A stretch of DNA of 64,000 nucleotides from NCBI GenBank assembly GCA_902826615.1, contig CADEFN010000003.1, forward strand, positions 124,001 to 188,000, read 5' to 3'. A program made the translations under genes and the position numbers. This document shows positions 1 to 64,000 of this stretch, in pieces. Origin of the DNA: an uncultured Gemmatimonadota bacterium (lineage in GTDB: Bacteria > Gemmatimonadota > Gemmatimonadetes > Gemmatimonadales > Gemmatimonadaceae). Every line of letters begins with the position of its first letter. Positions within the stretch are counted from its first letter, which is position 1. The notes beneath the pieces were generated by a model. That model was given only the letters and a program-made list of their open reading frames with translations. It did no database searches and had not been told where the DNA came from.

Positions 1-1132
1 CCGAAAGATAGTCCTCGGTCAGGCCATGCCGGTGGTCCCCGCCTTCCACCACCACATCCGCAGCCTCCCCGACACGCTTGCTGAGGTACGTCTCCGCGCG
101 AGCCGCAGCGAGGGTGCGCAGCTCCAAAGCACGCGCCTGACGAACTGGAGGCGGCACAGGATTGGCCAGGCGAGTGGCCGCGGTTCCTGGACGCTCCGAG
201 TAGGGGAAGATGTGGAGATATGTGAAAGGAAGTTCGTTCACCACCGCCACCGTGGCCTGGTGATCGGCCTCCGTTTCACCGGGAAAACCGGTGATGATAT
301 CCGCGCCGAGGCCGAAGGCAGCCCGGGTGCCGGCGATCTGCCGCAGCGCCTGTGTGTATTCGTCCGCCGTGTACCAGTGGCGTCCCATGCGCTTGAGCAC
401 GGCGTCGGAGCCTGACTGCAGGGGCGCGTGCAGGTGAGGAGCCAGGTTCGCCGGATGCTGCAAACACTCCATCAGCCCGCCGTCGACTTCCGTGGCCTCG
501 ATGGATGAAAGCCGAAAGCGCACCGATGGTACCGCGCGGATGAGCGCCTGCACCAGTGCACCTAACGAGGAGCCGAGGTCGCGTCCCCAGGTGCCGATAT
601 GCACGCCCGTGAGCACGATCTCCGGATGCACCGCAGCCAGTGTTTCGGCCTCGCGCACGAGATCGACGATGGCGCGCGACCGATTGGCACCCCGCGCCAG
701 CGTGGTCGCGCAGAAGGTGCAGTGTTCGTCGCAGCCGTCCTGTATGCGTAGCGTTGCCCGACTCCCGGTTTGAGCCTCGGCGGGCCCCACGGCCTCTGGC
801 GGAAGTCCAAGCGCCTCCGCAACCGCAAGGGTATCGGCGCCAGCGACCACGTGAGACACACCAGGCAACGCGCGAATGGCCCCCTTATCGAGGGCAGCCG
901 CGCACCCCATGACGACCGTCCGCAATCCGGGGCGTTTGCGTGCTGCCCGACGGACTCCCTGCCGGAGGTCGGCTTCGGCCTCCGTGGTTACCGCACAGGA
1001 GTTGAAGACGGCCACATCGGCCTCCTCTGCCGTCGCGACCAGCTCCGCCCCGCCCCGCTCCACCATCGCCTGCACCGCTTCGGAGTCATAGTGGTTGGCG
1101 CGGCAGCCGAAGGTGCGCACAAACACCTTCAT
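1..1132 (-). CDS. mtaB: tRNA t6A37 methylthiotransferase MtaB (C-terminus beyond window)
   Basis: Radical-SAM methylthiotransferase that converts t6A37 to ms2t6A37 in tRNAs reading ANN codons. It runs off the left edge of the window, leaving about 377 N-terminal residues. The N-terminal UPF0004 domain opens with MKVFVRTFGCRANHYDS, the MtaB-like version of the cluster-binding start (RimO and MiaB differ here). Further cysteines follow in FNSCAVT and VVMGCAA. The radical-SAM cluster motif is CDEHCTFC, encoded near 735-760. The ATG overlaps the stop of the upstream regulator/kinase gene by four bases (ATGA), so the two are probably translationally coupled. MtaB is favoured over RimO because of the GCRANHYDS motif, but the C-terminal TRAM domain cannot be seen. 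Confidence 0.88.
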   Translation of the reverse strand, partial: MKVFVRTFGCRANHYDSEAVQAMVERGGAELVATAEEADVAVFNSCAVTTEAEADLRQGVRRAARKRPGLRTVVMGCAAALDKGAIRALPGVSHVVAGADTLAVAEALGLPPEAVGPAEAQTGSRATLRIQDGCDEHCTFCATTLARGANRSRAIVDLVREAETLAAVHPEIVLTGVHIGTWGRDLGSSLGALVQALIRAVPSVRFRLSSIEATEVDGGLMECLQHPANLAPHLHAPLQSGSDAVLKRMGRHWYTADEYTQALRQIAGTRAAFGLGADIITGFPGETEADHQATVAVVNELPFTYLHIFPYSERPGTAATRLANPVPPPVRQARALELRTLAAARAETYLSKRVGEAADVVVEGGDHRHGLTEDYLS

Positions 1133-2310
1133 ACGGTGGTCCCCAACTGCACACGAGTCGTAGGGGGAGCGGAGGGAAGGTCCACCTTGAACTCCGCGCC
1201 GGCGCCGGGCGCACTTTCGACCCAGATGCGTCCCCCATGGGCCTCCACAATGAGCCGGCAGAAGGTGAGCCCCAGCCCAGAGGAGCGCAGCCGTGCCACC
1301 CGTGGAGCCCCACCCTGCCCAAACTTGCGAAAGATCAGTTCATGCAGCTCGGCGGGAATGCCCGGACCATCGTCGGCCACCACGAGATGCACCCCGGTGC
1401 CCGCCCGGCGAACACGGAACCGCACCTTCACATGCTCTCCGCTGTGGATCAGCGCGTTCTGCAGGAGGTTGGAGATGACACGCTTGAGCAATGCCCGATC
1501 ACCTCTGATCTCCGGCACATCGTCGGAGAGCTCCGCATGGATGGTGGCACCGGTATGATCTCTTCGCCCCGCCGCTTCGGCGATCACCTCGTTGACCAGC
1601 TCGCCGAGACGCACCGGTAGCAGCGCGAGGGTGATCGTCGCCTCCTCCATGCGACGCACTTCGAGCAGGTCGTCGATGAGGTCCAGCAACTCATCGGACT
1701 TGTGCATGGCGTCCTGCACTGCAGTGCGCTGCTGCGGCTCGAGCGGCCCGAGGTCACCGTCACCCAGGAGCTCGAGGGTGGCGAGGATCCCTGAAAGAGG
1801 CGTCTTGAGATCGTGCACAATCATCTGCATCAACTCGTCGCGCGCGCGCTCGACATCGCGCAGTCGCCGGTACGAGTTCTCCAGGGCCTCGGTCGCCGCC
1901 CGCAGACGCAGGAGTGCGTGCACACGGGCGCCCAGCAGGAGTCGATTGTGAGGCTTGGTCAGCCAGTCGTCGCCTCCGGCCTCGATGGCTTGCAACCGGT
2001 CGCCCACGTCAGCGAGCGCGGTGACAAAGACCACAGGCATACGAGCCGTTTCGGGATTCCGGCGAATACGGCGGCACACTTCATAGCCGGCGATCCGGTC
2101 TTCCACTCCCAGGGCCGCGCCCGGCATCTGGACATCGAGTATCGCCAGGTCGGGCTGCTGTTCAAGGGCCGACTGCAGCGCACTCCCCGCGTCGTGCGCC
2201 ACGATGGCGCGGTAGCCTAACGAGCGCAGCTGCTCGCTGAGCAGTTCACAGTTGTCCGGGGAGTCGTCGGCCACCAGGATGACTGGTGCGTCCACCGCAG
2301 TGCTGACCAC
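1129..2310 (-). CDS. Response regulator-histidine kinase fusion
   Basis: Signalling protein of 393 residues with a receiver domain at the N-terminus and a kinase at the C-terminus, and no membrane segment, so probably cytoplasmic. The receiver (about 8-130) has D15/D16, phospho-acceptor D59 in AILDVQMPG and K119 in LTKP. A linker coiled coil leads to a HisKA domain with H166 in IVHDLKTPLSG. A HATPase domain follows, with an N-box in NLLQNALIHS, DDGPGIP and SSGLGL. The receiver carries about ten extra residues (65-74) between the MPG loop and GYEVCRR. The start is GTG, seven bases beyond the stop of the beta-barrel gene. The signal and output are unknown. Confidence 0.85.
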   Translation of the reverse strand: MVSTAVDAPVILVADDSPDNCELLSEQLRSLGYRAIVAHDAGSALQSALEQQPDLAILDVQMPGAALGVEDRIAGYEVCRRIRRNPETARMPVVFVTALADVGDRLQAIEAGGDDWLTKPHNRLLLGARVHALLRLRAATEALENSYRRLRDVERARDELMQMIVHDLKTPLSGILATLELLGDGDLGPLEPQQRTAVQDAMHKSDELLDLIDDLLEVRRMEEATITLALLPVRLGELVNEVIAEAAGRRDHTGATIHAELSDDVPEIRGDRALLKRVISNLLQNALIHSGEHVKVRFRVRRAGTGVHLVVADDGPGIPAELHELIFRKFGQGGAPRVARLRSSGLGLTFCRLIVEAHGGRIWVESAPGAGAEFKVDLPSAPPTTRVQLGTTV

Positions 2311-2316
2311 GGGCGT

Positions 2317-3459
2317 TTACGGCCGGACGGTGAGCCCCACACTCAGCTGCCAGGCACGCTCCGCCACCGAGCCGGACGCCTGACGCGTGGCGCGCAGCAC
2401 CGCGAGATCGACCGACGCGCGTCCGCCACCGATGGGCGCCGAAAGCCCGCCGCTCAGCAGTCGTTCGTCGACCGGGTTGCCGGCCGCCGCAAAGGGAAGC
2501 TCGCGGGTGCGATACCCCACGCTGTAGACCCAGTTGACCACACGCTGCGACCTCGCCGCCGAAAAGTCGGCGCCCACTCCGTACTCCCAGGCATCTCGAG
2601 CCGACGCCGCCGCACTTCCGAGCCCGTTGAGTCGAGACCAGCTGGCGCGATCGGCTGACGCCATGAGACTCACGCCGGGAATCGCGTCGAAACGAGCGGC
2701 GAACCCGATCCGGTTTGGCACCGAGGCACTGGTTTTCAGCGTGTCCTCGACGCGCAGTTCGATCCCTGCCCCGCGTCGCGCAGAGGCGGCCAGCGAAAAC
2801 CAGGTGACGGGCCGCAGGATGGCGCCCGCCGAAAATCCGGACCCGCTGTAGGCCAGTGTGATTTCGCGATCGAGGGTGCCATACCGCAGGCTGTCATCAA
2901 ACTGGCGGCGCAGCCGCAGCCGATTCTCACCCGTCAGCAGATGGAATGCCGCCCCGATGGCCACCTTCCCTGCAAAGGGCGCGTAGGCATAGGTCAGCCG
3001 CGTTTCGTTGATCGCCCCAGACGAGCGATTGGTTTCGGTGAAGAGGACACTGTCAGACCCGAGCCGTTGCCCGGACCGGATCTGTGTCGACCACGTCCGG
3101 TCGAGCAGCGAATGCGTCGAGAGGCTGACGGCCCCACGCTCTCCGGCCGCAAAGAGGATCCCTAATGCGGCAAAGCGAGGCACGACGTTGTTGTCCGTCT
3201 GTGCTCCCTGTTGCACCTGCCGGAACTCGGGATCGTACTGGAAATACAGGCCCGTGCGCAGACCGGTGACCACGGCCGCCGGATTACGCGCCGACTGACC
3301 ATCGAACTCCCCGCCGGCACCGTTGGCCTTTGACCGCGCACTGAGCCCGCCCATCGGATAGCCGAACCCCTGCCCGGTGAGTGTGCCTTGTGCCCCGACC
3401 GAACTTGTCATGGCGCTGAGCACAACCGCCAGGCTCATGACACTGTGGTGTGCTTTCAT
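2317..3459 (-). CDS. Predicted outer-membrane beta-barrel protein
   Basis: Unrecognised protein of about 380 residues with an N-terminal signal peptide (hydrophobic stretch ending SSVGAQG). The rest consists of alternating, aromatic-rich, Gly/Ser-rich strands and ends in a hydrophobic stretch (WQLSVGLTVRP) like a barrel closing strand. That suggests an outer-membrane barrel, perhaps FadL- or PorV-like, but I cannot name the family. The ATG at 3459 shares one base with the stop of the upstream lipoprotein gene (TGATG); the TTG three bases earlier is less likely. The tight coupling suggests the lipoprotein and barrel work together at the outer membrane. Confidence 0.6.
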   Translation of the reverse strand: MKAHHSVMSLAVVLSAMTSSVGAQGTLTGQGFGYPMGGLSARSKANGAGGEFDGQSARNPAAVVTGLRTGLYFQYDPEFRQVQQGAQTDNNVVPRFAALGILFAAGERGAVSLSTHSLLDRTWSTQIRSGQRLGSDSVLFTETNRSSGAINETRLTYAYAPFAGKVAIGAAFHLLTGENRLRLRRQFDDSLRYGTLDREITLAYSGSGFSAGAILRPVTWFSLAASARRGAGIELRVEDTLKTSASVPNRIGFAARFDAIPGVSLMASADRASWSRLNGLGSAAASARDAWEYGVGADFSAARSQRVVNWVYSVGYRTRELPFAAAGNPVDERLLSGGLSAPIGGGRASVDLAVLRATRQASGSVAERAWQLSVGLTVRP

Positions 3460-4715
3460 CAAGGAACTCCGAAGCTGGTGCGCAACGAGTAGCTCACACG
3501 AAGGCGCGGACGAAGCGCAGCCGGCGCGCGCAGTGAGAAGAAGTGCGCATCGAAGGGACTCTGTCCCTCAGCATTCGAGCGAATGACGAGCGCGCGCTGC
3601 TGGCGAAATGTGTTGCCCACGCTGGTCCATTGCCGCAGCGCCGCTGCCACCTCCACCTGCCGCACACCGGAATCCCCCGGCGCCACGCGGATGGTGTCGA
3701 CCGGAAACAGGGAGAGCAGTGCCGCCGCCCGCGGAAAGTCCGTCACCTCTTCCCCGGCCGTCACCACCTGCGGGAGAATCAGGACACTATCCCTGGCATC
3801 GATCGAGCGATTGGGACGTTGTGTCAGCAGGAGCGTGGCACGCAGGACCGTGGCCGAGTCGAGGATGCGAGGCGGCACAACAAACCGCAGAAAACTTCTG
3901 CGGGCCGGCAGTCCACCGATCGACAGCACCTCAGCGTCCGGCATCGGCGGTGCCTTGGCGATCACCATGTAGTCCTGCAGATCGGTCCGGACCTCGGCAT
4001 TGTCTGTCGGCGTATTGGAGCGCAACAACACCGCGATCTCCTTGATGGCGGTGTCCGATGGCACCGGATCGAACTTGAGGAGGGCGTCGTCCCCGTTGTC
4101 ACTCGACCCAAGGCTCAGGGTGGCGGCCCGTGCCGAGGTGACGCGCAGACCAACCCGCAACCGGCCCGGCCCCGTGATGCGCGAGAGCAGCCGCGCATTG
4201 GTGAAGTAGACACGCAGGGAGTCCTTCACCTGGTTGGTATCAATGGTCGACCCCCCGAGGAGGCGGTCGTCCCTGAACAGCGGGAGCAGCGACGACGTGA
4301 GGGTGTCGCTTGCTGTGGTGTCGACGTCAAAGAGATCAATGCGAACTGGCGCGCTGATCTTGCTGGCCGCGGGATCGAGGCGTAACAGCAGGTAGGCACT
4401 GTCGATCGCCGTAATCGCCGAGTCGCCACCGTTCCGCGTGATGCGCGTGGGCAGTGAGTCGAACCGGAAAACCACCCGCGTGTCGACCGTATCCCCTCGG
4501 GCACTCAGCACCAGCGACCCCTCCCCGCCCAACGACGGCGTGCCGGTGAGGACCGTGTCAAAGACCACGGCGTCGAGCACCGTATCGGTCACGACGAGCG
4601 ACGTCCCGGGGCAGAGCGCCGGACAGGCCGCACCTCCCACGAGGTCCTCATTGCACCCGGCGGCGACCGCACACACGGTCGCAAGCAGCGCAACTCTAGG
4701 CCAGGCGCGTAACAT
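3459..4715 (-). CDS. Hypothetical lipoprotein
   Basis: About 418 residues of unknown function. Starting at the ATG at 4715 gives [21 protein letters not shown], a signal peptide with lipobox AVAAGC, so it is predicted to be lipidated and outer-membrane attached. A longer frame to 4763 would bury the signal peptide and was not used. The mature part is rich in Asp, Ser, Thr and beta-type sequence, with repeated [10 protein letters not shown]-like and ATLLLTQRP-like strands reminiscent of DNRLRE-type surface domains (weak inference). It overlaps the end of the eutN-like gene by 20 bases and is coupled to the downstream barrel gene. Confidence 0.65.
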
Positions 4716-4983
4716 GTCCCTCCATATCGTAGCTATCCACAATGGCCATGATGACGGCATCAACCGGCCGGTCTTTAGTGACAGTTGTCAGGCGCGCGGA
4801 ACTTCCGCTCGCGTACAGCACCACCTCGCGCATCCCCGAGCCCACACTATCCACCGCCACCACATAGCCCCCTTCCTTCTCCAGCCCCGGAGTCAGATTC
4901 TCCACAATCAGCAGCTTGAGGGACTCGAGCGACGGATCCTTGCGCGTGGACACCACGGTCCCCACCACCCGGCCCAGCTTCAT
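4696..4983 (-). CDS. EutN/CcmL-family microcompartment vertex protein
   Basis: A 95-residue member of the EutN/CcmL family, whose known members form the pentamers that cap vertices of bacterial microcompartments. Family features seen: start [19 protein letters not shown], central [21 protein letters not shown], and C-terminal [12 protein letters not shown]. It covers the full family length. The ATG overlaps the cdd stop by four bases. No hexameric shell (BMC-H/T) or encapsulated enzyme genes are in the window. The neighbours are nucleoside-catabolic genes (cdd, deoB), so it may serve a nucleoside or pentose compartment encoded elsewhere, or it may be a stand-alone pentamer with another role. 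Confidence 0.85.
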
Positions 4984-5369
4984 ACGTGCTCCAGCGACGC
5001 GGGGGTAAACGGCATGGGCAGCAACTCACTCAGCCGCCATGTCACCCGCTGCCCGCCGGTTGTCACACTCGTGATGTGCAACTCGTGCCCGAACTCACCA
5101 AGTGCCTGGCGGCACATCCCGCAGGGAGGCGTGGCCACCTCGGCTTCGGTCGCGATCACCAGCTCCCGGAACGTACGGCACCCCGCGGCAATCCCGGCGG
5201 CCAGCGCGGCGCGCTCGGCGCAGAGTCCTGCTGGGTACGACGCGTTCTCCACGTTGCAGCCGGCAAATGGGCGGCCATCCGGACCCGTGATCACAGCGCC
5301 CACGCGGAAACGCGAATAGGGCGCGTACGCATTCGCCATGGCGTCGAAGGCGATTGTCTCGTTGTCCAT
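4980..5369 (-). CDS. cdd: Cytidine deaminase
   Basis: Deaminates cytidine and deoxycytidine to uridine and deoxyuridine in pyrimidine salvage. About 129 residues, the size of the homotetrameric bacterial enzyme. Zinc-site motifs are GLCAERAAL (Cys and catalytic Glu) and PCGMCRQ (two Cys). Substrate-binding FxVGAV and [10 protein letters not shown] are also present. The ATG at 5369 shares a base with the deoB stop (TGATG); an in-frame GTG three bases earlier is an alternative. It sits between deoB and the EutN-like gene in a nucleoside-degradation operon. Confidence 0.95.
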
Positions 5370-6532
5370 CACGCGATGACCTGATCGAGAAACGAAACGC
5401 CGTGACCACGGAAACTCAGACCAAACCAGGCCGCGATCGTGGCCCCGACATCGGCGAAGGTCGATCGCTCGGGCAGCACCACCGGACGCACACGAGGGCC
5501 CGCCACCAGCACGGGCACACGCTCACGCGCATGATCGGTGCTCGGTGTCGTTGGATCGTTGCCATGGTCGGCGGTCAGTACCAGCAAATCGTCCTCTCCC
5601 AGCAATGACAGAAGTCCCGGCAGTGCATCGTCGAACTGTCGGAGTGCCCGGTAGAACCCCGGGACGTCGTTTCGGTGCCCGTAGAGCTGGTCAAAATCTA
5701 CCAGATTCACGAACAGGAACCCACTCGTTGGGGCATTAAGCCACGTCCGGATGCGATCTATCCCGTCCGCGTTGTCGGTTGTGTGGGTCGAAGTGATGCC
5801 TCTGGAGGCAAAGAGGTCGTCGACCTTGCCGATTCCGGTGCGGTCGATCCCCGCCTCCGCCAGGGCGTCCAGAAGTGTGGGGCCCGTGGGTGGGACCGAA
5901 AAATCGCGCCGGTTGGTGGTGCGCCGGTAGCTGCCGGGCCCCCCGGTGAATGGCCGGGCAATCACCCGTGAGACATTGTGCGGCGCGACGAGAAGAGCTC
6001 GTGCCTTCTCACAGCCCGAGTACTGCTCCTCGAGCGGAATGACACTCTCGTGCGCGGCCAGCTGAAAGACCGAGTCCGCAGAGGTGTAGAGTATCCAGCC
6101 CCCCGTCCGTGTGTGCTCGGCCGCGAAGTCGTCGATGATCCCTGTACCGCTCCCGACGACGTTCCCAATGACGGGACGCCCCGTGAGCTTCTCGAACGCC
6201 CGGACGACTTCGTCCGGGAAGCCCTTTGGATACGTGGGGAATGCACTCTCCAGCGTAAGGCCGCACAGCTCCCAGTGGCCGGTTGTGGAGTCTTTCCCCG
6301 CTGAACGGGGCTGGGCCAGACAGCGCGCCGCCGAGCCCACATCGGCACGCAGCCCGGCGATGGGAGCCAGGCTGCCAAGGCCAAGCGCCTCCAAGCCAGG
6401 GAGCGCAAAACCGGCCGTCGCGGCTGCCACATTGCCCAGGGTGTTGGAGCCGGCGTCGCCGTATTGGTCAGCGTCGTGCGCGGCGCCAAAGCCCACGCCA
6501 TCGAGCACGCACAGCACGGCACGGCGTGTCAT
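5369..6532 (-). CDS. deoB: Phosphopentomutase
   Basis: Interconverts (deoxy)ribose-1-phosphate and -5-phosphate, linking nucleoside phosphorolysis to pentose metabolism. 387 residues, normal for DeoB. Alkaline-phosphatase-superfamily metal motifs are VLDGVGFG at the N-terminus and TADHGNDP near the C-terminus. KDSTTGHWE holds the phospho-acceptor threonine. It overlaps alr upstream (ATGA) and cdd downstream (TGATG). A purine nucleoside phosphorylase that could supply ribose-1-phosphate is at 59.6-60.4 kb. Confidence 0.95.
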   Translation of the reverse strand: MTRRAVLCVLDGVGFGAAHDADQYGDAGSNTLGNVAAATAGFALPGLEALGLGSLAPIAGLRADVGSAARCLAQPRSAGKDSTTGHWELCGLTLESAFPTYPKGFPDEVVRAFEKLTGRPVIGNVVGSGTGIIDDFAAEHTRTGGWILYTSADSVFQLAAHESVIPLEEQYSGCEKARALLVAPHNVSRVIARPFTGGPGSYRRTTNRRDFSVPPTGPTLLDALAEAGIDRTGIGKVDDLFASRGITSTHTTDNADGIDRIRTWLNAPTSGFLFVNLVDFDQLYGHRNDVPGFYRALRQFDDALPGLLSLLGEDDLLVLTADHGNDPTTPSTDHARERVPVLVAGPRVRPVVLPERSTFADVGATIAAWFGLSFRGHGVSFLDQVIA

Positions 6533-7611
6533 GCGTCCGCCCCGACGTAGATGCGCGGCGCTCGCAACTTGAGACCAGTCAGCACTTCGTAAGCGAGCAG
6601 CGAGGCGTCCTCGGATAGGCGGTTGATGTCCACTTGATCGTCACCCGCAGTGCCAATGAGGGTTGCCACGTCGCCGGTCGCACAGGGGACATCGGTGACG
6701 TCGATGACGGTCATGTCCATTGTGACACGCCCGACGACGGGTGCCCTCTTGCCGTTGAGCAGGACATAGCCGCAGTTCGAAAAGGCCCGGCGGTAGCCAT
6801 CGCCATAACCCACCGAAAGGGTGGCCACGCGACGGGGCTCCGGAGGACGCCATGTGCCGCCATAGGACACCCCTTCTCCCGCCCGCACCTCGTGCAGCTC
6901 GACAATGCGGGCCCGCAGGTGCGCCACCGGTTTCGGCGATAGGTTCGACCCTTCCCCCCCTCCCACCCCGTACAGAAAGACACCTGGCCGCACCACGTCC
7001 CAGGGTGAGGGCGCCTGCCGCTCCAGCCCCGGGCTGTTTTCAACGTGTAGAGTTGCCGGTCGAGCCGGGAGCTGCCCGACCGCGTCCACAAAACGCTGCT
7101 GCTGCAGGGCCATGGACCCGTCATTCGCATCTGCCGAGTGCAGATGAGTGAAGGCGCCCTGTGGCGGATGTGCTCGCACCAGCTCCACAACGTCGTTCAC
7201 CCGCCACCACTCAATCCCAGCCCGGTGCATGCCCGTGTCTATGGCGAGGTGCCAGGCGCCACCCCCGGAGTTCACCCACGCCTTGATAAGCTCAGGCTGG
7301 CCAAGGGTCGGCACGACGCGCAGTCGCCGAACATCCTCGAACTGATCAGGGAGGACGGGAGTGAAGATCAGAATCCGGGTCTCGATTCCCGCAGCGCGCA
7401 GCTCTTCGGCCTCGCTCAGCGCCGCGACACCAAAAGCCCACGGTTTGAGGGGTTGCAGAGCCCGGCATACGCGAACCGCGCCAAGTCCGTAGCCGTCAGC
7501 CTTCACCATCGGGAGGAGAGGCTTTCCCGACCGGGAAATGAGCGTCTGGGCGTTGGCGACCAGGGCGTCCAGATCGACCTCGACCCACGCCCGCGAGAAG
7601 CGAGAATCCAT
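6529..7611 (-). CDS. alr: Alanine racemase
   Basis: PLP enzyme that makes D-alanine for peptidoglycan. About 360 residues from the ATG at 7611 (MDSRFSRAWVEVDL). The longer frame to 7659 would run through the predicted promoter and was rejected. The PLP lysine is K37 in VKADGYGLG. The second catalytic base is the tyrosine in GVSYGGTW, and RVTMDMTVIDV is the typical substrate-pocket stretch. It is the first gene of the minus-strand operon continuing into deoB (4-base overlap), and its promoter lies in the divergent region shared with mazG. Confidence 0.95.
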   Translation of the reverse strand: MDSRFSRAWVEVDLDALVANAQTLISRSGKPLLPMVKADGYGLGAVRVCRALQPLKPWAFGVAALSEAEELRAAGIETRILIFTPVLPDQFEDVRRLRVVPTLGQPELIKAWVNSGGGAWHLAIDTGMHRAGIEWWRVNDVVELVRAHPPQGAFTHLHSADANDGSMALQQQRFVDAVGQLPARPATLHVENSPGLERQAPSPWDVVRPGVFLYGVGGGEGSNLSPKPVAHLRARIVELHEVRAGEGVSYGGTWRPPEPRRVATLSVGYGDGYRRAFSNCGYVLLNGKRAPVVGRVTMDMTVIDVTDVPCATGDVATLIGTAGDDQVDINRLSEDASLLAYEVLTGLKLRAPRIYVGADA

Positions 7612-7635
7612 TGACCGTGGGTCGAAGGGGCGGGT

Positions 7636-7664
7636 AGTATAGGACGCAGGAGGAAGCAATGCAA
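7636..7664 (-). promoter_or_regulatory. Predicted sigma-70 promoter for alr operon
   Basis: On the minus strand, -35 TTGCAT (7659-7664) and -10 TATACT (7636-7641) are separated by exactly 17 bases. This predicts a start near 7629 and a leader of under 20 bases before the alr ATG. The -35 box overlaps the mazG start codon. On the plus strand a TAGTAT (7635-7640) overlaps the same -10 and could serve mazG. Read from the sequence; not tested. Confidence 0.6.
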
Positions 7665-8408
7665 CCCAAGGCCACGCTTGAAGATACGCTCGCTCTGATG
7701 AGGGATCTCAGAGCTCGTTGTGAGTGGGATAAAGCCCAGACGCATGCGAGCCTGAGGCCCTACTTGATCGAGGAAGCCCACGAACTCGACGACGCCCTGC
7801 GGGCCGAGGACGACCAGGCCTCACGCGAAGAGCTCGGCGATGTACTCCTCCAGGTGCTTTTCCACTCCGTGGTGGCCGAGGAACGTGGCGCATACGACAT
7901 CGGCGATGTGGCAGGCGGACTCATCGCGAAGATGAAAAAGCGGCACCCGCACTTGTACGGCGATGGTGTGCGTGTGGGCTGGGAGCAGATGAAGGCCCGC
8001 AAACGGGCGTCCATCGAAGACGGACTCCCTGTTGGTCTCCCCGCGCTGCACCGCGCGCAGCGCATTCAGGACAGGGCCGCGGGTGTGGGATTCGACTGGG
8101 ACGACGTCCAGGGCCCCGCCGACAAGGTGGCCGAAGAGCTTGAAGAGGTTCGGGAGCATCTGGGCGCACCGGGAAGTGATGCGCTGGAGGGCGAACTGGG
8201 CGACCTGCTCTTTGCCGTGGTCAACCTCTGCCGAAAGGCCGGTGTCCACGCCGGTGTCGCACTCGACCGGGCCAACGCCAAGTTCACGCGCCGCTTCACT
8301 GCCATGGAACGGCTGGCGGTCGAGCGTGGCATCGACGTCCCCACAGCCGGGCTGACCGCGCTCGACGTTTTGTGGGACGAAATCAAACTCCGCGAATCGG
8401 CGGACTGA
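7659..8408 (+). CDS. mazG: Nucleoside triphosphate pyrophosphohydrolase MazG
   Basis: All-alpha NTP pyrophosphatase that removes non-canonical or excess NTPs and can lower (p)ppGpp. 249 residues, the two-domain MazG form. Two helical repeats carry the Mg-binding ExxE...ExxD pattern: EEAHELDDALR with EELGDVLLQV in the first, and EELEEVREHL with GELGDLLFAV in the second. A strong ribosome site AGGAGG (7648-7653) lies five bases before the ATG. Divergent from alr, followed at once by a terminator, and the only plus-strand gene in this area, so monocistronic. Confidence 0.95.
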   Translation: MQPKATLEDTLALMRDLRARCEWDKAQTHASLRPYLIEEAHELDDALRAEDDQASREELGDVLLQVLFHSVVAEERGAYDIGDVAGGLIAKMKKRHPHLYGDGVRVGWEQMKARKRASIEDGLPVGLPALHRAQRIQDRAAGVGFDWDDVQGPADKVAEELEEVREHLGAPGSDALEGELGDLLFAVVNLCRKAGVHAGVALDRANAKFTRRFTAMERLAVERGIDVPTAGLTALDVLWDEIKLRESAD

Positions 8409-8422
8409 TCGAGGCAGCAAAC

Positions 8423-8455
8423 AAAGAAGGGCCGGCGAAAAGCCGGCCCTTCTTT
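8423..8455. terminator. Bidirectional intrinsic terminator between mazG and metS-like gene
   Basis: Perfect 14-base inverted repeat (AAAGAAGGGCCGGC ... GCCGGCCCTTCTTT) with a five-base loop. T-rich sequence follows the stem in both directions, so it can end mazG on the plus strand and the transporter operon on the minus strand. Confidence 0.9.
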
Positions 8456-8481
8456 CGTATCACGCTCGTGGAGCGCGACGG

Positions 8482-8610
8482 TCAGGCACCAAAACCCGTC
8501 GGTGCTTTTTCGTCAGCGGGTGAGGTAAGCACCTTCTTGAAGCACCAGAAGCACCCGCCCCACACCAGCACGAGAGAAAAGATCATTGTGATCCATCCGC
8601 CGGTATTCAT
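8482..8610 (-). CDS. MetS-like small subunit of NSS amino-acid transporter
   Basis: A 42-residue protein too short for usual ORF calling: MNTGGWITMIFSLVLVWGG, a single hydrophobic helix, then CFWCFKKVL and a short polar tail. It starts 16 bases after the stop of the NSS transporter and has a good ribosome site (AGGAGT, about nine bases upstream of the ATG). Size, topology and position match the MetS / methionine-and-alanine importer small subunit family, which supports activity of MetP-type NSS transporters. Assignment rests on context plus topology. Confidence 0.75.
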   Translation of the reverse strand: MNTGGWITMIFSLVLVWGGCFWCFKKVLTSPADEKAPTGFGA

Positions 8611-8625
8611 GATTGCACACTCCTG

Positions 8626-10227
8626 TTAGTTGGCGGGATTGCGATCGTCGATATCGAGGTTCTGCGCACGCCAGCGCTTTTCGCCCACACGCGTCAGCGC
8701 GACCAGGAAGACAATGGTCGCAACGATCGTGAGGATGGCCATGCGCGATCCGGTCGTCGCCCACGCCGCGGTGAGTGAAGGCACCAGGTTCTGGAAGCAG
8801 AAGGCAATGAAGACGATGATGAGGTATGCCGGTGCGATGTACTTCATCACCACCTTGAAAATCGGGGGAATCTGGATGGAGGCACCCGAGTGGATCTCCT
8901 TCCATCCACGCTCGAGCCCAAAGACCCACGAAAAGTAGATGATCTGCACGCCAGCCATGACAAAGATCAGCAGCGTGCCGACCCAGAAGTCCAGCGTGTT
9001 CCAGTACGAGCCGTCACGCGTGAACCACAAGGTCATCAACGCGCCCATGGTGCCAAGCACACCGATAGTGGCGGTGGATTTTCCGTGGCTCCAGCCAGTC
9101 GCTTCCTTCACCAGCGCCACCGAGGGCTGATACATCGAGAGTGAACTGGTGATCGCGGCCAGGAACAACATGAAGAACCAGGCAGCGCCGATGATGTTGC
9201 CCGCGCCGCCCATATGGGCGAACACGACCGGAAGCGTCGCGAACCCGAGACTGAACGATCCCGTGGCGACAGCAGCCGTGGTGCCGCTCAAGCCGAGGAA
9301 CACAAAGGCGGCGGTCAGCGTGATCATGCCACCAAAGCCGACTTCGAACAACTCGTTCGTCGCCGCTGCAGTCAGGCCCGACAATGCGACGTCGTCCTTG
9401 GGCTTCATGTACGACGCGTAATTGATGATGACACCGAACCCGACCGACAAACTGAAGAAGATCTGTCCGGCGGCCGCAAGCCAGGTTTGCGCATCACCAA
9501 GCTTGGAGTAGTTGGGGTTCCACATGTACCCGAGGCCATTGCTGACACTCTGCTCCGGGAATGCGGGGTCCGGCGTGCCCAGCGTAAGCACTCTGACAAG
9601 GACGACAAGCGCGCACACGGCCATCGCGGGCATCGCGTACGAACAGAACTTTTCGATCCCCTTGGAAAGTCCGCGGAACACAAACCACATGTTGATCCCG
9701 AAGACGATCATCCACGAAATGATCGTGAACTTCGAGTCACCCGTGAACAGCACGCCGTCCTGCGAAGCACCTGTGAACTCGCGATAGAATTGCGACGAAG
9801 CGGCGACCTGGTCGGCGATGGGTGCCGCCACATCGACGCCAACACCACCAGTCAGGTACTTGAGGAAGTACCCAAAGGTCCACGTCTCAAGAAAGGTGTA
9901 GTAGAAGGCCACACCCAGCGGGATAAGGACGCCGATGACGCCGAGATACCGCGCCGGAGAGCCCTTCCCGATCAGCCCCATGATGGCCGGCGCCGAGTGC
10001 AGCCCCTTCTTGCCACCATAACGGCCCATCGCCCACTCGGCCCACCCGATCGGGATGCCTAACAGAAAGAGGGCACAAAAGTACGGGATGAGAAAGGCGC
10101 CGCCCCCGTTGGCCGCAGCCTGCCCGGGGAAACGCAGAAAATTGCCGAGGCCCACGGCAGATCCGGCCACCGCCAGGATCACGCCAAGTTTTGAGCCCCA
10201 CTCCTCATTGTTCTTCTCGGTTGCCAC
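8626..10227 (-). CDS. Sodium-dependent amino-acid transporter, NSS (SNF) family
   Basis: Inner-membrane Na+-coupled symporter of 533 residues with about twelve predicted helices. The first helix has the family signature WGSKLGVILAVAGSAVGLGN followed by FLRFPG. Other NSS features are the unwound GGGAFLIPYF segment, GQIFFSLSVGFG and NYASY. The start is GTG (V-ATEKNNEEW). The partner small subunit follows directly, which suggests a MetP-like methionine/alanine importer; substrate is inferred. The 150 bases upstream to the DinB-like gene contain no promoter I would defend. Confidence 0.9.
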   Translation of the reverse strand: MATEKNNEEWGSKLGVILAVAGSAVGLGNFLRFPGQAAANGGGAFLIPYFCALFLLGIPIGWAEWAMGRYGGKKGLHSAPAIMGLIGKGSPARYLGVIGVLIPLGVAFYYTFLETWTFGYFLKYLTGGVGVDVAAPIADQVAASSQFYREFTGASQDGVLFTGDSKFTIISWMIVFGINMWFVFRGLSKGIEKFCSYAMPAMAVCALVVLVRVLTLGTPDPAFPEQSVSNGLGYMWNPNYSKLGDAQTWLAAAGQIFFSLSVGFGVIINYASYMKPKDDVALSGLTAAATNELFEVGFGGMITLTAAFVFLGLSGTTAAVATGSFSLGFATLPVVFAHMGGAGNIIGAAWFFMLFLAAITSSLSMYQPSVALVKEATGWSHGKSTATIGVLGTMGALMTLWFTRDGSYWNTLDFWVGTLLIFVMAGVQIIYFSWVFGLERGWKEIHSGASIQIPPIFKVVMKYIAPAYLIIVFIAFCFQNLVPSLTAAWATTGSRMAILTIVATIVFLVALTRVGEKRWRAQNLDIDDRNPAN

Positions 10228-10378
10228 GCCGAATCCGCCTGGTCAAAGTCGGGCGAACGATCCCTTCTCAGCCGGGGATTCGCAAGGGCATACGACCGGT
10301 TCGCCCAGCCAACCCCTCGACGGGACCTTTTGACACCGCGCAGCGACCAGTGGCCCTGACAGCGGTGGGACGAGCCGC

Positions 10379-10915
10379 TCAGTCCACGTCCCCGCGACCA
10401 TCCCCCAGAAAGAGCGGCGCGGCATTGTTGGCATCGTCGTAGAGCCGCACGGCACCAGCCGCCGACCACATCTTGCCTAACCAGATGACCTGGCCTGTAT
10501 GGGTCGAGAAGTGCTCGACCACATGATAGATGGCCGCAAACACGGTGGTCGAGCGCCCCTGGATCTCACGCGAGGCCATCAGGTCGTGTGGCGTCAATCG
10601 GGCCAGTGTCGCGTCCACCTCGCTGAGTGTGCGCTCCAGCTCCGCCAGCAGCACCTCAGCCGGCAAACCCTCGCGCGCGGCAAATTCGGCGTCGCGCGCC
10701 CGGACATCGGCCGCGCCCCCGACACCGGCCACGATCCATTGCCGCACGTTACCCATGAGGTGCAGCACGATATTGCCCGCGCTGTTGGAGTGCTCGTTAG
10801 GTCTCCACCACACACGCTCCGGGGGAAGCGCCAGCAGGGCGAGGCGCAACTTGGCGGGATACTCCACCCCCAGGTAGTACCTCGACCGTTCGAGAAAGCG
10901 CTGCTCGATAGACAT
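10379..10915 (-). CDS. DinB-like (DUF1572-type) metal-binding protein
   Basis: 178-residue four-helix-bundle protein of the DinB/YfiT superfamily, DUF1572-like. Candidate metal ligands are the histidine in NIVLHLMGNVRQW and the histidines in YHVVEHFSTHTGQV, in the usual superfamily spacing. Members include thiol-dependent transferases, but this subgroup has no firm function. It follows asnS after nine bases on the same strand and may be cotranscribed. One CGTTAGG motif lies inside it (10795-10801). Confidence 0.75.
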   Translation of the reverse strand: MSIEQRFLERSRYYLGVEYPAKLRLALLALPPERVWWRPNEHSNSAGNIVLHLMGNVRQWIVAGVGGAADVRARDAEFAAREGLPAEVLLAELERTLSEVDATLARLTPHDLMASREIQGRSTTVFAAIYHVVEHFSTHTGQVIWLGKMWSAAGAVRLYDDANNAAPLFLGDGRGDVD

Positions 10916-10924
10916 GGGACAACC

Positions 10925-12226
10925 TCAGGGTCGCAGCCGATGCATCATGCGGGGGAAGGCAATGCACTCGCGAATGTGCGGGGTGCCGGCAATCCATGCC
11001 ACCGTACGCTCCAGCCCAAGCCCGAACCCCGAATGCACAAAGGTGCCGTACTTCCGGAGGTCGAGGTACCAGCCGTACGCATCCACGGGGAGTCCCTCCT
11101 CGTGGATCCGCGCGAGCAACTTGTCGTGATCGTCCTCGCGCTGCGAACCCCCGATGATCTCCCCGTAGCCCTCCGGCGCCAGGCAGTCGTCGCACAACAC
11201 GGTCCGCGGATCGGCCGGGTTCTCCTTCATGTAGAAGGCCTTGGCTTCCTTGGGATAGTTGCAGACGAAAATCGGTGTGTTGTAGTCGGCCACCAGGAGT
11301 GTCTCGTCTTCCGCCCCCAGGTCGTCGCCCCAGGTGATGGCACTTCCCTTCCCCTGCAGAATGCGCACCGCTTCCGTGTACTCGATGCGCGGGAACGGCC
11401 CCTTCACCGCTTCAAGCTTGCTCACGTCGCGCTCGAGCTCCTTCAGCTCTGCCTGACAACGCTCCAGGACTCGCTCGACGATGAAGACGAGCATGTCCTC
11501 CTGGAGCCGCATGTTGTCGTGGGTATCGTAGAACGCCATCTCCGGTTCCATCATCCAGAACTCGGTGAGGTGCCGGCGCGTCTTGGACTTCTCGGCGCGG
11601 AAGGTGGGCCCAAACGTGTAAATGCATCCCAGCGCCGCCGCGGCCGCTTCGCCATACAGCTGACCGGTCTGGGCGAGGTAGGCATTCCCCTCCTCGAAGT
11701 ATTCCGTGGCAAACAGGCCGGAGCGCTCCCCGATGGCCGCCGTGAGAATCGGGGTGTCCACCTGGATGAAGCCCCGACCGTCATAGAAATCATGGATGGC
11801 GCGCTTGATCTCGTGCCGTACCCGCATGATCGCGACCTGGCGAGGCGACCTCAGCCATACATGCCGGTTATCGAGGAGGAAGTCGATCCCGTGTTCCTTG
11901 GGCTGAATGGGGTAGTCCAGTGGACTGGCCCCCAGCACCTCGAGTTCGGTCACCCCCAGCTCATGCCCGCCCGGCGCTCTGGGCTCGGTCCGCACTTCAC
12001 CTGTGACCGCAACACAGGTCTCCTGCGTCAATGTAGCGAAGCGCTCCCACGTATCGGCGGGCACCTGACTTTTCACCAGCACACATTGCAGATGTCCGGT
12101 TCCATCGCGCATGACGAGAAAAGCCACTTTGCCGGAACTGCGCAGATGCGTTACCCAGCCGCGCACCGTGACGTGTTGACCGACCACCTTTGGCAGGGCA
12201 CTGATAGTAGCGTAGGTTTTCGACAC
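10925..12226 (-). CDS. asnS: Asparaginyl-tRNA synthetase
   Basis: Class IIb aminoacyl-tRNA synthetase charging tRNA-Asn. From the GTG at 12226 (VSKTYATISALPKVVGQHV) it has about 433 residues. An N-terminal OB anticodon-binding domain (to about residue 110) is followed by the class II core, with motif 2 in TFRAEKSKTRRHLTEF and motif 3 in GFGLGLERTV. YPKEAKAFYM and GGSQRE are typical of AsnRS rather than AspRS. A 99-codon upstream extension to 12520 overlaps the opposite-strand kinase and lacks family similarity, so it was rejected. No clear ribosome site precedes the GTG. Confidence 0.93.
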   Translation of the reverse strand: MSKTYATISALPKVVGQHVTVRGWVTHLRSSGKVAFLVMRDGTGHLQCVLVKSQVPADTWERFATLTQETCVAVTGEVRTEPRAPGGHELGVTELEVLGASPLDYPIQPKEHGIDFLLDNRHVWLRSPRQVAIMRVRHEIKRAIHDFYDGRGFIQVDTPILTAAIGERSGLFATEYFEEGNAYLAQTGQLYGEAAAAALGCIYTFGPTFRAEKSKTRRHLTEFWMMEPEMAFYDTHDNMRLQEDMLVFIVERVLERCQAELKELERDVSKLEAVKGPFPRIEYTEAVRILQGKGSAITWGDDLGAEDETLLVADYNTPIFVCNYPKEAKAFYMKENPADPRTVLCDDCLAPEGYGEIIGGSQREDDHDKLLARIHEEGLPVDAYGWYLDLRKYGTFVHSGFGLGLERTVAWIAGTPHIRECIAFPRMMHRLRP

Positions 12227-12330
12227 GAAAGCTGTTGGGAGAGTGGGACGGCGAAGGCCGCGAAAGGTATGAACCCCCGGGATACGCGGCAACCGAGACG
12301 CTCGGCACCGCTGGCCCTCATCGAGCCACA

Positions 12331-13815
12331 ATGACGCTTCGCACACGGCTGTCTCTCGGCATCGCCGCCATGGTGCTGGTGATGCTGGTCCCGCTGGTGC
12401 TCTCCCTGCGCGCCATGCAGGTGCTCCGGCGCGATACCGAACGTCTGCGCGACGTGGAGTTCCAGGCGGCCGTGCAGCTGGGGCGTGCCCGGACGGCCGT
12501 GCAGCAGCTTGACCAGTCAAAGAACCTCCTCTCCCTCTTTCCCGAAGAGCAGGTCGGCCCGCAATTCGCGGCGCGCCTCGACACCCTGCGCATCCAGCTC
12601 GACTCGCTCGGTGCGATTACGAGTACTTCCATGGTGCCGCGTCTTCGTGCGGCCCTCAAATCGGTGGGCGACGAGGGTCGGTCGGCCATGCGATTTGTGC
12701 GGGAGGGTCGGCCGACGGCGGCCGACTCGGTCATCGACCGCAGCATCAGTCCTGCCATCGCCGACGTCGAACGCATTTTGGCCCTGAGCGAACAATCGCT
12801 GCAGGAACAAACCCGCGAGCGGGTGTCGGTGATTGCCTCCGAATCGGAGGCCGCGCGACGCTCAGCACTCTTCCTCCTCGCAGGCGCGGCGGTGCTCGCA
12901 GTACTGATCGGTCTGTGGCTGACGCAATCGGTGTCGGGCCCGATCGATGAACTCGACGCCGGGATGCGGGCCGTATCGGGGGGCGACTTTGGCCGTGCGT
13001 TAGGCATCGAGGCTACCCGGCGCGATGAGTTCGGGCGTCTGGCCTCGTCGTACAACTCCATGGCCATGCAGCTGCGGGAACTCGACCGGCTCAAGGCAGA
13101 GTTTGTCTCCGTGGCCTCCCACGAACTCAAAACACCGATCAACGTCATCACCGGATATCTGCAGCTGCTGAAGGAGACGGTGTACGGCCCCCTCACCGAT
13201 CGCCAGATGGAGGTGCTCGACACCCTGTCGGCGCAGGCCAAGGCGCTGTCACGACTCGTGCGGGGACTCCTCGACGTTTCGCGCTTTGAGGCCGGTGGTG
13301 GCCGTATCGATCCACGACAAATCGCCTTCCCTGCCTTTCTTGGCGACCTCGAACGCACCTTCCGCGTGCTGGCCATTCAGCGAGAAATCCAGTTCGATGT
13401 CGTGCGCGAGAACGCCCTCCCGGGCGAGGTGACCTGGGATCCTGAACAAATCAACGAAGTGCTGGGTAACCTCCTGTCGAACGCCTTCAAGTTCACGGCG
13501 CGTGGCGGGCAGGTGCGCCTGCACGTGCGTCGCGATGCCGACCAGGTCCAGATGACTGTCGCAGACAGCGGCGCCGGCATCCCAGCGGCCCAGCTCCCAT
13601 ACGTGTTCGAAAAATTCTATACCGCAGACAACCAGACGACGGGACTCAAGGGGACGGGGCTCGGTTTGGCGATTGCCAAGGGGATTGCGATGGCGCACGG
13701 AGGGACCATTTCGGTGCAGAGCACGGTGGGTGTCGGGACGTCATTCACGATCCAGCTTCCTATTCGCGCGACGGCGGCTCGCCTGACGCGCGGTCAGGAG
13801 GCGATCGCGTCATGA
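12331..13815 (+). CDS. Membrane sensor histidine kinase with periplasmic helical domain
   Basis: 494 residues. TM1 (8-28), an all-helical periplasmic domain of about 150 residues, TM2 (179-199), HAMP (200-252), HisKA with H264 in SHELKTPINV, and HATPase with NLLSNAFKFT, DSGAGIP and GTGLGLAI. Start is the ATG at 12331 (MTLRTRLSLG); an upstream extension lacks signal features. The next gene, a lipoprotein, overlaps by four bases (ATGA). This kinase-plus-lipoprotein pair resembles GlrK(QseE)-QseG of enterobacteria, where the lipoprotein is needed for kinase function. No response regulator is adjacent. Confidence 0.88.
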   Translation: MTLRTRLSLGIAAMVLVMLVPLVLSLRAMQVLRRDTERLRDVEFQAAVQLGRARTAVQQLDQSKNLLSLFPEEQVGPQFAARLDTLRIQLDSLGAITSTSMVPRLRAALKSVGDEGRSAMRFVREGRPTAADSVIDRSISPAIADVERILALSEQSLQEQTRERVSVIASESEAARRSALFLLAGAAVLAVLIGLWLTQSVSGPIDELDAGMRAVSGGDFGRALGIEATRRDEFGRLASSYNSMAMQLRELDRLKAEFVSVASHELKTPINVITGYLQLLKETVYGPLTDRQMEVLDTLSAQAKALSRLVRGLLDVSRFEAGGGRIDPRQIAFPAFLGDLERTFRVLAIQREIQFDVVRENALPGEVTWDPEQINEVLGNLLSNAFKFTARGGQVRLHVRRDADQVQMTVADSGAGIPAAQLPYVFEKFYTADNQTTGLKGTGLGLAIAKGIAMAHGGTISVQSTVGVGTSFTIQLPIRATAARLTRGQEAIAS

Positions 13816-14369
13816 GCCGCGTTCTCACAGCCGCCCTGCTGCTGGCCGCCATTGGATGCCGGGCGAAGCCCCAGCCCGTGGTGGCACCCGCGCCCGTGAT
13901 TGCACTCCCAGCGCCACCGCCGGTGTCGATGTGGCCGACCACACTCGCGGATATTCTTCGTGACGCGGAGGCGGGCCAGTATGACGCCGCCGATCGCCGG
14001 CTGACGCAGCATGCCCTGGACAACCCCGGGACAGCCGACGGCGCCGAGAGCGACTTCTGGCGCGCGATGCTCAAGGCCGATCCGGCCAATCCAGTTCGCA
14101 CCGTTCGCGAGCGGATGGCCTTGCTCGATGCCTACCTGGCGGCAACACCCGTCGTCCCCGCGCGCCACCTCGAAGCTTCCATCATGCGCCGGCTGCTGGA
14201 CATGGTCGATTCCACCGGTGCCGTGCTGACCACGGTGCGGGCGTCCGCCGAAACACGTCAGCGCACACGCGACGAAGAGATCAAGCGGCTCACCGATGAA
14301 CTGGATCGCACCACGGCCGAACTGGAGCGCATCCGCAAGCGCCTGACCAACCGACCGCCCCCCGGCTAG
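13812..14369 (+). CDS. Lipoprotein paired with sensor kinase (QseG-like by context)
   Basis: 185 residues. Signal peptide MSRVLTAALLLAAIGC ends in the lipobox LAAIGC, then a Pro/Ala-rich linker, a helical TPR-like middle (AEAGQYDAADRRLTQHAL) and a C-terminal coiled coil (about 145-180) of charged heptads ending in a proline tail. It is coupled to the kinase gene by a four-base overlap. Sequence alone gives no named family. By context it may act like QseG, an outer-membrane lipoprotein that contacts and licenses its kinase. It converges on recG with only three bases between stops. Confidence 0.65.
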   Translation: MSRVLTAALLLAAIGCRAKPQPVVAPAPVIALPAPPPVSMWPTTLADILRDAEAGQYDAADRRLTQHALDNPGTADGAESDFWRAMLKADPANPVRTVRERMALLDAYLAATPVVPARHLEASIMRRLLDMVDSTGAVLTTVRASAETRQRTRDEEIKRLTDELDRTTAELERIRKRLTNRPPPG

Positions 14370-14372
14370 CGC

Positions 14373-16466
14373 CTAGCCCACTCGGAAGAGCTCCAGCGCC
14401 CGCGCATAGCGTTGCCCAAGCACGCGCCGCAGGGCGGCGTGGGTAGCTTTTCCAAGGTTGGCGTCTTCGCCGAGAATGGCCACTGCGGCTTCGCGCGCTT
14501 TGACATTGAGCGCTTCGTCTCGCACGGGATCGGCCACACGGAAGGCCGGCGCGCCACTCTGTTGCGCCCCGAAGAGATCGCCCATGCCACGCAGTCGCAG
14601 GTCGGCCCGCGCGATTTCGAAACCATCTTCGGTAGACGCAAAGAGCCGCAACCGCTCATAGGCGTCGTGCCCAACGCTGCCCAGCAGAATGCAGAACGAC
14701 TCCTCGGCCCCGCGCCCCACACGACCTCGCAATTGGTGCAGCTGGGAAAGCCCGAAGCGTTCCGGGTGTTCGATCAGCATCACGGTGGCGTTGGCCACAT
14801 CGATCCCGACCTCGATCACCGTGGTCGCTACCAGGATGTCGATTTCCCCGTCGCGAAAGCGGCGCATGATGTCGTCGCGTTCTTCGGCGGGCACCTTGCC
14901 ATGGAGGAGCGCCACGCGGTGCGCCTTGAACGGCCCCTCGGCGAGCTGCGCGTGCATGGTGGTTGCGGCCTTCAAGTCGGTCTTTTCCGACTCCTCGATC
15001 ACCGGATAGACGATGTAGGCCTGACGCCCCTGCGCCACCTGCGACGAGACAAAACTCAGCACCTTGTCGCGAGCACTTGCCGGCCGCACCGCCGTGGTGA
15101 CGGGTTTGCGGCCCGGGGGACGTTCGTCGAGCGTGCTCACATCGAGATCACCGTAGACAGTCAGCGCCAGCGAGCGTGGAATAGGCGTGGCCGACATGAG
15201 AAGGACATCGGGCGACTCCCCTTTGGCGCCTAACGCGGCACGCTGCTCAACTCCAAACCGGTGCTGCTCGTCGACCATCGCCAGCCCCAGGCGGCCAAAG
15301 GCCGAGCGACTCGTGATGAGAGCGTGGGTGCCAACCGCCAGGAGCGGCTCGGCTGCTGCAAGTTTGGCCTCTGCCGCGCGGCGCGCGGCCGCGCCGAGCC
15401 CGCCAACGAGGAGCACCGGATCGAGGCCGAGTGGCTGCAGCAAGCGCCCGATCGAGCGGGCGTGTTGCTCAGCCAGCAGCTCCGTCGGCACCATCAGCGC
15501 TGCCTGGTACCCGTTTTCCATGGCCAGCATCGCCGCAAAAAGCGCCACGATGGTTTTTCCGCTTCCCACATCTCCCTGCAACAGCCGGTGCATGCGCTGG
15601 CTCGAGCACATGTCGTCACTGATTTCGCGAATCGCGCGCTTCTGCGCTGCGGTGAGGGCAAATGGGAGGGCGTCGGCGAGCTGGCGTGTGAGCGTGCGAC
15701 GCACCGTGAAGGTGATGCCATGGCGCGGGACACGGGCGACCGCGTTGGCACGCCGGTGCAACACATGCATCATGAAGAGTTCATCGAAGGCGAGACGTTC
15801 CCGCCCCTGCATTGCGGCCTTGACGCTCTCGGGCTGATGCACCCGACGGAGCGCCTCGGCCAGGGGCAGGACGGGCACGCTGGCTCGCAAGGTGTCCGGG
15901 AGGAATTCTTCAACGAGGAGCAGCAAGCCCTCGAGATGCTGATCGAGCAGGGCGCGGAACTGCCGAACACCTAGTCCTTCCGTCACCGGGTACACCGACA
16001 GCACACGCCCACCGTCCTCGTCGGCGCCACTCCCCAGGTTCACATACTCACGCGGCTGCAGCTGGCGTCCATGGTAAAAGCGGCAGGGCCCGGAGAGGAG
16101 CAGCAGGTCACCCTTGTTGATCGAGCGATCAAGAAACGACTGGCCCGGCCACGAGACCTCGAGCATTCCGCTGCGATCCTCGACAACGGCCTGGAAAATT
16201 CGCAGCCCTTTGCGTGTCGGCAGTACGCCTTTGGAGATCACGCGTCCCATGACCGTGACATCCATGCCGGGCTCAACTTCCTTGATCGGCGTGACGGTGC
16301 TCGCGTCCTCGTACCGATGGGGCACGTGGTACAGCAAATCGGCGGCGGTGCGGATCCCAAGCCGATGCAGCGACTCGGCCCGACGCTCCCCCACACCCTT
16401 GAGAAACTGGACGGGCATTTCGAGGGTTACCCGTGCTCCACGCGCTCCGGGCCGCGGTGTCTGCAT
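14373..16466 (-). CDS. recG: ATP-dependent DNA helicase RecG
   Basis: Superfamily 2 helicase that regresses stalled replication forks and moves branched DNA. 697 residues, full length. N-terminal helix-hairpin-helix/wedge region (FLKGVGERRAESLHRLGI), then the OB wedge domain, Walker A GDVGSGKT, DEQH box in MVDEQHRFGVEQR, motif III in LMSATPIPRSL, and the C-terminal helicase lobe with TTVIEVGIDVANA and QLRGRVGRG. Upstream ftsY lies 39 bases away on the same strand. Confidence 0.96.
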   Translation of the reverse strand: MQTPRPGARGARVTLEMPVQFLKGVGERRAESLHRLGIRTAADLLYHVPHRYEDASTVTPIKEVEPGMDVTVMGRVISKGVLPTRKGLRIFQAVVEDRSGMLEVSWPGQSFLDRSINKGDLLLLSGPCRFYHGRQLQPREYVNLGSGADEDGGRVLSVYPVTEGLGVRQFRALLDQHLEGLLLLVEEFLPDTLRASVPVLPLAEALRRVHQPESVKAAMQGRERLAFDELFMMHVLHRRANAVARVPRHGITFTVRRTLTRQLADALPFALTAAQKRAIREISDDMCSSQRMHRLLQGDVGSGKTIVALFAAMLAMENGYQAALMVPTELLAEQHARSIGRLLQPLGLDPVLLVGGLGAAARRAAEAKLAAAEPLLAVGTHALITSRSAFGRLGLAMVDEQHRFGVEQRAALGAKGESPDVLLMSATPIPRSLALTVYGDLDVSTLDERPPGRKPVTTAVRPASARDKVLSFVSSQVAQGRQAYIVYPVIEESEKTDLKAATTMHAQLAEGPFKAHRVALLHGKVPAEERDDIMRRFRDGEIDILVATTVIEVGIDVANATVMLIEHPERFGLSQLHQLRGRVGRGAEESFCILLGSVGHDAYERLRLFASTEDGFEIARADLRLRGMGDLFGAQQSGAPAFRVADPVRDEALNVKAREAAVAILGEDANLGKATHAALRRVLGQRYARALELFRVG

Positions 16467-16505
16467 GCGCTCGTCAGGCGCGGCGTGGCACCACGATGGC
16501 CTGCC

Positions 16506-17438
16506 TCACCCTTCGAGCACCTCGGCGGCAAACGATTCCGCATCAAATGGCTCGAGGTCTCCCGCCTGCTCGCCGGTGCCCAGGAACTTCACCGGCACAT
16601 TGATCGCCTCGTGGACCGCCACCACGATGCCACCCTTTGCAGTGCCATCAACCTTGGTCACCACCAACCCCGTCACATTCACGGCGCTGGCAAAGGTGCG
16701 AGCCTGCGACACCGCGTTCTGCCCGATGGTGCCATCGAGCACCAGCAGTGTCTCGTGTGGCGCGTCCGGCAGACGTTTGGTGATCACACGCGCCACCTTG
16801 CGCAGTTCGTCCATGAGACTATCACTCGTGTGCAGGCGGCCGGCGGTGTCCACAATGACAATGTCGGCGCCGCGCGTCACACCAGCGTCAATGGCGTCGT
16901 ACGCCACCGCGGCGGGGTCACCGCCAGGTTTGCCACCGACAAAGTCGGCCCCGGTGCGTTCGGCCCACACCTTGAGCTGATCGATCGCGCCGGCACGGAA
17001 GGTGTCACCTGCAGCGACGACTACCCGCTTGCCTTCGCTGCGGAATCGCGACGCCAGCTTTCCGATGAAGGTGGTCTTCCCTGCACCATTCACACCGACG
17101 ATGAGGATGACCGTTGGGCCCGATGCGGCAAGCTTCAGCCCGGGATGTGCATTACCCGCTTTCAGCGCATCGCGCACGCCGGCGCGCAATGCGTCGAGGA
17201 ACTCGTCATGGGTTTTGACGGCGCCACGTTTGGCGGCACGATCGAGGTCGTCCACCAGCTTGAGGGTGGTGGGCACTCCAAAATCGGCCTCGAGCAGCAG
17301 CTCCTCGACCGCTTCGAGGGAGCCTTCCTTGGCTCCCTTGCGCGCGATCGCCGTGATGTCGGTGAGCGCAATGTCCTTGATGCGCTGCCAGAGCGAGCGC
17401 TTGGGTGTGTCGCCAGCGCGACGAAACAGACGGGCCAT
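16506..17438 (-). CDS. ftsY: Signal recognition particle receptor FtsY
   Basis: SRP receptor GTPase that docks ribosome-SRP complexes at the inner membrane. 310 residues from the ATG at 17438 (MARLFRRAGDTPKRSLWQRI). There is an N domain and a G domain but no long acidic A domain, the short form seen in many phyla. G motifs: GVNGAGKTT (P-loop), DTAGRLHTS, TKVDGTAKGG. GDTFRAGAIDQL is the SRP-GTPase insertion box motif. The upstream extension to 17513 runs through the gap to the previous gene and was dropped. Confidence 0.95.
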   Translation of the reverse strand: MARLFRRAGDTPKRSLWQRIKDIALTDITAIARKGAKEGSLEAVEELLLEADFGVPTTLKLVDDLDRAAKRGAVKTHDEFLDALRAGVRDALKAGNAHPGLKLAASGPTVILIVGVNGAGKTTFIGKLASRFRSEGKRVVVAAGDTFRAGAIDQLKVWAERTGADFVGGKPGGDPAAVAYDAIDAGVTRGADIVIVDTAGRLHTSDSLMDELRKVARVITKRLPDAPHETLLVLDGTIGQNAVSQARTFASAVNVTGLVVTKVDGTAKGGIVVAVHEAINVPVKFLGTGEQAGDLEPFDAESFAAEVLEG

Positions 17439-17479
17439 AGGGGCGGAAGATAGCGACCCCTCGACCCCGAACGACGTCT

Positions 17480-19300
17480 TTACCGCAGCCCGGCCCGCCG
17501 ACGCAGCGTCCACTCACCGCACAATGCGAGCACGGCGAGGACGAAGAGCCACGGAAAATCCCGGGCGCGGGGGGAGGCACCGGCCACCACGCTCGACCCG
17601 TAAGCACCCGGCCGAACCGTGGGACGACGCGGCAGCAGCTCGGTCGACGGATTCACGATCAGCATGGACGTGCCGCCGGGTGTGGTGATGTCGTAGACCC
17701 CTGCTCCAAGTGGTGGGGAGTCGGCAACAAGGTTGGCGGCGCCAAAGTGCAGTGCGAGTGTGTCCACTTTCGGCGTGTTGCCACGCAGCCGGACGACAGC
17801 TTGCACCACCGAATCGGCGTCGGCGCCACGCCGCCAGCGCATCTGGGCTCCTTCGCGGAGCGCGCCCGCCTCGGGCACGGCAGCGCGCACATCGGAGCGT
17901 TCGCCCGCCAGCCAGTCGAGGGTGCTCCCCCAGACAGCCGTGAAGGCCTCGGCCCCTGCGCCCCCTCGGAAGCGCCAGCGCCAGAATCCCGTCGCACCAG
18001 CCACCACGATGCGGCGAGGGCGCTCCCACCCAACCATCGCCACGCGCCGGTCGAGCCGGCGAGCACGGCGCGTCTCGAGAATCTCGAACGCCGCATCGGA
18101 GGGCATCGCGGCGGCCACTTCGAGGGGTGGAAGTGAGTCCCACGCGGTCCCCGCCAGCACCGTCGCCACCGGCGAGATGGGCGCGCCAGTGGCGAACCAT
18201 TCACCCCCGTTAGGCGCCGGCGGCGCCACGAGGGCCAGTGCCCCGCGCGTGGCGGCGCGAGGCGGCCCAAACAACGCTGTGTCGCCATGCAAAACCACCA
18301 ACGCGGCCTCACGAACGGCGCGACGCACGGCGTCCTCGGAGATGGCGCTCATCGCTCCATCCTCACGCCACTGGCCGGGCATCACCCGGTAGTAGACACG
18401 CGTAGGCAACGCCGCAGTGCCCCGCAGAAGTGCGGCGAGTTCACGGGCGTCGAGATCTGGTGAAGTGGAGACCAGCACCGCCGCGGCCGCCGATCCCACG
18501 TCGATCACCGCCGATGCGGTGTTGTTGCGTGCATCACCGTCCCCGACGCTCTCCACGACGGCGCGCAGCTCACGGTCGCCCTGCGAGCCTCCACCGCGCA
18601 GCGATGGTGCAACAACCTTCAGCGAAATGGTGCGCTCACCAAAGGCTCCCAATGAATCCATCGTCGCGCTCGCCACCGGCCGACCATCGAGCGTGAGCGA
18701 CAAACGCCCTGCGCCGGCACCACCTCCGGCCGCACCAATAGTGACACGCACCTCAACCGTGTCGCCGTCCGACGCCACACGTGGTGCCCGGATTTCCGTC
18801 ACCGCCGCGTCTCGCTGGGGCGACGACTCACTCAGCTCGACTCGCGAGCCGGCTGGCAGCGCGTCGAGAGCCTCGGGATCGTCAATCTCTCCATCGGTGA
18901 ACAACACCAACGGTCGACCGGCCGCGATGGCGCGCTCCGCCACCGCCCGCACCCGCGACGACGCATCGTTGCTGGCCATTCCTCGCACGGCCCGGCGCGA
19001 CGAATCGCCAAAGGCAACTACGGAATCCGGCGACTCCTGGAGAGCGGCCGAAAGCGCCTTCGAAAAACGCGTGGTGTCACCGCCGCGCCCCCAGCTGCTC
19101 GACACATCGAGGGCCACCAGGGGACGCGGCGCTCGTGCCCTCCCCATGGCCGCATTGAGGCCGAGCCCCGCCGCGAGCGTGACGGCGAGCAATCGCAGCC
19201 CGGCCGAAACACGAGACAGCGGTCCACGCAACGTGTCGCGCGGGTACGCAAGGAAGGTCGCAACGCCTCCCAGCGCGAGAGCTATGAGCCAAAGGAGCAT
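17480..19300 (-). CDS. Large membrane-anchored protein with VWA-like N-terminal region
   Basis: 606 residues. Two N-terminal membrane segments (MLLWLIALALGGVATFLAYP and a second at about 35-52) and one near the C-terminus (FPWLFVLAVLALCGEW). After the second helix, VALDVSSSWGRGG and VLFTDGEIDDPEAL look like a degenerate von Willebrand A fold. Beta-rich modules and a possible glutamine-amidotransferase-like segment follow. This resembles the Bat/aerotolerance-type membrane proteins of diderm bacteria, but I cannot assign a function. It lies between the M23 peptidase and ftsY genes. Confidence 0.6.
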   Translation of the reverse strand: MLLWLIALALGGVATFLAYPRDTLRGPLSRVSAGLRLLAVTLAAGLGLNAAMGRARAPRPLVALDVSSSWGRGGDTTRFSKALSAALQESPDSVVAFGDSSRRAVRGMASNDASSRVRAVAERAIAAGRPLVLFTDGEIDDPEALDALPAGSRVELSESSPQRDAAVTEIRAPRVASDGDTVEVRVTIGAAGGGAGAGRLSLTLDGRPVASATMDSLGAFGERTISLKVVAPSLRGGGSQGDRELRAVVESVGDGDARNNTASAVIDVGSAAAAVLVSTSPDLDARELAALLRGTAALPTRVYYRVMPGQWREDGAMSAISEDAVRRAVREAALVVLHGDTALFGPPRAATRGALALVAPPAPNGGEWFATGAPISPVATVLAGTAWDSLPPLEVAAAMPSDAAFEILETRRARRLDRRVAMVGWERPRRIVVAGATGFWRWRFRGGAGAEAFTAVWGSTLDWLAGERSDVRAAVPEAGALREGAQMRWRRGADADSVVQAVVRLRGNTPKVDTLALHFGAANLVADSPPLGAGVYDITTPGGTSMLIVNPSTELLPRRPTVRPGAYGSSVVAGASPRARDFPWLFVLAVLALCGEWTLRRRAGLR

Positions 19301-19339
19301 GTAAACGGGATTACGCCACGAGGCGTGGTGATGATGCCA

Positions 19340-20587
19340 TTACTCGGGCGGAATCCGCGTGCTGTCTGCGGAGGCCCGATCGAGCAACGCAAACATGCCA
19401 TCTCGCGCAAGCGCAAACGAGGGGCGGAGGTCAGCAGAAATCGGATCGCCACTCCGGTTGCTCAGCGCGACGCCGGGGTTTTGCTGGACTCCGTTCACGA
19501 GGATTTCAAAGTGCAGGTGGGGGGCGGTCGCCAGGCCGGTCATTCCGACGTAGCCAATGGTCTCGCCAATGCCGACCCGCGTCCCTCGCTGCACCCCGCG
19601 GGCAAAGGCCCGCAGGTGGCCGTACCGACTGACCATCCCATTCGGGTGGCGCACGTCGATGACATTGCCAAAACCACTCATTCGCCCCGCGGTGACCACC
19701 TGGCCGTCGCCGATGCTACGCACCGGAGTCCCCGACGCGGCCGCGTAGTCGGTGCCCTTGTGGCTGCGAAAGACCCCCAGAATGGGATGCCGCCTCATAC
19801 CAAACACGGACGAAATGCGGCGGAATTCCAGAGGAGCTCGCAAAAAGGCGGCTTGCATCGAGCGACCACTTTCGTCGAAGTAGCGCGGCTTGTCGTTCAC
19901 GTCGCCAAAACGCACCACGCGAAGGCGCTCCTTGCCACTCGCGTAGTCCACCGCCAGCACCGTTCCGATTCGTGTGGCCCCGGTGGAGGTGCTCCGGCGT
20001 TCCACGAGCACCCGAAATTCATCGCCTGGCTGGAGGTCACGGCTCATGTCGAGACGGTATTCAAAGACGTCGGCCACATTCCAGGCGAGTTCCGAGCGAG
20101 CCTCACGCGGCAACGAACGACCCCCGGCGTCGAAGGCATCGTAGAGGTTCGACTGAATGGTGCCTTCGACGACCATGGTATCCGTCGTCCACGGAATGCG
20201 CTCCTCTTCGGCGCTCCAGGTGCCGTCCATCCGGGTGAGGCGCACTCGGCGATCGACCCCCAGGTGCAGCACAATTTCCGATGGCACCGAGTCGGGGCCA
20301 CGCACCGTGATGCGCATCCCCGCGCGCAGTCTGCGATGATCGATACCCGGAGCGGCTTCGAGGGCACGCCGCACTTCGTCGTCACTCATCCCGCTGCGGC
20401 CAAGCAGCGCGGTGATGGTCTCACCACTACCTAACGAATCGATGCGTTCGCGTCGGGGTGGTGGCACCCGGCCTGTCAGCACCTCTCCGGGGCGCGGGCG
20501 CGGTTTAGGTCGCATGACAGCAATGGCGCCCCCCGCGAGAAGCGCCACTGTGACATACAACCATACCCGGCCTGCGGCACGGTTCAA
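19340..20587 (-). CDS. Membrane-anchored M23 family metallopeptidase
   Basis: 415 residues. N-terminal anchor ([17 protein letters not shown]), a LysM/OapA-like module ([20 protein letters not shown] ... LRAGMRI), an intermediate domain, and a C-terminal LytM/M23 domain. Zinc-site motifs HKGTDYAA and HLHFEI are intact, so an active peptidoglycan endopeptidase is expected. The best start is TTG at 20587, overlapping the ftsZ stop by four bases; the next ATG (residue 25) would remove the anchor. Coupling to ftsZ suggests a role in septal cell-wall hydrolysis (inference). Confidence 0.85.
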
Positions 20588-21792
20588 TCCATCTGCCTCC
20601 GAATGAAGGTCGGGATGTCGAGATCCTCGATCTGCCCCTGCGGCTTGACCGGCTGGCTGAGCGGCTGGCTTACCGGGACCGGCTTTGGCACGGCCGACCC
20701 ACCAGACTGGCGCTGCACCGGAATCGGCTGCCTGACCGGCTGCGGGATGCGTCCGGTATTGATCGGAATCACCGTTGGCTTGCCGGTCGGGTACGAGTTT
20801 GGCACCGCGATGGTCGTTGTGCTGTGACCCAGCGCGCGGTCGAAGCCGGTGGCAATGACGGTCACCCGGATTTCGCCCTGCATGGCGGGCTCGTGCACAG
20901 CGCCGAAGATGATTTCGGCCTCGTCGCCGGCGGCATCGTGGACAATCTCCGAGATCTGCGTCACTTCGCCCAGCGTGAGGTCACCGCCGCCCGTGATGTT
21001 GAGCAGCACCCCCGACGACCCGGCAATCGAAATGTTGTCGAGGAGGGGCGAGGCGATGGCCTGCTGCGCGGCTTCCATGGCGCGGTTTTCTCCGCGCCCG
21101 ATCCCCGTCCCCATCAGCGCCGATCCACCGTTCTGCATGACGGTCCGCACGTCGGCAAAGTCGACGTTGACGAGCCCCGTCCGCGAGATGAGTGTGGAAA
21201 TACCCTGCGTGGCATGGAGAAGGACTTCGTCGGCCTTCTTGAGCGCATCCTGGAAGGGGATCCCCTTGCCGACCACCGCGAGCAGACGTTCGTTAGGCAC
21301 CACGATCATCGTATCGACGTGGCTGCGCATCTCCTGAATTCCGCTCTCCGCCTGGCGCATGCGCTTTTTCCCTTCGAACACGAAGGGCTTGGTCACAATG
21401 CCAACCGTGAGCGCGCCGGCTTCTCGCGCCAGCTCCGCCACGATCGGCGCCGCTCCGGTTCCGGTGCCGCCACCCATACCGCAGGTGACAAACACGAGGT
21501 CGGCGTTGGTGAGGACTCGCGACACCTCATCGCGATTCTCCTCGATGGCCTGGCGCCCGATCTCGGGTCGCGCGCCGGCACCAAGGCCTCGCGTGAGCTT
21601 CTTGCCGATCTGGATCTTCACATCCGACTTCGACGACAGCAGCGTCTGCGAGTCGGTGTTGATCGAGATGAACTCGACGCCCTCGAGATGTTCGTCGATC
21701 ATTCGATTCACCGCATTCCCACCACCACCACCGACCCCCACCACCTTCATACGGGCGTTCTGGGTCGCGTTCTCCTCGAACTCGAAAGTCAT
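20584..21792 (-). CDS. ftsZ: Cell division GTPase FtsZ
   Basis: Tubulin homologue forming the Z-ring. 402 residues from the ATG at 21792 ([20 protein letters not shown]), preceded by a GAGGTG ribosome site; the frame extends to 22011 but the extra part is leader. GTP-binding motifs: [10 protein letters not shown] (19-28) and the tubulin signature GGGTGTG (107-113). A Pro/Gln-rich linker leads to the C-terminal conserved peptide DIPTFIRRQ that binds FtsA and other partners. A hairpin terminator separates it from ftsA, so it is likely transcribed from its own promoter. Confidence 0.98.
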
Positions 21793-21888
21793 TGGCACGC
21801 GGGACACCTCAATTTCCGAGGGGATTGATCGAACGATGCGGATCGACTCGATGTTCGCGGCGGTGCGAGCACTCGTTGAGTCGGGCAG

Positions 21889-21894
21889 AATATA
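21889..21894 (-). promoter_or_regulatory. Candidate -10 element upstream of ftsZ
   Basis: TATATT on the minus strand, about 97 bases upstream of the ftsZ ATG and downstream of the ftsA terminator, in a locally AT-richer stretch. No convincing -35 box sits at 16-18 bases. The same stretch reads TATAAT on the plus strand, so direction is uncertain. Confidence 0.3.
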
Positions 21895-21951
21895 ATGCGA
21901 ACTGCTCGATAAGAAACGTGTGACAGTGAGCAATCGCTGAGCAACAGACAA

Positions 21952-21984
21952 AAGCGGCACACTCATCACGTGAGTGCGCCGCTT
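21952..21984 (-). terminator. Hairpin terminator between ftsA and ftsZ
   Basis: Inverted repeat AAGCGGC-A-CACTCA / TGAGTG-C-GCCGCTT with a five-base loop and one A-C mismatch. On the minus strand the stem is followed by TTTTGTC. It would end the long rsmH-ftsA transcript before ftsZ, or attenuate it. Confidence 0.7.
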
Positions 21985-22062
21985 CTCCACATTTCCCCTG
22001 CGAAAGATCATGTTTTTGATGAGCCTAACGATGATCGGCGCATCAGAACCGGTCTCACCTCA

Positions 22063-23316
22063 TCAAAAGAAGTCCTGCAACCATGTCTTTACCCGCTGAG
22101 CCAACTTATCCACATTGGGTGCATTGAGCCGCTTCGCACCCGTCGACGCCGCGCCAAGTGCCAGCCGATTGGCCGCATACAGCGTGAGACCAGCCGCTGT
22201 CGCAAATCGCGGCGCTTCCACGGCGTCCACCAGCCCGCTCAGGTTCTCGGACGGCACACCCACCCGTACACCGGTGCCAAACACCTCGGCCGCGAGTTCG
22301 GCCACACCCGGGTGCGCCGCAACGCCACCGGTCAGCACCACACCGGCACTCAGCCGCGTGGCGAATCCGGCTTCTTCGATGTCGCGCAGCACGAGGGTCA
22401 GGATCTCGTCCACACGCTGGTGGATGATGTGCGCCAGCAGCTCTCGCGGAATCTGACGGTCCCCCTGCGCCACCGTACTCGGCAGAGAAATCACCTCAGC
22501 CGGGTCCACGAGTGGCTCGTACGCGCAGCCGTACCGCTCCTTGATACGTTCGGCGTCCGTTTGCGTGAGACCGAGCCCGTGGACGATGTCGCTGGTGACG
22601 TTGTTGCCGCCGAGTGCCACGGTACCAAGATGCCGGATCTTGGCCTCGTGAAAGACCGCGATGTCGGTGGTTCCGGCGCCCATTTCGATCACGGCCACAC
22701 CGAGCTCACGTTCGTCGTCGGTGAGGACCGCCATGGCGCTGGCGAGGGGCTCCACCACCAGCTCGGCCACACGATACCCTGCGCGCTCAACGGCCTTGCG
22801 CAGATTGGTCGCCGGTGAGCTCCCGATGGTGACGAGATACATCTCGGTCTCGAGACGAGTCCCGATCATGCCGACCGGATCGCGCACACCTTCGCTTTTG
22901 TCGACCATGTACTCCTGCGGGATGGCATGCAGAAGCTCGCGATCGGGGGCAATGGACTGCGCACGAGCGACCGCGTTCACGCGGTCCACGTCGGCGCGGG
23001 AAATCTCCTCGCTCGCCACGGCGACGATGCCCTTGCTGGTCATCGCCTGGATATGCTCACCGGTAATCCCGACGTAACAGGCATCCACCTTCGCGCCTGC
23101 CATTTGCTCGGCATCGCTCAGCGCCTTCTTGATGGACTGCGTGGTTTCCTCGATGTCTGCCACGACGCCGCGTCGCAGTCCCGTGGTACGGGCCTGCCCA
23201 AGTCCGAGGACCTTGATGCCGGGGCGCCTGGGCAGGTCGCCCACGACTTCACCGATAATCGCCGTTGTTTTTTGCGAACCGATATCGAGACCGGCGACGA
23301 GGCGCTCAGAGTTCAT
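22063..23316 (-). CDS. ftsA: Cell division protein FtsA
   Basis: Actin-fold protein that tethers FtsZ to the membrane. 417 residues. Phosphate-1 motif GLDIGSQKTTAIIGEV at the N-terminus, the SHS2/1C domain after it, and the adenosine motif VVLTGGVAAHPGVAELA. The last residues (KLAQRVKTWLQDFF) form the amphipathic membrane-targeting helix. The ATG overlaps the ftsQ stop by four bases. The 270 bases to ftsZ hold a terminator and one GCCTAACG motif at 22023-22030. Confidence 0.96.
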   Translation of the reverse strand: MNSERLVAGLDIGSQKTTAIIGEVVGDLPRRPGIKVLGLGQARTTGLRRGVVADIEETTQSIKKALSDAEQMAGAKVDACYVGITGEHIQAMTSKGIVAVASEEISRADVDRVNAVARAQSIAPDRELLHAIPQEYMVDKSEGVRDPVGMIGTRLETEMYLVTIGSSPATNLRKAVERAGYRVAELVVEPLASAMAVLTDDERELGVAVIEMGAGTTDIAVFHEAKIRHLGTVALGGNNVTSDIVHGLGLTQTDAERIKERYGCAYEPLVDPAEVISLPSTVAQGDRQIPRELLAHIIHQRVDEILTLVLRDIEEAGFATRLSAGVVLTGGVAAHPGVAELAAEVFGTGVRVGVPSENLSGLVDAVEAPRFATAAGLTLYAANRLALGAASTGAKRLNAPNVDKLAQRVKTWLQDFF

Positions 23317-24026
23317 GGGAGGCGGGCGATGACTTGGTCCTTGAAGCGCAGGTCGAGTTCCGCGGGCGTAATGCCTCGAGCGGCGAGGTCGCGCTGCACA
23401 GAAGATAGCTCGTCAAAACGTTCGGCGCCGACACCACGCATGGCCCGCACCGGCACCTGGAGGAGCAGGATACGCAATTCGTTGTTCTCGACGCGGCGGA
23501 TCTCGCTCACCCGGTTGTACATCTCGCGGTTGGCCGCCTTGAGATCGGCGAGGAGACGGAAAACGGCGGTGTCAGCACGGTCCACCACCGGGAGATCAGG
23601 GAAGGTACGCGACGGATCGATGGGAAGCGCTCGTCCCCCCTCTTCGTAGGCACGCATGCCGTCACGCGCCGGCACCAGGGCAATCGGCTCGTTCTCGGTG
23701 ACGTCCACCACCAGCTTGCTTGGCAGCGAGCGACGAATGTGCGCGGTTTGCACCTGTGGGTGTCGCTCGACCCGTTTTTCGAGCGCGTCAATCGAGCCCC
23801 AGATGGAATAGAGGGTGTCGATGCCAAGTCGCGCGACGACATCGCTCTGCTTGAGGTACCGTGCACCGCGCACCTCGACATCATGCACCCGGAAAAACGC
23901 CAGCTGACGCCCCCACCAGGGCACGGTGAAGAACATGAGCACCAGGAACACCAGCACACCCGGCACAAGGCGTGCGCGCCATGGACCACGTGGCGTGGCG
24001 TCGAGCGGCGTGGTGGCGGCGGTCAC
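23313..24026 (-). CDS. ftsQ: Cell division protein FtsQ/DivIB
   Basis: Bitopic divisome protein linking early and late division proteins. 237 residues: a short cytoplasmic tail, one transmembrane helix (LVPGVLVFLVLMFFTVPWW), a POTRA domain beginning FFRVHDVEVRGARYLKQSDV, then the FtsQ beta domain. Start is GTG at 24026, overlapping the murC stop (GTGA). Function rests on the POTRA domain and its position between murC and ftsA. Confidence 0.9.
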   Translation of the reverse strand: MTAATTPLDATPRGPWRARLVPGVLVFLVLMFFTVPWWGRQLAFFRVHDVEVRGARYLKQSDVVARLGIDTLYSIWGSIDALEKRVERHPQVQTAHIRRSLPSKLVVDVTENEPIALVPARDGMRAYEEGGRALPIDPSRTFPDLPVVDRADTAVFRLLADLKAANREMYNRVSEIRRVENNELRILLLQVPVRAMRGVGAERFDELSSVQRDLAARGITPAELDLRFKDQVIARLP

Positions 24027-25405
24027 GTGCCGCGGCTCGTTAGGCGACCGAGCAACTCGCCACCCGTTCGGGTGATGTCGCCCGCGCCGAGCGTAAGGAC
24101 CACATCGCCCTCGCGCACCAGGGCATGCAGTCCCTCGGCCAGCTGATCCCGTGTGCCACGCCAGTCGGGCGCATGACCACGCCGCGTCATGGCCGAGGCA
24201 ATCAGCTCGGCCGACACACCCGGGATGGCAATCTCCCGAGCCGGATAGATTTCGGTGAGACAGGCAACGTCCGCCGTGGCGAGCGCCGCGCCGAAGTCAT
24301 CTGCGAAGTCGCGCGTCCGCGTGTAAAGATGCGGCTGAAAGGCGGCCACCAGACGGCGCCCCGGATATGCGTCTCGCGCCGCCAATAGTGTGGCGGCCAC
24401 CTCGGTGGGATGGTGCGCGTAGTCATCCACCACCACGACACCCGCCGCCTCCCCAAGGCGCTGGAAACGCCGCTCGACACCGGTAAAGCCCTGAAGACCG
24501 TCACGCATCGCGTCCAGCGACACGCCTAACGCCAGTCCTGCACCGATAGCCGCCAGGGCGTTTCGCACATTGTGCAACCCCGGCACCTGCAGCACGACAT
24601 CGCCCAGGCATTCGCCATCGAAGGTCACGGCAACAGCGCTGCGACCATCGCCGAGCGGAGTCACCTCCCCGCGCAGCCGCAAGCGCGTGCTGGTGAGGCC
24701 GTAGCGCAGGACTTCGGCGCCGGACGTCAGCGTCAGCGACGCGGCGCCAGGATCGTCGTCGCACAGCACGATGGTGCGCGCCGGCGCGGCAAAGGTCTCG
24801 AAGGTCGCGCGGATGTCATCGAGATCGCGGTAGATGTCGAGATGATCCGCTTCGACGTTGGTCACCACCGCCACCGTGGGCCGGAGGGCAAGAAAGGAGC
24901 GATCGTATTCGTCGGCTTCGACGACAAACACATTGCTGCTCCCGAACTTCAGATTCCCGTTCCAGCGTCCAACGCGTCCACCGGCCACGCCGGTCGGCGC
25001 CTGGCCGGCAGCATGCAGTGCTTCGGTAGTCATCACCGTGGTGGTCGTTTTTCCGTGCGTGCCGGCCACGGCCACCACCACACCATCGTTGACTGCTTCA
25101 CCCAGCGCCTCGGCGCGCCGTATCACCGGAATCCCGGCTGCGTGCGCCGCCATGATCTCGGGATGATCCTTGGGCATGGCCGAGGTCACGACCAGGGCAC
25201 GCACGCCGTCGACATGCGTCGCATCGTGCCCCACGCGGGCCGGGATTCCCAGTCGCTCCAGATCGGCCAGCCCACCCGACGCACCATCGCACCCCGTGAC
25301 CGAGACACCACGGCGCATGAAGAGTTCAGCGAGGGCACTCATCCCCGCCCCGCCAATGCCCACAAAATGCACCGGCCGCCGATCATGAAGGTCGAGTAGC
25401 GTCAT
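24023..25405 (-). CDS. murC: UDP-N-acetylmuramate-L-alanine ligase
   Basis: Adds L-Ala to UDP-MurNAc. 460 residues with the Mur ligase fold: N-terminal Rossmann domain (FVGIGGAGMSALAEL), ATP loop GTHGKTTTT (from residue 115), EADEYDRSFL, and the C-terminal ligase domain with DDYAHHPTEV. The HH-containing motif and N-terminal GxGGxGM distinguish it from MurD/E/F. Followed directly by ftsQ with overlap. In many bacteria murB and ddl come next; they are missing here. Confidence 0.97.
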   Translation of the reverse strand: MTLLDLHDRRPVHFVGIGGAGMSALAELFMRRGVSVTGCDGASGGLADLERLGIPARVGHDATHVDGVRALVVTSAMPKDHPEIMAAHAAGIPVIRRAEALGEAVNDGVVVAVAGTHGKTTTTVMTTEALHAAGQAPTGVAGGRVGRWNGNLKFGSSNVFVVEADEYDRSFLALRPTVAVVTNVEADHLDIYRDLDDIRATFETFAAPARTIVLCDDDPGAASLTLTSGAEVLRYGLTSTRLRLRGEVTPLGDGRSAVAVTFDGECLGDVVLQVPGLHNVRNALAAIGAGLALGVSLDAMRDGLQGFTGVERRFQRLGEAAGVVVVDDYAHHPTEVAATLLAARDAYPGRRLVAAFQPHLYTRTRDFADDFGAALATADVACLTEIYPAREIAIPGVSAELIASAMTRRGHAPDWRGTRDQLAEGLHALVREGDVVLTLGAGDITRTGGELLGRLTSRGT

Positions 25406-25414
25406 GTATCAAAT

Positions 25415-26533
25415 CTACGCGGACGCCGCGCCCCCGATGGGAGGTGGGAGGAGCAACGCCAGCCGGGTCGCAATGCGCGCCGATGCATCAGGAATGGCGC
25501 GTGCAAACGCAGACGCGCTCGCCGCGGCAAGACGGGCCGGATCGGCCGCCAGGGACCGGACGTATTGATCGATCCCAGCCGCCGATGCATCGCGCTCGGC
25601 CACCCAGGTGGCGGCACCAACAGACGCCAACGCCTTCGCATTGATGGTCTGATGATCGGCAGCCGCCGTGGGAAGCGGGACAAGGAACATGGGAATGCCC
25701 CAGGCGCAGAGCTCGGCGGTGGTCATGGCACCGGCGCGAGCCACTGCCACGTCTGCGGCCGCGTAGGCCTCGGTAATCGGCGCCAGATAGGGCCGCACGC
25801 GGATCCGGTGCCCCTCGCGCGCCGCAAAGCGCTCGAAGTGTGCCTTGCCGGTACCCCAGATAAGTCCCACGTGGTCCGGAAGACCACGCGTGACCCAGGC
25901 TTCGACCAGCGCATTCAATGCCGCCGATCCCTGCGAGCCACCAAAGGCCAGCACCACCAGACGCACGTCAGACCCGAATCCCCACAGGGTGCGTGCCGCC
26001 TCTCGATCAGGGCGCTGGGCCGGGGGTGGTTCGATGGGGTTGCCTAACGCCACTGCACGCGCGCGGGCGCTGGCGGGCAACGCGGCGACGGCCTCGGGAA
26101 AGCCGACGTAGAGCTCACGCGCCCAGCGGGAAAACCATCGCACCGTCGCCCCCGGCGCGGCGTTCTGCTCCTGCATCACATACGGCACGCGGTACGACAG
26201 CGCGTAGGCCAGCGTCGCGCCCGACGCATAACCACCCGTGGCAACCACCAGCGCGGGTTCGTCAGACTCGGACAATGCGGCAACCGCACGAACACCCTGC
26301 ACCAGACTCGCGGCCGTTTTCCAGTTTTTCCACGGGGCCCGCCGATAGAGCGGATGCAAGTCCAGGAGCGTGAATGGAAAACCGGTGCCTGGCAAGACGT
26401 CCCGCTCGATCCCCCGCTGCGCACCAATGAAGTATGGCCGCACATCCGGCCGCGTCTTCACGAGCGCGCGTGCAATCGCCAGGGCGGGATACAAATGCCC
26501 CCCAGTGCCTCCCCCCGTAAACAGCACTCGCAC
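25415..26533 (-). CDS. murG: UDP-GlcNAc transferase MurG (lipid II synthesis)
   Basis: GT-B glycosyltransferase that adds GlcNAc to lipid I at the inner membrane. 372 residues. N-terminal GGGTGGHLYPALAIA, the donor-site loop FGGSQGSAALN, and AGAMTTAELCAWGIPMFLVPLPTAAADHQ carrying the UDP-GlcNAc-binding Glu and the conserved LVPxPxAxxDHQ motif. The GTG start directly abuts the TAA stop of ftsW. Confidence 0.97.
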   Translation of the reverse strand: MRVLFTGGGTGGHLYPALAIARALVKTRPDVRPYFIGAQRGIERDVLPGTGFPFTLLDLHPLYRRAPWKNWKTAASLVQGVRAVAALSESDEPALVVATGGYASGATLAYALSYRVPYVMQEQNAAPGATVRWFSRWARELYVGFPEAVAALPASARARAVALGNPIEPPPAQRPDREAARTLWGFGSDVRLVVLAFGGSQGSAALNALVEAWVTRGLPDHVGLIWGTGKAHFERFAAREGHRIRVRPYLAPITEAYAAADVAVARAGAMTTAELCAWGIPMFLVPLPTAAADHQTINAKALASVGAATWVAERDASAAGIDQYVRSLAADPARLAAASASAFARAIPDASARIATRLALLLPPPIGGAASA

Positions 26534-27691
26534 TTAGACGGGCGCAGTCAGAGGATCGGTCGCGGCCACACCGTACACACGCTCCCTTCGGCTGCCGATG
26601 TTCACCAGGATCCCGGTCACCAGGAAGGTGATCACCAGGTTCGACCGACCGTTGGAGAAAAACGGAAGCGTCAAACCCGTATTCGGAAGCAGGTTCACGA
26701 CCACGCCGATGTGCACGTACGCCGTGATAGCCACCGTGGCGGTGAGGCCGACGGCGATCAGTTGCAGAAAAGGCGACGTCGCTCTGCGGGCAATGCGAAA
26801 TCCCAGCCACGTCCAGGTCGCAAAGGCCAGCACAACCAGGGTCATGCCGATCAGTCCCCATTCCTCGCCAACGGTCGACGCAATGAAGTCGTCCATGCCC
26901 ATGGGCACCCACCCGTATTGCTGCATTCCCTGCCCGAAGCCTCGCCCCGTGAGCCCCCCTGAGCCCACCGCAATCATCGACTGGGTCTGCTGATACGACA
27001 GCTCACTCGGCGCACCATCCGCGCCCAGAAAGGCCTGAATACGATTCCAGGCGTACGGCCGCTTCTGCAGTTCGTGCATAACGACTACGGACGCGCCGGC
27101 CCCGAGCACGACAAAGTGTCCGATGCGCACTCCGGCGGCGAACAGCACGATCCCCATCAGCAGCACGAACATGAAGCCCATCGAGAGATCGGGTTGCAGA
27201 AACGCGGTTGCCGTCAGGCCCCCGATCACCAGGAGGAACGTCGGCATGCCCTGCGAGAGGCGCCGCATCTTGTCCCCCTTCTTCAGCACCAGCATCGCCG
27301 TCCAGACCACGACCGCAATCTTGGCGAGTTCGGCAGGCTGCACCGATCCCCCAAAGAGGAAACGCCGGCTCCCGAGATGCCATTTGCCGATTCCCGGCAC
27401 CAGCGTCAGAGCCATCAGCACGATCGAGGCGATCATCAGCGGCCAGGCGAGGCGTTCGAGTCGTGAGGCATCCACCTTGGCCGCGATCATGAAGACCACC
27501 ACCCCAACGGCTACGCCACTCAGCTGCTTCACAAAGTAGGCGTACGGCGGGGCATCTTCCGAAAGCGCGATGAGTGCGCTGGCGCTGAACAGCGTGGCCA
27601 GGCCGAACACCATCAGCACCGCCGACACCAGGATCAATGCGCGCGCTTCGAGCCCCATGGCCCATCGCTCACGATACTCGGTGCCGCTCAT
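26534..27691 (-). CDS. ftsW: SEDS-family septal peptidoglycan polymerase FtsW
   Basis: 385-residue polytopic membrane protein with about ten helices. Family motifs: GKWHLGSRRFLFGGSVQPAELAK, FLQPDLSMGF (catalytic Asp region), AWNRIQAFLGAD, QQTQSMIAVGSGGLTGRGFGQG, DFIASTVGEEWGLIG, and NLLPNTGLTLPFFSNGRSN near the end. Its place inside the mur/fts cluster next to murD and ftsI favours FtsW over RodA. Confidence 0.95.
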   Translation of the reverse strand: MSGTEYRERWAMGLEARALILVSAVLMVFGLATLFSASALIALSEDAPPYAYFVKQLSGVAVGVVVFMIAAKVDASRLERLAWPLMIASIVLMALTLVPGIGKWHLGSRRFLFGGSVQPAELAKIAVVVWTAMLVLKKGDKMRRLSQGMPTFLLVIGGLTATAFLQPDLSMGFMFVLLMGIVLFAAGVRIGHFVVLGAGASVVVMHELQKRPYAWNRIQAFLGADGAPSELSYQQTQSMIAVGSGGLTGRGFGQGMQQYGWVPMGMDDFIASTVGEEWGLIGMTLVVLAFATWTWLGFRIARRATSPFLQLIAVGLTATVAITAYVHIGVVVNLLPNTGLTLPFFSNGRSNLVITFLVTGILVNIGSRRERVYGVAATDPLTAPV

Positions 27692-29067
27692 GCGCCCGGT
27701 CCTCCGCGTGCGGACTCGGCAAAGGCACGTCCGCGTTCTTCGTAGTTGTTGAACATGTCGTAGCTCGAACAGGCCGGAGCGAGTAACACGGCGTCTCCTG
27801 GACGGGCCACGGCGTGAGCGCGTCGCATGACATCGGCAAATGATCCCGTCACCCGCTCGACCGGCGCGTGACCCATCAGATCGTTCATGATGATGTCGGC
27901 CGCCTCGCCGTACGCGAGGACGCGATATCCATGTTTGGCAATGACCGGAATGAGGCTGTGATACGGTTCACCCTTGTGCCGCCCGCCGAGGAGGAGCACG
28001 GTGGGGCGAGTCATGCTTTCGAGTGCGACGCGCGCCGACGCGACATTGGTCGCTTTCGAATCATTGATCCAGAGCACATGCCGATACTCACCGACCGGCT
28101 CCAGCCGGTGTGAGAGCGCGCGAAAGGTGCGGAGCGCTTCACGGATCCTCTCGGCGGACTCGAGGCTTTCGTGCGCCGGAGCCGCCAGCATGACCGCCAG
28201 TGCCGCCGCCAGCGCATTGGCCGAGTTGTGGGCCCCCAGCAGCTGAAGCTCGTGGCGCCTGACAAGAGGAGCATCGCGCACCACCAGGGTGTCATGGGCA
28301 CGGTCGACAAACGCGTCGCAGAGCCGGCCCGTCGCACTGAAACGCGCGACCACACCATTCACATCGCGCGTCATCTCCAGCGAGGCCGGATCATCGGCAT
28401 TCACCACCCAGCGCGACCCGCGCCCCGCGTGCCTGAACAGAAGCGCCTTGTCGGCGTAATACGCCTCAACGCTGTCGTATCGGTCCAGGTGATCAGGGGC
28501 CAGGTTCGTCAGCACGCCAACTGTGGGGTTGATGGATGGCGTGTCATGGAGCTGAAACGACGACATCTCGAGCGACAGCCAGGCCGGTTTGACCGCGCGC
28601 AACGCGATCTCGCATACCGGCGTGCCGATGTTGCCCACCGCTTCGGCCGTATGTCCGATGGCCCGCAGAAGATGCGCCACCAGTGCGGTCACGGTCGACT
28701 TGCCGTTGGTCCCGGTAATCGCGATGTAGGGCACACCCGGGAGCGCCGAGAGGCCGAGTTCCACTTCGCCGATCACCTCGACGCCGCTGGCGCGCGCGTG
28801 CGCGAGTGGGGGCGCCTGTGGAGGAACGCCGGGGCTGGCCACCACCACCGAAGCGCGCGCAATGCGATCGAGGTCATGACGTCCCACGTCGACCGCCACG
28901 CCGAGTGCTGCGGCTTCGGCCGCCCGCGCGCGCGTGGCTTCACTCTCAGCAGCATCGGACGCGTAGACCTGCGCCCCCATGCGCCGCAGCAACGCACACG
29001 ATGCGCTGCCACTCTTTCCCAGACCGATGACCGCCACCTCGCCGGTGGTCCAGCGCGCGGTGGTCAT
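27688..29067 (-). CDS. murD: UDP-MurNAc-L-Ala-D-glutamate ligase
   Basis: Adds D-Glu to UDP-MurNAc-L-Ala. 459 residues from the ATG at 29067 (MTTARWTTGEVAVIGLGKSG), which overlaps the mraY stop by four bases; a longer frame to 29151 was rejected. ATP loop ITGTNGKSTV (about 118-126), EMSSFQL, LTNLAPDHLDRY and INDSKATN are typical MurD motifs. Confidence 0.97.
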   Translation of the reverse strand: MTTARWTTGEVAVIGLGKSGSASCALLRRMGAQVYASDAAESEATRARAAEAAALGVAVDVGRHDLDRIARASVVVASPGVPPQAPPLAHARASGVEVIGEVELGLSALPGVPYIAITGTNGKSTVTALVAHLLRAIGHTAEAVGNIGTPVCEIALRAVKPAWLSLEMSSFQLHDTPSINPTVGVLTNLAPDHLDRYDSVEAYYADKALLFRHAGRGSRWVVNADDPASLEMTRDVNGVVARFSATGRLCDAFVDRAHDTLVVRDAPLVRRHELQLLGAHNSANALAAALAVMLAAPAHESLESAERIREALRTFRALSHRLEPVGEYRHVLWINDSKATNVASARVALESMTRPTVLLLGGRHKGEPYHSLIPVIAKHGYRVLAYGEAADIIMNDLMGHAPVERVTGSFADVMRRAHAVARPGDAVLLAPACSSYDMFNNYEERGRAFAESARGGPGA

Positions 29068-30206
29068 CGCAGCTTGAGTGTGGCAAGGGCGACAAATGCG
29101 CACAACACGCCGAGAATCCAGAATCGCACCACCACCTGCGTCTCCTTCCACCCCTTGAGCTCGAAGTGATGGTGAATCGGGGCCCGCAAGAAGACCCGGT
29201 GGGCACGCGCATAGTCCTCGCCATAGCGCGCCTTGCGGATCTTGAAGACGCCGCGCTGCAGAATCACCGAGACAGTCTCCATGGCAAACACCCCGCCGAC
29301 AAAGAGGAGCAGAAACTCTGACTTGAGCAGCACGGCCACGGCTCCAAGGGCTCCTCCCAGCGCCAGGGCGCCGGTATCACCCATGAAGACCTGTGCCGGA
29401 TAGGTATTGTACCAGAGAAATCCGATGCATGCCCCAACCAGGGAAAGACAGAAGATGGTCAGCTCGCCCGAGCCCCGCAGATAGAACAACTGCAGGTAGC
29501 TGCTCGCATCGACGCGTCCCATCACGTAGGCGAAAAGGGCAAATGACGTCAGGGCGATGGCGCAGAGCCCGGCCGCCAGGCCATCGAGGCCGTCCGTGAG
29601 GTTGACCGAGTTGGAGACACCGGTGATGAGAAACGTCACCCACGGCACATAAATCCAGGCGAGACCCGCCAGCGGCACCAGCAGCACATCCTTCACAAAG
29701 GGCACGGTGCTCGATGCCCCCGGAAGACCCGAGACCGGCCAGAGCCAGAGGATGAGACCGAAGACCAGTCCAATGCTGATCTGTCCGGCAAGTTTGTATC
29801 GCTCGACGAGCCCTTCGTTCTTCTTCCCTTCGCGTTTCTGCTTGAGCTTGAGGTAGTCGTCGAGAAACCCGATTCCTCCCATCCAGATCGTGACCAGCAG
29901 CGCCAGCACGACATATCGCTGATTGTCAAAGCGCGCCCACAGCAGCGTGGGGACCACGGAACAGGCCAGGATGATGAGACCGCCCATCGTGGGGGTATCG
30001 CCCTTGGATTGATGGGTGTCTGGCGTGCCCTCGCGCACGACCTGCGAGACACGCATCGCACGCAACCGCCGGATGAGTGGTGGTCCGAACACAAAGGTGA
30101 GCAGCAGCGACGTCACCGCTGCCGCCGCCGCCCGAACCGAGATGTAGTTGATCAGTCGGAACGGTGGGACCGCGTCAATAAAGCGTTCGAGCAGGAAGTA
30201 GAGCAC
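29064..30206 (-). CDS. mraY: Phospho-MurNAc-pentapeptide transferase MraY
   Basis: Transfers phospho-MurNAc-pentapeptide to undecaprenyl phosphate, forming lipid I. 380 residues, about ten transmembrane helices. Motifs: HQSKGDTPTMGGL, FLDDYLKL (Asp pair), NSVNLTDGLDGLAAG, and the cytoplasmic loop HHHFELKGW near the end. Start is GTG at 30206 (VLYFLLERFID). The gap to murF is 21 bases. Confidence 0.97.
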   Translation of the reverse strand: MLYFLLERFIDAVPPFRLINYISVRAAAAAVTSLLLTFVFGPPLIRRLRAMRVSQVVREGTPDTHQSKGDTPTMGGLIILACSVVPTLLWARFDNQRYVVLALLVTIWMGGIGFLDDYLKLKQKREGKKNEGLVERYKLAGQISIGLVFGLILWLWPVSGLPGASSTVPFVKDVLLVPLAGLAWIYVPWVTFLITGVSNSVNLTDGLDGLAAGLCAIALTSFALFAYVMGRVDASSYLQLFYLRGSGELTIFCLSLVGACIGFLWYNTYPAQVFMGDTGALALGGALGAVAVLLKSEFLLLFVGGVFAMETVSVILQRGVFKIRKARYGEDYARAHRVFLRAPIHHHFELKGWKETQVVVRFWILGVLCAFVALATLKLR

Positions 30207-30227
30207 GAGGGCTGGGTGGGAGTCGGT

Positions 30228-31613
30228 TCAGTGCGTAGTTGAGGGCGCGACGGCAGTGAGGCCGGCGAGGACGTGCAAATGAGGCACCAGTCGTTCGAGG
30301 CGTGTGCCGCGGGAACCCTTGAGTAGCACGACAGCGTTGGGGGGAACACGATCCCGCAACATCGGCCAGAGCTGCTCGGCGTCTGCGGCGGTAATCACAC
30401 GAGCATCGTCCGGTGCGACGCGCAGCAGCGCCTCTCCCATGAGCCCTACCCCGCCTATCACGCTGGCACGCATGGCCACGGCACGACGCGCGATCTCGTC
30501 ATGCAGGGTGTCGCTGGTCTCTCCAAGCTCGAGCATGCTGCCCAGCACCAGCACCTGCGGGCGCCCGCGCCCCACCGCATCGATGGTCTTGAGTGCTTCA
30601 CGCGCCGAGGCGGGATTGGCGTTGTAGGCATCATTCAGCACCGTCAGCGACCCGACGTCTTGCAGCGCGCTGCGCATGGCCGGCATGGCCACCGCACTCA
30701 ACCCGGCGAGTGCCGTTTCGTCCGGCACCCCGGACGCCCGCGACACCGCCAGCGCGAGCGTGGCATTTCTCAGGTTGTGCTCTCCCACAAGCTGCAGCGA
30801 GGCGCGGTGTTCTCCCGAGGTGAACCACCCGCGGGCGTCGTCCCCCATCCCCCAGGTGTCCGGGTGTATGTCGCCCGTCGCAAGACCGGCTTCGAGCACC
30901 CGCGTCGCTCGCGATCTGGCCGCCTCGCCAATCTCCGGCTGCGAGGCCGGTGTGATTACCAGGGCAACGCCTTCGCAAACAGAAACTTCCTCTTCCAGCA
31001 CAGCCTCGAGTGTTCCGAGCCCTTCCAGATGTTCCTCACCCACCGAGGTGATCACGGCCACGTCCGGCTCGGCGATGGCACGCAACGCGGCCACTTCGCC
31101 TGGGTGGTTGGTGCCGATTTCCACGACCGCCACCTGCGCTGAGCCGGGAATGGAGAGCAACGTCAGCGGCACGCCGATGTGGTTATTGAGATTGCCGCGT
31201 GTCGCGTGCACGTGAAAGAGACCGCCTAACGCTCCGGCGATGAGGTCCTTGGTGCTCGTCTTGCCATTGCTCCCGGCGACCGCCACCACCACACCGCCCC
31301 ACGTACGACGCCAGGCCGTGGCCAGAACCCCGAGGGCCTCGAGGGTATCCTCCACGAGGAGCACGGGGACACCACAACCCGCCGCAGCGGCTCCGTCGGA
31401 GACGATCAGCGCCTTTGCCCCGCGCTCGACCGCCACAGCCAGAAAGTGGTGTCCATCGAACTGTTCACCGCGCAGTGCGAGAAAGACATCGCCGGGCTCG
31501 ATCGAGCGCGTATCGGTGCTGATTCGGCCAAGCACGTCCCTTCCCGAGGGACGCGCCCCAAGAAGTCGTTTGCCCAGGGCGCGAGACAAGGTGTCGAATG
31601 ACCAGGCGCTCAT
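30228..31613 (-). CDS. murF: UDP-MurNAc-tripeptide-D-alanyl-D-alanine ligase
   Basis: Adds D-Ala-D-Ala to the UDP-MurNAc tripeptide. 461 residues. N-terminal domain with ISTDTRSIEPGDVFLALRG, ATP loop VAGSNGKTSTKDL, EIGTNHPGEV, and VLNDAYNANPAS in the ligase domain. Overlaps murE by four bases. The D-Ala-D-Ala ligase (ddl) expected nearby is not in this cluster. Confidence 0.97.
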   Translation of the reverse strand: MSAWSFDTLSRALGKRLLGARPSGRDVLGRISTDTRSIEPGDVFLALRGEQFDGHHFLAVAVERGAKALIVSDGAAAAGCGVPVLLVEDTLEALGVLATAWRRTWGGVVVAVAGSNGKTSTKDLIAGALGGLFHVHATRGNLNNHIGVPLTLLSIPGSAQVAVVEIGTNHPGEVAALRAIAEPDVAVITSVGEEHLEGLGTLEAVLEEEVSVCEGVALVITPASQPEIGEAARSRATRVLEAGLATGDIHPDTWGMGDDARGWFTSGEHRASLQLVGEHNLRNATLALAVSRASGVPDETALAGLSAVAMPAMRSALQDVGSLTVLNDAYNANPASAREALKTIDAVGRGRPQVLVLGSMLELGETSDTLHDEIARRAVAMRASVIGGVGLMGEALLRVAPDDARVITAADAEQLWPMLRDRVPPNAVVLLKGSRGTRLERLVPHLHVLAGLTAVAPSTTH

Positions 31614-33079
31614 GCCCGCGCCTCCCGCAGCTCACGGACAATCTGCGCTTCATCGAAAGGCATGCTGGTGGTCCCTCGAATCTGGTACGTCTCGTGACCC
31701 TTTCCGGCCAGCACGACTACATCTCCGTCCTGCGCCACGTTGAGTGCATGGGCAATCGCCGCACGACGATCCTCGATGCGTGTATGGGTGCCCTTGTGCA
31801 TTCCCGCCTCGATCTCGCTCAGGATCAACTCGGGATCTTCGGTGCGGGGGTTGTCGCTGGTCAGGATCACATCGTCGGCAAGTCGCTCGGCAATTTCTCC
31901 CATGATCGGGCGCTTTCCACGATCGCGATCACCACCACAGCCGAAGACCACAATCAAACGTCTGGTCGCGAATGGACGGACCGCTGTCAGGGCCCGTTCG
32001 AGCGCATCGGGTTTATGTGCGTAGTCTCGCAACACCACCGGCTCCTCTGCGATACGCTCGAGGCGACCCGGCACCTGTGGCAACACGGAGATTCGCTCGG
32101 CGAGATCAAAGAGGTCGCCACCCAGTCCCCAGGTAGCCGCCAGGGCGCCTAACGCGTTGGAGATATTGAAGTCGCCAACCAGAGGCAGGCGCACGACCGC
32201 TGTTCGACCGCCGGCCGCCACGCTCCACTGCGACCCGCGCGGACCATAGGTGATGTCCGACGCGCTGACCGCCGCTCCGGCAGGACCAAGTCCGTACGAG
32301 ACGGTTCGGTCATGCGGGGGCAGCCCCTGCCAGGCGCGGTCGTCGGCGTTGATGGCGACAACACCGTCGGACGACACCAGCGACACCAGCCTGGCCTTGG
32401 CGGCCAGGTACGCGTCCATCGTGCCGTGGTAGTCGAGATGGTCACGCGTGAGGTTGGTGAACACACCGGCGGCGAAGCGAAGCCCATGCACACGCCGCTG
32501 GTCGAGTGCATGCGATGACGTTTCCATCGCCACCGTCCGAACGCCGGCATCCACCAGCGCGCGCAGTGTCTGATGGAGTTCGATCGGGCCAGGCGTGGTG
32601 AGGCCATGCCCTCCCGGCAGCGGTGTGCCGCTGCTCCCGATGAGGGTGCCTAACGTCCCGATGGATGCGGCGGGAGCGCCGGGCAGGTCCCAGAGGTGCC
32701 GCAGCATCGAGACAGTCGTGGTCTTGCCGCTCGTCCCCGTCACCGCCAGGAGCCGGAGTTCGCGCGCGGGAAATCCCACCGCGGCGGCTCCGATGACGGC
32801 GGCCGCTTCCCGCGAGTCGCGCACCACCAGGACAGGGACCTCCGTGGCCGTGGCGTCTTCCACCACCGCCAGCGCCATGCCCCTTGTCGCTGCACCGGGA
32901 AGGTAGGTATGTCCGTCGGCTGCGTGACCTCGGATCGCCAGAAAGGCGCCCCCGGCCACCACCTGGCGGCTGTCATCGGTCACGGCCGCGACCGTGGCGG
33001 GGATGTCGCCCCGCGTCCCGGTCAGCAGACCGGCATCGCCTAACGCCTGGCGAAGCACCGCCACCGGGATCGCGCTCAT
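31610..33079 (-). CDS. murE: UDP-MurNAc-L-Ala-D-Glu-meso-DAP ligase
   Basis: Adds the third residue of the stem peptide. 489 residues. Motifs: DDSRQVVAGGAFLAIRG, ATP loop VTGTSGKTTTVSM, METSSHALDQRRV, TNLTRDHLDYHGTM, YAHKPDALE, and the substrate-pocket motif SDNPRTEDP. DNPR is the form found in meso-diaminopimelate-adding enzymes, so a DAP-type peptidoglycan is predicted. Overlaps ftsI by four bases. Three GCCTAACG motifs fall in this gene. Confidence 0.97.
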   Translation of the reverse strand: MSAIPVAVLRQALGDAGLLTGTRGDIPATVAAVTDDSRQVVAGGAFLAIRGHAADGHTYLPGAATRGMALAVVEDATATEVPVLVVRDSREAAAVIGAAAVGFPARELRLLAVTGTSGKTTTVSMLRHLWDLPGAPAASIGTLGTLIGSSGTPLPGGHGLTTPGPIELHQTLRALVDAGVRTVAMETSSHALDQRRVHGLRFAAGVFTNLTRDHLDYHGTMDAYLAAKARLVSLVSSDGVVAINADDRAWQGLPPHDRTVSYGLGPAGAAVSASDITYGPRGSQWSVAAGGRTAVVRLPLVGDFNISNALGALAATWGLGGDLFDLAERISVLPQVPGRLERIAEEPVVLRDYAHKPDALERALTAVRPFATRRLIVVFGCGGDRDRGKRPIMGEIAERLADDVILTSDNPRTEDPELILSEIEAGMHKGTHTRIEDRRAAIAHALNVAQDGDVVVLAGKGHETYQIRGTTSMPFDEAQIVRELREARA

Positions 33080-35100
33080 GGGCGTGTGAGACGCACAACA
33101 CTTCCCGTGCGCACGGCCGCCCCAGCCGCAGGCACGGTACCGCCTCCCCCCCCTTCGACGAGACGGACCACCAGGCCCGCGCGGTGAATCTCACGGACCG
33201 CCACACGCAGCGGGAGCCCGCGCACATCGGGCACACTCACCACCCGGACCGGCCGCGCCGCTTCCTTGATGGGCTTCGCGAGACTGAACACTTTCGGTGG
33301 CAGCACCGCGGGATCAGCGGCGGAGTCGACGAGCGGCACCGTGGGAAGCGTGACGCCCCCTTCGGCAGCTTCCTGCTCCACGGCACCCGCCACAACGATC
33401 GGCGAGTCCTTCACGGTTTCCACCAACTGCACGGGTCGCTTCTCCGGCAGGAGTGCGCTCCAGTCCAGCGACGCGTCCCTCGCCGACACCGCGCCTTCGA
33501 TGACCGCTTTCACAATGGGCGCCGCCACCTTGCCACCGTAAATCGATTCCGACCGCGGGTTGTCGACCTTGGCCAGCACCACGTACTGCGGGTTGCCCGC
33601 CGGAAAGAGACCGACAAACGTGGAGGTGTAGGTGGCATTCCCGTACGATTTGCCCACCGTACGCTTGGCCGTCCCGGATTTCCCAGCAAGGACAAACGAC
33701 GCGAGGCCGGCATCGGTTGCCGTGCCACTGTCGACCACGCTCTCCAGCATTGGCATTACCGCGCGGACCGCCTCGGTGCTGAACACCCGGCGTATGACCT
33801 GCGGCTGGTGGCGATAGACCACCACGCCCTCTCGATCGCGGATCTCCTTGATGAGGGCCGGCGCGACGAGCTCTCCCCCGTTGGCGAGCGGGGCATACGC
33901 TGCCGCGAGCTGCAGAGGCGTCACCGACACCTCGTACCCGATCGCCAGCGAGGCACGGGACTGACCACTCCAGCGGCGTGGTTCGCGAAGCACCCCGGCT
34001 GCCTCCGACGGATAGGGCACTCCCGTGGGGGTCCCGAACCCGAGATCGCGGAGGAGCTCGTAGATGTCGCCATTCGACAGTTTGTCGCTGAACCGCACGA
34101 TACCGACATTGCTCGAGAACCGAATCACGTCACTCAGCGTCATGCGCGCCGCCTTGTGCGTATCGTTGATCACCCGCCCTGCCACCTCGTAGCGACCATT
34201 GAACGTTTCGGTTACATCCTCGGGGCGCGCGAGTCCACGCTCGATGAGTCGCGCGGCAAAAAAGGGCTTGAGCGTCGACCCCGGCTCGTACGGTTCGGTG
34301 ACCGCGGTGGCCCCGCCAAAACCCGTGGCTTTCCCAGGGCGGCGGCCCGCCATGCACAACACCTCACCTGTGCGCGGATTGAGGACCACCACGTCACCAC
34401 CGTCGGCCCGCAGACGGGCCACGGCACTCGCCAGCGACCGGTCGCAGATGTTCTGCAAGGTGCTGTTGATGGTGAGCTGCACATCGTGCCCCCGCTGCGG
34501 CGGCGCGGTGAGGGCATCTGGTGATTCGAGCACGCGGTTGGGCGCGCGAACGGCGCGCACAATGCCGCGTGTGCCGGCCAGCAAGGTGTCGAGATACAGT
34601 TCGAGTCCGGAGCTTCCACGCCCGCTGGGCGCAACACTCCCAAGCAAGGCACGCGACGAGGCCGACTGCACGTACTCGCGATCGCCCACCGCAAAGGTCT
34701 TCACTCCCTTCAACTGCGTGACTTCGGCAACCCGGCTCTGCTCATAGGTGCCGCGGACCGTGACATACTTACGCGCCGGATCGGCCACACGGCGCACTTC
34801 GGCGGCGGGAAAACCCGCTTCCTTCATGGCACGCGTCAGCACCTTGATGTTCCGCACTTCGTTGCGCGCCACCTCGATCCTGATGAGGTCGCGGCTGTAG
34901 GCCATGTCCGTGCCGGCCGCGTCTTCGATGTCTCCGCGTGGTGCCGGGAGATCGGACACCTTCTGCTGCTGCCGCGCCGCCCTCGCGCGCCACCTGTCAT
35001 GCTCGAAGAGCTGCACGTGCGCTGACCGCGCAATCACCGCCAGCGCAAAGACCACCAGGACACCGTGAATCACCTGGAAGCGAAGCGACGCGGGAGGCAT
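33076..35100 (-). CDS. ftsI: Septal transpeptidase FtsI/PBP3-like with C-terminal PASTA domain
   Basis: Class B penicillin-binding protein that crosslinks septal peptidoglycan. 674 residues from the ATG at 35100 (MPPASLRFQVIHGVLVVFAL), giving a single N-terminal helix; the longer frame to 35316 lies over ftsL and was dropped. The pedestal domain starts APRGDIEDAAGTDMAYS. Transpeptidase motifs: STLK in EPGSTLKPF, SSN in FSSNVGIVRF, KSGT in AGKSGTAKRT. The last about 65 residues (VPDVRGLPLRVAVREIHRAG...) form one PASTA module, as in SpoVD-like enzymes. Confidence 0.94.
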   Translation of the reverse strand: MPPASLRFQVIHGVLVVFALAVIARSAHVQLFEHDRWRARAARQQQKVSDLPAPRGDIEDAAGTDMAYSRDLIRIEVARNEVRNIKVLTRAMKEAGFPAAEVRRVADPARKYVTVRGTYEQSRVAEVTQLKGVKTFAVGDREYVQSASSRALLGSVAPSGRGSSGLELYLDTLLAGTRGIVRAVRAPNRVLESPDALTAPPQRGHDVQLTINSTLQNICDRSLASAVARLRADGGDVVVLNPRTGEVLCMAGRRPGKATGFGGATAVTEPYEPGSTLKPFFAARLIERGLARPEDVTETFNGRYEVAGRVINDTHKAARMTLSDVIRFSSNVGIVRFSDKLSNGDIYELLRDLGFGTPTGVPYPSEAAGVLREPRRWSGQSRASLAIGYEVSVTPLQLAAAYAPLANGGELVAPALIKEIRDREGVVVYRHQPQVIRRVFSTEAVRAVMPMLESVVDSGTATDAGLASFVLAGKSGTAKRTVGKSYGNATYTSTFVGLFPAGNPQYVVLAKVDNPRSESIYGGKVAAPIVKAVIEGAVSARDASLDWSALLPEKRPVQLVETVKDSPIVVAGAVEQEAAEGGVTLPTVPLVDSAADPAVLPPKVFSLAKPIKEAARPVRVVSVPDVRGLPLRVAVREIHRAGLVVRLVEGGGGGTVPAAGAAVRTGSVVRLTRP

Positions 35101-35107
35101 GGGGCGT

Positions 35108-35416
35108 TCAGTTTCCACGAGGCACCGCCGGTCGGGGAATTCGCACTTGTTGCCGATCGGTTGGCACCCGCAAGCCGAGCTTGCGCTCCACCACGGGCGC
35201 GAGTTCGGGAAGGCTGGAGGCCAGACCAATGTCGCTGATAAGACGCGCGCGCTCCGCGACCAGGCTGGTGCGGCGTTCTTCGAGGGCGTGCAGCGCCCCG
35301 GCGCGTCGGGCGCCATAACTGCGCCTCACGATGACCGCGCTCGCCACCGCAAGAAAGGCGACGAGCACCATCGCGACGCGCACCCGGCCGCGGGCGGCTA
35401 CGCTGCGCTTCGCCAT
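35108..35416 (-). CDS. ftsL: FtsL-like divisome protein
   Basis: 102 residues: a basic cytoplasmic start (MAKRSVAARGRVRV), one transmembrane helix (AMVLVAFLAVASAVIV), then a short periplasmic coiled coil (ALHALEERRTSLVAERARL). The sequence is weakly conserved; size, topology and position between rsmH and ftsI identify it. It overlaps the end of rsmH by 19 bases. Confidence 0.8.
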   Translation of the reverse strand: MAKRSVAARGRVRVAMVLVAFLAVASAVIVRRSYGARRAGALHALEERRTSLVAERARLISDIGLASSLPELAPVVERKLGLRVPTDRQQVRIPRPAVPRGN

Positions 35417-36324
35417 GCGCGCAACCTCGCACTCCGGGCCCGCGGATTCGACGCCACTTCATCGTCGGACGCAGAGACGGGCTTTCGGGTGATGGTGGTA
35501 CCCAGGGCCTCACCGCGGCAGGTACAGAAGGGCTGCTTCGGGGGACAAATGCAGGAACGACTCCACTCCTGAAAGGCGTGTTTGGTCAGCCGATCCTCGC
35601 CGGAGTGATAGGAAATCACGGCCAGCACCCCGCCCGGCGTCAGCCGGTCTCGCAGCGCCGGAAGTGCGCGTTCGAGGCCTTCGAGTTCGTGGTTGACGGC
35701 AATACGCACCGCCTGAAAGATCCGGGCAAAGTCTCCCGGCCCGGATGACGGCCCGAGCACCGCGCGAATAGCCCCCACCAGATCGTCGCTGACTACAAAG
35801 GGACGGTGTGCACGCCGACGCACAATTTCCGAAGCCATTCTTCGCGCGCGCGACTCGTCCGCATACTCCTTGAGCACACGCGCCAGCTCCACTTCCTCGG
35901 CGAAGTTGAGCCACTCCGCGGCGGTCATCTCGGCATCCTCCCCCATGCGCATGTCGAGAGGGGCCTCGCGCCGAAAGGAGAATCCGCGGCTTTCGTCGTC
36001 CAGCTGATGGGACGAGACACCGAGGTCGAGAAGAATGCCATCGTAGGCCTGACCGACGAGTTCGGAGAGGTCGTCGAGGTCGGCGTAGTTGCCCTGGAAG
36101 ACACGGAGCGTGCCGGCCGCGAGCGATTGGCTCAAGCGGGTGCTGGCGGCGCCGATGGCGTTGAGGTCGCGGTCGACGGCGGTCACGCGGATACCGCGGT
36201 CGAGGAGGGCAGCGGTGTGCCCTCCCCCTCCGAGCGTCCCGTCGAGTACGTGCCGCGCATTGCCCAACAGTTCCAGGACCTCTCGCGCCAGTACCGGTGC
36301 ATGATAGCTGCTATCCCAGGTCAT
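35398..36324 (-). CDS. rsmH: 16S rRNA m4C1402 methyltransferase RsmH
   Basis: SAM-dependent enzyme methylating N4 of C1402 in 16S rRNA. 308 residues. Motifs: HAPVLAREVLELL, SAM site DGTLGGGGHTAALL, DGILLDLGVSSHQLD, RGFSFRREAPLDMRM, and C-terminal VISYHSGEDRLTKHAF. It is the first gene of the division/cell-wall operon and has a good promoter 24 bases upstream, with a very short leader and no obvious ribosome site. No mraZ precedes it, unlike the usual dcw order. Confidence 0.96.
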   Translation of the reverse strand: MTWDSSYHAPVLAREVLELLGNARHVLDGTLGGGGHTAALLDRGIRVTAVDRDLNAIGAASTRLSQSLAAGTLRVFQGNYADLDDLSELVGQAYDGILLDLGVSSHQLDDESRGFSFRREAPLDMRMGEDAEMTAAEWLNFAEEVELARVLKEYADESRARRMASEIVRRRAHRPFVVSDDLVGAIRAVLGPSSGPGDFARIFQAVRIAVNHELEGLERALPALRDRLTPGGVLAVISYHSGEDRLTKHAFQEWSRSCICPPKQPFCTCRGEALGTTITRKPVSASDDEVASNPRARSARLRAWRSAA

Positions 36325-36347
36325 GCGTCCGGAGTCAAGTCGCGCCC

Positions 36348-36377
36348 ATTCTAAGTGTTGTTAGGTGAACGCGTCAA
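36348..36377 (-). promoter_or_regulatory. Predicted sigma-70 promoter for the dcw operon
   Basis: Minus strand: -35 TTGACG (36372-36377), 18-base spacer, -10 TAGAAT (36348-36353). Transcription would begin near 36341, about 17 bases before the rsmH ATG. The spacer holds CACCTAAC, a one-base variant of the window-wide CCTAACG word. Confidence 0.7.
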
Positions 36378-36450
36378 GTGTATGTCAGCAATGGAGTTAT
36401 GCACACTGCGTGCATTGCCTGAAGGCACGTTGTTGAGGCAAGCAACGAGG

Positions 36451-36495
36451 GATGGCAGATGGAGGGCAGCAGATGGGAGATGGGAGATGGCAGAT
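36451..36495. repeat. Imperfect GATGG(C/G)AGA short tandem repeat
   Basis: Purine-rich stretch made of repeated GATGGCAGAT / GATGGGAGAT units, interrupted by AGGGCAGC. It lies in the non-coding gap between the dcw promoter and the terminator of the TPR gene. The purine/pyrimidine strand asymmetry is strong. I see nothing coding in the rest of the 36378-36571 gap. Confidence 0.75.
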
Positions 36496-36571
36496 CGTGG
36501 GTGACGCATGGCGAACCAGCGGCGCAAGACCCGAATGCGCCTGGGCTCTCGCCTGACCTGACATGAAAGCA

Positions 36572-36603
36572 AAGGGCCCGCCTCGTTGCCGAAGCGGGCC
36601 CTT
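36572..36603 (-). terminator. Intrinsic terminator after periplasmic TPR gene
   Basis: Ten-base perfect stem AAGGGCCCGC / GCGGGCCCTT with a 12-base loop. On the minus strand it is followed by TTGCTTTC. It sits 17 bases past the stop at 36621 and separates this gene from the dcw promoter. Confidence 0.85.
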
Positions 36604-36620
36604 CTGCGACGTGTTAGACC

Positions 36621-38330
36621 TTACTTGCAGTAAGCCTTGATCATCTGGTCAGGGTACGACGAGAACTGCATGAGCTGAGGCAGCACCGCCTTGACCTGGT
36701 CAGGGAACTGCGGTCCACCCTTCGGAAGGTTGATTTGCGCGTCGGTCAGGAGGGCACCCGCCTCCCTCGATCCTTCGCAGCTCTTTTCCTCGTTTGCCTT
36801 GGTAAGGACTGCAGCACCGTACTGGAACTGGATGATGCCCATGAGGAACGAGACGGTCGGGGATCCCTGCACTTGTTCGGCATCCTTGAGTATACCAAGT
36901 GCCTTGAGGGCAGTTTCCTTCAACTTGTCGGTGTCGTACTGCTTGCGGAGTTTGTCGGCGATGCCCGCCATGATACCCGAGACGGCGGCCTTGTCATCGC
37001 CAGCACTTTGAGCGGCCTTCACCGCGGCGAGCGCCTCGTCATACTGCCCCTGGTCGTTCAGGATACGAGCGATCTGCAGATTGATGGCTGGGGCCTTGGG
37101 GTTGATGGCGGCAAGCTTCTGGTAGGCATTGAGGGCCACCGGGAGCTGCCCCGTCTGGCGAGCAAACTGGGCGACCAGTGTCCACAAGGTCTCGTTGGCG
37201 GGGAACTTGGCGGTGCCACGCGACGCGGCTTCGAGAGCCTTGGACGTGTCGTTCGACGCAAGGTACGCCGCTGCCTGACGCTGGAAGAAGTTCGTGTCCG
37301 CGGCGGCGGTGTCGGTCTTGATCATCTCCTCGCCGATCGCGGCTGCGCCTGCGTAGTCCTTCATGGCAGCGTAGACGCGGTACTGGAGGCGGATGAGGTT
37401 CGGATCCCCCGGGTTCTGCTTGACCGCCTCATCGATGATGGGCTTGGCGGCGGCATACTGACCGGTGCGCGCAATGGCCTCGACGAGCGTTTCAATCAAA
37501 CGCGTGTTCGACGGATCAGCAGCGAGCAAGCGGGAGAGCGTGTTGATGTACTTCTCATCCTGCTTCTTCTCTTCGTATGCACCAGCGAGCAGGAGCAGCG
37601 CGCGGCGGTTATCCGGATGCAGCTTGGTAATCTCTTCGCCGATGCGAATGATCGAGTCGGCTCCCCACTTCTGGGAGTTTGCCAGTTCGATCTGACACAC
37701 ACGGGCCATGACCGAATTCGGAAATTCCTTGAGGCCTTTCTGAACGTCGGCAAGCGCGCCCGGGTACTGGTTCTGGCGCCACTTGAGGACGCAGCTCTTT
37801 ACTTCTTCGATCGGCTTGCGCGCCTGGTCGACCGCACCGGAGATGGCCTTGGTGACGTCGCCAAGCTTGGCGCCGGTGAGCTTGGGCAGGGGCTGCACCA
37901 TGCCGTCGCCACGCACCAGCAGATAGTGACCTTCGAACTCGTAGCCAGCGTCGGTTTTGTTGATGGCGCCTTCGATGTACTCCTCGGCGCGGATCAGGTT
38001 GGCCAGCTGCTTGGCGTCATTCGCATTCAGGGGCTCCGTCTTGGAGTATCCCGACTGCTCGAGCGCGTTGTCGATATCGCTCTTGACGATGATCCACAAC
38101 GTGCGGCCCATGAATTCGCCCGCCAGCCGCTCGCGCAACTGATCGGCGAACTGCCAGCCAACGTTTCGTTCGTTGCTCTTGAATACCGGAACCATGAAAC
38201 GCGGCCCCGGTGTTTGACCACGCTGGAGGATCTGCTGCTGGGCAGAAAGCGTCTGAGTGGCGCCTGAAATCAGGATGCCTGTCGCTGTCGCGAGCGCGAC
38301 CGCCAAGTGCTGCCGTGCCTTCACTTTCAT
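36621..38330 (-). CDS. Exported TPR protein with CsgG/TolB-N-like N-terminal region
   Basis: 569 residues from the ATG at 38330 (MKVKARQHLAVALATATGIL), preceded by GGAGG two bases upstream of the ATG. A frame extending to 38522 translates the tRNA and was rejected. Signal peptide ends TLSAQQQ. Residues 30-160 (FMVPVFKSNERNVGWQFADQLRERL...IVKSDIDNALEQSGYS) resemble the nucleotide-pocket-like domain of CsgG/TolB-N/FlgT proteins. At least six TPR-like repeats follow (PGALADVQKGLKEFP, GQYAAAKPIIDEAVKQNP, GQYDEALAAVKAAQ). Probably periplasmic; function unknown. Single-gene unit with its own terminator. Confidence 0.7.
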   Translation of the reverse strand: MKVKARQHLAVALATATGILISGATQTLSAQQQILQRGQTPGPRFMVPVFKSNERNVGWQFADQLRERLAGEFMGRTLWIIVKSDIDNALEQSGYSKTEPLNANDAKQLANLIRAEEYIEGAINKTDAGYEFEGHYLLVRGDGMVQPLPKLTGAKLGDVTKAISGAVDQARKPIEEVKSCVLKWRQNQYPGALADVQKGLKEFPNSVMARVCQIELANSQKWGADSIIRIGEEITKLHPDNRRALLLLAGAYEEKKQDEKYINTLSRLLAADPSNTRLIETLVEAIARTGQYAAAKPIIDEAVKQNPGDPNLIRLQYRVYAAMKDYAGAAAIGEEMIKTDTAAADTNFFQRQAAAYLASNDTSKALEAASRGTAKFPANETLWTLVAQFARQTGQLPVALNAYQKLAAINPKAPAINLQIARILNDQGQYDEALAAVKAAQSAGDDKAAVSGIMAGIADKLRKQYDTDKLKETALKALGILKDAEQVQGSPTVSFLMGIIQFQYGAAVLTKANEEKSCEGSREAGALLTDAQINLPKGGPQFPDQVKAVLPQLMQFSSYPDQMIKAYCK

Positions 38331-38391
38331 GACCTCCGACGAGTTGGTTTTTGCTACACGGTGGGGACCGATTTGGTCCGTGCAGCCAAGG

Positions 38392-38465
38392 TGGGCGAAG
38401 AGGGCCTCGAACCCCCGACCTCCTGCGTGTAAGGCAGGCGCTCTAACCAACTGAGCTATTCGCCC
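38392..38465 (-). tRNA. tRNA-Val (anticodon TAC)
   Basis: Minus strand, 74 bases: acceptor GGGCGAA / TTCGCCC, D arm GCTCAGTTGGTTAGAGC, anticodon stem CCTGC-CTTACAC-GCAGG with anticodon TAC, T arm with GTTCGAG, discriminator A. The 3' CCA is not encoded. It lies 61 bases upstream of the TPR gene on the same strand. A CCTAACG motif (38485-38491) sits 20 bases upstream of it. Confidence 0.97.
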
Positions 38466-38529
38466 GCGCGCATCGGGACGGGAACCTAACGAGTACGAAC
38501 ACTCGCGCGAGTTCCGCGACAAGTAAGAA

Positions 38530-38697
38530 TTACTTCAGAATGGCCAGCGGAATCAATATGCAGTAACCCACTACAAGCAGAATTGGCGCTATGGTTTCCC
38601 CGCCCCTCCACAAATCCGCGAATCCCAGCAGGATGGTCGCCGCAGCAAGTCCCCAAAACAAAAGAGGCCGCGAACGCGGCGAGTCCGACGGTGTCAT
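38530..38697 (-). CDS. Small two-helix membrane protein
   Basis: 55-residue ORF below common length cut-offs. It starts MTPSDSPRSR, then helix 1 (PLLFWGLAAATILLGFADLW), a short charged turn (RGGETI) and helix 2 (APILLVVGYCILIPLAIL) ending in K. The clear helix-turn-helix hydrophobicity and the absence of any other gene in 38466-38753 support it. No ribosome site is evident. Function unknown; it precedes the tRNA-Val gene on the same strand. Confidence 0.55.
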   Translation of the reverse strand: MTPSDSPRSRPLLFWGLAAATILLGFADLWRGGETIAPILLVVGYCILIPLAILK

Positions 38698-38753
38698 GGG
38701 GCGGAACGATACGGTCGGCTACAACCGGGGTCAAGCTGCGTCGTCACATTAAG

Positions 38754-39779
38754 TTACGATGAAGGCGCAGACCCCTCCGATGGGGGTGGCACACTCCCGT
38801 TCACGGAGTCCAGCAGCGCCTGAATCGCCTGCTCCCGCTCGCGACGATCCTGCTCGGCCTCCGCGGCCCGCATCCGCGCCATTCGTTCCCGGTCTCGCCG
38901 CCGTCGCGCCACGTACAGGGGCCCGACCATCAGCAACAGCACGAGCGCCCCAAGCGACACATCGGCAAAAAGCGCGAGACCGCCATACCGACTCCGAGTG
39001 CGACTCCGCCACAGATCCTCGAAACGACTCAGGGTCAGGCCGTATCCGCGACGAAGGGCGGCATCGAGACTCCGGGACTCGCGCCAATACTTGAAGAGCA
39101 GCGTAAGTCCGCGTTCCGAATCGAGTTGCGCGAGTTCCGCCACGGCCCGGTACGAAAGAGCGTAGGCCGCCTCCGCCCGCCGGCTACCACCCAGAAAGCC
39201 GGAATCGAGCGCCGCGAAGGTCCGGAAGCCGCCGAGTGCGAGACCAATGTTGGCGGCCAGAACCTGTTCCCTGTCCCACTCCTGGGCCGCGAACGATGCA
39301 TAGCCCTCATCGAACCATCGGGGGACGGCACCACCGAGATGTTCATGAAGAGCGAGGTGCGCCAGTTCGTGACGAAGGACACGTATCGGGTCACCGGCCG
39401 ACGACGGCGCGCTTCGTCCCTGCATGACAATGCGACGCTCGGCGGGCCAGGCAAAGGCTGCCCCCCACTCCGGGGCCCCGTTCCCGATGGCGTCCCGAAA
39501 GGCGGCACCGTCGGGGGCGATGACCACCAGCACCGAGTCGCGGGGCCGCGGGAGACCGGGAAAGGAGTCGTTGGCCGCCGCCCGCACCAGGAGCGAACTG
39601 GCCAACACACTGTCCGATCGGTAGGCAACCATGGTCACCCGCCCCAGCACCTGCCGCTGCGGCCGTTCCTGCGCGGCCGTTAGGCGCGTGGCCGCCATGC
39701 CTATCACCAGGGCGACTACCGCGGCGGCTCGCCTCCAGCGTCGACCTGTTGCAGCAGTTCGGCGCAACGCTTCGCCCAT
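38754..39779 (-). CDS. Exported peptidase-MA-like metalloprotease
   Basis: About 341 residues from MGEALRRTAATG; a start at 39815 is possible. Basic N-terminus and hydrophobic segment (AAAVVALVIGMAATRLTA) form a signal peptide or anchor. The gluzincin site is HELAH with a downstream glutamate in PRWFDEGYASF, so zinc protease activity is likely. A C-terminal transmembrane helix (ALFADVSLGALVLLLMVGPLYV) precedes a charged coiled tail rich in Arg/Glu. It overlaps the end of the upstream TPR gene by 64 bases, hence co-expression. Substrate unknown. Confidence 0.75.
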   Translation of the reverse strand: MGEALRRTAATGRRWRRAAAVVALVIGMAATRLTAAQERPQRQVLGRVTMVAYRSDSVLASSLLVRAAANDSFPGLPRPRDSVLVVIAPDGAAFRDAIGNGAPEWGAAFAWPAERRIVMQGRSAPSSAGDPIRVLRHELAHLALHEHLGGAVPRWFDEGYASFAAQEWDREQVLAANIGLALGGFRTFAALDSGFLGGSRRAEAAYALSYRAVAELAQLDSERGLTLLFKYWRESRSLDAALRRGYGLTLSRFEDLWRSRTRSRYGGLALFADVSLGALVLLLMVGPLYVARRRRDRERMARMRAAEAEQDRREREQAIQALLDSVNGSVPPPSEGSAPSS

Positions 39780-40570
39780 GGATTGAACTTGTTCGTTTGC
39801 GCGCCGCCGCGCCACGCTCCCTTTGCCGCCTCTTTGTCGCCGCCAAACCAGAAGGCCCGTCCGAGTTCGTAATGTGCCTCCACCAGGTTGGGGCCCAGCT
39901 TGATGCTCTTCTGGAAGAAGTTCTGCGCGTCCTGGTACATCTCGCGTTCCAGGTAGAGCAATCCCAGATAGTAGTGCGCGTAGAGGGTGGCCTTCCGGTC
40001 GTTGTCCAGACGAATGGCCTTCGACAGGTGCTCGATGGCCTCACCGAAAATGCGCTTCTTGAGGCAGATATACCCGACGTTGATCCGGGCCAGCGAGTTC
40101 TGCGGTTCCTTCATGAGCACGCGCTGGAAGTACAGCAGCGCGTCGTCATACTGCGCCTGCAGCATGAGGGTCCAGCCGAGGAGCGACATCGCCTGCGGAT
40201 CGTTGGGCGCCAGTTCAAGGGCCCGTTCGAGCGCGGTCCGTGCCCCGGCGTGGTCGCCTAACGACATGAGGCTCCATCCTTTTTCGACAAAGGTGGAGGC
40301 GTTGAGGTGATCCTCGCGCGATGGTCCGGGCGCCGGGGCCGGCGCTTCGGGTGCCGAATCGTCGGGGGCCAGGTCTTTCCACGCCTGCACAAGCGCCTTG
40401 ACCTGCTCCTTGAGCTGTTCGAGCGTCTGGACCTCGCGATCCACGGCCCGATACAGCCCGATTATGTCGGCCTTGAGCTGGTCACGGCGCGCGCCGGCAT
40501 CACGCGACTGCAGCGCCTCCTGCAGCACCGCGTAGGCCGACACCAGTGTTTCGGAACCCGTCTCAGCCAT
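39716..40570 (-). CDS. Cytoplasmic TPR protein
   Basis: About 284 residues from the ATG at 40570 (MAETGSETLVSAYAVL). An N-terminal helical/coiled part (DIIGLYRAVDREVQTLEQLKEQV) and a Pro/Ala linker lead to about four TPRs (STFVEKGWSLMSLGDHAGARTALERA, AQYDDALLYFQRVLMKEP, YLEREMYQDAQNFFQKSI). No signal peptide. It overlaps the end of the cheW gene by eight bases, so it is the distal part of the chemosensory locus and may be a scaffold for it. Confidence 0.7.
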   Translation of the reverse strand: MAETGSETLVSAYAVLQEALQSRDAGARRDQLKADIIGLYRAVDREVQTLEQLKEQVKALVQAWKDLAPDDSAPEAPAPAPGPSREDHLNASTFVEKGWSLMSLGDHAGARTALERALELAPNDPQAMSLLGWTLMLQAQYDDALLYFQRVLMKEPQNSLARINVGYICLKKRIFGEAIEHLSKAIRLDNDRKATLYAHYYLGLLYLEREMYQDAQNFFQKSIKLGPNLVEAHYELGRAFWFGGDKEAAKGAWRGGAQTNKFNPWAKRCAELLQQVDAGGEPPR

Positions 40571-41045
40571 GTGCCGCCTGCCCCGCCAGGTCGCCAATCA
40601 CCAGTCGTTCGTCGCTGGAAAAGAGCACACGGGGATCGATGCACAGAATGGTGTCGGCCCCGCGCTTGAGCGCGCCGACAACCAGTCCACCCGCACGGTC
40701 GCGTACCATCGGCGGGGGCGAGACCAGTTCGGTGCTGGAGTACACCCGCACATCGAGCACCTGGTCCACCATCAGTGCACACCACTCGGCGTCGAGCGAG
40801 AGGAGCAGGAGACGCGTGAGAAGCCCCGGCGACGCGACCTGCGGTGACAAACGATCTCGCACATCCACGACCGGGACGAGGCGTTCGTCGAGTTCAATGA
40901 CCCCGGCAATCCACGCGGGAAGCCGTGGTACATGACGTGGCGTGGTATGCCGCACCACACGCTCCACATGCGCGACGTCGATCCCGAAGAGCCCATCATC
41001 GACACGAAACACCACCACCCGTGACAGGGTGTCGAGCGCACTCAT
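40563..41045 (-). CDS. cheW: CheW-like adaptor protein (first of three)
   Basis: About 160 residues from the ATG at 41045 (MSALDTLSRVVVFRVDDGLF), a single CheW domain: FGIDVAHVERVVRHTTPRHVPRLP, WIAGVIELDERLVPVVDVRDRL, ALMVDQVLDVRVYSS. It would bridge receptors and CheA. Its start overlaps the stop of the next cheW gene by four bases. The window has three cheW genes that differ clearly in sequence. Confidence 0.88.
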   Translation of the reverse strand: MSALDTLSRVVVFRVDDGLFGIDVAHVERVVRHTTPRHVPRLPAWIAGVIELDERLVPVVDVRDRLSPQVASPGLLTRLLLLSLDAEWCALMVDQVLDVRVYSSTELVSPPPMVRDRAGGLVVGALKRGADTILCIDPRVLFSSDERLVIGDLAGQAAHG

Positions 41046-41551
41046 GTGGTCACGCCTCGCAAGGCGATCGCCCCGGCGGCCACCAGGGCCCGGGCATCGA
41101 TGATGGCGGTGAGCACGGTCTCGTCCCAATGCACCGCGAGCAGAAAGTCGTCGGCGTCGTACGGTGGTGGACCAAGCGTAGACAGGTCGAGGAGCACCAC
41201 ATCATCGACGTCGTCCACCAGGAGCCCGAGTCGCGCATCGCCGCGCCGCATGACCAGCACACTGCGCGAGCAGGCGCCGTCGACGCCGAGCAAGGTGCCG
41301 GCGTGGACCACACCTAACGATCCCTCGCCGTACCGGCAGACCCCAGCCACCGCCGCGGGAGCGCCTGGCACGGGGGTGATATCCGCGGATTCGAGCACTT
41401 CCTCCACCGCCCGCACATCCACGCCAAAACGTTCGTCGCCCAGCGCAAAGAGAAAGAGCTCGGCGAGACCATGACGACCGCGCACCCGATCGCGAAAACG
41501 CACCGGAGAGCCGTCGTTAGGTGCTGGAATCGTCGTAGGGGTGAATGGCAT
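41042..41551 (-). CDS. CheW-like adaptor protein (second of three)
   Basis: About 169 residues from the ATG at 41551; an in-frame GTG at 41605 is an alternative and neither has a clear ribosome site. A divergent CheW domain: LFLFALGDERFGVDVRAVEEVLESADITPVP, VAGVCRYGEGSLGVVHAGTLL, LGLLVDDVDDVVLL. It lies 68 bases after cheB. CheW and CheV-type adaptors share this fold; no receiver domain is present, so CheW-like. Confidence 0.8.
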   Translation of the reverse strand: MPFTPTTIPAPNDGSPVRFRDRVRGRHGLAELFLFALGDERFGVDVRAVEEVLESADITPVPGAPAAVAGVCRYGEGSLGVVHAGTLLGVDGACSRSVLVMRRGDARLGLLVDDVDDVVLLDLSTLGPPPYDADDFLLAVHWDETVLTAIIDARALVAAGAIALRGVTT

Positions 41552-41619
41552 TTCGGCGGGCGTGGAGTGTCTGTGCAAGGACCAGTGAGACGAGCGAGCC
41601 GTCACGGGGTATGGCGATG

Positions 41620-42708
41620 TCAGCCCCGTGCGCGCGCTGGTGATTCAGCGCACAGGGCGCGGAGCACGTCCGGGAGTGCATCGGGAGTGGCCACTTCGTC
41701 CGGTTCGAGGAGTTGCAGTACAGCCTGAGGCATTCCGGCCACCACGCAGCTCTCCGGTGTTTGGACCACGACACAACCGCCGCGCTCCCTCGTGGCCCGC
41801 GCACCGGCGGCACCATCTCGGCCCATCCCCGTGAGCACGACCGTCACCAGAGCGTGACCGAATGACCGACTGGCTGACTCGAGACAGATGTCCGCCGCAG
41901 GGCGCACACCATGTACCGCCGCCGCATCCGAAAATCGCAGCCGAGCCTCTCCTGGCCTGCCATCGATGATGGTGTGGATTCCCCCGGGGGCGACGTAAAT
42001 GTGAGCGCCAACCAACGGCATGCCATCCACAACTTCGGACACAGGCATGGTGCCAAGTTCGTTGAGGCGCCTGGCAAAGCTTCCAGTGAAACTCGCGGGC
42101 ATGTGCTGCACGACCACCCATGCCGTGTCGGGCATGACCGGGAGTGATGGAAGCAACTCGGTAAGCGTGCGTGGCCCTCCCGTCGAGGCCGCTATGACAA
42201 TCAGTCGCGTCGCCGGAAGTGCCGTGACCGCAGCGAGCGGTGTCAGCCCAGGCGTCTTTCGCCATGGGCGCGCCGGCGCACGGCGTGGCGGATCGGCCCG
42301 GCCCTGCAAGGCGGCGTGCAGCGCCTGCGTGAGTCGTCGCCGTAACGTTTCGAGATCGAGCGCGCTGTCACACGACGGCTTTCGCACGAAGTCGACGGCA
42401 CCGAGCTCGAGAGCACGAAGTGCCAGGTCCTCTCCGGCCGCGTCCTCACGCCCGGTCAGGACAACCACGGGCCGTGGGCATTCGCTCATGATGTAGCCGA
42501 GCGCATCGAGCCCGCCGAGGCCCGGCATCTCGAGGTCGAGCGTGACGACAGCGGGCAAAAGGGCATGAACGAGGCGCACGGCCTCGGCTCCGTCAGCCGC
42601 TTCTCCCAGCACCGTGTAGCCTGCGTCGTCGCGGACCACGTCAGCCACCACTCGCCGGATGAATGGCGAGTCGTCGACCACCAGAACCCCGGGAGACTCA
42701 GAGCGCAT
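41620..42708 (-). CDS. cheB: Protein-glutamate methylesterase CheB
   Basis: Removes methyl groups from chemoreceptors when phosphorylated by CheA. 362 residues from the ATG at 42708 (MRSESPGVLVVDDSPFIRRV). Receiver domain with the DD pair, phospho-acceptor Asp in TLDLEMPG and Lys in FVRKP. Linker, then the esterase domain with serine in IAASTGGP, histidine in VVQHMPASFTG and aspartate in LTGMGRDGAAG. It overlaps cheD by 11 bases. No cheR or receptor gene is in the window. Confidence 0.95.
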   Translation of the reverse strand: MRSESPGVLVVDDSPFIRRVVADVVRDDAGYTVLGEAADGAEAVRLVHALLPAVVTLDLEMPGLGGLDALGYIMSECPRPVVVLTGREDAAGEDLALRALELGAVDFVRKPSCDSALDLETLRRRLTQALHAALQGRADPPRRAPARPWRKTPGLTPLAAVTALPATRLIVIAASTGGPRTLTELLPSLPVMPDTAWVVVQHMPASFTGSFARRLNELGTMPVSEVVDGMPLVGAHIYVAPGGIHTIIDGRPGEARLRFSDAAAVHGVRPAADICLESASRSFGHALVTVVLTGMGRDGAAGARATRERGGCVVVQTPESCVVAGMPQAVLQLLEPDEVATPDALPDVLRALCAESPARARG

Positions 42709-43183
42709 GTTCGCCGTGCCGCATCGACACCACCCGCACCGCACCGGTCGCGACGTCGAAGAACACACTGCGGCCATAGTCGCCACCGACATCTTCGGCT
42801 AGCAGTGGAATGCCGGCGCGTTCGAGCCCTTCGCGCACGGCGACGATGTTGCGCTCCCCCATGTTCACGCCGCTGCCCAGCAGTGGCCCGAACATCGAGG
42901 CGCCGCCAACGATGCGTGCGACAATGCGCGATCCAGCGCCATACCGCCGCATCTCGTCGACCAGAAACGGCGTGGCGGTGCTGGCGAACTTTGCGGGTTT
43001 GGTGCGATCGAGCGAAAGAGACTCGTGCGGCAGCAGCACGTGGGCCATCGCTCCCACCTTTGCCTCGGGATCATGCAGCATGATGGCGACACACGAGCCC
43101 AGCCCTACCGACGAGAGCACCCCTCCGTCACGCAACACCGCAAAGCCCGCGACCGGGACATGCGTCGGCAGCCCGGCTGACAT
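42698..43183 (-). CDS. cheD: Chemoreceptor glutamine deamidase CheD
   Basis: 161 residues from the ATG at 43183. Catalytic triad visible: Cys31 in SVGLGSCVAI, His48 in GAMAHVLLPH, Thr69 in ASTATPFLV. FGPLLGSGVNMGERN and GGDYGRSVFFD are typical. CheD deamidates receptors and, in systems with CheC, binds CheC to boost its CheY-P phosphatase activity; a cheC gene is present at 51.1-51.7 kb. Confidence 0.93.
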   Translation of the reverse strand: MSAGLPTHVPVAGFAVLRDGGVLSSVGLGSCVAIMLHDPEAKVGAMAHVLLPHESLSLDRTKPAKFASTATPFLVDEMRRYGAGSRIVARIVGGASMFGPLLGSGVNMGERNIVAVREGLERAGIPLLAEDVGGDYGRSVFFDVATGAVRVVSMRHGEHAL

Positions 43184-43185
43184 GG

Positions 43186-44793
43186 TCAGCCGCTCGCGAC
43201 TGCCGCCATGGCCGCCGCCCGCTCGGTGCGCAACGCCCGCGAGCGCTCCCAGCAACGCACGGCGTCTTCACGTTCCCCGCGGCCATCACGGATGTTACCA
43301 AGCTTCTGCCACACGTCCGGGCCGAGATCGGGCGCCAAACGCACCGCACGTGCGAAACATTCGAGGGCGTCATCCAGCCGACCAGCGGCGTAATGCAAGT
43401 CGCCCGCGTTCTTGTGGAGAGTCGCCATCCCCGGCCCCTCCAGCAACCCGCGATCGAGGACGGCGCTGGCTTCGGCGTCGCGTCCGCGCAGCTCCAGGGC
43501 CACGGCCAGGTTGTTGGCGAGCGACGCCGCATGCGGATGCACCGAGACGCCCTCCCCCAGCAAGGCAATGGCCCGGTCGGCATCCCCAAGTTGCAGCGCT
43601 GCAATCCCGGCGTAGTGATACCAGGGCGCAGGCAGTGGGCCCTTGCGGTCGGTGCGTGCAGCGAGGTCGCGCAATGCGCGATCGGCGGCGGCCGTTTCGC
43701 CACGCTGAAGCGCGAGGGCCGCACCCGTCATCACGACGGTGAGCTCCTGCGGCAGCGCACGTGCGGCCATGTTGAGTGCGGCACGTGCCTCATCGGGGCG
43801 CCCGGCCTTCTCCAGCGCATAGGCCAGGTTGGCGTGCGCGGCCCCGCCATGCGGAGTGCGAGCGGCCGACGCCGAAAAGGCGCGAATGGCCTCGTCAAAT
43901 GCGCCTTGCCTGGCTGCGATCAGGCCGAGGTGGAACTCCCCGAGCGCGTCACCGGGTCGCAGATCGAGCACCCGGCGAAACTCACGCGCGGCCTCGTCCA
44001 GCATTCCTGACTTGTAGAATGCCACACCGAGATTGCGATGCTCGGCGACACGCGCCTCTTCGCTGGGGGTATCCGCCGTCTTGCGTCGCCCCACACGATG
44101 AATGAACCCCGCGCTGGCCAGCCCGAAGAGCGACTTGCCCACTTCGAACTCGCTGAGACCCGAGATGTCCACCAGGTCGTGGACGTCGCGAACACCATCG
44201 AGGAGCGGGATAAGGGTATCCTGCTCCATCGTCAGCGCCACACGCGAGGCTGCCAGATGCGCGCGGTCGAGCGCAAACACACTGTCGAGACTCGGGATCT
44301 TCTTCTCGATCAGACTCCACTCGTCAATCCGCCGTGCGCCCTCGAGCAGCAATGACTCGGGGTTGATGGCGACCAGGAAGTCCTGGGCATCAGGCACCAG
44401 GTCGGCCTCGAACGAAAAGGTGCCCTGGGTCCAGGTGAAGAGGAAATAGACGGCCTCCTCGATCTGTCGCTTGATGTACTGATGCAGTTCCTCGCGCGAG
44501 ATGAAACCACGCGAAATGAGGATTTCGCCGAGCCGGCGATCGGGTTCGCCAGCCTGCAGCGCGACCGCGGCATCGAGGTCGGCACGGGAGAGCACCCCAT
44601 TCGACACCAGCAGATCGCCAAGACGATCCCGGCGGTTCACGATGGAGGCAAACGAGATGCGGCCACGGTCAAAATACACGCTGCCGAAGGCGTTGCGATG
44701 CGTGACCGAAAGGCAGCCGGACTTCTTGCCCATCGCCAGGAGCTGCAGCACGTCAGGGAGGCTGGCCTCGCTGAGCGATCCGCGAATCGCCAT
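43186..44793 (-). CDS. DUF4388 (PATAN)-TPR signalling protein, long form
   Basis: About 535 residues. N-terminal DUF4388/PATAN domain (MAIRGSLSEASLPDVLQLLA ... GSVYFDRGRISFASI), then a helical GspE-N-like segment (LGDLLVSNGVLSRADLDAAV ... RRLGEILISRGFISREEL), a middle beta/helical region ending in a winged-helix-like part (LIPLLDGVRDVHDLVDISG), and seven or so TPRs to the end. The same order is found in the shorter protein at 47.3-48.4 kb. PATAN domains occur in regulators near MglA-type GTPases; molecular role unproven. ATG overlaps the stop of the DnaA-like gene by one base. Confidence 0.8.
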   Translation of the reverse strand: MAIRGSLSEASLPDVLQLLAMGKKSGCLSVTHRNAFGSVYFDRGRISFASIVNRRDRLGDLLVSNGVLSRADLDAAVALQAGEPDRRLGEILISRGFISREELHQYIKRQIEEAVYFLFTWTQGTFSFEADLVPDAQDFLVAINPESLLLEGARRIDEWSLIEKKIPSLDSVFALDRAHLAASRVALTMEQDTLIPLLDGVRDVHDLVDISGLSEFEVGKSLFGLASAGFIHRVGRRKTADTPSEEARVAEHRNLGVAFYKSGMLDEAAREFRRVLDLRPGDALGEFHLGLIAARQGAFDEAIRAFSASAARTPHGGAAHANLAYALEKAGRPDEARAALNMAARALPQELTVVMTGAALALQRGETAAADRALRDLAARTDRKGPLPAPWYHYAGIAALQLGDADRAIALLGEGVSVHPHAASLANNLAVALELRGRDAEASAVLDRGLLEGPGMATLHKNAGDLHYAAGRLDDALECFARAVRLAPDLGPDVWQKLGNIRDGRGEREDAVRCWERSRALRTERAAAMAAVASG

Positions 44794-46601
44794 TAGCGCA
44801 TCTCCTCCATCAGGCGGCCCGGAGCTTCTGGCCACTCGAGGATCATCTTCTCGGCGTCAAGTCCGGCAACGCCGAGCGCGATTCCACCGGGAGGCGTCAG
44901 GCGTGTCACCCGGACGCCGTCGGGTGGCGTCGCATCTCGGACACCCCGGATATCGATGTTGGGCGCTGCCGCTTCGTCGCCGTCCGGCACCGGGGTCTGC
45001 CGTCCGGTGCGCTCATTCACCGATGGCGCCACCAGATGCACGACACGTCCACCCTCGATCCACGCCCGGAGACCGGCGGAGATGCCGACATAGGCGCCTA
45101 ACGGACGATCGCTGGTCAGGAGGACGGGGCGCCCGGCGTCGCTATAGATCTGGCCCAGCGCCAGGAGTTCATCGTGGGCGCGTGTCTGCCGGTCAAAGGC
45201 CTGGAAGCCGTCGACCACCAGGGCGTCGGCCAGGCGATACCGGGCGCGCCAGCGTTCGAGCTGACCGGCATGCATCGCCACCAGCAGTTCGTCGAGCCAG
45301 GCCGCTCCCGAGACGATGGCAACACGTTTCCCGCTGTCCTCGTCCCCGAGCAGCACCCGCGCAGCGGCATGGGCCACGTGCGTCTTGCCGGCGCCACTTT
45401 TGCCGTGCACAAACAATGGCGTGCCAACCTCACCGTGCTGTTCCACCAGGTCGGCGACCGCCTGGATGGCGGCGCGGTTCCCCGCCGTGCGAACGAGGTC
45501 CGTGAGCTGCCAGCGGTTGTCGGGGGGCGGCAGCGGCTCGGCGGCAGCGACCGCATGTGCGAGCAAGGTCTCGGCCTCCCGCAATCGTTCCGGATCACGG
45601 AAGGCGGCATGTCCGGTCAGCGAGCGGTCCACGCGAATGGCCACACCCTCGAGGGTGCGCAGCCGATCCGCGACGGCGGCAAACGAGCTATCGAGTTCCT
45701 CGACGTCGGGCGCTTCGGGCAGCTCGAGGGCGCGCTCGAGCACCGCGGTGCGGAAGCCCTGACCCGACCACCAGGCGATGCGCGCCGTGAGATGCGTGCG
45801 CCAGGCCTCGACCGATGCCGCTACACTGGTGACGACGTCCTGCAGAAAGGACTCGAACTCATCGGCGCGCTGCGGCAGCTGGGCGGTGCCAAGCACCTGC
45901 CATACTTCGTTTGGCGCGAGCAGCGCACCGGCCACCGCCTGATGAGCCACAAGCTGATTGAGCGCGCCCTGCAGCTCACGCACGTTGCCTAACGGCGAGC
46001 GGGCCAGCTGTTCGAGGACGCCCCCACCGAAGGTGATCCGGCGTGTGGAGGCGAAGCGGCGGAGCAACTCGGTGCGCGCCTCCTGGTCGGGCGGACCGAT
46101 ATCGACCGTCAGGCCACCGGAGAGACGGTTGAGCAACCGCTGGTCGACATCGCGAATGTCGGCGGGGGCGCGGTCGGAGCCCATGACGATCTGACGACCC
46201 GCGCCCTGCAGCACATTGAAGACCCGGAGGATCTCGCTCTGCATCTCGCGGCGTCCCGACAGCCCCTGCACATCGTCCAGCAGCAGCACACCGATGTCCT
46301 GATAGCGACGCTTGAAGGCGTCGGCCTGGCTGCCCCGGATGGCGGCATCGAGTTCGTCGGCGAAGTCGTCGAGCGTGATGTACCGGGTCGGCATGTCCGG
46401 ATGCCGCTCGGCCATGGCATGGGCAATGGCCGTGAGCAGATGCGTCTTGCCGAGGCCGGCGCCGCCGAAGACAAACAGCGGGTTGTAGGCCGTGCCCGGT
46501 GCATCGACTACGGCCCGCGCCGCCGATGCCGCCAGGCGATTGGCGGCGCCGACGACAAAGGTGTCGAAGCGCAGATGGGGGTCGAGGATGGACTCGGACA
46601 C
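44793..46601 (-). CDS. Tandem DnaA-like AAA+ protein lacking a DNA-binding domain
   Basis: 602 residues, GTG start. Residues 1-230 match domain III of replication initiator DnaA: FDTFVVGAANRLA, Walker A GGAGLGKT (46-53), Walker B LLLDD (106-110), sensor 1 GSDR (141-144), arginine-finger region RLLNRLSGGL (R159), sensor 2 GNVRELQGALN (205-215). A helical segment (240-360) follows, then a second, weaker AAA+ module: Walker A GKSGAGKT (400-407), degenerate Walker B LVVDG (461-465), TSDR (496-499), and a C-terminal tail. Domain I and the domain IV helix-turn-helix of DnaA are absent, so it is not the initiator. It is coupled with mglA and PATAN genes, suggesting an ATP-driven signalling or assembly role. 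Confidence 0.88.
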   Translation of the reverse strand: MSESILDPHLRFDTFVVGAANRLAASAARAVVDAPGTAYNPLFVFGGAGLGKTHLLTAIAHAMAERHPDMPTRYITLDDFADELDAAIRGSQADAFKRRYQDIGVLLLDDVQGLSGRREMQSEILRVFNVLQGAGRQIVMGSDRAPADIRDVDQRLLNRLSGGLTVDIGPPDQEARTELLRRFASTRRITFGGGVLEQLARSPLGNVRELQGALNQLVAHQAVAGALLAPNEVWQVLGTAQLPQRADEFESFLQDVVTSVAASVEAWRTHLTARIAWWSGQGFRTAVLERALELPEAPDVEELDSSFAAVADRLRTLEGVAIRVDRSLTGHAAFRDPERLREAETLLAHAVAAAEPLPPPDNRWQLTDLVRTAGNRAAIQAVADLVEQHGEVGTPLFVHGKSGAGKTHVAHAAARVLLGDEDSGKRVAIVSGAAWLDELLVAMHAGQLERWRARYRLADALVVDGFQAFDRQTRAHDELLALGQIYSDAGRPVLLTSDRPLGAYVGISAGLRAWIEGGRVVHLVAPSVNERTGRQTPVPDGDEAAAPNIDIRGVRDATPPDGVRVTRLTPPGGIALGVAGLDAEKMILEWPEAPGRLMEEMR

Positions 46602-46606
46602 GGGAC

Positions 46607-47221
46607 CTAACGAACCGGCATGGCCGCCGGTGGGGCGGCGCTGAGACGCTGCAGGACCAGCTGCGAGATCTTGCGCAGGGTCTCGAACACTCCGACCCCC
46701 GCCAGCGCATCAGCCGGGAAACTCGGCACGCCCCGGAAGTTCAGGGTGTCGTCGAGCTCCCGCGGGGTCTCGATGAGCTCTCGCGGCAAATCCTGCTTGT
46801 TGTACTGGAGGACGAGTGGGAGGCCCCGAACGTCAACGCCCTGCTCCGCCAGCACCTCGTGCATGTCGCGCAGGCTCTCGACGTTCTCCTCCCGTTGCCG
46901 CCGCTGACTGTCCGCCACAAACACCACCCCGTCGGCGCCTTGCAGCACCAGCTTTCGCGTCGAGCGGTAGAAGATCTGGCCCGGGACGGTGTAAAGCTGG
47001 ATCCGGGTGGCGAAGCCGGAGATGGTCCCGAGATCGAGCGGGAGAAAATCGAAGAAGAGCGTGCGCTCGTTCTGTGTCGCCAGGGACACCATCGAGCCAC
47101 GGCGATTGGCCGGAACGCGATCGTAGATGTAGTGCAGATTGGTGGTCTTGCCGGAGCGACCCGTGCCGTAGTACACGATTTTGCACGTGAGTTCACGTGC
47201 CGCGTAGTTCACGATCGGCAT
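46607..47221 (-). CDS. mglA: MglA-type small GTPase
   Basis: 204-residue Ras-like GTPase of the bacterial MglA family, which sets cell polarity and drives gliding or type IV pilus switching in known species. P-loop GTGRSGKTT (19-27); the PM3 motif is TVPGQ with Thr78 where Ras has Asp, as in Myxococcus MglA; NKQD (141-144) gives guanine specificity. YRSTRKLVLQGADGVVFVADSQ is typical of the family. Its stop codon TAG lies within a CGTTAGG motif, five bases before the GTG of the DnaA-like gene. The cognate GAP MglB (roadblock fold) is not encoded nearby. Confidence 0.95.
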   Translation of the reverse strand: MPIVNYAARELTCKIVYYGTGRSGKTTNLHYIYDRVPANRRGSMVSLATQNERTLFFDFLPLDLGTISGFATRIQLYTVPGQIFYRSTRKLVLQGADGVVFVADSQRRQREENVESLRDMHEVLAEQGVDVRGLPLVLQYNKQDLPRELIETPRELDDTLNFRGVPSFPADALAGVGVFETLRKISQLVLQRLSAAPPAAMPVR

Positions 47222-47254
47222 GCGGCCCCCTGCGAGTGCGGGCGAAGTCGCAAC

Positions 47255-48397
47255 TCAGGCATGCTGCCCTGCCAGGACGGTCACCAGCTGTCGGGCGTGC
47301 ACGATGGCCTCGGCGGCCTGTGCGGCAAGCGGAGTCCCCGGTGCGGAAGCAACCAGACGCTCCCACCGCGCCACCGCGGCGTCCAGCTCCCCGCGTCGCG
47401 CGCAGGCCCGAGCCATGTCCATCAGACCGGCCGGGTGATCAGGGTGCAGGACGAGGGCGCGCTCCAGCTGCTCCATGGACTCCGCCTCGCGTCCAAGCCG
47501 CGACAGGATCCGTGACAACGTCCAGCGTGCTTCGGCATCGTCGGGTGCCATGGCCACCGCGGTCGCAGCGTGCGACGCGGCGGCGTCCCACTGGTCCAGT
47601 GCCATCGCCTCACGCGCATCCGCCAGGCAGTCAGTCACTTGTCTGCGAACCGGTGTCGGCGGTGTGAGGGCTGCCGGCTCGCCACAGACAATGATGCCCG
47701 TGGTCACAAGGCCGAATGCGATGCGGCCGACTTCGAAGTCGGATCGGTTGAGCGCCGTCGCGATGGCGCGCAGGTCGCGCTCGCCGTCCATGGCCGCCAG
47801 CACTTCCCATTCGTTCGGGCGGAGGTCGAGACGTGGTGCTGGACCATCGTCAGGCAGGTCTGCCAGGCGGGGCACCACACCCAGGTGGGGTATGGTCTCG
47901 GAGATCTGCGTCCACTCGTCGAGCCGGCGGGCCCCTTCCATGAGCAATGACTCGGTGGGCACCTCGATGGTGTCATCACCCGTCACCTCGCTTTCATCAC
48001 TTTCGATGAAGGAGAAGAACCCTTCCTGCCAGCTGAGCAACTCGAACACCACCACCTCGATCTGGTGCATCACGTGGCGGCGCAGTTCACGTGCGGAGAG
48101 CGCACCTGCGTCCACGAGCAGTTCCCCGAGCCGACGCGAGGCCCCCGCCTGCTGGGCGGCACGGGCGCGCGCGAGGTCGGCCTCGGTGATGCGCCCGGCG
48201 CGCAACAGCAAGGTGCCTAACGGGTGCGGATTGGAGCGGATGCTCGCCCCCACCACCCGGCCGCCTCTGAAAAAGACGGTCCCCTCGTTGTCGCGCAGCG
48301 CCGAGCTGACGCGCAGGCGCCCGGTCTTGCGCGACAGGTCGAGGAGCTGGAAGACATCGTGGATACTCAGCTCACGCAGCGGTCCCTCGATCGCCAT
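47255..48397 (-). CDS. DUF4388 (PATAN) signalling protein, short form
   Basis: About 380 residues from the ATG at 48397 (MAIEGPLRELSIHDVFQLLD). Same architecture as the long form: PATAN domain (GTVFFRGGRVVGASI), GspE-N-like helices (LGTLLLRAGRITEADLARAR ... RRLGELLVDAGALSARELRR), winged-helix-like region (NEWEVLAAMDGERDLRAIATAL), then only two or three TPRs. It probably arose by duplication with the long form. The ATG shares one base with the stop of the TPR gene upstream; mglA follows. Confidence 0.8.
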   Translation of the reverse strand: MAIEGPLRELSIHDVFQLLDLSRKTGRLRVSSALRDNEGTVFFRGGRVVGASIRSNPHPLGTLLLRAGRITEADLARARAAQQAGASRRLGELLVDAGALSARELRRHVMHQIEVVVFELLSWQEGFFSFIESDESEVTGDDTIEVPTESLLMEGARRLDEWTQISETIPHLGVVPRLADLPDDGPAPRLDLRPNEWEVLAAMDGERDLRAIATALNRSDFEVGRIAFGLVTTGIIVCGEPAALTPPTPVRRQVTDCLADAREAMALDQWDAAASHAATAVAMAPDDAEARWTLSRILSRLGREAESMEQLERALVLHPDHPAGLMDMARACARRGELDAAVARWERLVASAPGTPLAAQAAEAIVHARQLVTVLAGQHA

Positions 48398-51108
48398 CAG
48401 GCCGCCTCCCATGCGCGAACAGGTTGGGTCAGCTGGCGCCGCCACTCAGTGGCGGTGCGGGCATCGCGGGCCGCACGGCGCGCGTATTCACCCGCCGGTT
48501 CCAGCGCCATCACGCGCTCCCAGCACCGCATGGCCTCGTCCCAGTCATACCGCTGCGCCGCCAGCACGCCCTTGAAGTACAGCGCCACCACCTGCGAGGG
48601 GTCAAAGCGCAGAATGCGTTCAAAGGCAAAGCGGGCGTCGGGAAGCCGGTCCAGCACAAACAATGATTCACCTAACGAAGCAAGCACCTCGAGATCGTAC
48701 GGCCGCGCCGCCAGGAAGGCCGCCAGCGACTCCACCGTGTCTGCGGCGCGTCCCGAGGTACGCCGCAACTTTGCGAGGGCCAGCACCGCGTCGCCACGCA
48801 ATGGATCGTCGTCGCACACCTGCGCGAGCAATGACTCGGCCTCACGATCCTCCCCGCGTTCGTACAGCAGGGCCGACAGCTCGATGGCGTAGTCATGATT
48901 GGTGGTGTCGCGCTTGAGTGCTTCGCGCCAGCCGTGCTCGGCGGCCGCAAGGTCACCCTGCGAACGCGCGAGCCGCGCGATGGTGGCATGGATCTCCGCC
49001 CGGTCCGGAGCGAATGAGGCGGCCCTGTGCAGGGCATCCCACGCGGCGTCGTGCTGATGTGCGTCGTGCAACACCTCAGCGACCAGCAGCAAGGACGGCA
49101 CGTCATCAGCCGCATGCCGAGCAAGCCATTCGGCGGCCGGCACCGCCTCCTCAAAGCGCCGCAGCACCGACAACGCCCGTGCTTCTCCCTGCACCGCGCC
49201 GCGTGCGTCTGGTGAGAGAATGCGCGCTTCCCTAAAGCGTTCGAGCGCCTCACCGGCGGCCCCGCGGGCGAGATAGGTCTCTCCCTGGAGGATCAACCCC
49301 TCCGCTCGCGGTGCGCCAGCGAAGAGTGCCGAGCGCGCTGCCGCCAATGCTTCCTCGTGGTCGCCTCGTGCCAGCAGCGACCGAGCTTCGCGATAAGGGT
49401 CATCCGCGCGCCCTGTCGGCGCCTCGGCGACCGCAGGCGCAGGATTGATCTCGTCGAAGAGTGCCTCGAGTGTGCGCTCCTCAAAGACAAACTCGTCGAC
49501 GGTTTCCTTGCGCGCCGACGCCGACACCTCGATCGCGATCGCCAGGGGTGTCTCACCCTGATCGAGCTCGATGGCCAGCTCAAAGCGTGGTTCGGTGTAG
49601 TAGGGGTCGAGGGCAAGCGCGCGCTGCGTCTCGCGGAGTGCGCCGTCGTGATCACCGAGACTCGTGAGGGCAAAGCTGAGGTTGTAGTGCGCCTCAGCGT
49701 ACCCTTCGCGTGCCTCGATGGCACGCCCGAAGGCGTTGCGAGCATCTTCGAATCGTTTGAGCTGCGACAGGACGAGCCCCACGCCGTTCCAGGCCGTGGC
49801 GTGTTGTGGCGAGGAGTCGAGCACATGCCGATAGGCCTTGAGTGCCGCTCCGTGGGCGCCCTGCCGTGCGAGGACGAGCGCGAGGTTCAGTTGTGCCTTG
49901 AGCAGCGAGCCATCAATCGCGGCGCTCTCCTGCAGGGCCGCTGCAGCGCGGACCGCGTCGCCCGACTGGAAGGCGGCAACACCGAGGTTGTTCCAGGCCA
50001 CGGCGTACCGGGGATTGGCATCGAGCGATCGCTCGTACGACGACAGCGCCGCGTCGTACTCACCGGCATGGTGCAGGGCGACTCCCCGCTCGTTCCACCA
50101 GCGCGGGTTTTCGGGCTGTTCGGCGAGGAGCTGGTCGTACAGGGCGCGCGCGGCAGGCATTTCGCCAAGGAGGAGATGCGCTTCGGCCATCGCCTGCTGC
50201 ACCAGAGTCGCGTCTTCGCCCCGCTCCAGCGCGCTCCGGTACTCCTTGATGGCTTCGGCCAGGTAGCCTTTGTGCCGGAAGGCCAGCCCGAGCGCATAGT
50301 GGGCCATCTGCTGCCCCGAAGCAGCTTCGGTGAGCCCCCGAGCCTCACGAGCCTCACGGGCATGCTGCCACGATCTGGCATCGAAGCGTTCGAGCGAGAG
50401 ACTGGCGTGTGCCCGCCCTAACGAGGGATTGATGCGCAGGGCACGGCCGGTCGCTTCACGCGCCTCCTCGTGACGACCCTGATCACCAAGCACGAAGCCC
50501 AGGAGATACAGCGCATCGGCGTCACCGGGAGCGAGGGCAACACTGCGCTCGAGGGCGACGCGCGCTTCCTCGTTGAGACCACGCTGATACGCCACTTCGC
50601 CGAGCTGGAAGAGGACCGACGGATTGTCGGGCTCGACTTCGAGGGCGTGGTGCAGCCACCGCGCCGCGGCCTCGAGGTCGCCGCACTTGGCTTCGGCGGT
50701 CGCCACCTGCCGGATCACGCGCACGTCATCGGGATCGTCGCGGAGCAAGACGCCAAAAGCGTCGAGCGCCTGCGTGACATCGCCCAGCAGCAGAAAGGTC
50801 CGGCCCAGCTCCCAGCGGGCAAAGCGGTCCGCAGGTGCCGCAGCCAGACGCGCGCCGAGTTCTTCGACGCGCTGGTCGTAGTACCCGCCGGTGAAATACG
50901 CAATCTCGAGGTTGCGCTGCGCGACGGTCATGCGCGGATCGAGTTCGAGCGCGCGCGTGAACGACGCCACCGCCTCGTCGATCATGCCCTTGGTGAAGTA
51001 GAGCACCGCGAGGTTGTTGTGCGCGCCAGGGTCCCACGGATCGACACGATCCGCGAACGAACGAAGGATGGCGCGTTCCCGCTCCTTCGGAGGCGCTACA
51101 CCTGGCAT
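48397..51108 (-). CDS. Large TPR scaffold protein
   Basis: 903 residues from the ATG at 51108, made almost wholly of TPR units (for example PGAHNNLAVLYFTKGMIDEAVASFTRALELDP, NEEARVALERSVALAPGDADALYLLGF, EYDAALSSYERSLDANP). A less repetitive insert near 540-590 (SASARKETVDEFVFEERTLEALFDEINPAPA) divides two TPR arrays. No signal peptide or membrane helix, so cytoplasmic. It sits 19 bases after cheC and overlaps the short PATAN gene. A scaffold joining the Che proteins to MglA/PATAN/AAA+ partners is a reasonable inference, not shown. Confidence 0.75.
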   Translation of the reverse strand: MPGVAPPKERERAILRSFADRVDPWDPGAHNNLAVLYFTKGMIDEAVASFTRALELDPRMTVAQRNLEIAYFTGGYYDQRVEELGARLAAAPADRFARWELGRTFLLLGDVTQALDAFGVLLRDDPDDVRVIRQVATAEAKCGDLEAAARWLHHALEVEPDNPSVLFQLGEVAYQRGLNEEARVALERSVALAPGDADALYLLGFVLGDQGRHEEAREATGRALRINPSLGRAHASLSLERFDARSWQHAREAREARGLTEAASGQQMAHYALGLAFRHKGYLAEAIKEYRSALERGEDATLVQQAMAEAHLLLGEMPAARALYDQLLAEQPENPRWWNERGVALHHAGEYDAALSSYERSLDANPRYAVAWNNLGVAAFQSGDAVRAAAALQESAAIDGSLLKAQLNLALVLARQGAHGAALKAYRHVLDSSPQHATAWNGVGLVLSQLKRFEDARNAFGRAIEAREGYAEAHYNLSFALTSLGDHDGALRETQRALALDPYYTEPRFELAIELDQGETPLAIAIEVSASARKETVDEFVFEERTLEALFDEINPAPAVAEAPTGRADDPYREARSLLARGDHEEALAAARSALFAGAPRAEGLILQGETYLARGAAGEALERFREARILSPDARGAVQGEARALSVLRRFEEAVPAAEWLARHAADDVPSLLLVAEVLHDAHQHDAAWDALHRAASFAPDRAEIHATIARLARSQGDLAAAEHGWREALKRDTTNHDYAIELSALLYERGEDREAESLLAQVCDDDPLRGDAVLALAKLRRTSGRAADTVESLAAFLAARPYDLEVLASLGESLFVLDRLPDARFAFERILRFDPSQVVALYFKGVLAAQRYDWDEAMRCWERVMALEPAGEYARRAARDARTATEWRRQLTQPVRAWEAA

Positions 51109-51127
51109 CACCCCTGCCCCGGCGTCG

Positions 51128-51748
51128 TCAGTCGAGCCGCATGGCGCGCAGAATGGCGCGCAATGAACTCACATCGGGGAGCAGCAGGAAGAAGCCACGC
51201 AGCTTTTCACCGGCGTCCTGCATGACGAACTCCGTCTCCACGCAAAAGACCAGATCGCGATCGCTTCCGAACTGCAGATAGGCTGTAGTGAGCACCGCCT
51301 GCGACATGTCCATGGCCAGCGAAGGCGGCGAGGGCAACAGCTTGAGCCCCATGAAGTCACTGAGTGCGTTCATGTACGCGCCACTCAGGATATTGCCCGC
51401 CTCCTTGATGGCCGACTGCTCCAGTTCGGAGAGGTCCACGCCTCCGGGGTGGGGCCGCTTCATCATGATTTCCGCCAGCCGTATGGCCGTCCCCTGCGGA
51501 AAGACGAGCAGGGTGCGTCCCGACAGATCGCCCTGCATCTGCATCAGCACGGCCGCCACCGGTTCACCGGGGTCGCCGATGTGCGGTGGGACATCCTCGA
51601 GCGGTGTGATGTTGATGGTGGGCACCGAAATCATGATCGTCTGCCCTGTCATCTGCGACAACGCAGTCGCTGCGTGTCCGGCGCCGATGTTGGCCACCTC
51701 ACGCAGTGCATCGAGTTGCTCGGGCCGAAGGGTCAAGAGTTCCTGCAT
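51128..51748 (-). CDS. cheC: CheC-like CheY-P phosphatase
   Basis: About 206 residues from the ATG at 51748 (MQELLTLRPEQLDALREVAN), with an AGGAG ribosome site about nine bases upstream. Two pseudo-symmetric halves each carry the phosphatase signature: ALREVANIGAGHAATALSQM and AIKEAGNILSGAYMNALSDF (conserved Glu and Asn). It would shorten the life of phospho-CheY and pairs functionally with CheD. Lies 13 bases after cheA. Confidence 0.92.
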   Translation of the reverse strand: MQELLTLRPEQLDALREVANIGAGHAATALSQMTGQTIMISVPTINITPLEDVPPHIGDPGEPVAAVLMQMQGDLSGRTLLVFPQGTAIRLAEIMMKRPHPGGVDLSELEQSAIKEAGNILSGAYMNALSDFMGLKLLPSPPSLAMDMSQAVLTTAYLQFGSDRDLVFCVETEFVMQDAGEKLRGFFLLLPDVSSLRAILRAMRLD

Positions 51749-51761
51749 CTGCTGCCGCTCC

Positions 51762-53597
51762 TTAGAGGAGACCCCCCGCATCGAGGATCAGTGCCGCGGT
51801 CCCGTCCGGCAGAATGGCCGCGCCGGAGAATCCGGCCGACATGCCGCGGACCAGGTCGAATGACTTCACCACTATGTCCTGCTGTCCCACCAGGCGATCG
51901 ACCAGCACCGCCGCCCGCCGGTCGGTCGCCTCGACAATGACGATTTGCTGCCCCTCGGGGTCGCGCCCTGCTGCACCCACGAGGGCGCGCAGGGAGTAGA
52001 GGGGGAGCACCTGGCCGCGGAGCACAAAGACCGGTCTTCCCTGGACCCGGCGCAGGGCCCCCGCCGCCGGCTGTACCGTCTCGCTGATATGGGTCAGCGG
52101 GAGGGCGTATGACTCCGCCCCCACCTGTGCGATGATGGCCGGGATTATGGCCAAAGTGACCGGCAGCCGCAGCTGAAAGACCGTTCCCTTCCCCTCGACC
52201 GAGGAAAACTCGACGGCTCCTCCGAGCCCTCGAACCTTCGCCAACACGGCATCGATTCCGACGCCGCGGCCGCTCACTTCGCTCACCTGTTCGGCGGTCG
52301 AGAACCCCGGACGGGCGATGATGCGCAGCACCTCGTCGTCCGAGAGCATTTCGGTGTCGTCGGTGACCCAACCCAAACGCCGCGCCTTGGCCAGGACGCG
52401 CTGCCGGTCCACCCCACGACCGTCGTCGGCAACCACAACGACCACCGAATTGCGCTCGCGTCGTGCCATGAGGAGCACGCGCCCCTCGACCGCCTTGCCG
52501 CCACGGACGCGCGCGTCCGCTGGCTCGATGCCATGGTCGACAGCATTCCGGAGGAGGTGAACCAGCGGATCGGCAACCTGTTCGAGCAGCGATCGATCGA
52601 GTTCGATCTCGCGGCCCTCGACCACCAGCACCGCCTCCTTGCCAGCAGCCCGCGCCGCCTCACGCACAACACGCGGGAAGCGGTCGAAGACCTGCCAGAC
52701 CGGGACCAGTCGGCTCCCGATCACCCCATCCTGCAGCTCCCCGATCAAACGCCCCGCCTTCGCCACCGCTTCGTCGAGGGCGGGATCACCGTGGCGAGAA
52801 GCAACCACCTGCAACCGGTCGCGCATGGTGACCAGCTCACCCACCAGGTCCATCAGCCCGTCGAGTCGGCGCGACTCGATACGCACATACTTCTGCAGCG
52901 GCGCCTGAAGATCACCGGTGTTCCAGGTGGCGTCGACGGAGAGGGGTGTCTGCCGCACCTCGTCGCGTGGCACGACCTCCACCAGACTCGACACAAACCC
53001 GGCGGCACGCGCCGCATCTCCAAGGACCTCGATCGCCTCGGCACTGCGCAGCTGCACGGTGAACTCCCCGGTGAACTGCGCGCTTTCCATGCCCGCTACA
53101 TCCGGCTCGACTCGCACGATCTCGGCGACGCGGGCGAGTCGTCCAACGATGAGTTGCGCCCGGGCGCCGGGAAGCGGGGTGCCAGGATCGAGAACGATCT
53201 GCAGCACGCGTGTTGTCCCCTGCGCGGGTGCAGCCGGGACAGCCAGTCGTGTCAGGAGCGTGGAAATGTCGAGCGCACTTTCCCGACCGGTGGTCGAGGC
53301 AGCCACCGCGGATGCCAGCGCGTCGGTGGCCTGCAACAGCGTTTCGATGCTCGGTGGCGTTAGGCTCTCCTGCCCCGAACGGACACGATCGAGCAGCGAC
53401 TCCATCGCATGACTCAACGTGCTGACGGTGCCATATCCCATGGCACCGCCCATGCCCTTCAGCGTGTGAACCGAACGAAAGAGTGCGTCGAGCGCCGAGC
53501 GATCAGCAGGAGCCGATTCCAGCTCCAGGAGCGCATGCTCCATGGCCGTGAGATGATCACGGCTCTCAGTGGCGAAAAGCTCCGCGTATTTTGACAC
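51762..53597 (-). CDS. cheA: Chemotaxis-type histidine kinase CheA
   Basis: 611 residues, GTG start. HPt domain with phospho-acceptor H44 in RSVHTLKGMGGAMGY; a P2-like region (TRVLQIVLDPGTPLPGA); dimerization helices (VRIESRRLDGLMDLVGELVTMRD); HATPase with PLVHLLRNAVDHGIE, VADDGRGVD and GRGVGIDAV; C-terminal CheW-like regulatory domain (PLTHISETVQPAAGALRRVQGRP). No receiver domain is fused, and a separate CheY lies just upstream. A complete, presumably active kinase. Confidence 0.97.
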   Translation of the reverse strand: MSKYAELFATESRDHLTAMEHALLELESAPADRSALDALFRSVHTLKGMGGAMGYGTVSTLSHAMESLLDRVRSGQESLTPPSIETLLQATDALASAVAASTTGRESALDISTLLTRLAVPAAPAQGTTRVLQIVLDPGTPLPGARAQLIVGRLARVAEIVRVEPDVAGMESAQFTGEFTVQLRSAEAIEVLGDAARAAGFVSSLVEVVPRDEVRQTPLSVDATWNTGDLQAPLQKYVRIESRRLDGLMDLVGELVTMRDRLQVVASRHGDPALDEAVAKAGRLIGELQDGVIGSRLVPVWQVFDRFPRVVREAARAAGKEAVLVVEGREIELDRSLLEQVADPLVHLLRNAVDHGIEPADARVRGGKAVEGRVLLMARRERNSVVVVVADDGRGVDRQRVLAKARRLGWVTDDTEMLSDDEVLRIIARPGFSTAEQVSEVSGRGVGIDAVLAKVRGLGGAVEFSSVEGKGTVFQLRLPVTLAIIPAIIAQVGAESYALPLTHISETVQPAAGALRRVQGRPVFVLRGQVLPLYSLRALVGAAGRDPEGQQIVIVEATDRRAAVLVDRLVGQQDIVVKSFDLVRGMSAGFSGAAILPDGTAALILDAGGLL

Positions 53598-53611
53598 GGC
53601 GGCGCAATCGC

Positions 53612-53974
53612 CTATCCAAGCACTCGCTGCACGGCCTCGAGCACACGGCTCGGCTGAAACGGCTTGACCACGAAGTCGCGGGCGCCAGCCTGGATCGCCT
53701 CAACGACCAGGGCCTGCTGACCCATGGCGCTACACATCAGCACCTTGGCCGCCGGGTCCTTCTGGGTAATCTCGCGGACCGCGTCAATGCCGCCCATGTC
53801 CGGCATGACAATGTCCATGGTCACCAGATCGGGACGCAGCTCGCGATACTTCTGCACCGCCTGCGCTCCGGTTTCGGCTTCACCGACGATCTCGAATCCG
53901 GCCTGCGACAAGATGTCGCCCAGCATGGTCCGCATGAAAATCGCGTCGTCACAAATCAAGACAGAGTGGCTCAC
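53612..53974 (-). CDS. cheY: Response regulator CheY
   Basis: 120-residue single-domain receiver: D9/D10, phospho-acceptor D54 in VTMDIVMPDMGG, Ser in MCSAMG and K104 in FVVKPF. GTG start. As the only free-standing receiver in the locus it is the likely target of CheA and substrate of CheC. Its output (flagellum, pili, MglA pathway) cannot be told from sequence. Confidence 0.95.
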   Translation of the reverse strand: MSHSVLICDDAIFMRTMLGDILSQAGFEIVGEAETGAQAVQKYRELRPDLVTMDIVMPDMGGIDAVREITQKDPAAKVLMCSAMGQQALVVEAIQAGARDFVVKPFQPSRVLEAVQRVLG

Positions 53975-54014
53975 GGCAGTCCCCCTGACAGCCGCCCGCG
54001 AGTCCCGCTCTGCC

Positions 54015-54434
54015 CTATGCGAGCGACGACCTCACGAGCTTTGGCACATCCAGCTCTATGACGACCATTTCGCCAGAATGTCCCACACCCCGCACGACGG
54101 ATGTATCCGCCTCGTCCGGCGCGGTCACGGAGGCGGCGGGCTCATCCATCGGGATAACGTCTCGCACATCGTCCACAAGAAGGCCGAGGGTCTTCCCGTC
54201 GCTCACCACAACCAGGACGTCGACGGCCTCGTTACCGGGGACGCCACGCAGGCGATGGCAGAGGTCCATGACTGGAAAGAGCTGGCCCCGCACGTTGATC
54301 AGACCACGAATGGACGGTTCTGCGCCAGGAAGGCGCGTCACCTGGGACGGCAGCGTTGTGATTTCGCGCACAAGCTCCGACGGGAGGGCGTAGAGCGTCT
54401 CTGCCACTGACACCACAAGGAGCTGACGGCTCAC
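54015..54434 (-). CDS. cheW: CheW-like adaptor protein (third of three)
   Basis: 139 residues, GTG start overlapping the rluD stop by four bases. CheW domain: LPSELVREITTLPSQVTRLPGAEPSIRGLINVRGQLFPVMDLCHRL, TLGLLVDDVRDVIPM. It is the most canonical of the three CheW proteins and the first gene of the chemosensory set in transcription order. Confidence 0.92.
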   Translation of the reverse strand: MSRQLLVVSVAETLYALPSELVREITTLPSQVTRLPGAEPSIRGLINVRGQLFPVMDLCHRLRGVPGNEAVDVLVVVSDGKTLGLLVDDVRDVIPMDEPAASVTAPDEADTSVVRGVGHSGEMVVIELDVPKLVRSSLA

Positions 54435-55429
54435 CGTCCAGCCTCGTCGTAAAATCCGAAGGCATCCAGCGCGTCTGGATGGGACGCGAGTGTGGGATCC
54501 TTGGCGACAACGGCCAGCGTCTCTGCCAGATCTGCGGGCAAAGGAGAGCGAAAGTCCATCGCCTCTCCGCTCACTGGATGGGAGAAACGCAGTCGCGCCG
54601 CGTGAAGGAAGTGGCGCTTGCCCGGAAGCTTTACGAGCCGGCGTCCTCCCCCTCCGCCATAGGTGTCATCCCCCACCACCGGGTGCCCCACATGCGCGAG
54701 GTGGACACGAATCTGATGCGTGCGACCCGAGTGGAGGTGAGCGCGAACCAGGTCCACCGAGTCAAAGCGAGCGAGACGCACCAGCGTGGTGCGAGCGGCC
54801 TTGCCGCCCTGCACCACGGCCATCCGCTGCCGGTCGCGGGGGTCACGCCCCAGCGGCTTGTCCACGTCCACCACGTCCTGGGCCAGGTGCCCCCAGCACA
54901 GCGCCACATATCGTCGCACGATGACCCGGGCTGCGAGGGCCGCTCCCAAACGACGATGTGCAAGTTCGGTCCGTGCAATCAACAGCAGCCCTGACGTATC
55001 CTTGTCGAGCCGGTGCACAAGGCCCGCTCGCTCGGGACCGCCGAGATCCGAAAGCGATCCGCCGCGGCCCATGAGGGCATTCACCACCGTACCATCCCAG
55101 TGCCCCGGCGCGGGATGGACTACCATGCCCGCCGCCTTGTCGATCACCAGGAGGTCGTCGTCCTCGTACACGACGTGGAGCGGAAGATCCTGCGGCACGA
55201 TGGGCCGAGCGGCGGGAGGCGGCACGGTGACCGCGACCACCTCACCGGCTTCTGGTTTGTAGGCCGCCTTCTCGCGCCGTCCATTCACAACCACCTGCCC
55301 TCCCGCAATCCATGTAGCGGCCTGGGTGCGTGACACATCGGCGCGTGCGGCCACCAACAGATCGAGGCGGGCATCGCTGCCCGCCTCGGTGACAAACTCC
55401 AGGCGTGTGCCCGAAGGCACGCCGCTCAT
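54431..55429 (-). CDS. rluD: 23S rRNA pseudouridine synthase, RluD family
   Basis: 332 residues from the ATG at 55429 (MSGVPSGTRLEFVTEAGSDA). N-terminal S4 RNA-binding domain (ARLDLLVAARADVSRTQAATWIAGGQVVVNG), then the RluA-type catalytic domain with the active-site aspartate in HRLDKDTSGLLL and the substrate-binding HSGRTHQIRVHL. S4 plus RluA suggests RluD (U1911/1915/1917), though RluC is possible. Overlaps lspA by four bases. Confidence 0.9.
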   Translation of the reverse strand: MSGVPSGTRLEFVTEAGSDARLDLLVAARADVSRTQAATWIAGGQVVVNGRREKAAYKPEAGEVVAVTVPPPAARPIVPQDLPLHVVYEDDDLLVIDKAAGMVVHPAPGHWDGTVVNALMGRGGSLSDLGGPERAGLVHRLDKDTSGLLLIARTELAHRRLGAALAARVIVRRYVALCWGHLAQDVVDVDKPLGRDPRDRQRMAVVQGGKAARTTLVRLARFDSVDLVRAHLHSGRTHQIRVHLAHVGHPVVGDDTYGGGGGRRLVKLPGKRHFLHAARLRFSHPVSGEAMDFRSPLPADLAETLAVVAKDPTLASHPDALDAFGFYDEAGR

Positions 55430-55947
55430 GCCGCCGTCGTGCGCGAGGCCACCGCGGCGCGAGCCGCCTCTCGATCTTCGCCCCACAGCACGATGGCCAG
55501 GAGCACGGCGCCAGTGGACACCGCCATGTCGGCCACGTTGAAGGTCGGCCACCGCGACGCGCCAATCCCCACATCGATGAAGTCCACGACCCCAGGCGGC
55601 GACACGATACGGTCGATGAAGTTGCCGAGGGCCCCGGCGGTGACGAGGGAAACGGCCAAAACCTTCCAGTGATCCGCAGGATCGGCCGCCCGATAGAGAC
55701 GCCAGAGAATGACCAGTGCACCCAGCGTGAGCACCATGAAGATCCAGCGCGAATAGGGCCCGAGGTGGAGCCCAAAGGCTGCACCCGGGTTGTAGACCAA
55801 TGTCCATCGCAGGTACTCCCCCCACACTTCGCGAGGGATGTACCGCGGCAGGTTGGCTTCGGCAATCGACTTGGTTACCCGATCAGCGGCAACCAGTGTG
55901 AGCACCAGCGGAACCAGGATCAGCGCCTTGGACCTACTTCTTGGCAT
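55426..55947 (-). CDS. lspA: Lipoprotein signal peptidase LspA
   Basis: Inner-membrane aspartic protease that cleaves signal peptides of prolipoproteins. 173 residues from the ATG at 55947 (MPRSRSKALILVPLVLTLVA). Four transmembrane helices; catalytic aspartates in LGNFIDRI and FNVADMAVS; also VYNPGAAFG. It overlaps the DksA/TraR gene by 14 bases. Its substrates in this window include the lipoproteins at 3.5-4.7 and 13.8-14.4 kb. Confidence 0.95.
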   Translation of the reverse strand: MPRSRSKALILVPLVLTLVAADRVTKSIAEANLPRYIPREVWGEYLRWTLVYNPGAAFGLHLGPYSRWIFMVLTLGALVILWRLYRAADPADHWKVLAVSLVTAGALGNFIDRIVSPPGVVDFIDVGIGASRWPTFNVADMAVSTGAVLLAIVLWGEDREAARAAVASRTTAA

Positions 55948-56350
55948 CTTCCTCTTTCTGCTTGCACTTGATGCAGTAGCGCGCATGCGGGAGCGCATCG
56001 AGCCGCTCGAAGGCGATTTCTTCGCCACACCCATGGCACTTGCCGAACGTTTCCGGCGATTTGTACAGCCGCCGCAAGGCCTGATCGATGTGCCAGAGGA
56101 AACGGCCTTCCTGGCTTGCGAAGAGAAAGGCCTTCTCGCGCTCCATGGCGTCGGTGCCCTGATCCGCCATGTGGAACGAGTACGCGCTCAGATCGCCGTC
56201 GGCCGACTGCGGCGTGGCGCCGAACACGTCATCGTAGTGCCCGAGTTCCTTCATGACCCGCTTTCGCTCCTCGAGCAATCGCTTCTCGAAGTGCTGCAGG
56301 TTCTTCTTGCTCATGGCCTTCGGCTTCTTGGTGCCGGTAGAAGTCGGCAT
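55934..56350 (-). CDS. DksA/TraR-family zinc-finger protein
   Basis: 138 residues. A basic N-terminal coiled coil (KKNLQHFEKRLLEERKRVMKEL) and a C-terminal four-cysteine zinc finger CHGCGEEI ... ARYCIKC. Members of this family bind RNA polymerase through the secondary channel, some with ppGpp. The sequence lacks the DxxDxA tip in the form found in E. coli DksA (GDLSAYSFHMADQGTD sits at that place), so its effect may differ. A traR-like gene next to lspA is common in several phyla. Confidence 0.85.
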   Translation of the reverse strand: MPTSTGTKKPKAMSKKNLQHFEKRLLEERKRVMKELGHYDDVFGATPQSADGDLSAYSFHMADQGTDAMEREKAFLFASQEGRFLWHIDQALRRLYKSPETFGKCHGCGEEIAFERLDALPHARYCIKCKQKEEDAKK

Positions 56351-56353
56351 GGC

Positions 56354-59300
56354 TCACTCGTCCACAATCAGGGCGACGCTGACGCGGAGTCCATCGATCT
56401 CCACGGTTTGCGCCGCACGTTCGGCTGGCGCATTCTCGGCGCCGATCAGGAGTGATCGAGCGAGGATTTCGCCAGCAATCCAATCTATATACTCGCGAAC
56501 CGCGATTTCGATCTCCGGGGCGCCCCAAATCCATACATGTATCCGATCTGATACTGCCAATCCGGCTTCCTTTCGCATCCGCTGAACGCGTGAAACAACC
56601 TCTCGCGAGAGCCCCTCGCGCTCGAGTTCCGGGGTCATCGTCGGGTCAATGGCCGCAAACCGCCCTTCCGACTCCTTGACCAGCAGGTCTCCGGCCGCCC
56701 GACGCAACACGGTCAGGTCCTCCGCCTGCAGCAGGTGCTCGGAGCCTTCAACCGAAATGCCGACGGGCTCTCCCTGCTCGAACCGGCGAAGTGCATCGGA
56801 CGAGAGACCCTGTACGGCCTGTGCAGCCAGGGGTGTAGCCTTTCCGAAGCGCTTGCCGAGGGCCTTGAAGTTGGCCTTGGCCTCCAGCGTCACCAGGTCG
56901 TCGGCAGTGGTGACCAGCGAGACGTTCTTGATGTTGAGCTCCTCGGCCAGCACCGGGAGCAATGGCTCCACGCCGGCCAGCTCACTCGCGGGGACCACGC
57001 AGAGTGCGCGCCCAAGGGGACGGCGGACGTTGATCCCCGCCTCCTCACGCGCCGCGCGACCCAGCCGCGAGAGCTCGCGCACCTCGTCCATGGCCCGTTC
57101 CAGGGCCGGATCGCGATAGTCGCCGCCGGTGGGATACCGTTCGAGGTGCACCGACGTGCCCTGCAGGGCCCGATGCAACCAGTCACTGACATAGGGCGCG
57201 ACCGGCGCGATCAATCGTGCGACCTGCACCAGGACGGTGTGGAGCGTGGCAAAGGCGGCCAGGTTGTCGGCGGACGATACATCGTAAAAACGGGCGCGAC
57301 TCTGACGCACGTACCAGTTGGAGACGTCATCCACCACAAACGACATCACCGCGCGCGACGCGGCTGTGGCATCGTACTCCATGAGCGCCGCATTGGCGGC
57401 AGCCGATACCGTGTCCAATCGCGAGAGAATCCATCGATCCATCGCGGGGCGCTCGGCGACCGGCGGTGCAGCATGCGTCGGCTCCCACCCGAAATTGGCG
57501 TAGCGGGCGAAAATGCCCGAGTACACGTTCTTGAGGGTGAGCAGAAAGCCGGCCGCCGTTTCGCGGATCTGCGCCTCGTCGAAGCGTTTGGGATTGCCTA
57601 ACGCTGACGACGCCACGAGGAACAGCCGCACGGCATCGGCGCCGTGGCGGGCAACGACGTCGAAGGGGTTGACCACGTTGCCGCGGCTCTTGGCCATCTT
57701 GAGCCCATTGGCGTCGAGCACCAGATCGTTCACCACCACGGTGCGGTATGGCGCTGTTTCTCCCGGTTTGTTGCCCACACCGTTGCGTGGCATGGCGTCG
57801 CCAAGCCCGGTGGCGATGGCCAGCAGCGAATAAAACCAGCCTCGCGTCTGGTCCAGCCCTTCCGCAATGAAGTCCGCCGGGTACTGCTGCGCCACGATGT
57901 CGGCGTTTTCGAACGGGTAGTGCCATTGGGCAAAGGGCATCGATCCCGAATCGAACCAGGCGTCAATCACCTCGGGGACACGGTGCATCCACCCGTCGCA
58001 TGACGTGCAGCGGAAGGCCCATTGGTCCACAAAGGGTTTGTGCGGATCAAAGTCGCCGGGCAGCGGCTTGCCCACGCGCTCCGCCAGCTCGGCGTACGAC
58101 CCTATGACGGTGAGGTGCGAGGCATCCTTTTCGCAGATCCACACCGGGAGTGGTGTGCCCCAATACCGGTCGCGCGAGATGGCCCAGTCGATGTTGTTGG
58201 TCAGCCACTCCCCGAATCGTCCCGCTCCCACCTCCACCGGATGCCAGTCGACGAGGGAGTTGCGGGCCAGCATGTCGTCACGCACACGCGTGGTGCGGAT
58301 AAACCAGCTGTCGCGCGCCATGTACAGCAGCGGCGTGCGGCATCGCCAGCAGTGCGGGTAGTCGTGCAGCAGCGTCCCCGCTTTCCAGAGGGCATCGCGA
58401 CGACGCAGCTCCTCGATGATGAGGGGATCGGCGTCCTTGACCCAGCGTCCCCCAACAATCGGCAGCTCTTCGCCAAACTGGCCACGGGCATTCACGGGCT
58501 GCAGCATCGACAGCCCGTGCTTGAGGCCCGTCGCATAGTCGTCCGCACCAAAGGCCGGCGCCATGTGCACGATACCGCTGCCGTCGCTTGCCGAGACAAA
58601 CTCCGCCGTGACGATGACTTCGTGCGCCCCGCTCCCTTCCGGAAAGGGAACCCAGTCCAGCGGACGGCGATACCGTTGCCCCGCCAGTTCGGCACCGGTC
58701 AGGTGACGCACCACGTCCCAGCGGTCGGTGTAGTCGGCGCCCAGCACGGCGCCGGCTCGTGCATCAGCAAGAATGATGGTCCAGTCACTCACGCCGCGCT
58801 TTTGCAGCTCGACGTACTGCAGGTCGGCGTGAACCGCCAGCGCGACGTTGGAGACCAGGGTCCACGGCGTGGTGGTCCAGACAATCAGGCGACGGCGCAC
58901 GGCCGCCTGCCCATTCTCCGGCACCAGGTCCATCGCCACAAACACCGAGGGGTCCTCAACGTTGTCGTACCCCTGCGCGAGCTCGTGCGACGACAACGTG
59001 GTGCCACAGCGCACGCAGTACGGCAGGATCTTGTGCCCCTTGTACAGCAGTCCGCGCTCATGCAGGGTCTTGAGCGCCCACCATTCACTCTCGATGTAGT
59101 CGTTGGTGTAGGTGACGTACGGCGAGTCGTAGTCCATCCAGTGCGCAATGCGCTCACACAACCGCTCCCACTCCGCACGGTACTTCCAGACGCTCTCGCG
59201 GCAGCGACGGTTGAACTCCTCGACGCCTAACAGCTCGATGTCCTGCTTGCCCTTGATGCCGAGTTCCTTTTCGACCTCGATTTCCACGGGCAGCCCATGG

Positions 59301-59569
59301 GTATCCCATCCCGCTTTGCGGGGCACGTGATGCCCGAGCATCGCGCGGTGTCGGCAGAACAGGTCCTTGACCGTTCGCGCGAAGACGTGATGAATCCCGG
59401 GTCGCCCGTTGGCGGTGGGCGGCCCATCAAAGAAGATGAACGGCGGGCCATTCCGGCGGAGTTCGACGCTCGTCTCGAAGAGTCGCTCCGCACGCCACCA
59501 CGCCAGCACTTCCTGCTCCAGTTCATCCGCCGGCCGGTCGGCCGGCAGCAGGGGAAAGCGATCGGTCAT
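56354..59569 (-). CDS. ileS: Isoleucyl-tRNA synthetase, type 2 (eukaryote-like)
   Basis: 1071 residues, class Ia. The HIGH region reads PGIHHVFARTVKD and the KMSKS loop KMAKSRGN. The insertion after the N-terminus (WDTHGLPVEIEVEKELGIKG) and the long C-terminal part without the zinc finger of type-1 enzymes match the IleRS2 clade. The CP1 editing domain is present. IleRS2 enzymes are typically much less sensitive to mupirocin, so natural tolerance is predicted. ATG at 59569 directly follows the stop of the phosphorylase gene. Confidence 0.95.
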   Translation of the reverse strand: MTDRFPLLPADRPADELEQEVLAWWRAERLFETSVELRRNGPPFIFFDGPPTANGRPGIHHVFARTVKDLFCRHRAMLGHHVPRKAGWDTHGLPVEIEVEKELGIKGKQDIELLGVEEFNRRCRESVWKYRAEWERLCERIAHWMDYDSPYVTYTNDYIESEWWALKTLHERGLLYKGHKILPYCVRCGTTLSSHELAQGYDNVEDPSVFVAMDLVPENGQAAVRRRLIVWTTTPWTLVSNVALAVHADLQYVELQKRGVSDWTIILADARAGAVLGADYTDRWDVVRHLTGAELAGQRYRRPLDWVPFPEGSGAHEVIVTAEFVSASDGSGIVHMAPAFGADDYATGLKHGLSMLQPVNARGQFGEELPIVGGRWVKDADPLIIEELRRRDALWKAGTLLHDYPHCWRCRTPLLYMARDSWFIRTTRVRDDMLARNSLVDWHPVEVGAGRFGEWLTNNIDWAISRDRYWGTPLPVWICEKDASHLTVIGSYAELAERVGKPLPGDFDPHKPFVDQWAFRCTSCDGWMHRVPEVIDAWFDSGSMPFAQWHYPFENADIVAQQYPADFIAEGLDQTRGWFYSLLAIATGLGDAMPRNGVGNKPGETAPYRTVVVNDLVLDANGLKMAKSRGNVVNPFDVVARHGADAVRLFLVASSALGNPKRFDEAQIRETAAGFLLTLKNVYSGIFARYANFGWEPTHAAPPVAERPAMDRWILSRLDTVSAAANAALMEYDATAASRAVMSFVVDDVSNWYVRQSRARFYDVSSADNLAAFATLHTVLVQVARLIAPVAPYVSDWLHRALQGTSVHLERYPTGGDYRDPALERAMDEVRELSRLGRAAREEAGINVRRPLGRALCVVPASELAGVEPLLPVLAEELNIKNVSLVTTADDLVTLEAKANFKALGKRFGKATPLAAQAVQGLSSDALRRFEQGEPVGISVEGSEHLLQAEDLTVLRRAAGDLLVKESEGRFAAIDPTMTPELEREGLSREVVSRVQRMRKEAGLAVSDRIHVWIWGAPEIEIAVREYIDWIAGEILARSLLIGAENAPAERAAQTVEIDGLRVSVALIVDE

Positions 59570-60400
59570 CTACAAACGCTCCACAACGCCCGCGACCAGC
59601 GCGGTGAGATTGGGCTCCGCCCGAGCGGCCACGGCCAGGATGTGATCGAGGCTGGCCGGCTCGAGGGCGTCCGGCAAACACATGTCCGTGATGATGGAGA
59701 TTCCGAGTACTCGCAGCCCGGCGTGCACGGCCACAATCACCTCAGGGACCGTGGACATCCCGACCACATCGGCTCCGATCTGACGGAGAAAGCGATACTC
59801 GGCCCTTGTCTCCAGACAGGGGCCGGTCACGGCCACATACACGCCCTCTCGCACCGCGAGTCCCAGTCGCTGCGCTTCTGATCGCGCCAGCGCCCGCAAC
59901 GACGCATCGTAGGGTTCCGACATGTCCGGGAACCGCGGCCCGAGCCGATCATCGTTAGGCCCGATGAGCGGATTGTCCCCGAGCAGGTTGATATGATCCG
60001 CAATCAGCATCAGGTCGCCGGCGTTCCAGAGCGGGTGCATGCCGCCACACGCGTTGGACACGATAAGGGTCGTCGCGCCTAACGCCTTGAACACGCGCAC
60101 AGGGAACGTCACCTGCTGCAGCGAATATCCTTCGTAGCGGTGAAAGCGCCCCTGCATGGCCACCACCGTCTTGCCACCCAGCGTACCGCAGATGAGACGC
60201 CCGGCGTGTGATTCGACCGTGGAGAGCGGGAACCCCGGAACGTCCTGATATTCGATCACGCAGTCGACCCGAATCCGAGCGGCGACCCCACCCAACCCCG
60301 TGCCGAGGATGATGGCCAGTTCGGGTTGCCTGGAAAAACGTGAGCGCACCACCGTGGCGGCGCGCTCGACTGCTTCGAGCGTATGCGGGGTCAGGTCCAT
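59570..60400 (-). CDS. Purine nucleoside phosphorylase (trimeric type)
   Basis: Phosphorolysis of (deoxy)inosine/guanosine to base plus (deoxy)ribose-1-phosphate. 276 residues. Motifs of the PNP/MTAP family: AIILGTGLGG, ESHAGRLICG, GRFHRYEGY, VSNACGGMHP, GPCLETRAEYRF, and VGMSTVPEVIVAVHAG. Asn and Glu in the base pocket fit 6-oxopurine preference. The product feeds DeoB, encoded 53 kb away. Sits between divIVA and ileS. Confidence 0.93.
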   Translation of the reverse strand: MDLTPHTLEAVERAATVVRSRFSRQPELAIILGTGLGGVAARIRVDCVIEYQDVPGFPLSTVESHAGRLICGTLGGKTVVAMQGRFHRYEGYSLQQVTFPVRVFKALGATTLIVSNACGGMHPLWNAGDLMLIADHINLLGDNPLIGPNDDRLGPRFPDMSEPYDASLRALARSEAQRLGLAVREGVYVAVTGPCLETRAEYRFLRQIGADVVGMSTVPEVIVAVHAGLRVLGISIITDMCLPDALEPASLDHILAVAARAEPNLTALVAGVVERL

Positions 60401-60412
60401 TCGAAGTGGAGG

Positions 60413-60973
60413 TCAGTCCTTGCCGAGCGAGTCGAGCCAGGCGGGTGTTGCGGTCGGCAGGGAGTCCGTCTCGAGAACAGTACGCGGGGACGAGCGCTGG
60501 GTGTGCGCCGGAATGATTTCGGCGGCTTCAACATCAGCAAGCTGCCGCTCAATCATGGTCCGCAGCTGCAGCAGATACGAGTGCCGCTGCCGGACGAGTC
60601 CATCGAGTTCCTGCTCCACACGGGCGACGTCGGCACGTGCGGCGGACACCAGCCGTTCCCCTTCGGCCCGCGCCTCGCGCAGGATGAGCTGCGCCTCGCG
60701 CTCGGCCTGCTCTTTCACCTCGGCCCGCAGCTGCTGTGCGGAGATCAAGGCTTCGTTGATGGCCTTGTCGCGTTCGCGAAACGCGCGGAGCTGCTCGTGA
60801 AAGCCCTGTGCCTTGGCCTCCAGCGTCTGCGCATGTTTTGCCATGCGCTCCAGCTCACCGGCAACCTGCTCCCGAAACTGATCGACACGGGCGCGGTCGT
60901 ACCCGCGCAGGGCGCTGCCGAAATCGAAACGCCGGATATCCAGCGGTGTCAGGTGAAACGACTCGTCCGTCAT
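60413..60973 (-). CDS. divIVA: DivIVA-domain protein
   Basis: 186 residues. The N-terminal membrane-curvature-sensing motif reads LTPLDIRRFDFGSALRGYDRARVDQFR, followed by long coiled coil (about 35-155) and a disordered Pro/Ser tail. DivIVA proteins mark poles or septa and recruit other proteins. Here it lies between the yggS and PNP genes, overlapping yggS by four bases, a linkage also seen in Firmicutes division clusters. Confidence 0.9.
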   Translation of the reverse strand: MTDESFHLTPLDIRRFDFGSALRGYDRARVDQFREQVAGELERMAKHAQTLEAKAQGFHEQLRAFRERDKAINEALISAQQLRAEVKEQAEREAQLILREARAEGERLVSAARADVARVEQELDGLVRQRHSYLLQLRTMIERQLADVEAAEIIPAHTQRSSPRTVLETDSLPTATPAWLDSLGKD

Positions 60974-61653
60974 GTTCCGCGCGCTCCAAAGAGAATGGTG
61001 CCCAAGCGCACCAGCGTTGCGCCCTCCTCCACCGCCACCGCGTAGTCCCCCGACATGCCCATGGAGAGCTCGACAGCCGGCAGACCGGCTGCGGCTAGCT
61101 GATCGCGCACTGCGCGCGCCCCGGCAAAGGTGCGCCGCAGTACTTCTTCAGACGCTTCCCACGGGGCCATCGTCATAACGCCAGTCACCTGCAAGCCATC
61201 CAGCCGTACCAGCGATTCGATCTCCCTCTCCATCGCTCCCGGCTCGAACCCACCCTTGCTGTCTTCCCCAGACACATTCACCTGAATCAGCACGGGAATC
61301 GGCCGGCCGACTCGCTTCCCTTCCTCATGAATTGCCTGGGCCAGCCTGGGACTGTCCACCGAGTGAATCAGCGCAAACCGGTTGACGTGCCGTGCCTTGT
61401 TTCGCTGCAAGTGACCGATCAGATGCCACTGCACCGGCACGCTGACCCGTTCCATCTTGGTCAGGGCTTCCTGCACCTTGTTCTCACCGACGAGCCCAAC
61501 TCCAGCAGCCCAGGCCGCTTCCACGGCTTCGGGGCCATGCGTTTTTGTCACCGCGATAATCCGCACCTGCTGCGCGTGCCCCCCACGGGCGACGGCGGCC
61601 TCAATCGTCTGGCGGATCTCCGCGAGTCGTTCAGACAACCCCGGAAACGACAT
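60970..61653 (-). CDS. yggS: YggS-family PLP homeostasis protein
   Basis: 227 residues, TIM-barrel PLP-binding protein without known catalytic activity, involved in vitamin B6 and amino-acid balance. PLP lysine K37 in IIAVTKTHG; family signature in HLIGHLQRNKAR; also VNVSGEDSKGGF, MTMAPWE and LSMGMSGDY. Start ATG at 61653. Confidence 0.95.
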   Translation of the reverse strand: MSFPGLSERLAEIRQTIEAAVARGGHAQQVRIIAVTKTHGPEAVEAAWAAGVGLVGENKVQEALTKMERVSVPVQWHLIGHLQRNKARHVNRFALIHSVDSPRLAQAIHEEGKRVGRPIPVLIQVNVSGEDSKGGFEPGAMEREIESLVRLDGLQVTGVMTMAPWEASEEVLRRTFAGARAVRDQLAAAGLPAVELSMGMSGDYAVAVEEGATLVRLGTILFGARGT

Positions 61654-61664
61654 AAGCCAATAAG

Positions 61665-63608
61665 CTATCGATAGTTACACCACGTTTCAAGTAACGCCTG
61701 ACTCGCCGGTTCGCGCTCCCTCAGAGCCGCTGATGAGCATTGTAGCAACCGAACGACATACCGGGTGGCGGGGTCACGACCACCCCCCTCCTCGGCGCGG
61801 AAGCCGGCGTCTCGCACCGCTCGTTCTGTGGCCATCAGCAGCGCGGAGTCGGGCACGACAGTCGACAGGCTGGTATCACGCACAAAGGCCAGCCCCGTGA
61901 AACGCCACGAGCGTCCCGCGACACTGCGATCTGCCACGGGAACGGCAAGGGAAAACGCGATGGGGCGCCCCTGCTCCTCTGCGGTGGCAGCAATCGACTC
62001 AATCATGGCGTAAGTACCGGACCATGGCTCGAGCCGGCTCAGGGGGACAAGGTCGTCCCTGCGCCGCAGCTGCTCGCGATACCAGCGGGCCGGGAGGAGT
62101 GGGAGGGTGACCACCGTGACGTCACGACGCCGTCCCTTGACGGTTTGTTCGAACCACGCCGCGTAGCTGTCGTTGTCACCAGCCGTCATCAGAACCGCCC
62201 GCGGCGGCAGAGACGCCAGCATGCCCCCGCCTAACGCGCCCGCGACCGAGTCCCCCGGTGCTGCACGCCGATTCATGGCGGCCCAGTTGGCCGCAACGAG
62301 ACCAACGACCACGGCACCACAGACAGGCGTCCTCCACGCCCGCCACGCCGCAATGCTCTGCACCACTCGTTGCACACCAAGGCCAATCCAGAGTCCCCAG
62401 CAGGCCATCCCGAGTGCGAAGAAGTAGTCGCGCTCGCGTGCTTCGTGCGTGGCGCCATCGGGGAGAACACCCCAGCCGTAGGAGGGCCCCGCGCGAAGAT
62501 TGAGCACGACCACCACTCCCGCCGTGGCGGCACCGAACAACAGCAGGTGGCCTAAGAAGCGCCGACGATCGAGCAACCATTGCGTACGCGCCCCGACGAG
62601 CGCCGCGAGCACGAGAACCGCTGTCATCGGCGTTCTGATCCACGATGCGCCGGGACGGCTGTCCAACCCAAAGCCGAATTGCCAGTCAGCGTATTGCACA
62701 AGGTTTCCCAGCTGGAGCCAAAAGGGCGCTCGACGCGGCCACAGCCCGGGCACGTCATACTGGGCCCGACCTACCAGCTCCAGGAGGGCCGTCCAGGTTG
62801 CCGGATTCCCTTGATTCACACCGGGGTCATGCCTTGCACGCACCAGCATCACCAGTACAAAGGACGCACCCAGCAGGGCGAGCAGGGCCGCCTTCACCGG
62901 AGTGGTACGATGGCCCGCTGGCGCCAGCCACACGGCCCAGGCAGCAAGCACTGCTCCGGCTCCCACAATGGCAGGCGACACCAGCCCGCATCCCATCGCG
63001 AGTACCCAGGCAGCCACCAGGGGCAGCAGCGCCGACACTCCACGGTCGGGCCGATACGCCAGCCACACAGCGGCTGGCCCAGCCACCAGTGCGCTCAGAT
63101 GCAGTGGCACGCCCAGCCCAAAGCAGAATGCTAGCAAGAGTTGGTAGCGCGGGGCGCTCCCGTCATCGAGCCGGCCTGCACGGTCTCCGATCCAGACCAT
63201 CAACGCTGACAACGCGAGCGACCACCCGTAGACCTCGGTTTCAGTAGCGCTCTGCCAGACAGCGCCTCCAATCCCCGCCACAACCGCCGCAAGCGTTGTG
63301 GCGGCGACGCCGTGCCCACGCACCAGGGCATGGGCGAGCAGCGTGCAACCCGCAGCCGTGGTCAGCACCGAGGCGAGATTCGCCGCAGTCGCCAGATCGA
63401 CGCCGGGGAGCACCCGCCACCAGGCCGCACCTCCAAAGATGAAGAGGGGCGTCCCAGGAGGGTGTGGGACCCCCAGGGTGGCCATCGCGCTCAGAAACTC
63501 GCCGCTGTCCCAGAGCGTGACTGACGGCGCCATGGTGGCCACATAAATCGCGACCAGGAGCGCGGGTGCCGCGAAAATCGCGGCGTAGGGAGCGGCAAAA
63601 CGCCTCAT
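61665..63608 (-). CDS. DUF2723-family polytopic membrane protein
   Basis: About 647 residues from the ATG at 63608 (MRRFAAPYAAIFAAPALL); a TTG nine bases earlier is less likely. Around twelve transmembrane helices in the first 450 residues, then a soluble C-terminal domain. The first loop has APSVTLWDSGEFLSAMATLGVPHPPGTPLF, a DUF2723 signature reminiscent of GT-C glycosyltransferases (acidic residues in the first extracytoplasmic loop). RERDYFFALGM is also conserved. Related proteins have been linked to O-mannosylation or lipid-sugar transfer; the actual substrate is unknown. Confidence 0.85.
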   Translation of the reverse strand: MRRFAAPYAAIFAAPALLVAIYVATMAPSVTLWDSGEFLSAMATLGVPHPPGTPLFIFGGAAWWRVLPGVDLATAANLASVLTTAAGCTLLAHALVRGHGVAATTLAAVVAGIGGAVWQSATETEVYGWSLALSALMVWIGDRAGRLDDGSAPRYQLLLAFCFGLGVPLHLSALVAGPAAVWLAYRPDRGVSALLPLVAAWVLAMGCGLVSPAIVGAGAVLAAWAVWLAPAGHRTTPVKAALLALLGASFVLVMLVRARHDPGVNQGNPATWTALLELVGRAQYDVPGLWPRRAPFWLQLGNLVQYADWQFGFGLDSRPGASWIRTPMTAVLVLAALVGARTQWLLDRRRFLGHLLLFGAATAGVVVVLNLRAGPSYGWGVLPDGATHEARERDYFFALGMACWGLWIGLGVQRVVQSIAAWRAWRTPVCGAVVVGLVAANWAAMNRRAAPGDSVAGALGGGMLASLPPRAVLMTAGDNDSYAAWFEQTVKGRRRDVTVVTLPLLPARWYREQLRRRDDLVPLSRLEPWSGTYAMIESIAATAEEQGRPIAFSLAVPVADRSVAGRSWRFTGLAFVRDTSLSTVVPDSALLMATERAVRDAGFRAEEGGGRDPATRYVVRLLQCSSAALREREPASQALLETWCNYR

Positions 63609-63626
63609 GACGGCCAAAGGTAACGA

Positions 63627-63661
63627 AACGCCCCGGTGCCGCAGATCGGCACCGGGGCGTT
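63627..63661 (-). terminator. Intrinsic terminator after ftsH
   Basis: Perfect 15-base stem AACGCCCCGGTGCCG / CGGCACCGGGGCGTT with a five-base loop. On the minus strand it is followed by TCGTTACC, continuing the stem's terminal Ts. It separates ftsH from the DUF2723 gene. Confidence 0.85.
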
Positions 63662-63681
63662 CACGTTAGGCGCGGTCAGAC

Positions 63682-64000
63682 TCAGGCCGGCGACGGCTCC
63701 GGCCCACCAAGGAGCGGGGGCGTTACCGGCTTGACCGGAGGCAGAACCGGCGTAGCCGGAGCGAGTGGAGCTGACGGCGGAATCGTCGGTGCTCGCGGTG
63801 GCAGAGTGTCACCCCGCATCAGCACATCGAAGTCTTCTCGGGTCAGCGTTTCGCGATCGAGGAGCGACTTCGCGACCGAGTGCAGCAATGCGAGGTTTTC
63901 GGTGAGCGTCTCCGTGGCTCGCGAATACGCGGAGTCGATCACACGCTTGACTTCGGCGTCCACCAGCTCCGCCGTCTGCTCCGAAACTTCGCGTCGGCTC
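63682..64000 (-). CDS. ftsH: ATP-dependent zinc metalloprotease FtsH (C-terminal part only)
   Basis: Only about 105 C-terminal residues lie in the window; the gene continues past 64000. The visible part SRREVSEQTAELVDAEVKRV followed by IDSAYSRATETLTENLALLHSVAKSLLDRETLTREDF matches the end of the FtsH peptidase domain. It ends in a Pro/Ala/Thr-rich tail (RAPTIPPSAPLAPATPVLPP). FtsH is a membrane-bound hexameric protease for quality control. Confidence 0.88.
   Translation of the reverse strand, partial: SRREVSEQTAELVDAEVKRVIDSAYSRATETLTENLALLHSVAKSLLDRETLTREDFDVLMRGDTLPPRAPTIPPSAPLAPATPVLPPVKPVTPPLLGGPEPSPA

Follow-up and report, generated by a model that had tools for sequence, protein, structure and literature searches.

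A tandem DnaA-type AAA+ protein encoded within a chemosensory-MglA-PATAN operon of Gemmatimonadota

Introduction

AAA+ proteins of the DnaA clade are known to act in replication, replication control, helicase loading and transposition. In E. coli DnaA, residue R285 drives head-to-tail assembly of the ATP-bound protein, and V211 and R245 bind single-stranded DNA (PMC5742627). Cell polarity in Myxococcus xanthus is set by the MglA-MglB-SgmX-FrzS-SopA network, and a study of it names no DnaA-type AAA+ component (PMC11580455). PATAN regulators of type IV pili include PixG/PilG/TaxP2 of Synechocystis, where the pilus motor PilB is a binding partner of PATAN domains (PMC10519157). The main text of a 2014 context analysis places PATAN genes near mglA and mentions no DnaA-like gene (PMC4316618).

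Here we describe D2, a DnaA-like protein encoded in an uncultured Gemmatimonadota bacterium within a stretch of 64,000 nucleotides (the window; assembly GCA_902826615.1, contig CADEFN010000003.1, positions 124,001 to 188,000). D2 is encoded together with mglA, PATAN and che genes, as are MglA-dependent regulators of polarity and type IV pili. No description of D2 turned up in the literature searched.

Results

D2 contains two AAA+ modules of DnaA type

The initial annotation described the D2 frame as a DnaA-like protein with two AAA+ modules that lacks domains I and IV. We divide it as follows.

44793..46601, minus strand: D2, tandem DnaA-domain-III protein (GTG start, 602 aa plus stop)
45882..46586, minus strand: module 1, residues 6-240, complete DnaA domain III with base and lid
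45531..45863, minus strand: helical linker domain, residues 247-357, about 110 aa, diagnostic of the D2 family
45012..45518, minus strand: module 2 base, residues 362-530, DnaA-type AAA+
44877..45011, minus strand: segment in place of the module 2 lid, residues 531-575, predicted structure of low confidence
44796..44867, minus strand: conserved C-terminal tail, residues 579-602, GLDAEKMILEWPEAPGRLMEEMR, candidate docking peptide

This architecture was borne out. Pfam Bac_DnaA matched D2 in two stretches (2.7e-72) starting at residue 6; the protein begins straight at domain III, without domain I. The DnaA helix-turn-helix (HTH) is also absent, as the sole Bac_DnaA_C match in the genome belongs to the true dnaA. 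That gene, for which the initial annotation had proposed a search, lies elsewhere in the genome, at G000:C1, where an open frame of 516 aa encodes both the DnaA ATPase and the HTH domain. A six-frame genome search with Bac_DnaA gave 172.5 bits for module 1 and 76.7 bits for module 2; since both exceed the cut-off of 23 bits, the match of module 2 is not a chance one.

DnaA models scored best on both modules. Among NCBIfam models, DnaA reached 325.8 bits versus 104.7 bits for Hda, which has a cut-off of 194.8 bits, and all loader models stayed far below their own cut-offs. The predicted structure of module 1 superposed on B. subtilis DnaA with a Z score of 31.9, an rmsd of 1.5 and 39% identity, and the module corresponds to domain III of DnaA (B. 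subtilis 8bv3/8btg, T. maritima 2z4r) in fold and motifs. Hda resembles D2 as a DnaA-like AAA+ protein without domains I and IV, but it has one module instead of two, is encoded at a different locus and gave a Z score of 21 versus 32 for DnaA. A QL-type clamp-binding motif, sought by eye in the N-terminus of D2 (MSESILDPHLRFDTF), was not found. The DnaC/DnaI/IstB clade shares a DnaA-related AAA+ base with D2 but scored weakly (IstB 57.8 bits in Pfam and Z 18; DnaC Z 16.7); unlike these loaders, D2 carries box VII and a lid of DnaA type, and it lacks a helicase- or transposase-binding N-terminal domain. PHROGs matches of D2 were mostly DnaC-like helicase loaders, and PADLOC returned generic ATPase matches only.

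In a tree of the modules, Hda and DnaC sat on very long branches, which makes their placement unreliable, and the D2 modules did not group with any non-DnaA AAA+ family. When Hda and DnaC were left out, a branch of less than conclusive support (95/64) separated the D2 modules from DnaA. Profile scores, structural superposition and the tree thus agree with the DnaA ancestry initially proposed for both modules, which are of DnaA type and not of Hda or DnaC type.

Module 1 of the window protein carries Walker A (GLGKTH), Walker B (LLLDD), box VII R281, the arginine finger R285 and sensor-2 R334, as initially read. Module 2 has an intact Walker A (GAGKTH), but its Walker B reads DG (D236G), the arginine finger is absent (R285W), R281G and L290R are further changes and the lid is missing. 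The segment replacing the lid carries a TPVPxGDEAAAPNID motif conserved within the window's clade. The view of the C-terminal half as a degenerate second copy therefore holds for module 2 itself and has to be amended for its surroundings, as the 110-aa linker precedes it and the tail follows.

Searched against Pfam and PDB, the linker yielded nothing beyond coiled-coil-like or chance matches, and a Foldseek query limited to its model had no hit at E under 1. In the prediction the linker forms a simple bundle of helices that resembles no DNA-binding fold. We dropped the idea of a hidden DNA-binding domain, raised as a possible objection at the outset, on account of this and of the missing HTH match. 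The tail, at the protein end, has the family consensus EKxVxEWPxxxxRxxEE; in the five loci searched, no other operon protein showed this motif.

D2 is embedded in a conserved chemosensory and polarity cluster

In the window, the following genes surround D2.

39716..40597, minus strand: TPR protein closing the conserved cluster
40563..41129, minus strand: cheW
41042..41605, minus strand: cheW
41620..42792, minus strand: cheB
42698..43255, minus strand: cheD
43186..44793, minus strand: PATAN(DUF4388)-TPR protein with an MshE-type c-di-GMP-binding motif (residues 57-110)
46607..47221, minus strand: mglA, Ras-like GTPase of MglA type, directly upstream of D2
47255..48445, minus strand: second PATAN(DUF4388)-TPR protein
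48397..51111, minus strand: large TPR protein, 904 aa
51128..51781, minus strand: cheC
51762..53597, minus strand: cheA
53612..53974, minus strand: cheY-like receiver
54015..54434, minus strand: cheW

The start codon of the PATAN-TPR gene overlaps the D2 stop codon (TAATG). The D2 family was present in 176 of 298 Gemmatimonadota genomes, with one copy each, and all 27 named D2 matches came from this phylum. Relatives were found by a linker scan with an alignment of five close rows; two scans with a more divergent alignment failed to find them, and scanning genome contigs with the window D2 protein alone gave no matches.

D2 typically lies between mglA and a PATAN(DUF4388)-TPR gene within a cheA/C/R/D/B/W-mglB cluster. 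In every named locus that reaches far enough, mglA immediately precedes D2 (23/23) and PATAN-TPR immediately follows it (26/26). This operon, conserved across the phylum, supports the initial proposal of recruitment into a signalling locus. In most lineages D2 stands behind mglB-mglA within the che cluster. In the window and its close relatives no mglB separates the PATAN gene from mglA, and D2 is retained; the window's genome has only two roadblock genes, both outside the cluster. Because PATAN-TPR is the sole kept neighbour of D2 in some families (L048, L050, L113), synteny does not make contact with MglA obligatory. D2 and operon-type MglA co-occurred as 160/16/19/103 (both, D2 only, MglA only, neither) in raw genome counts that ignore kinship. 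The pilT family was found in 175/176 genomes with D2 and also in 102/122 genomes without it, so the link to pili rests on precedent from MglA, PATAN and Che systems.

One lineage without D2 retains mglA and PATAN-TPR; there the MshE-type insert has been lost (8/8), and it is present elsewhere (39/39). Both losses belong to one clade and represent one event on one branch, and we therefore dropped the notion of independently recurring joint loss.

The locus shares with the M. xanthus polarity network the MglA GTPase, TPR proteins, chemosensory proteins, the roadblock protein MglB (in D2 relatives) and type IV pili as presumed output, but its central operon positions are held by PATAN-TPR proteins and D2. 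PATAN near MglA and chemosensory genes is a feature in common with the known PATAN regulators of type IV pili; a difference is that PATAN is fused here to TPR and to a c-di-GMP motif of MshE type.

Module 1 is conserved whereas module 2 decays recurrently

Most D2 relatives possess two modules with intact ATPase motifs. Within the family, loss of the module 2 lid occurred on at least three occasions, and decay of Walker B is recurrent as well. A degenerate module 2 is thus a trait of the window's lineage and not the defining state of the family, and the initial idea that the pairing of an active with a degenerate module is the essence of the protein is not supported in that form. Some relatives have a single module, so the tandem is not required.

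Module 1 of the relatives retains its Walker A lysine and its Walker B aspartate without exception (37/37); R281 is present in 34/37, R285 in 32/37 and the sensor-2 arginine in 34/37. Position 211, I or V in 12/12 true DnaAs of Gemmatimonadota, is mostly His, Asn, Glu or Ala here, and the hydrophobic contact to single-stranded DNA is thereby lost, unlike in DnaA. Because ATPase and arginine-finger residues are conserved and V211 is exchanged, module 1 has probably kept ATP-dependent assembly and lost single-stranded DNA binding. Module 2 of lid-bearing relatives has I, V or L at position 211 in 27/27, R227 in 26/27 and K243 in 25/27, and may bind DNA.

For two closer pairs, dN/dS was 0.06-0.24 in the linker and 0.08-0.14 in module 2, values that are rough given the high dS. 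These pairs include a relative with an altered Walker B. The linker domain and tail are conserved in the family, the tail far outside the AAA+ core. D2 is under purifying selection.

Discussion

D2 combines two ATP-driven cores of DnaA, without the parts that read DNA, with a position inside a chemotaxis and polarity operon; on these grounds the fold of the replication initiator appears to have been put to new use in the control of surface movement in Gemmatimonadota. It differs from DnaA by its second module, the extra helical domain and tail, the lack of domains I and IV and its place in a che/mgl operon rather than at a replication locus, with a normal dnaA in the same genome. Functional support comes from gene context and residue conservation. 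We give an even chance to D2 being a DnaA-derived AAA+ protein that works outside replication, now in a chemosensory-MglA-PATAN module that governs type IV pili, either their polarity or their activity.

In such a role D2 would act as a switch or scaffold that assembles itself in the manner of DnaA and depends on ATP. ATP-bound module 1 would stack head to tail via its arginine finger, as in DnaA, giving a local and reversible scaffold to which linker and tail might recruit MglA and the PATAN-TPR partner with its MshE-type c-di-GMP motif. ATP hydrolysis or input from Che proteins or MglA would dismantle the assembly. Module 2 may originally have been an active second protomer that often decayed to a nucleotide-binding or structural platform, as in the window; the asymmetric oligomer initially suggested from the active and degenerate pair is conjectural. 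The most detailed version, an ATP-controlled, filament-forming scaffold that assembles as a DnaA-like spiral at the pole and acts with MglA-GTP and c-di-GMP-sensing PATAN-TPR to set where or when pili fire, with the recurrently inactive module 2 as built-in cap or platform, is speculative, and we consider it doubtful.

D2 could instead be a DNA-linked regulator that ties motility or polarity to the state of the chromosome or of replication, or a transcription factor of the cluster. The DNA-contact residues kept in module 2 of most relatives would suit this, DnaA itself is reported to be able to act as a transcription factor, and the cluster adjoins cell-wall and division genes both in the window and in L108. 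Yet D2 lacks an HTH and a linker of DNA-binding fold, module 1 has given up its hydrophobic contact, and three lineages, the window's among them, keep the gene although the module 2 lid is gone; the window's module 2 also lacks K243, R281, R285 and L290. We find this reading unlikely. Much the same probability attaches to D2 as a regulator of MglA, be it a nucleotide-exchange or GTPase-activating cofactor or a chaperone, that partly replaces the roadblock protein MglB. D2 follows mglA directly in most lineages, and it is kept in the window and its close relatives, where mglB is missing from that place and the two roadblock genes lie outside the cluster. However, mglB shares the cluster in most D2 genomes, the f5 genomes have D2 without adjacent mglA, the mglA-bearing cluster of some genera lacks D2, and the literature searched contained no AAA+ regulator of MglA.

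Two linked AAA+ modules, one of them often inactive, recall the D1/D2 architecture of p97 in outline, and Foldseek matched p97/NSF chains across both modules, as might be expected of a double-ring machine that remodels or disassembles PATAN-TPR, PilB or a chemoreceptor array. The whole-length superpositions had an rmsd of over 20 Å, reflecting merely two successive AAA+ folds, and we rejected them as evidence. DnaA-clade proteins form spirals, and we know of none with the pore loop pattern of substrate threading, which makes a p97-like activity quite improbable. That D2 is nothing more than a DnaA paralogue with no dedicated role, decaying or kept by chance, might be read from the repeated degeneration of module 2 and the loss of the gene in one clade; the single copy per genome at a conserved position phylum-wide, the low dN/dS of linker and module 2 and the conserved tail render it scarcely credible.

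If D2 is indeed part of pilus control, the DnaA clade would extend to cell polarity and surface motility through a phylum-wide, single-copy and operon-locked derivative. The family would offer a natural series from two active modules through an active module paired with a pseudoenzyme to a single module. D2 would then also represent a missing and testable component of chemosensory type IV pilus control in a phylum for which cell biology is almost lacking.

DnaA ancestry and domain layout of D2

D2 is a 602-aa protein with a GTG start, encoded on the minus strand at 44793-46601. It is built as follows:

Residues 6-240: module 1, a complete DnaA domain III
Residues 247-357: linker, a helical domain conserved across the family
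Residues 362-530: module 2, a second DnaA-type base
Last 24 residues: tail, with the pattern EK-V-W-WP-R-EE

Pfam Bac_DnaA matched D2 at 2.7e-72, and when the whole genome was searched in six frames with this model (cut-off 23 bits), the modules scored separately, module 1 with 172.5 bits and module 2 with 76.7 bits. Among NCBIfam models, DnaA scored 325.8 bits, Hda 104.7, IstB 73.8 and DnaI 44, and the solved structures best matching D2 by sequence are DnaA proteins (top 1.2e-53). The AlphaFold2 model reached a mean pLDDT of 81 with a pTM of 0.43, which makes the relative placement of the modules unsure. Modelled module 1 superposed on B. subtilis DnaA domain III with Z 31.9 (rmsd 1.5 Å, 39% identity) and scored far lower on Hda (Z 21), IstB (Z 18) and DnaC (Z 16.7). 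The true dnaA, for which the initial annotation proposed a search, was found elsewhere in the genome, and it carries the genome's sole DnaA helix-turn-helix domain. Unlike DnaA, D2 lacks domain IV and is not the genome's sole DnaA; nor does it classify as Hda or DnaC. We therefore regard D2 as a new DnaA-derived variant outside all three families. Literature searches, with most subscription journals and preprints outside reach, found no paper combining Gemmatimonadetes, MglA and DnaA and no DnaA-like protein in a che-mgl-type locus.

The linker has nine invariant columns among 25 aligned sequences, is predicted alone with a pLDDT of 90.6 and has no confident relative in Pfam or PDB. The tail pattern is common to one-module and two-module relatives. 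In the window's clade, a stretch carrying the conserved motif TPVPxGDEAAAPxID takes the place of the module-2 lid; its structure prediction has low confidence.

Module 1 keeps the ATPase residues

Residues of both modules were counted against E. coli DnaA numbering, with roles taken from PMC5742627. K178 and D235 are retained in 37/37 module 1 sequences, R281 and R334 in 34/37 and R285 in 32/37; judged by sequence, module 1 thus keeps every residue required to bind and hydrolyse ATP and to make the head-to-tail contact. Two positions conserved in the phylum's true DnaAs are substituted in module 1: V211, the hydrophobic contact to ssDNA, and R227, the arginine of AID-1. Lid-bearing module 2 retains I/V/L211, R227, R281 and R285. 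R245 was left out as a test residue because it varies in the phylum's own DnaAs. The window's module 2 has the Walker A lysine, carries D236G, R281G, R285W and L290R and lacks sensor 2, so that it can be predicted to bind nucleotide at most.

Spread and evolution of the family

The linker profile matched 176 of 298 Gemmatimonadota genomes, with one match per genome in all but one among the matches listed. All 27 named D2 loci, drawn from 84,980 species genomes, belong to Gemmatimonadota; as the scan patterns were narrow, distant relatives may exist in other phyla. Most relatives have two modules with Walker motifs and lid intact in both, and sampled genomes of families f6 and f9 encode a single module with linker and tail. 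Module 2 sequences form one clade (support 98/95 in one tree, 99/94 in another), which places the duplication before the radiation of the two-module families. The D2 modules lie jointly on one side of a branch from DnaA (95/64), a value that hints at their separation as a group. In a tree built without module 2, the module-2 lid was lost in at least three events; Walker B loss requires three changes. With a dN/dS of 0.08 in the L009/L010 pair of loci (rough, given high dS), module 2 is, as far as sequences tell, under purifying selection even with an altered Walker B. In the clade of loci L077, L078 and L079, module 1 and not module 2 evolves faster (branch 1.04 in the module tree), and the HMM scores of the two modules are about the same.

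The D2 gene neighbourhood

In the window the gene order is cheW-cheY-cheA-cheC-TPR-PATAN/TPR-mglA-D2-PATAN/TPR-cheD-cheB-cheW-cheW-TPR, including:

43186-44793, minus strand: PATAN-TPR gene downstream of D2
46607-47221, minus strand: mglA
47255-48445, minus strand: second, upstream PATAN-TPR gene

Among the 27 named loci, mglA lies directly upstream of D2 in 23/23 that extend that far, mglB precedes mglA in 22/22 and a PATAN-TPR gene directly follows D2 in 26/26; cheR usually sits between the latter and cheD. The D2 stop and PATAN-TPR start overlap (TAATG). In sampled f5 family genomes the order is ileS-rluD-D2-PATAN-TPR and mglA is not adjacent; the invariant neighbour of D2 is therefore PATAN-TPR, not MglA.

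Neither mglB nor cheR was seen in the cluster of the window, its genus mate L081 or the near relatives L082 and L085; mglB is still present in L083 and L084. In full-length clusters, two extra genes separate the PATAN gene from mglB (L055:5932-7145); by eye, one product looks like a TPR protein ending in a roadblock-like region and the other like a further roadblock protein. Both genes are missing from the window, as are mglB and cheR. Elsewhere, the window's genome holds a second mglB-mglA pair (G000:C8, around 27222; L102). A conserved 904-aa protein of the cluster (48397-51111), nearly all TPR repeats, may be comparable in kind to Myxococcus SgmX. The che-mgl cluster adjoins a division/cell-wall cluster (20584-36324, minus strand; mraW, ftsI, murE, murF, mraY, murD, ftsW, murG, murC, ftsA and ftsZ, from Pfam and order); by eye, L108 likewise has an mraW-like gene after its che cluster.

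D2 and a motif of its PATAN-TPR neighbour are absent together in one clade

The downstream PATAN-TPR protein has a predicted MshE-related c-di-GMP-binding motif (52.8 bits, cut-off 38); the upstream PATAN-TPR protein falls slightly below (36.1 bits). A clade of genera g5 and g7 has retained mglA and PATAN-TPR and is missing D2. The motif is absent in 8/8 loci of this clade and present in 39/39 elsewhere. When the window's protein was compared with relatives from L108, L109, L110, L115, L116 and L118-L120, the PATAN-TPR proteins of the D2-less clade lacked the MshE-type insert and, in aligned cases, also the last TPR repeats. Because it represents one evolutionary event, the joint absence is a lead, not proof, pointing to a putative binding site.

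A possible role for D2

In Myxococcus, MglA recruits both PilB, the pilus motor, and TPR effectors (PMC11580455); in Synechocystis, PilB is a binding partner of PATAN domains (PMC10519157). PATAN genes were earlier noted near mglA (PMC4316618). Genes of the pilT family occur in 175/176 D2 genomes and likewise in most D2-less genomes. As less likely rival readings, D2 might have a DNA-linked role, regulate MglA or act as a p97-like remodeller. The most economical reading is that D2 is an ATP-switched protein, assembling in the style of DnaA, that organises MglA and PATAN-TPR partners. The ancestry, architecture, conservation and operon setting of D2 are the parts of this reading that the analysis shows. 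In such an ATP-switched assembly, the partners would dock by the linker or the tail, and the assembly may act on pili.
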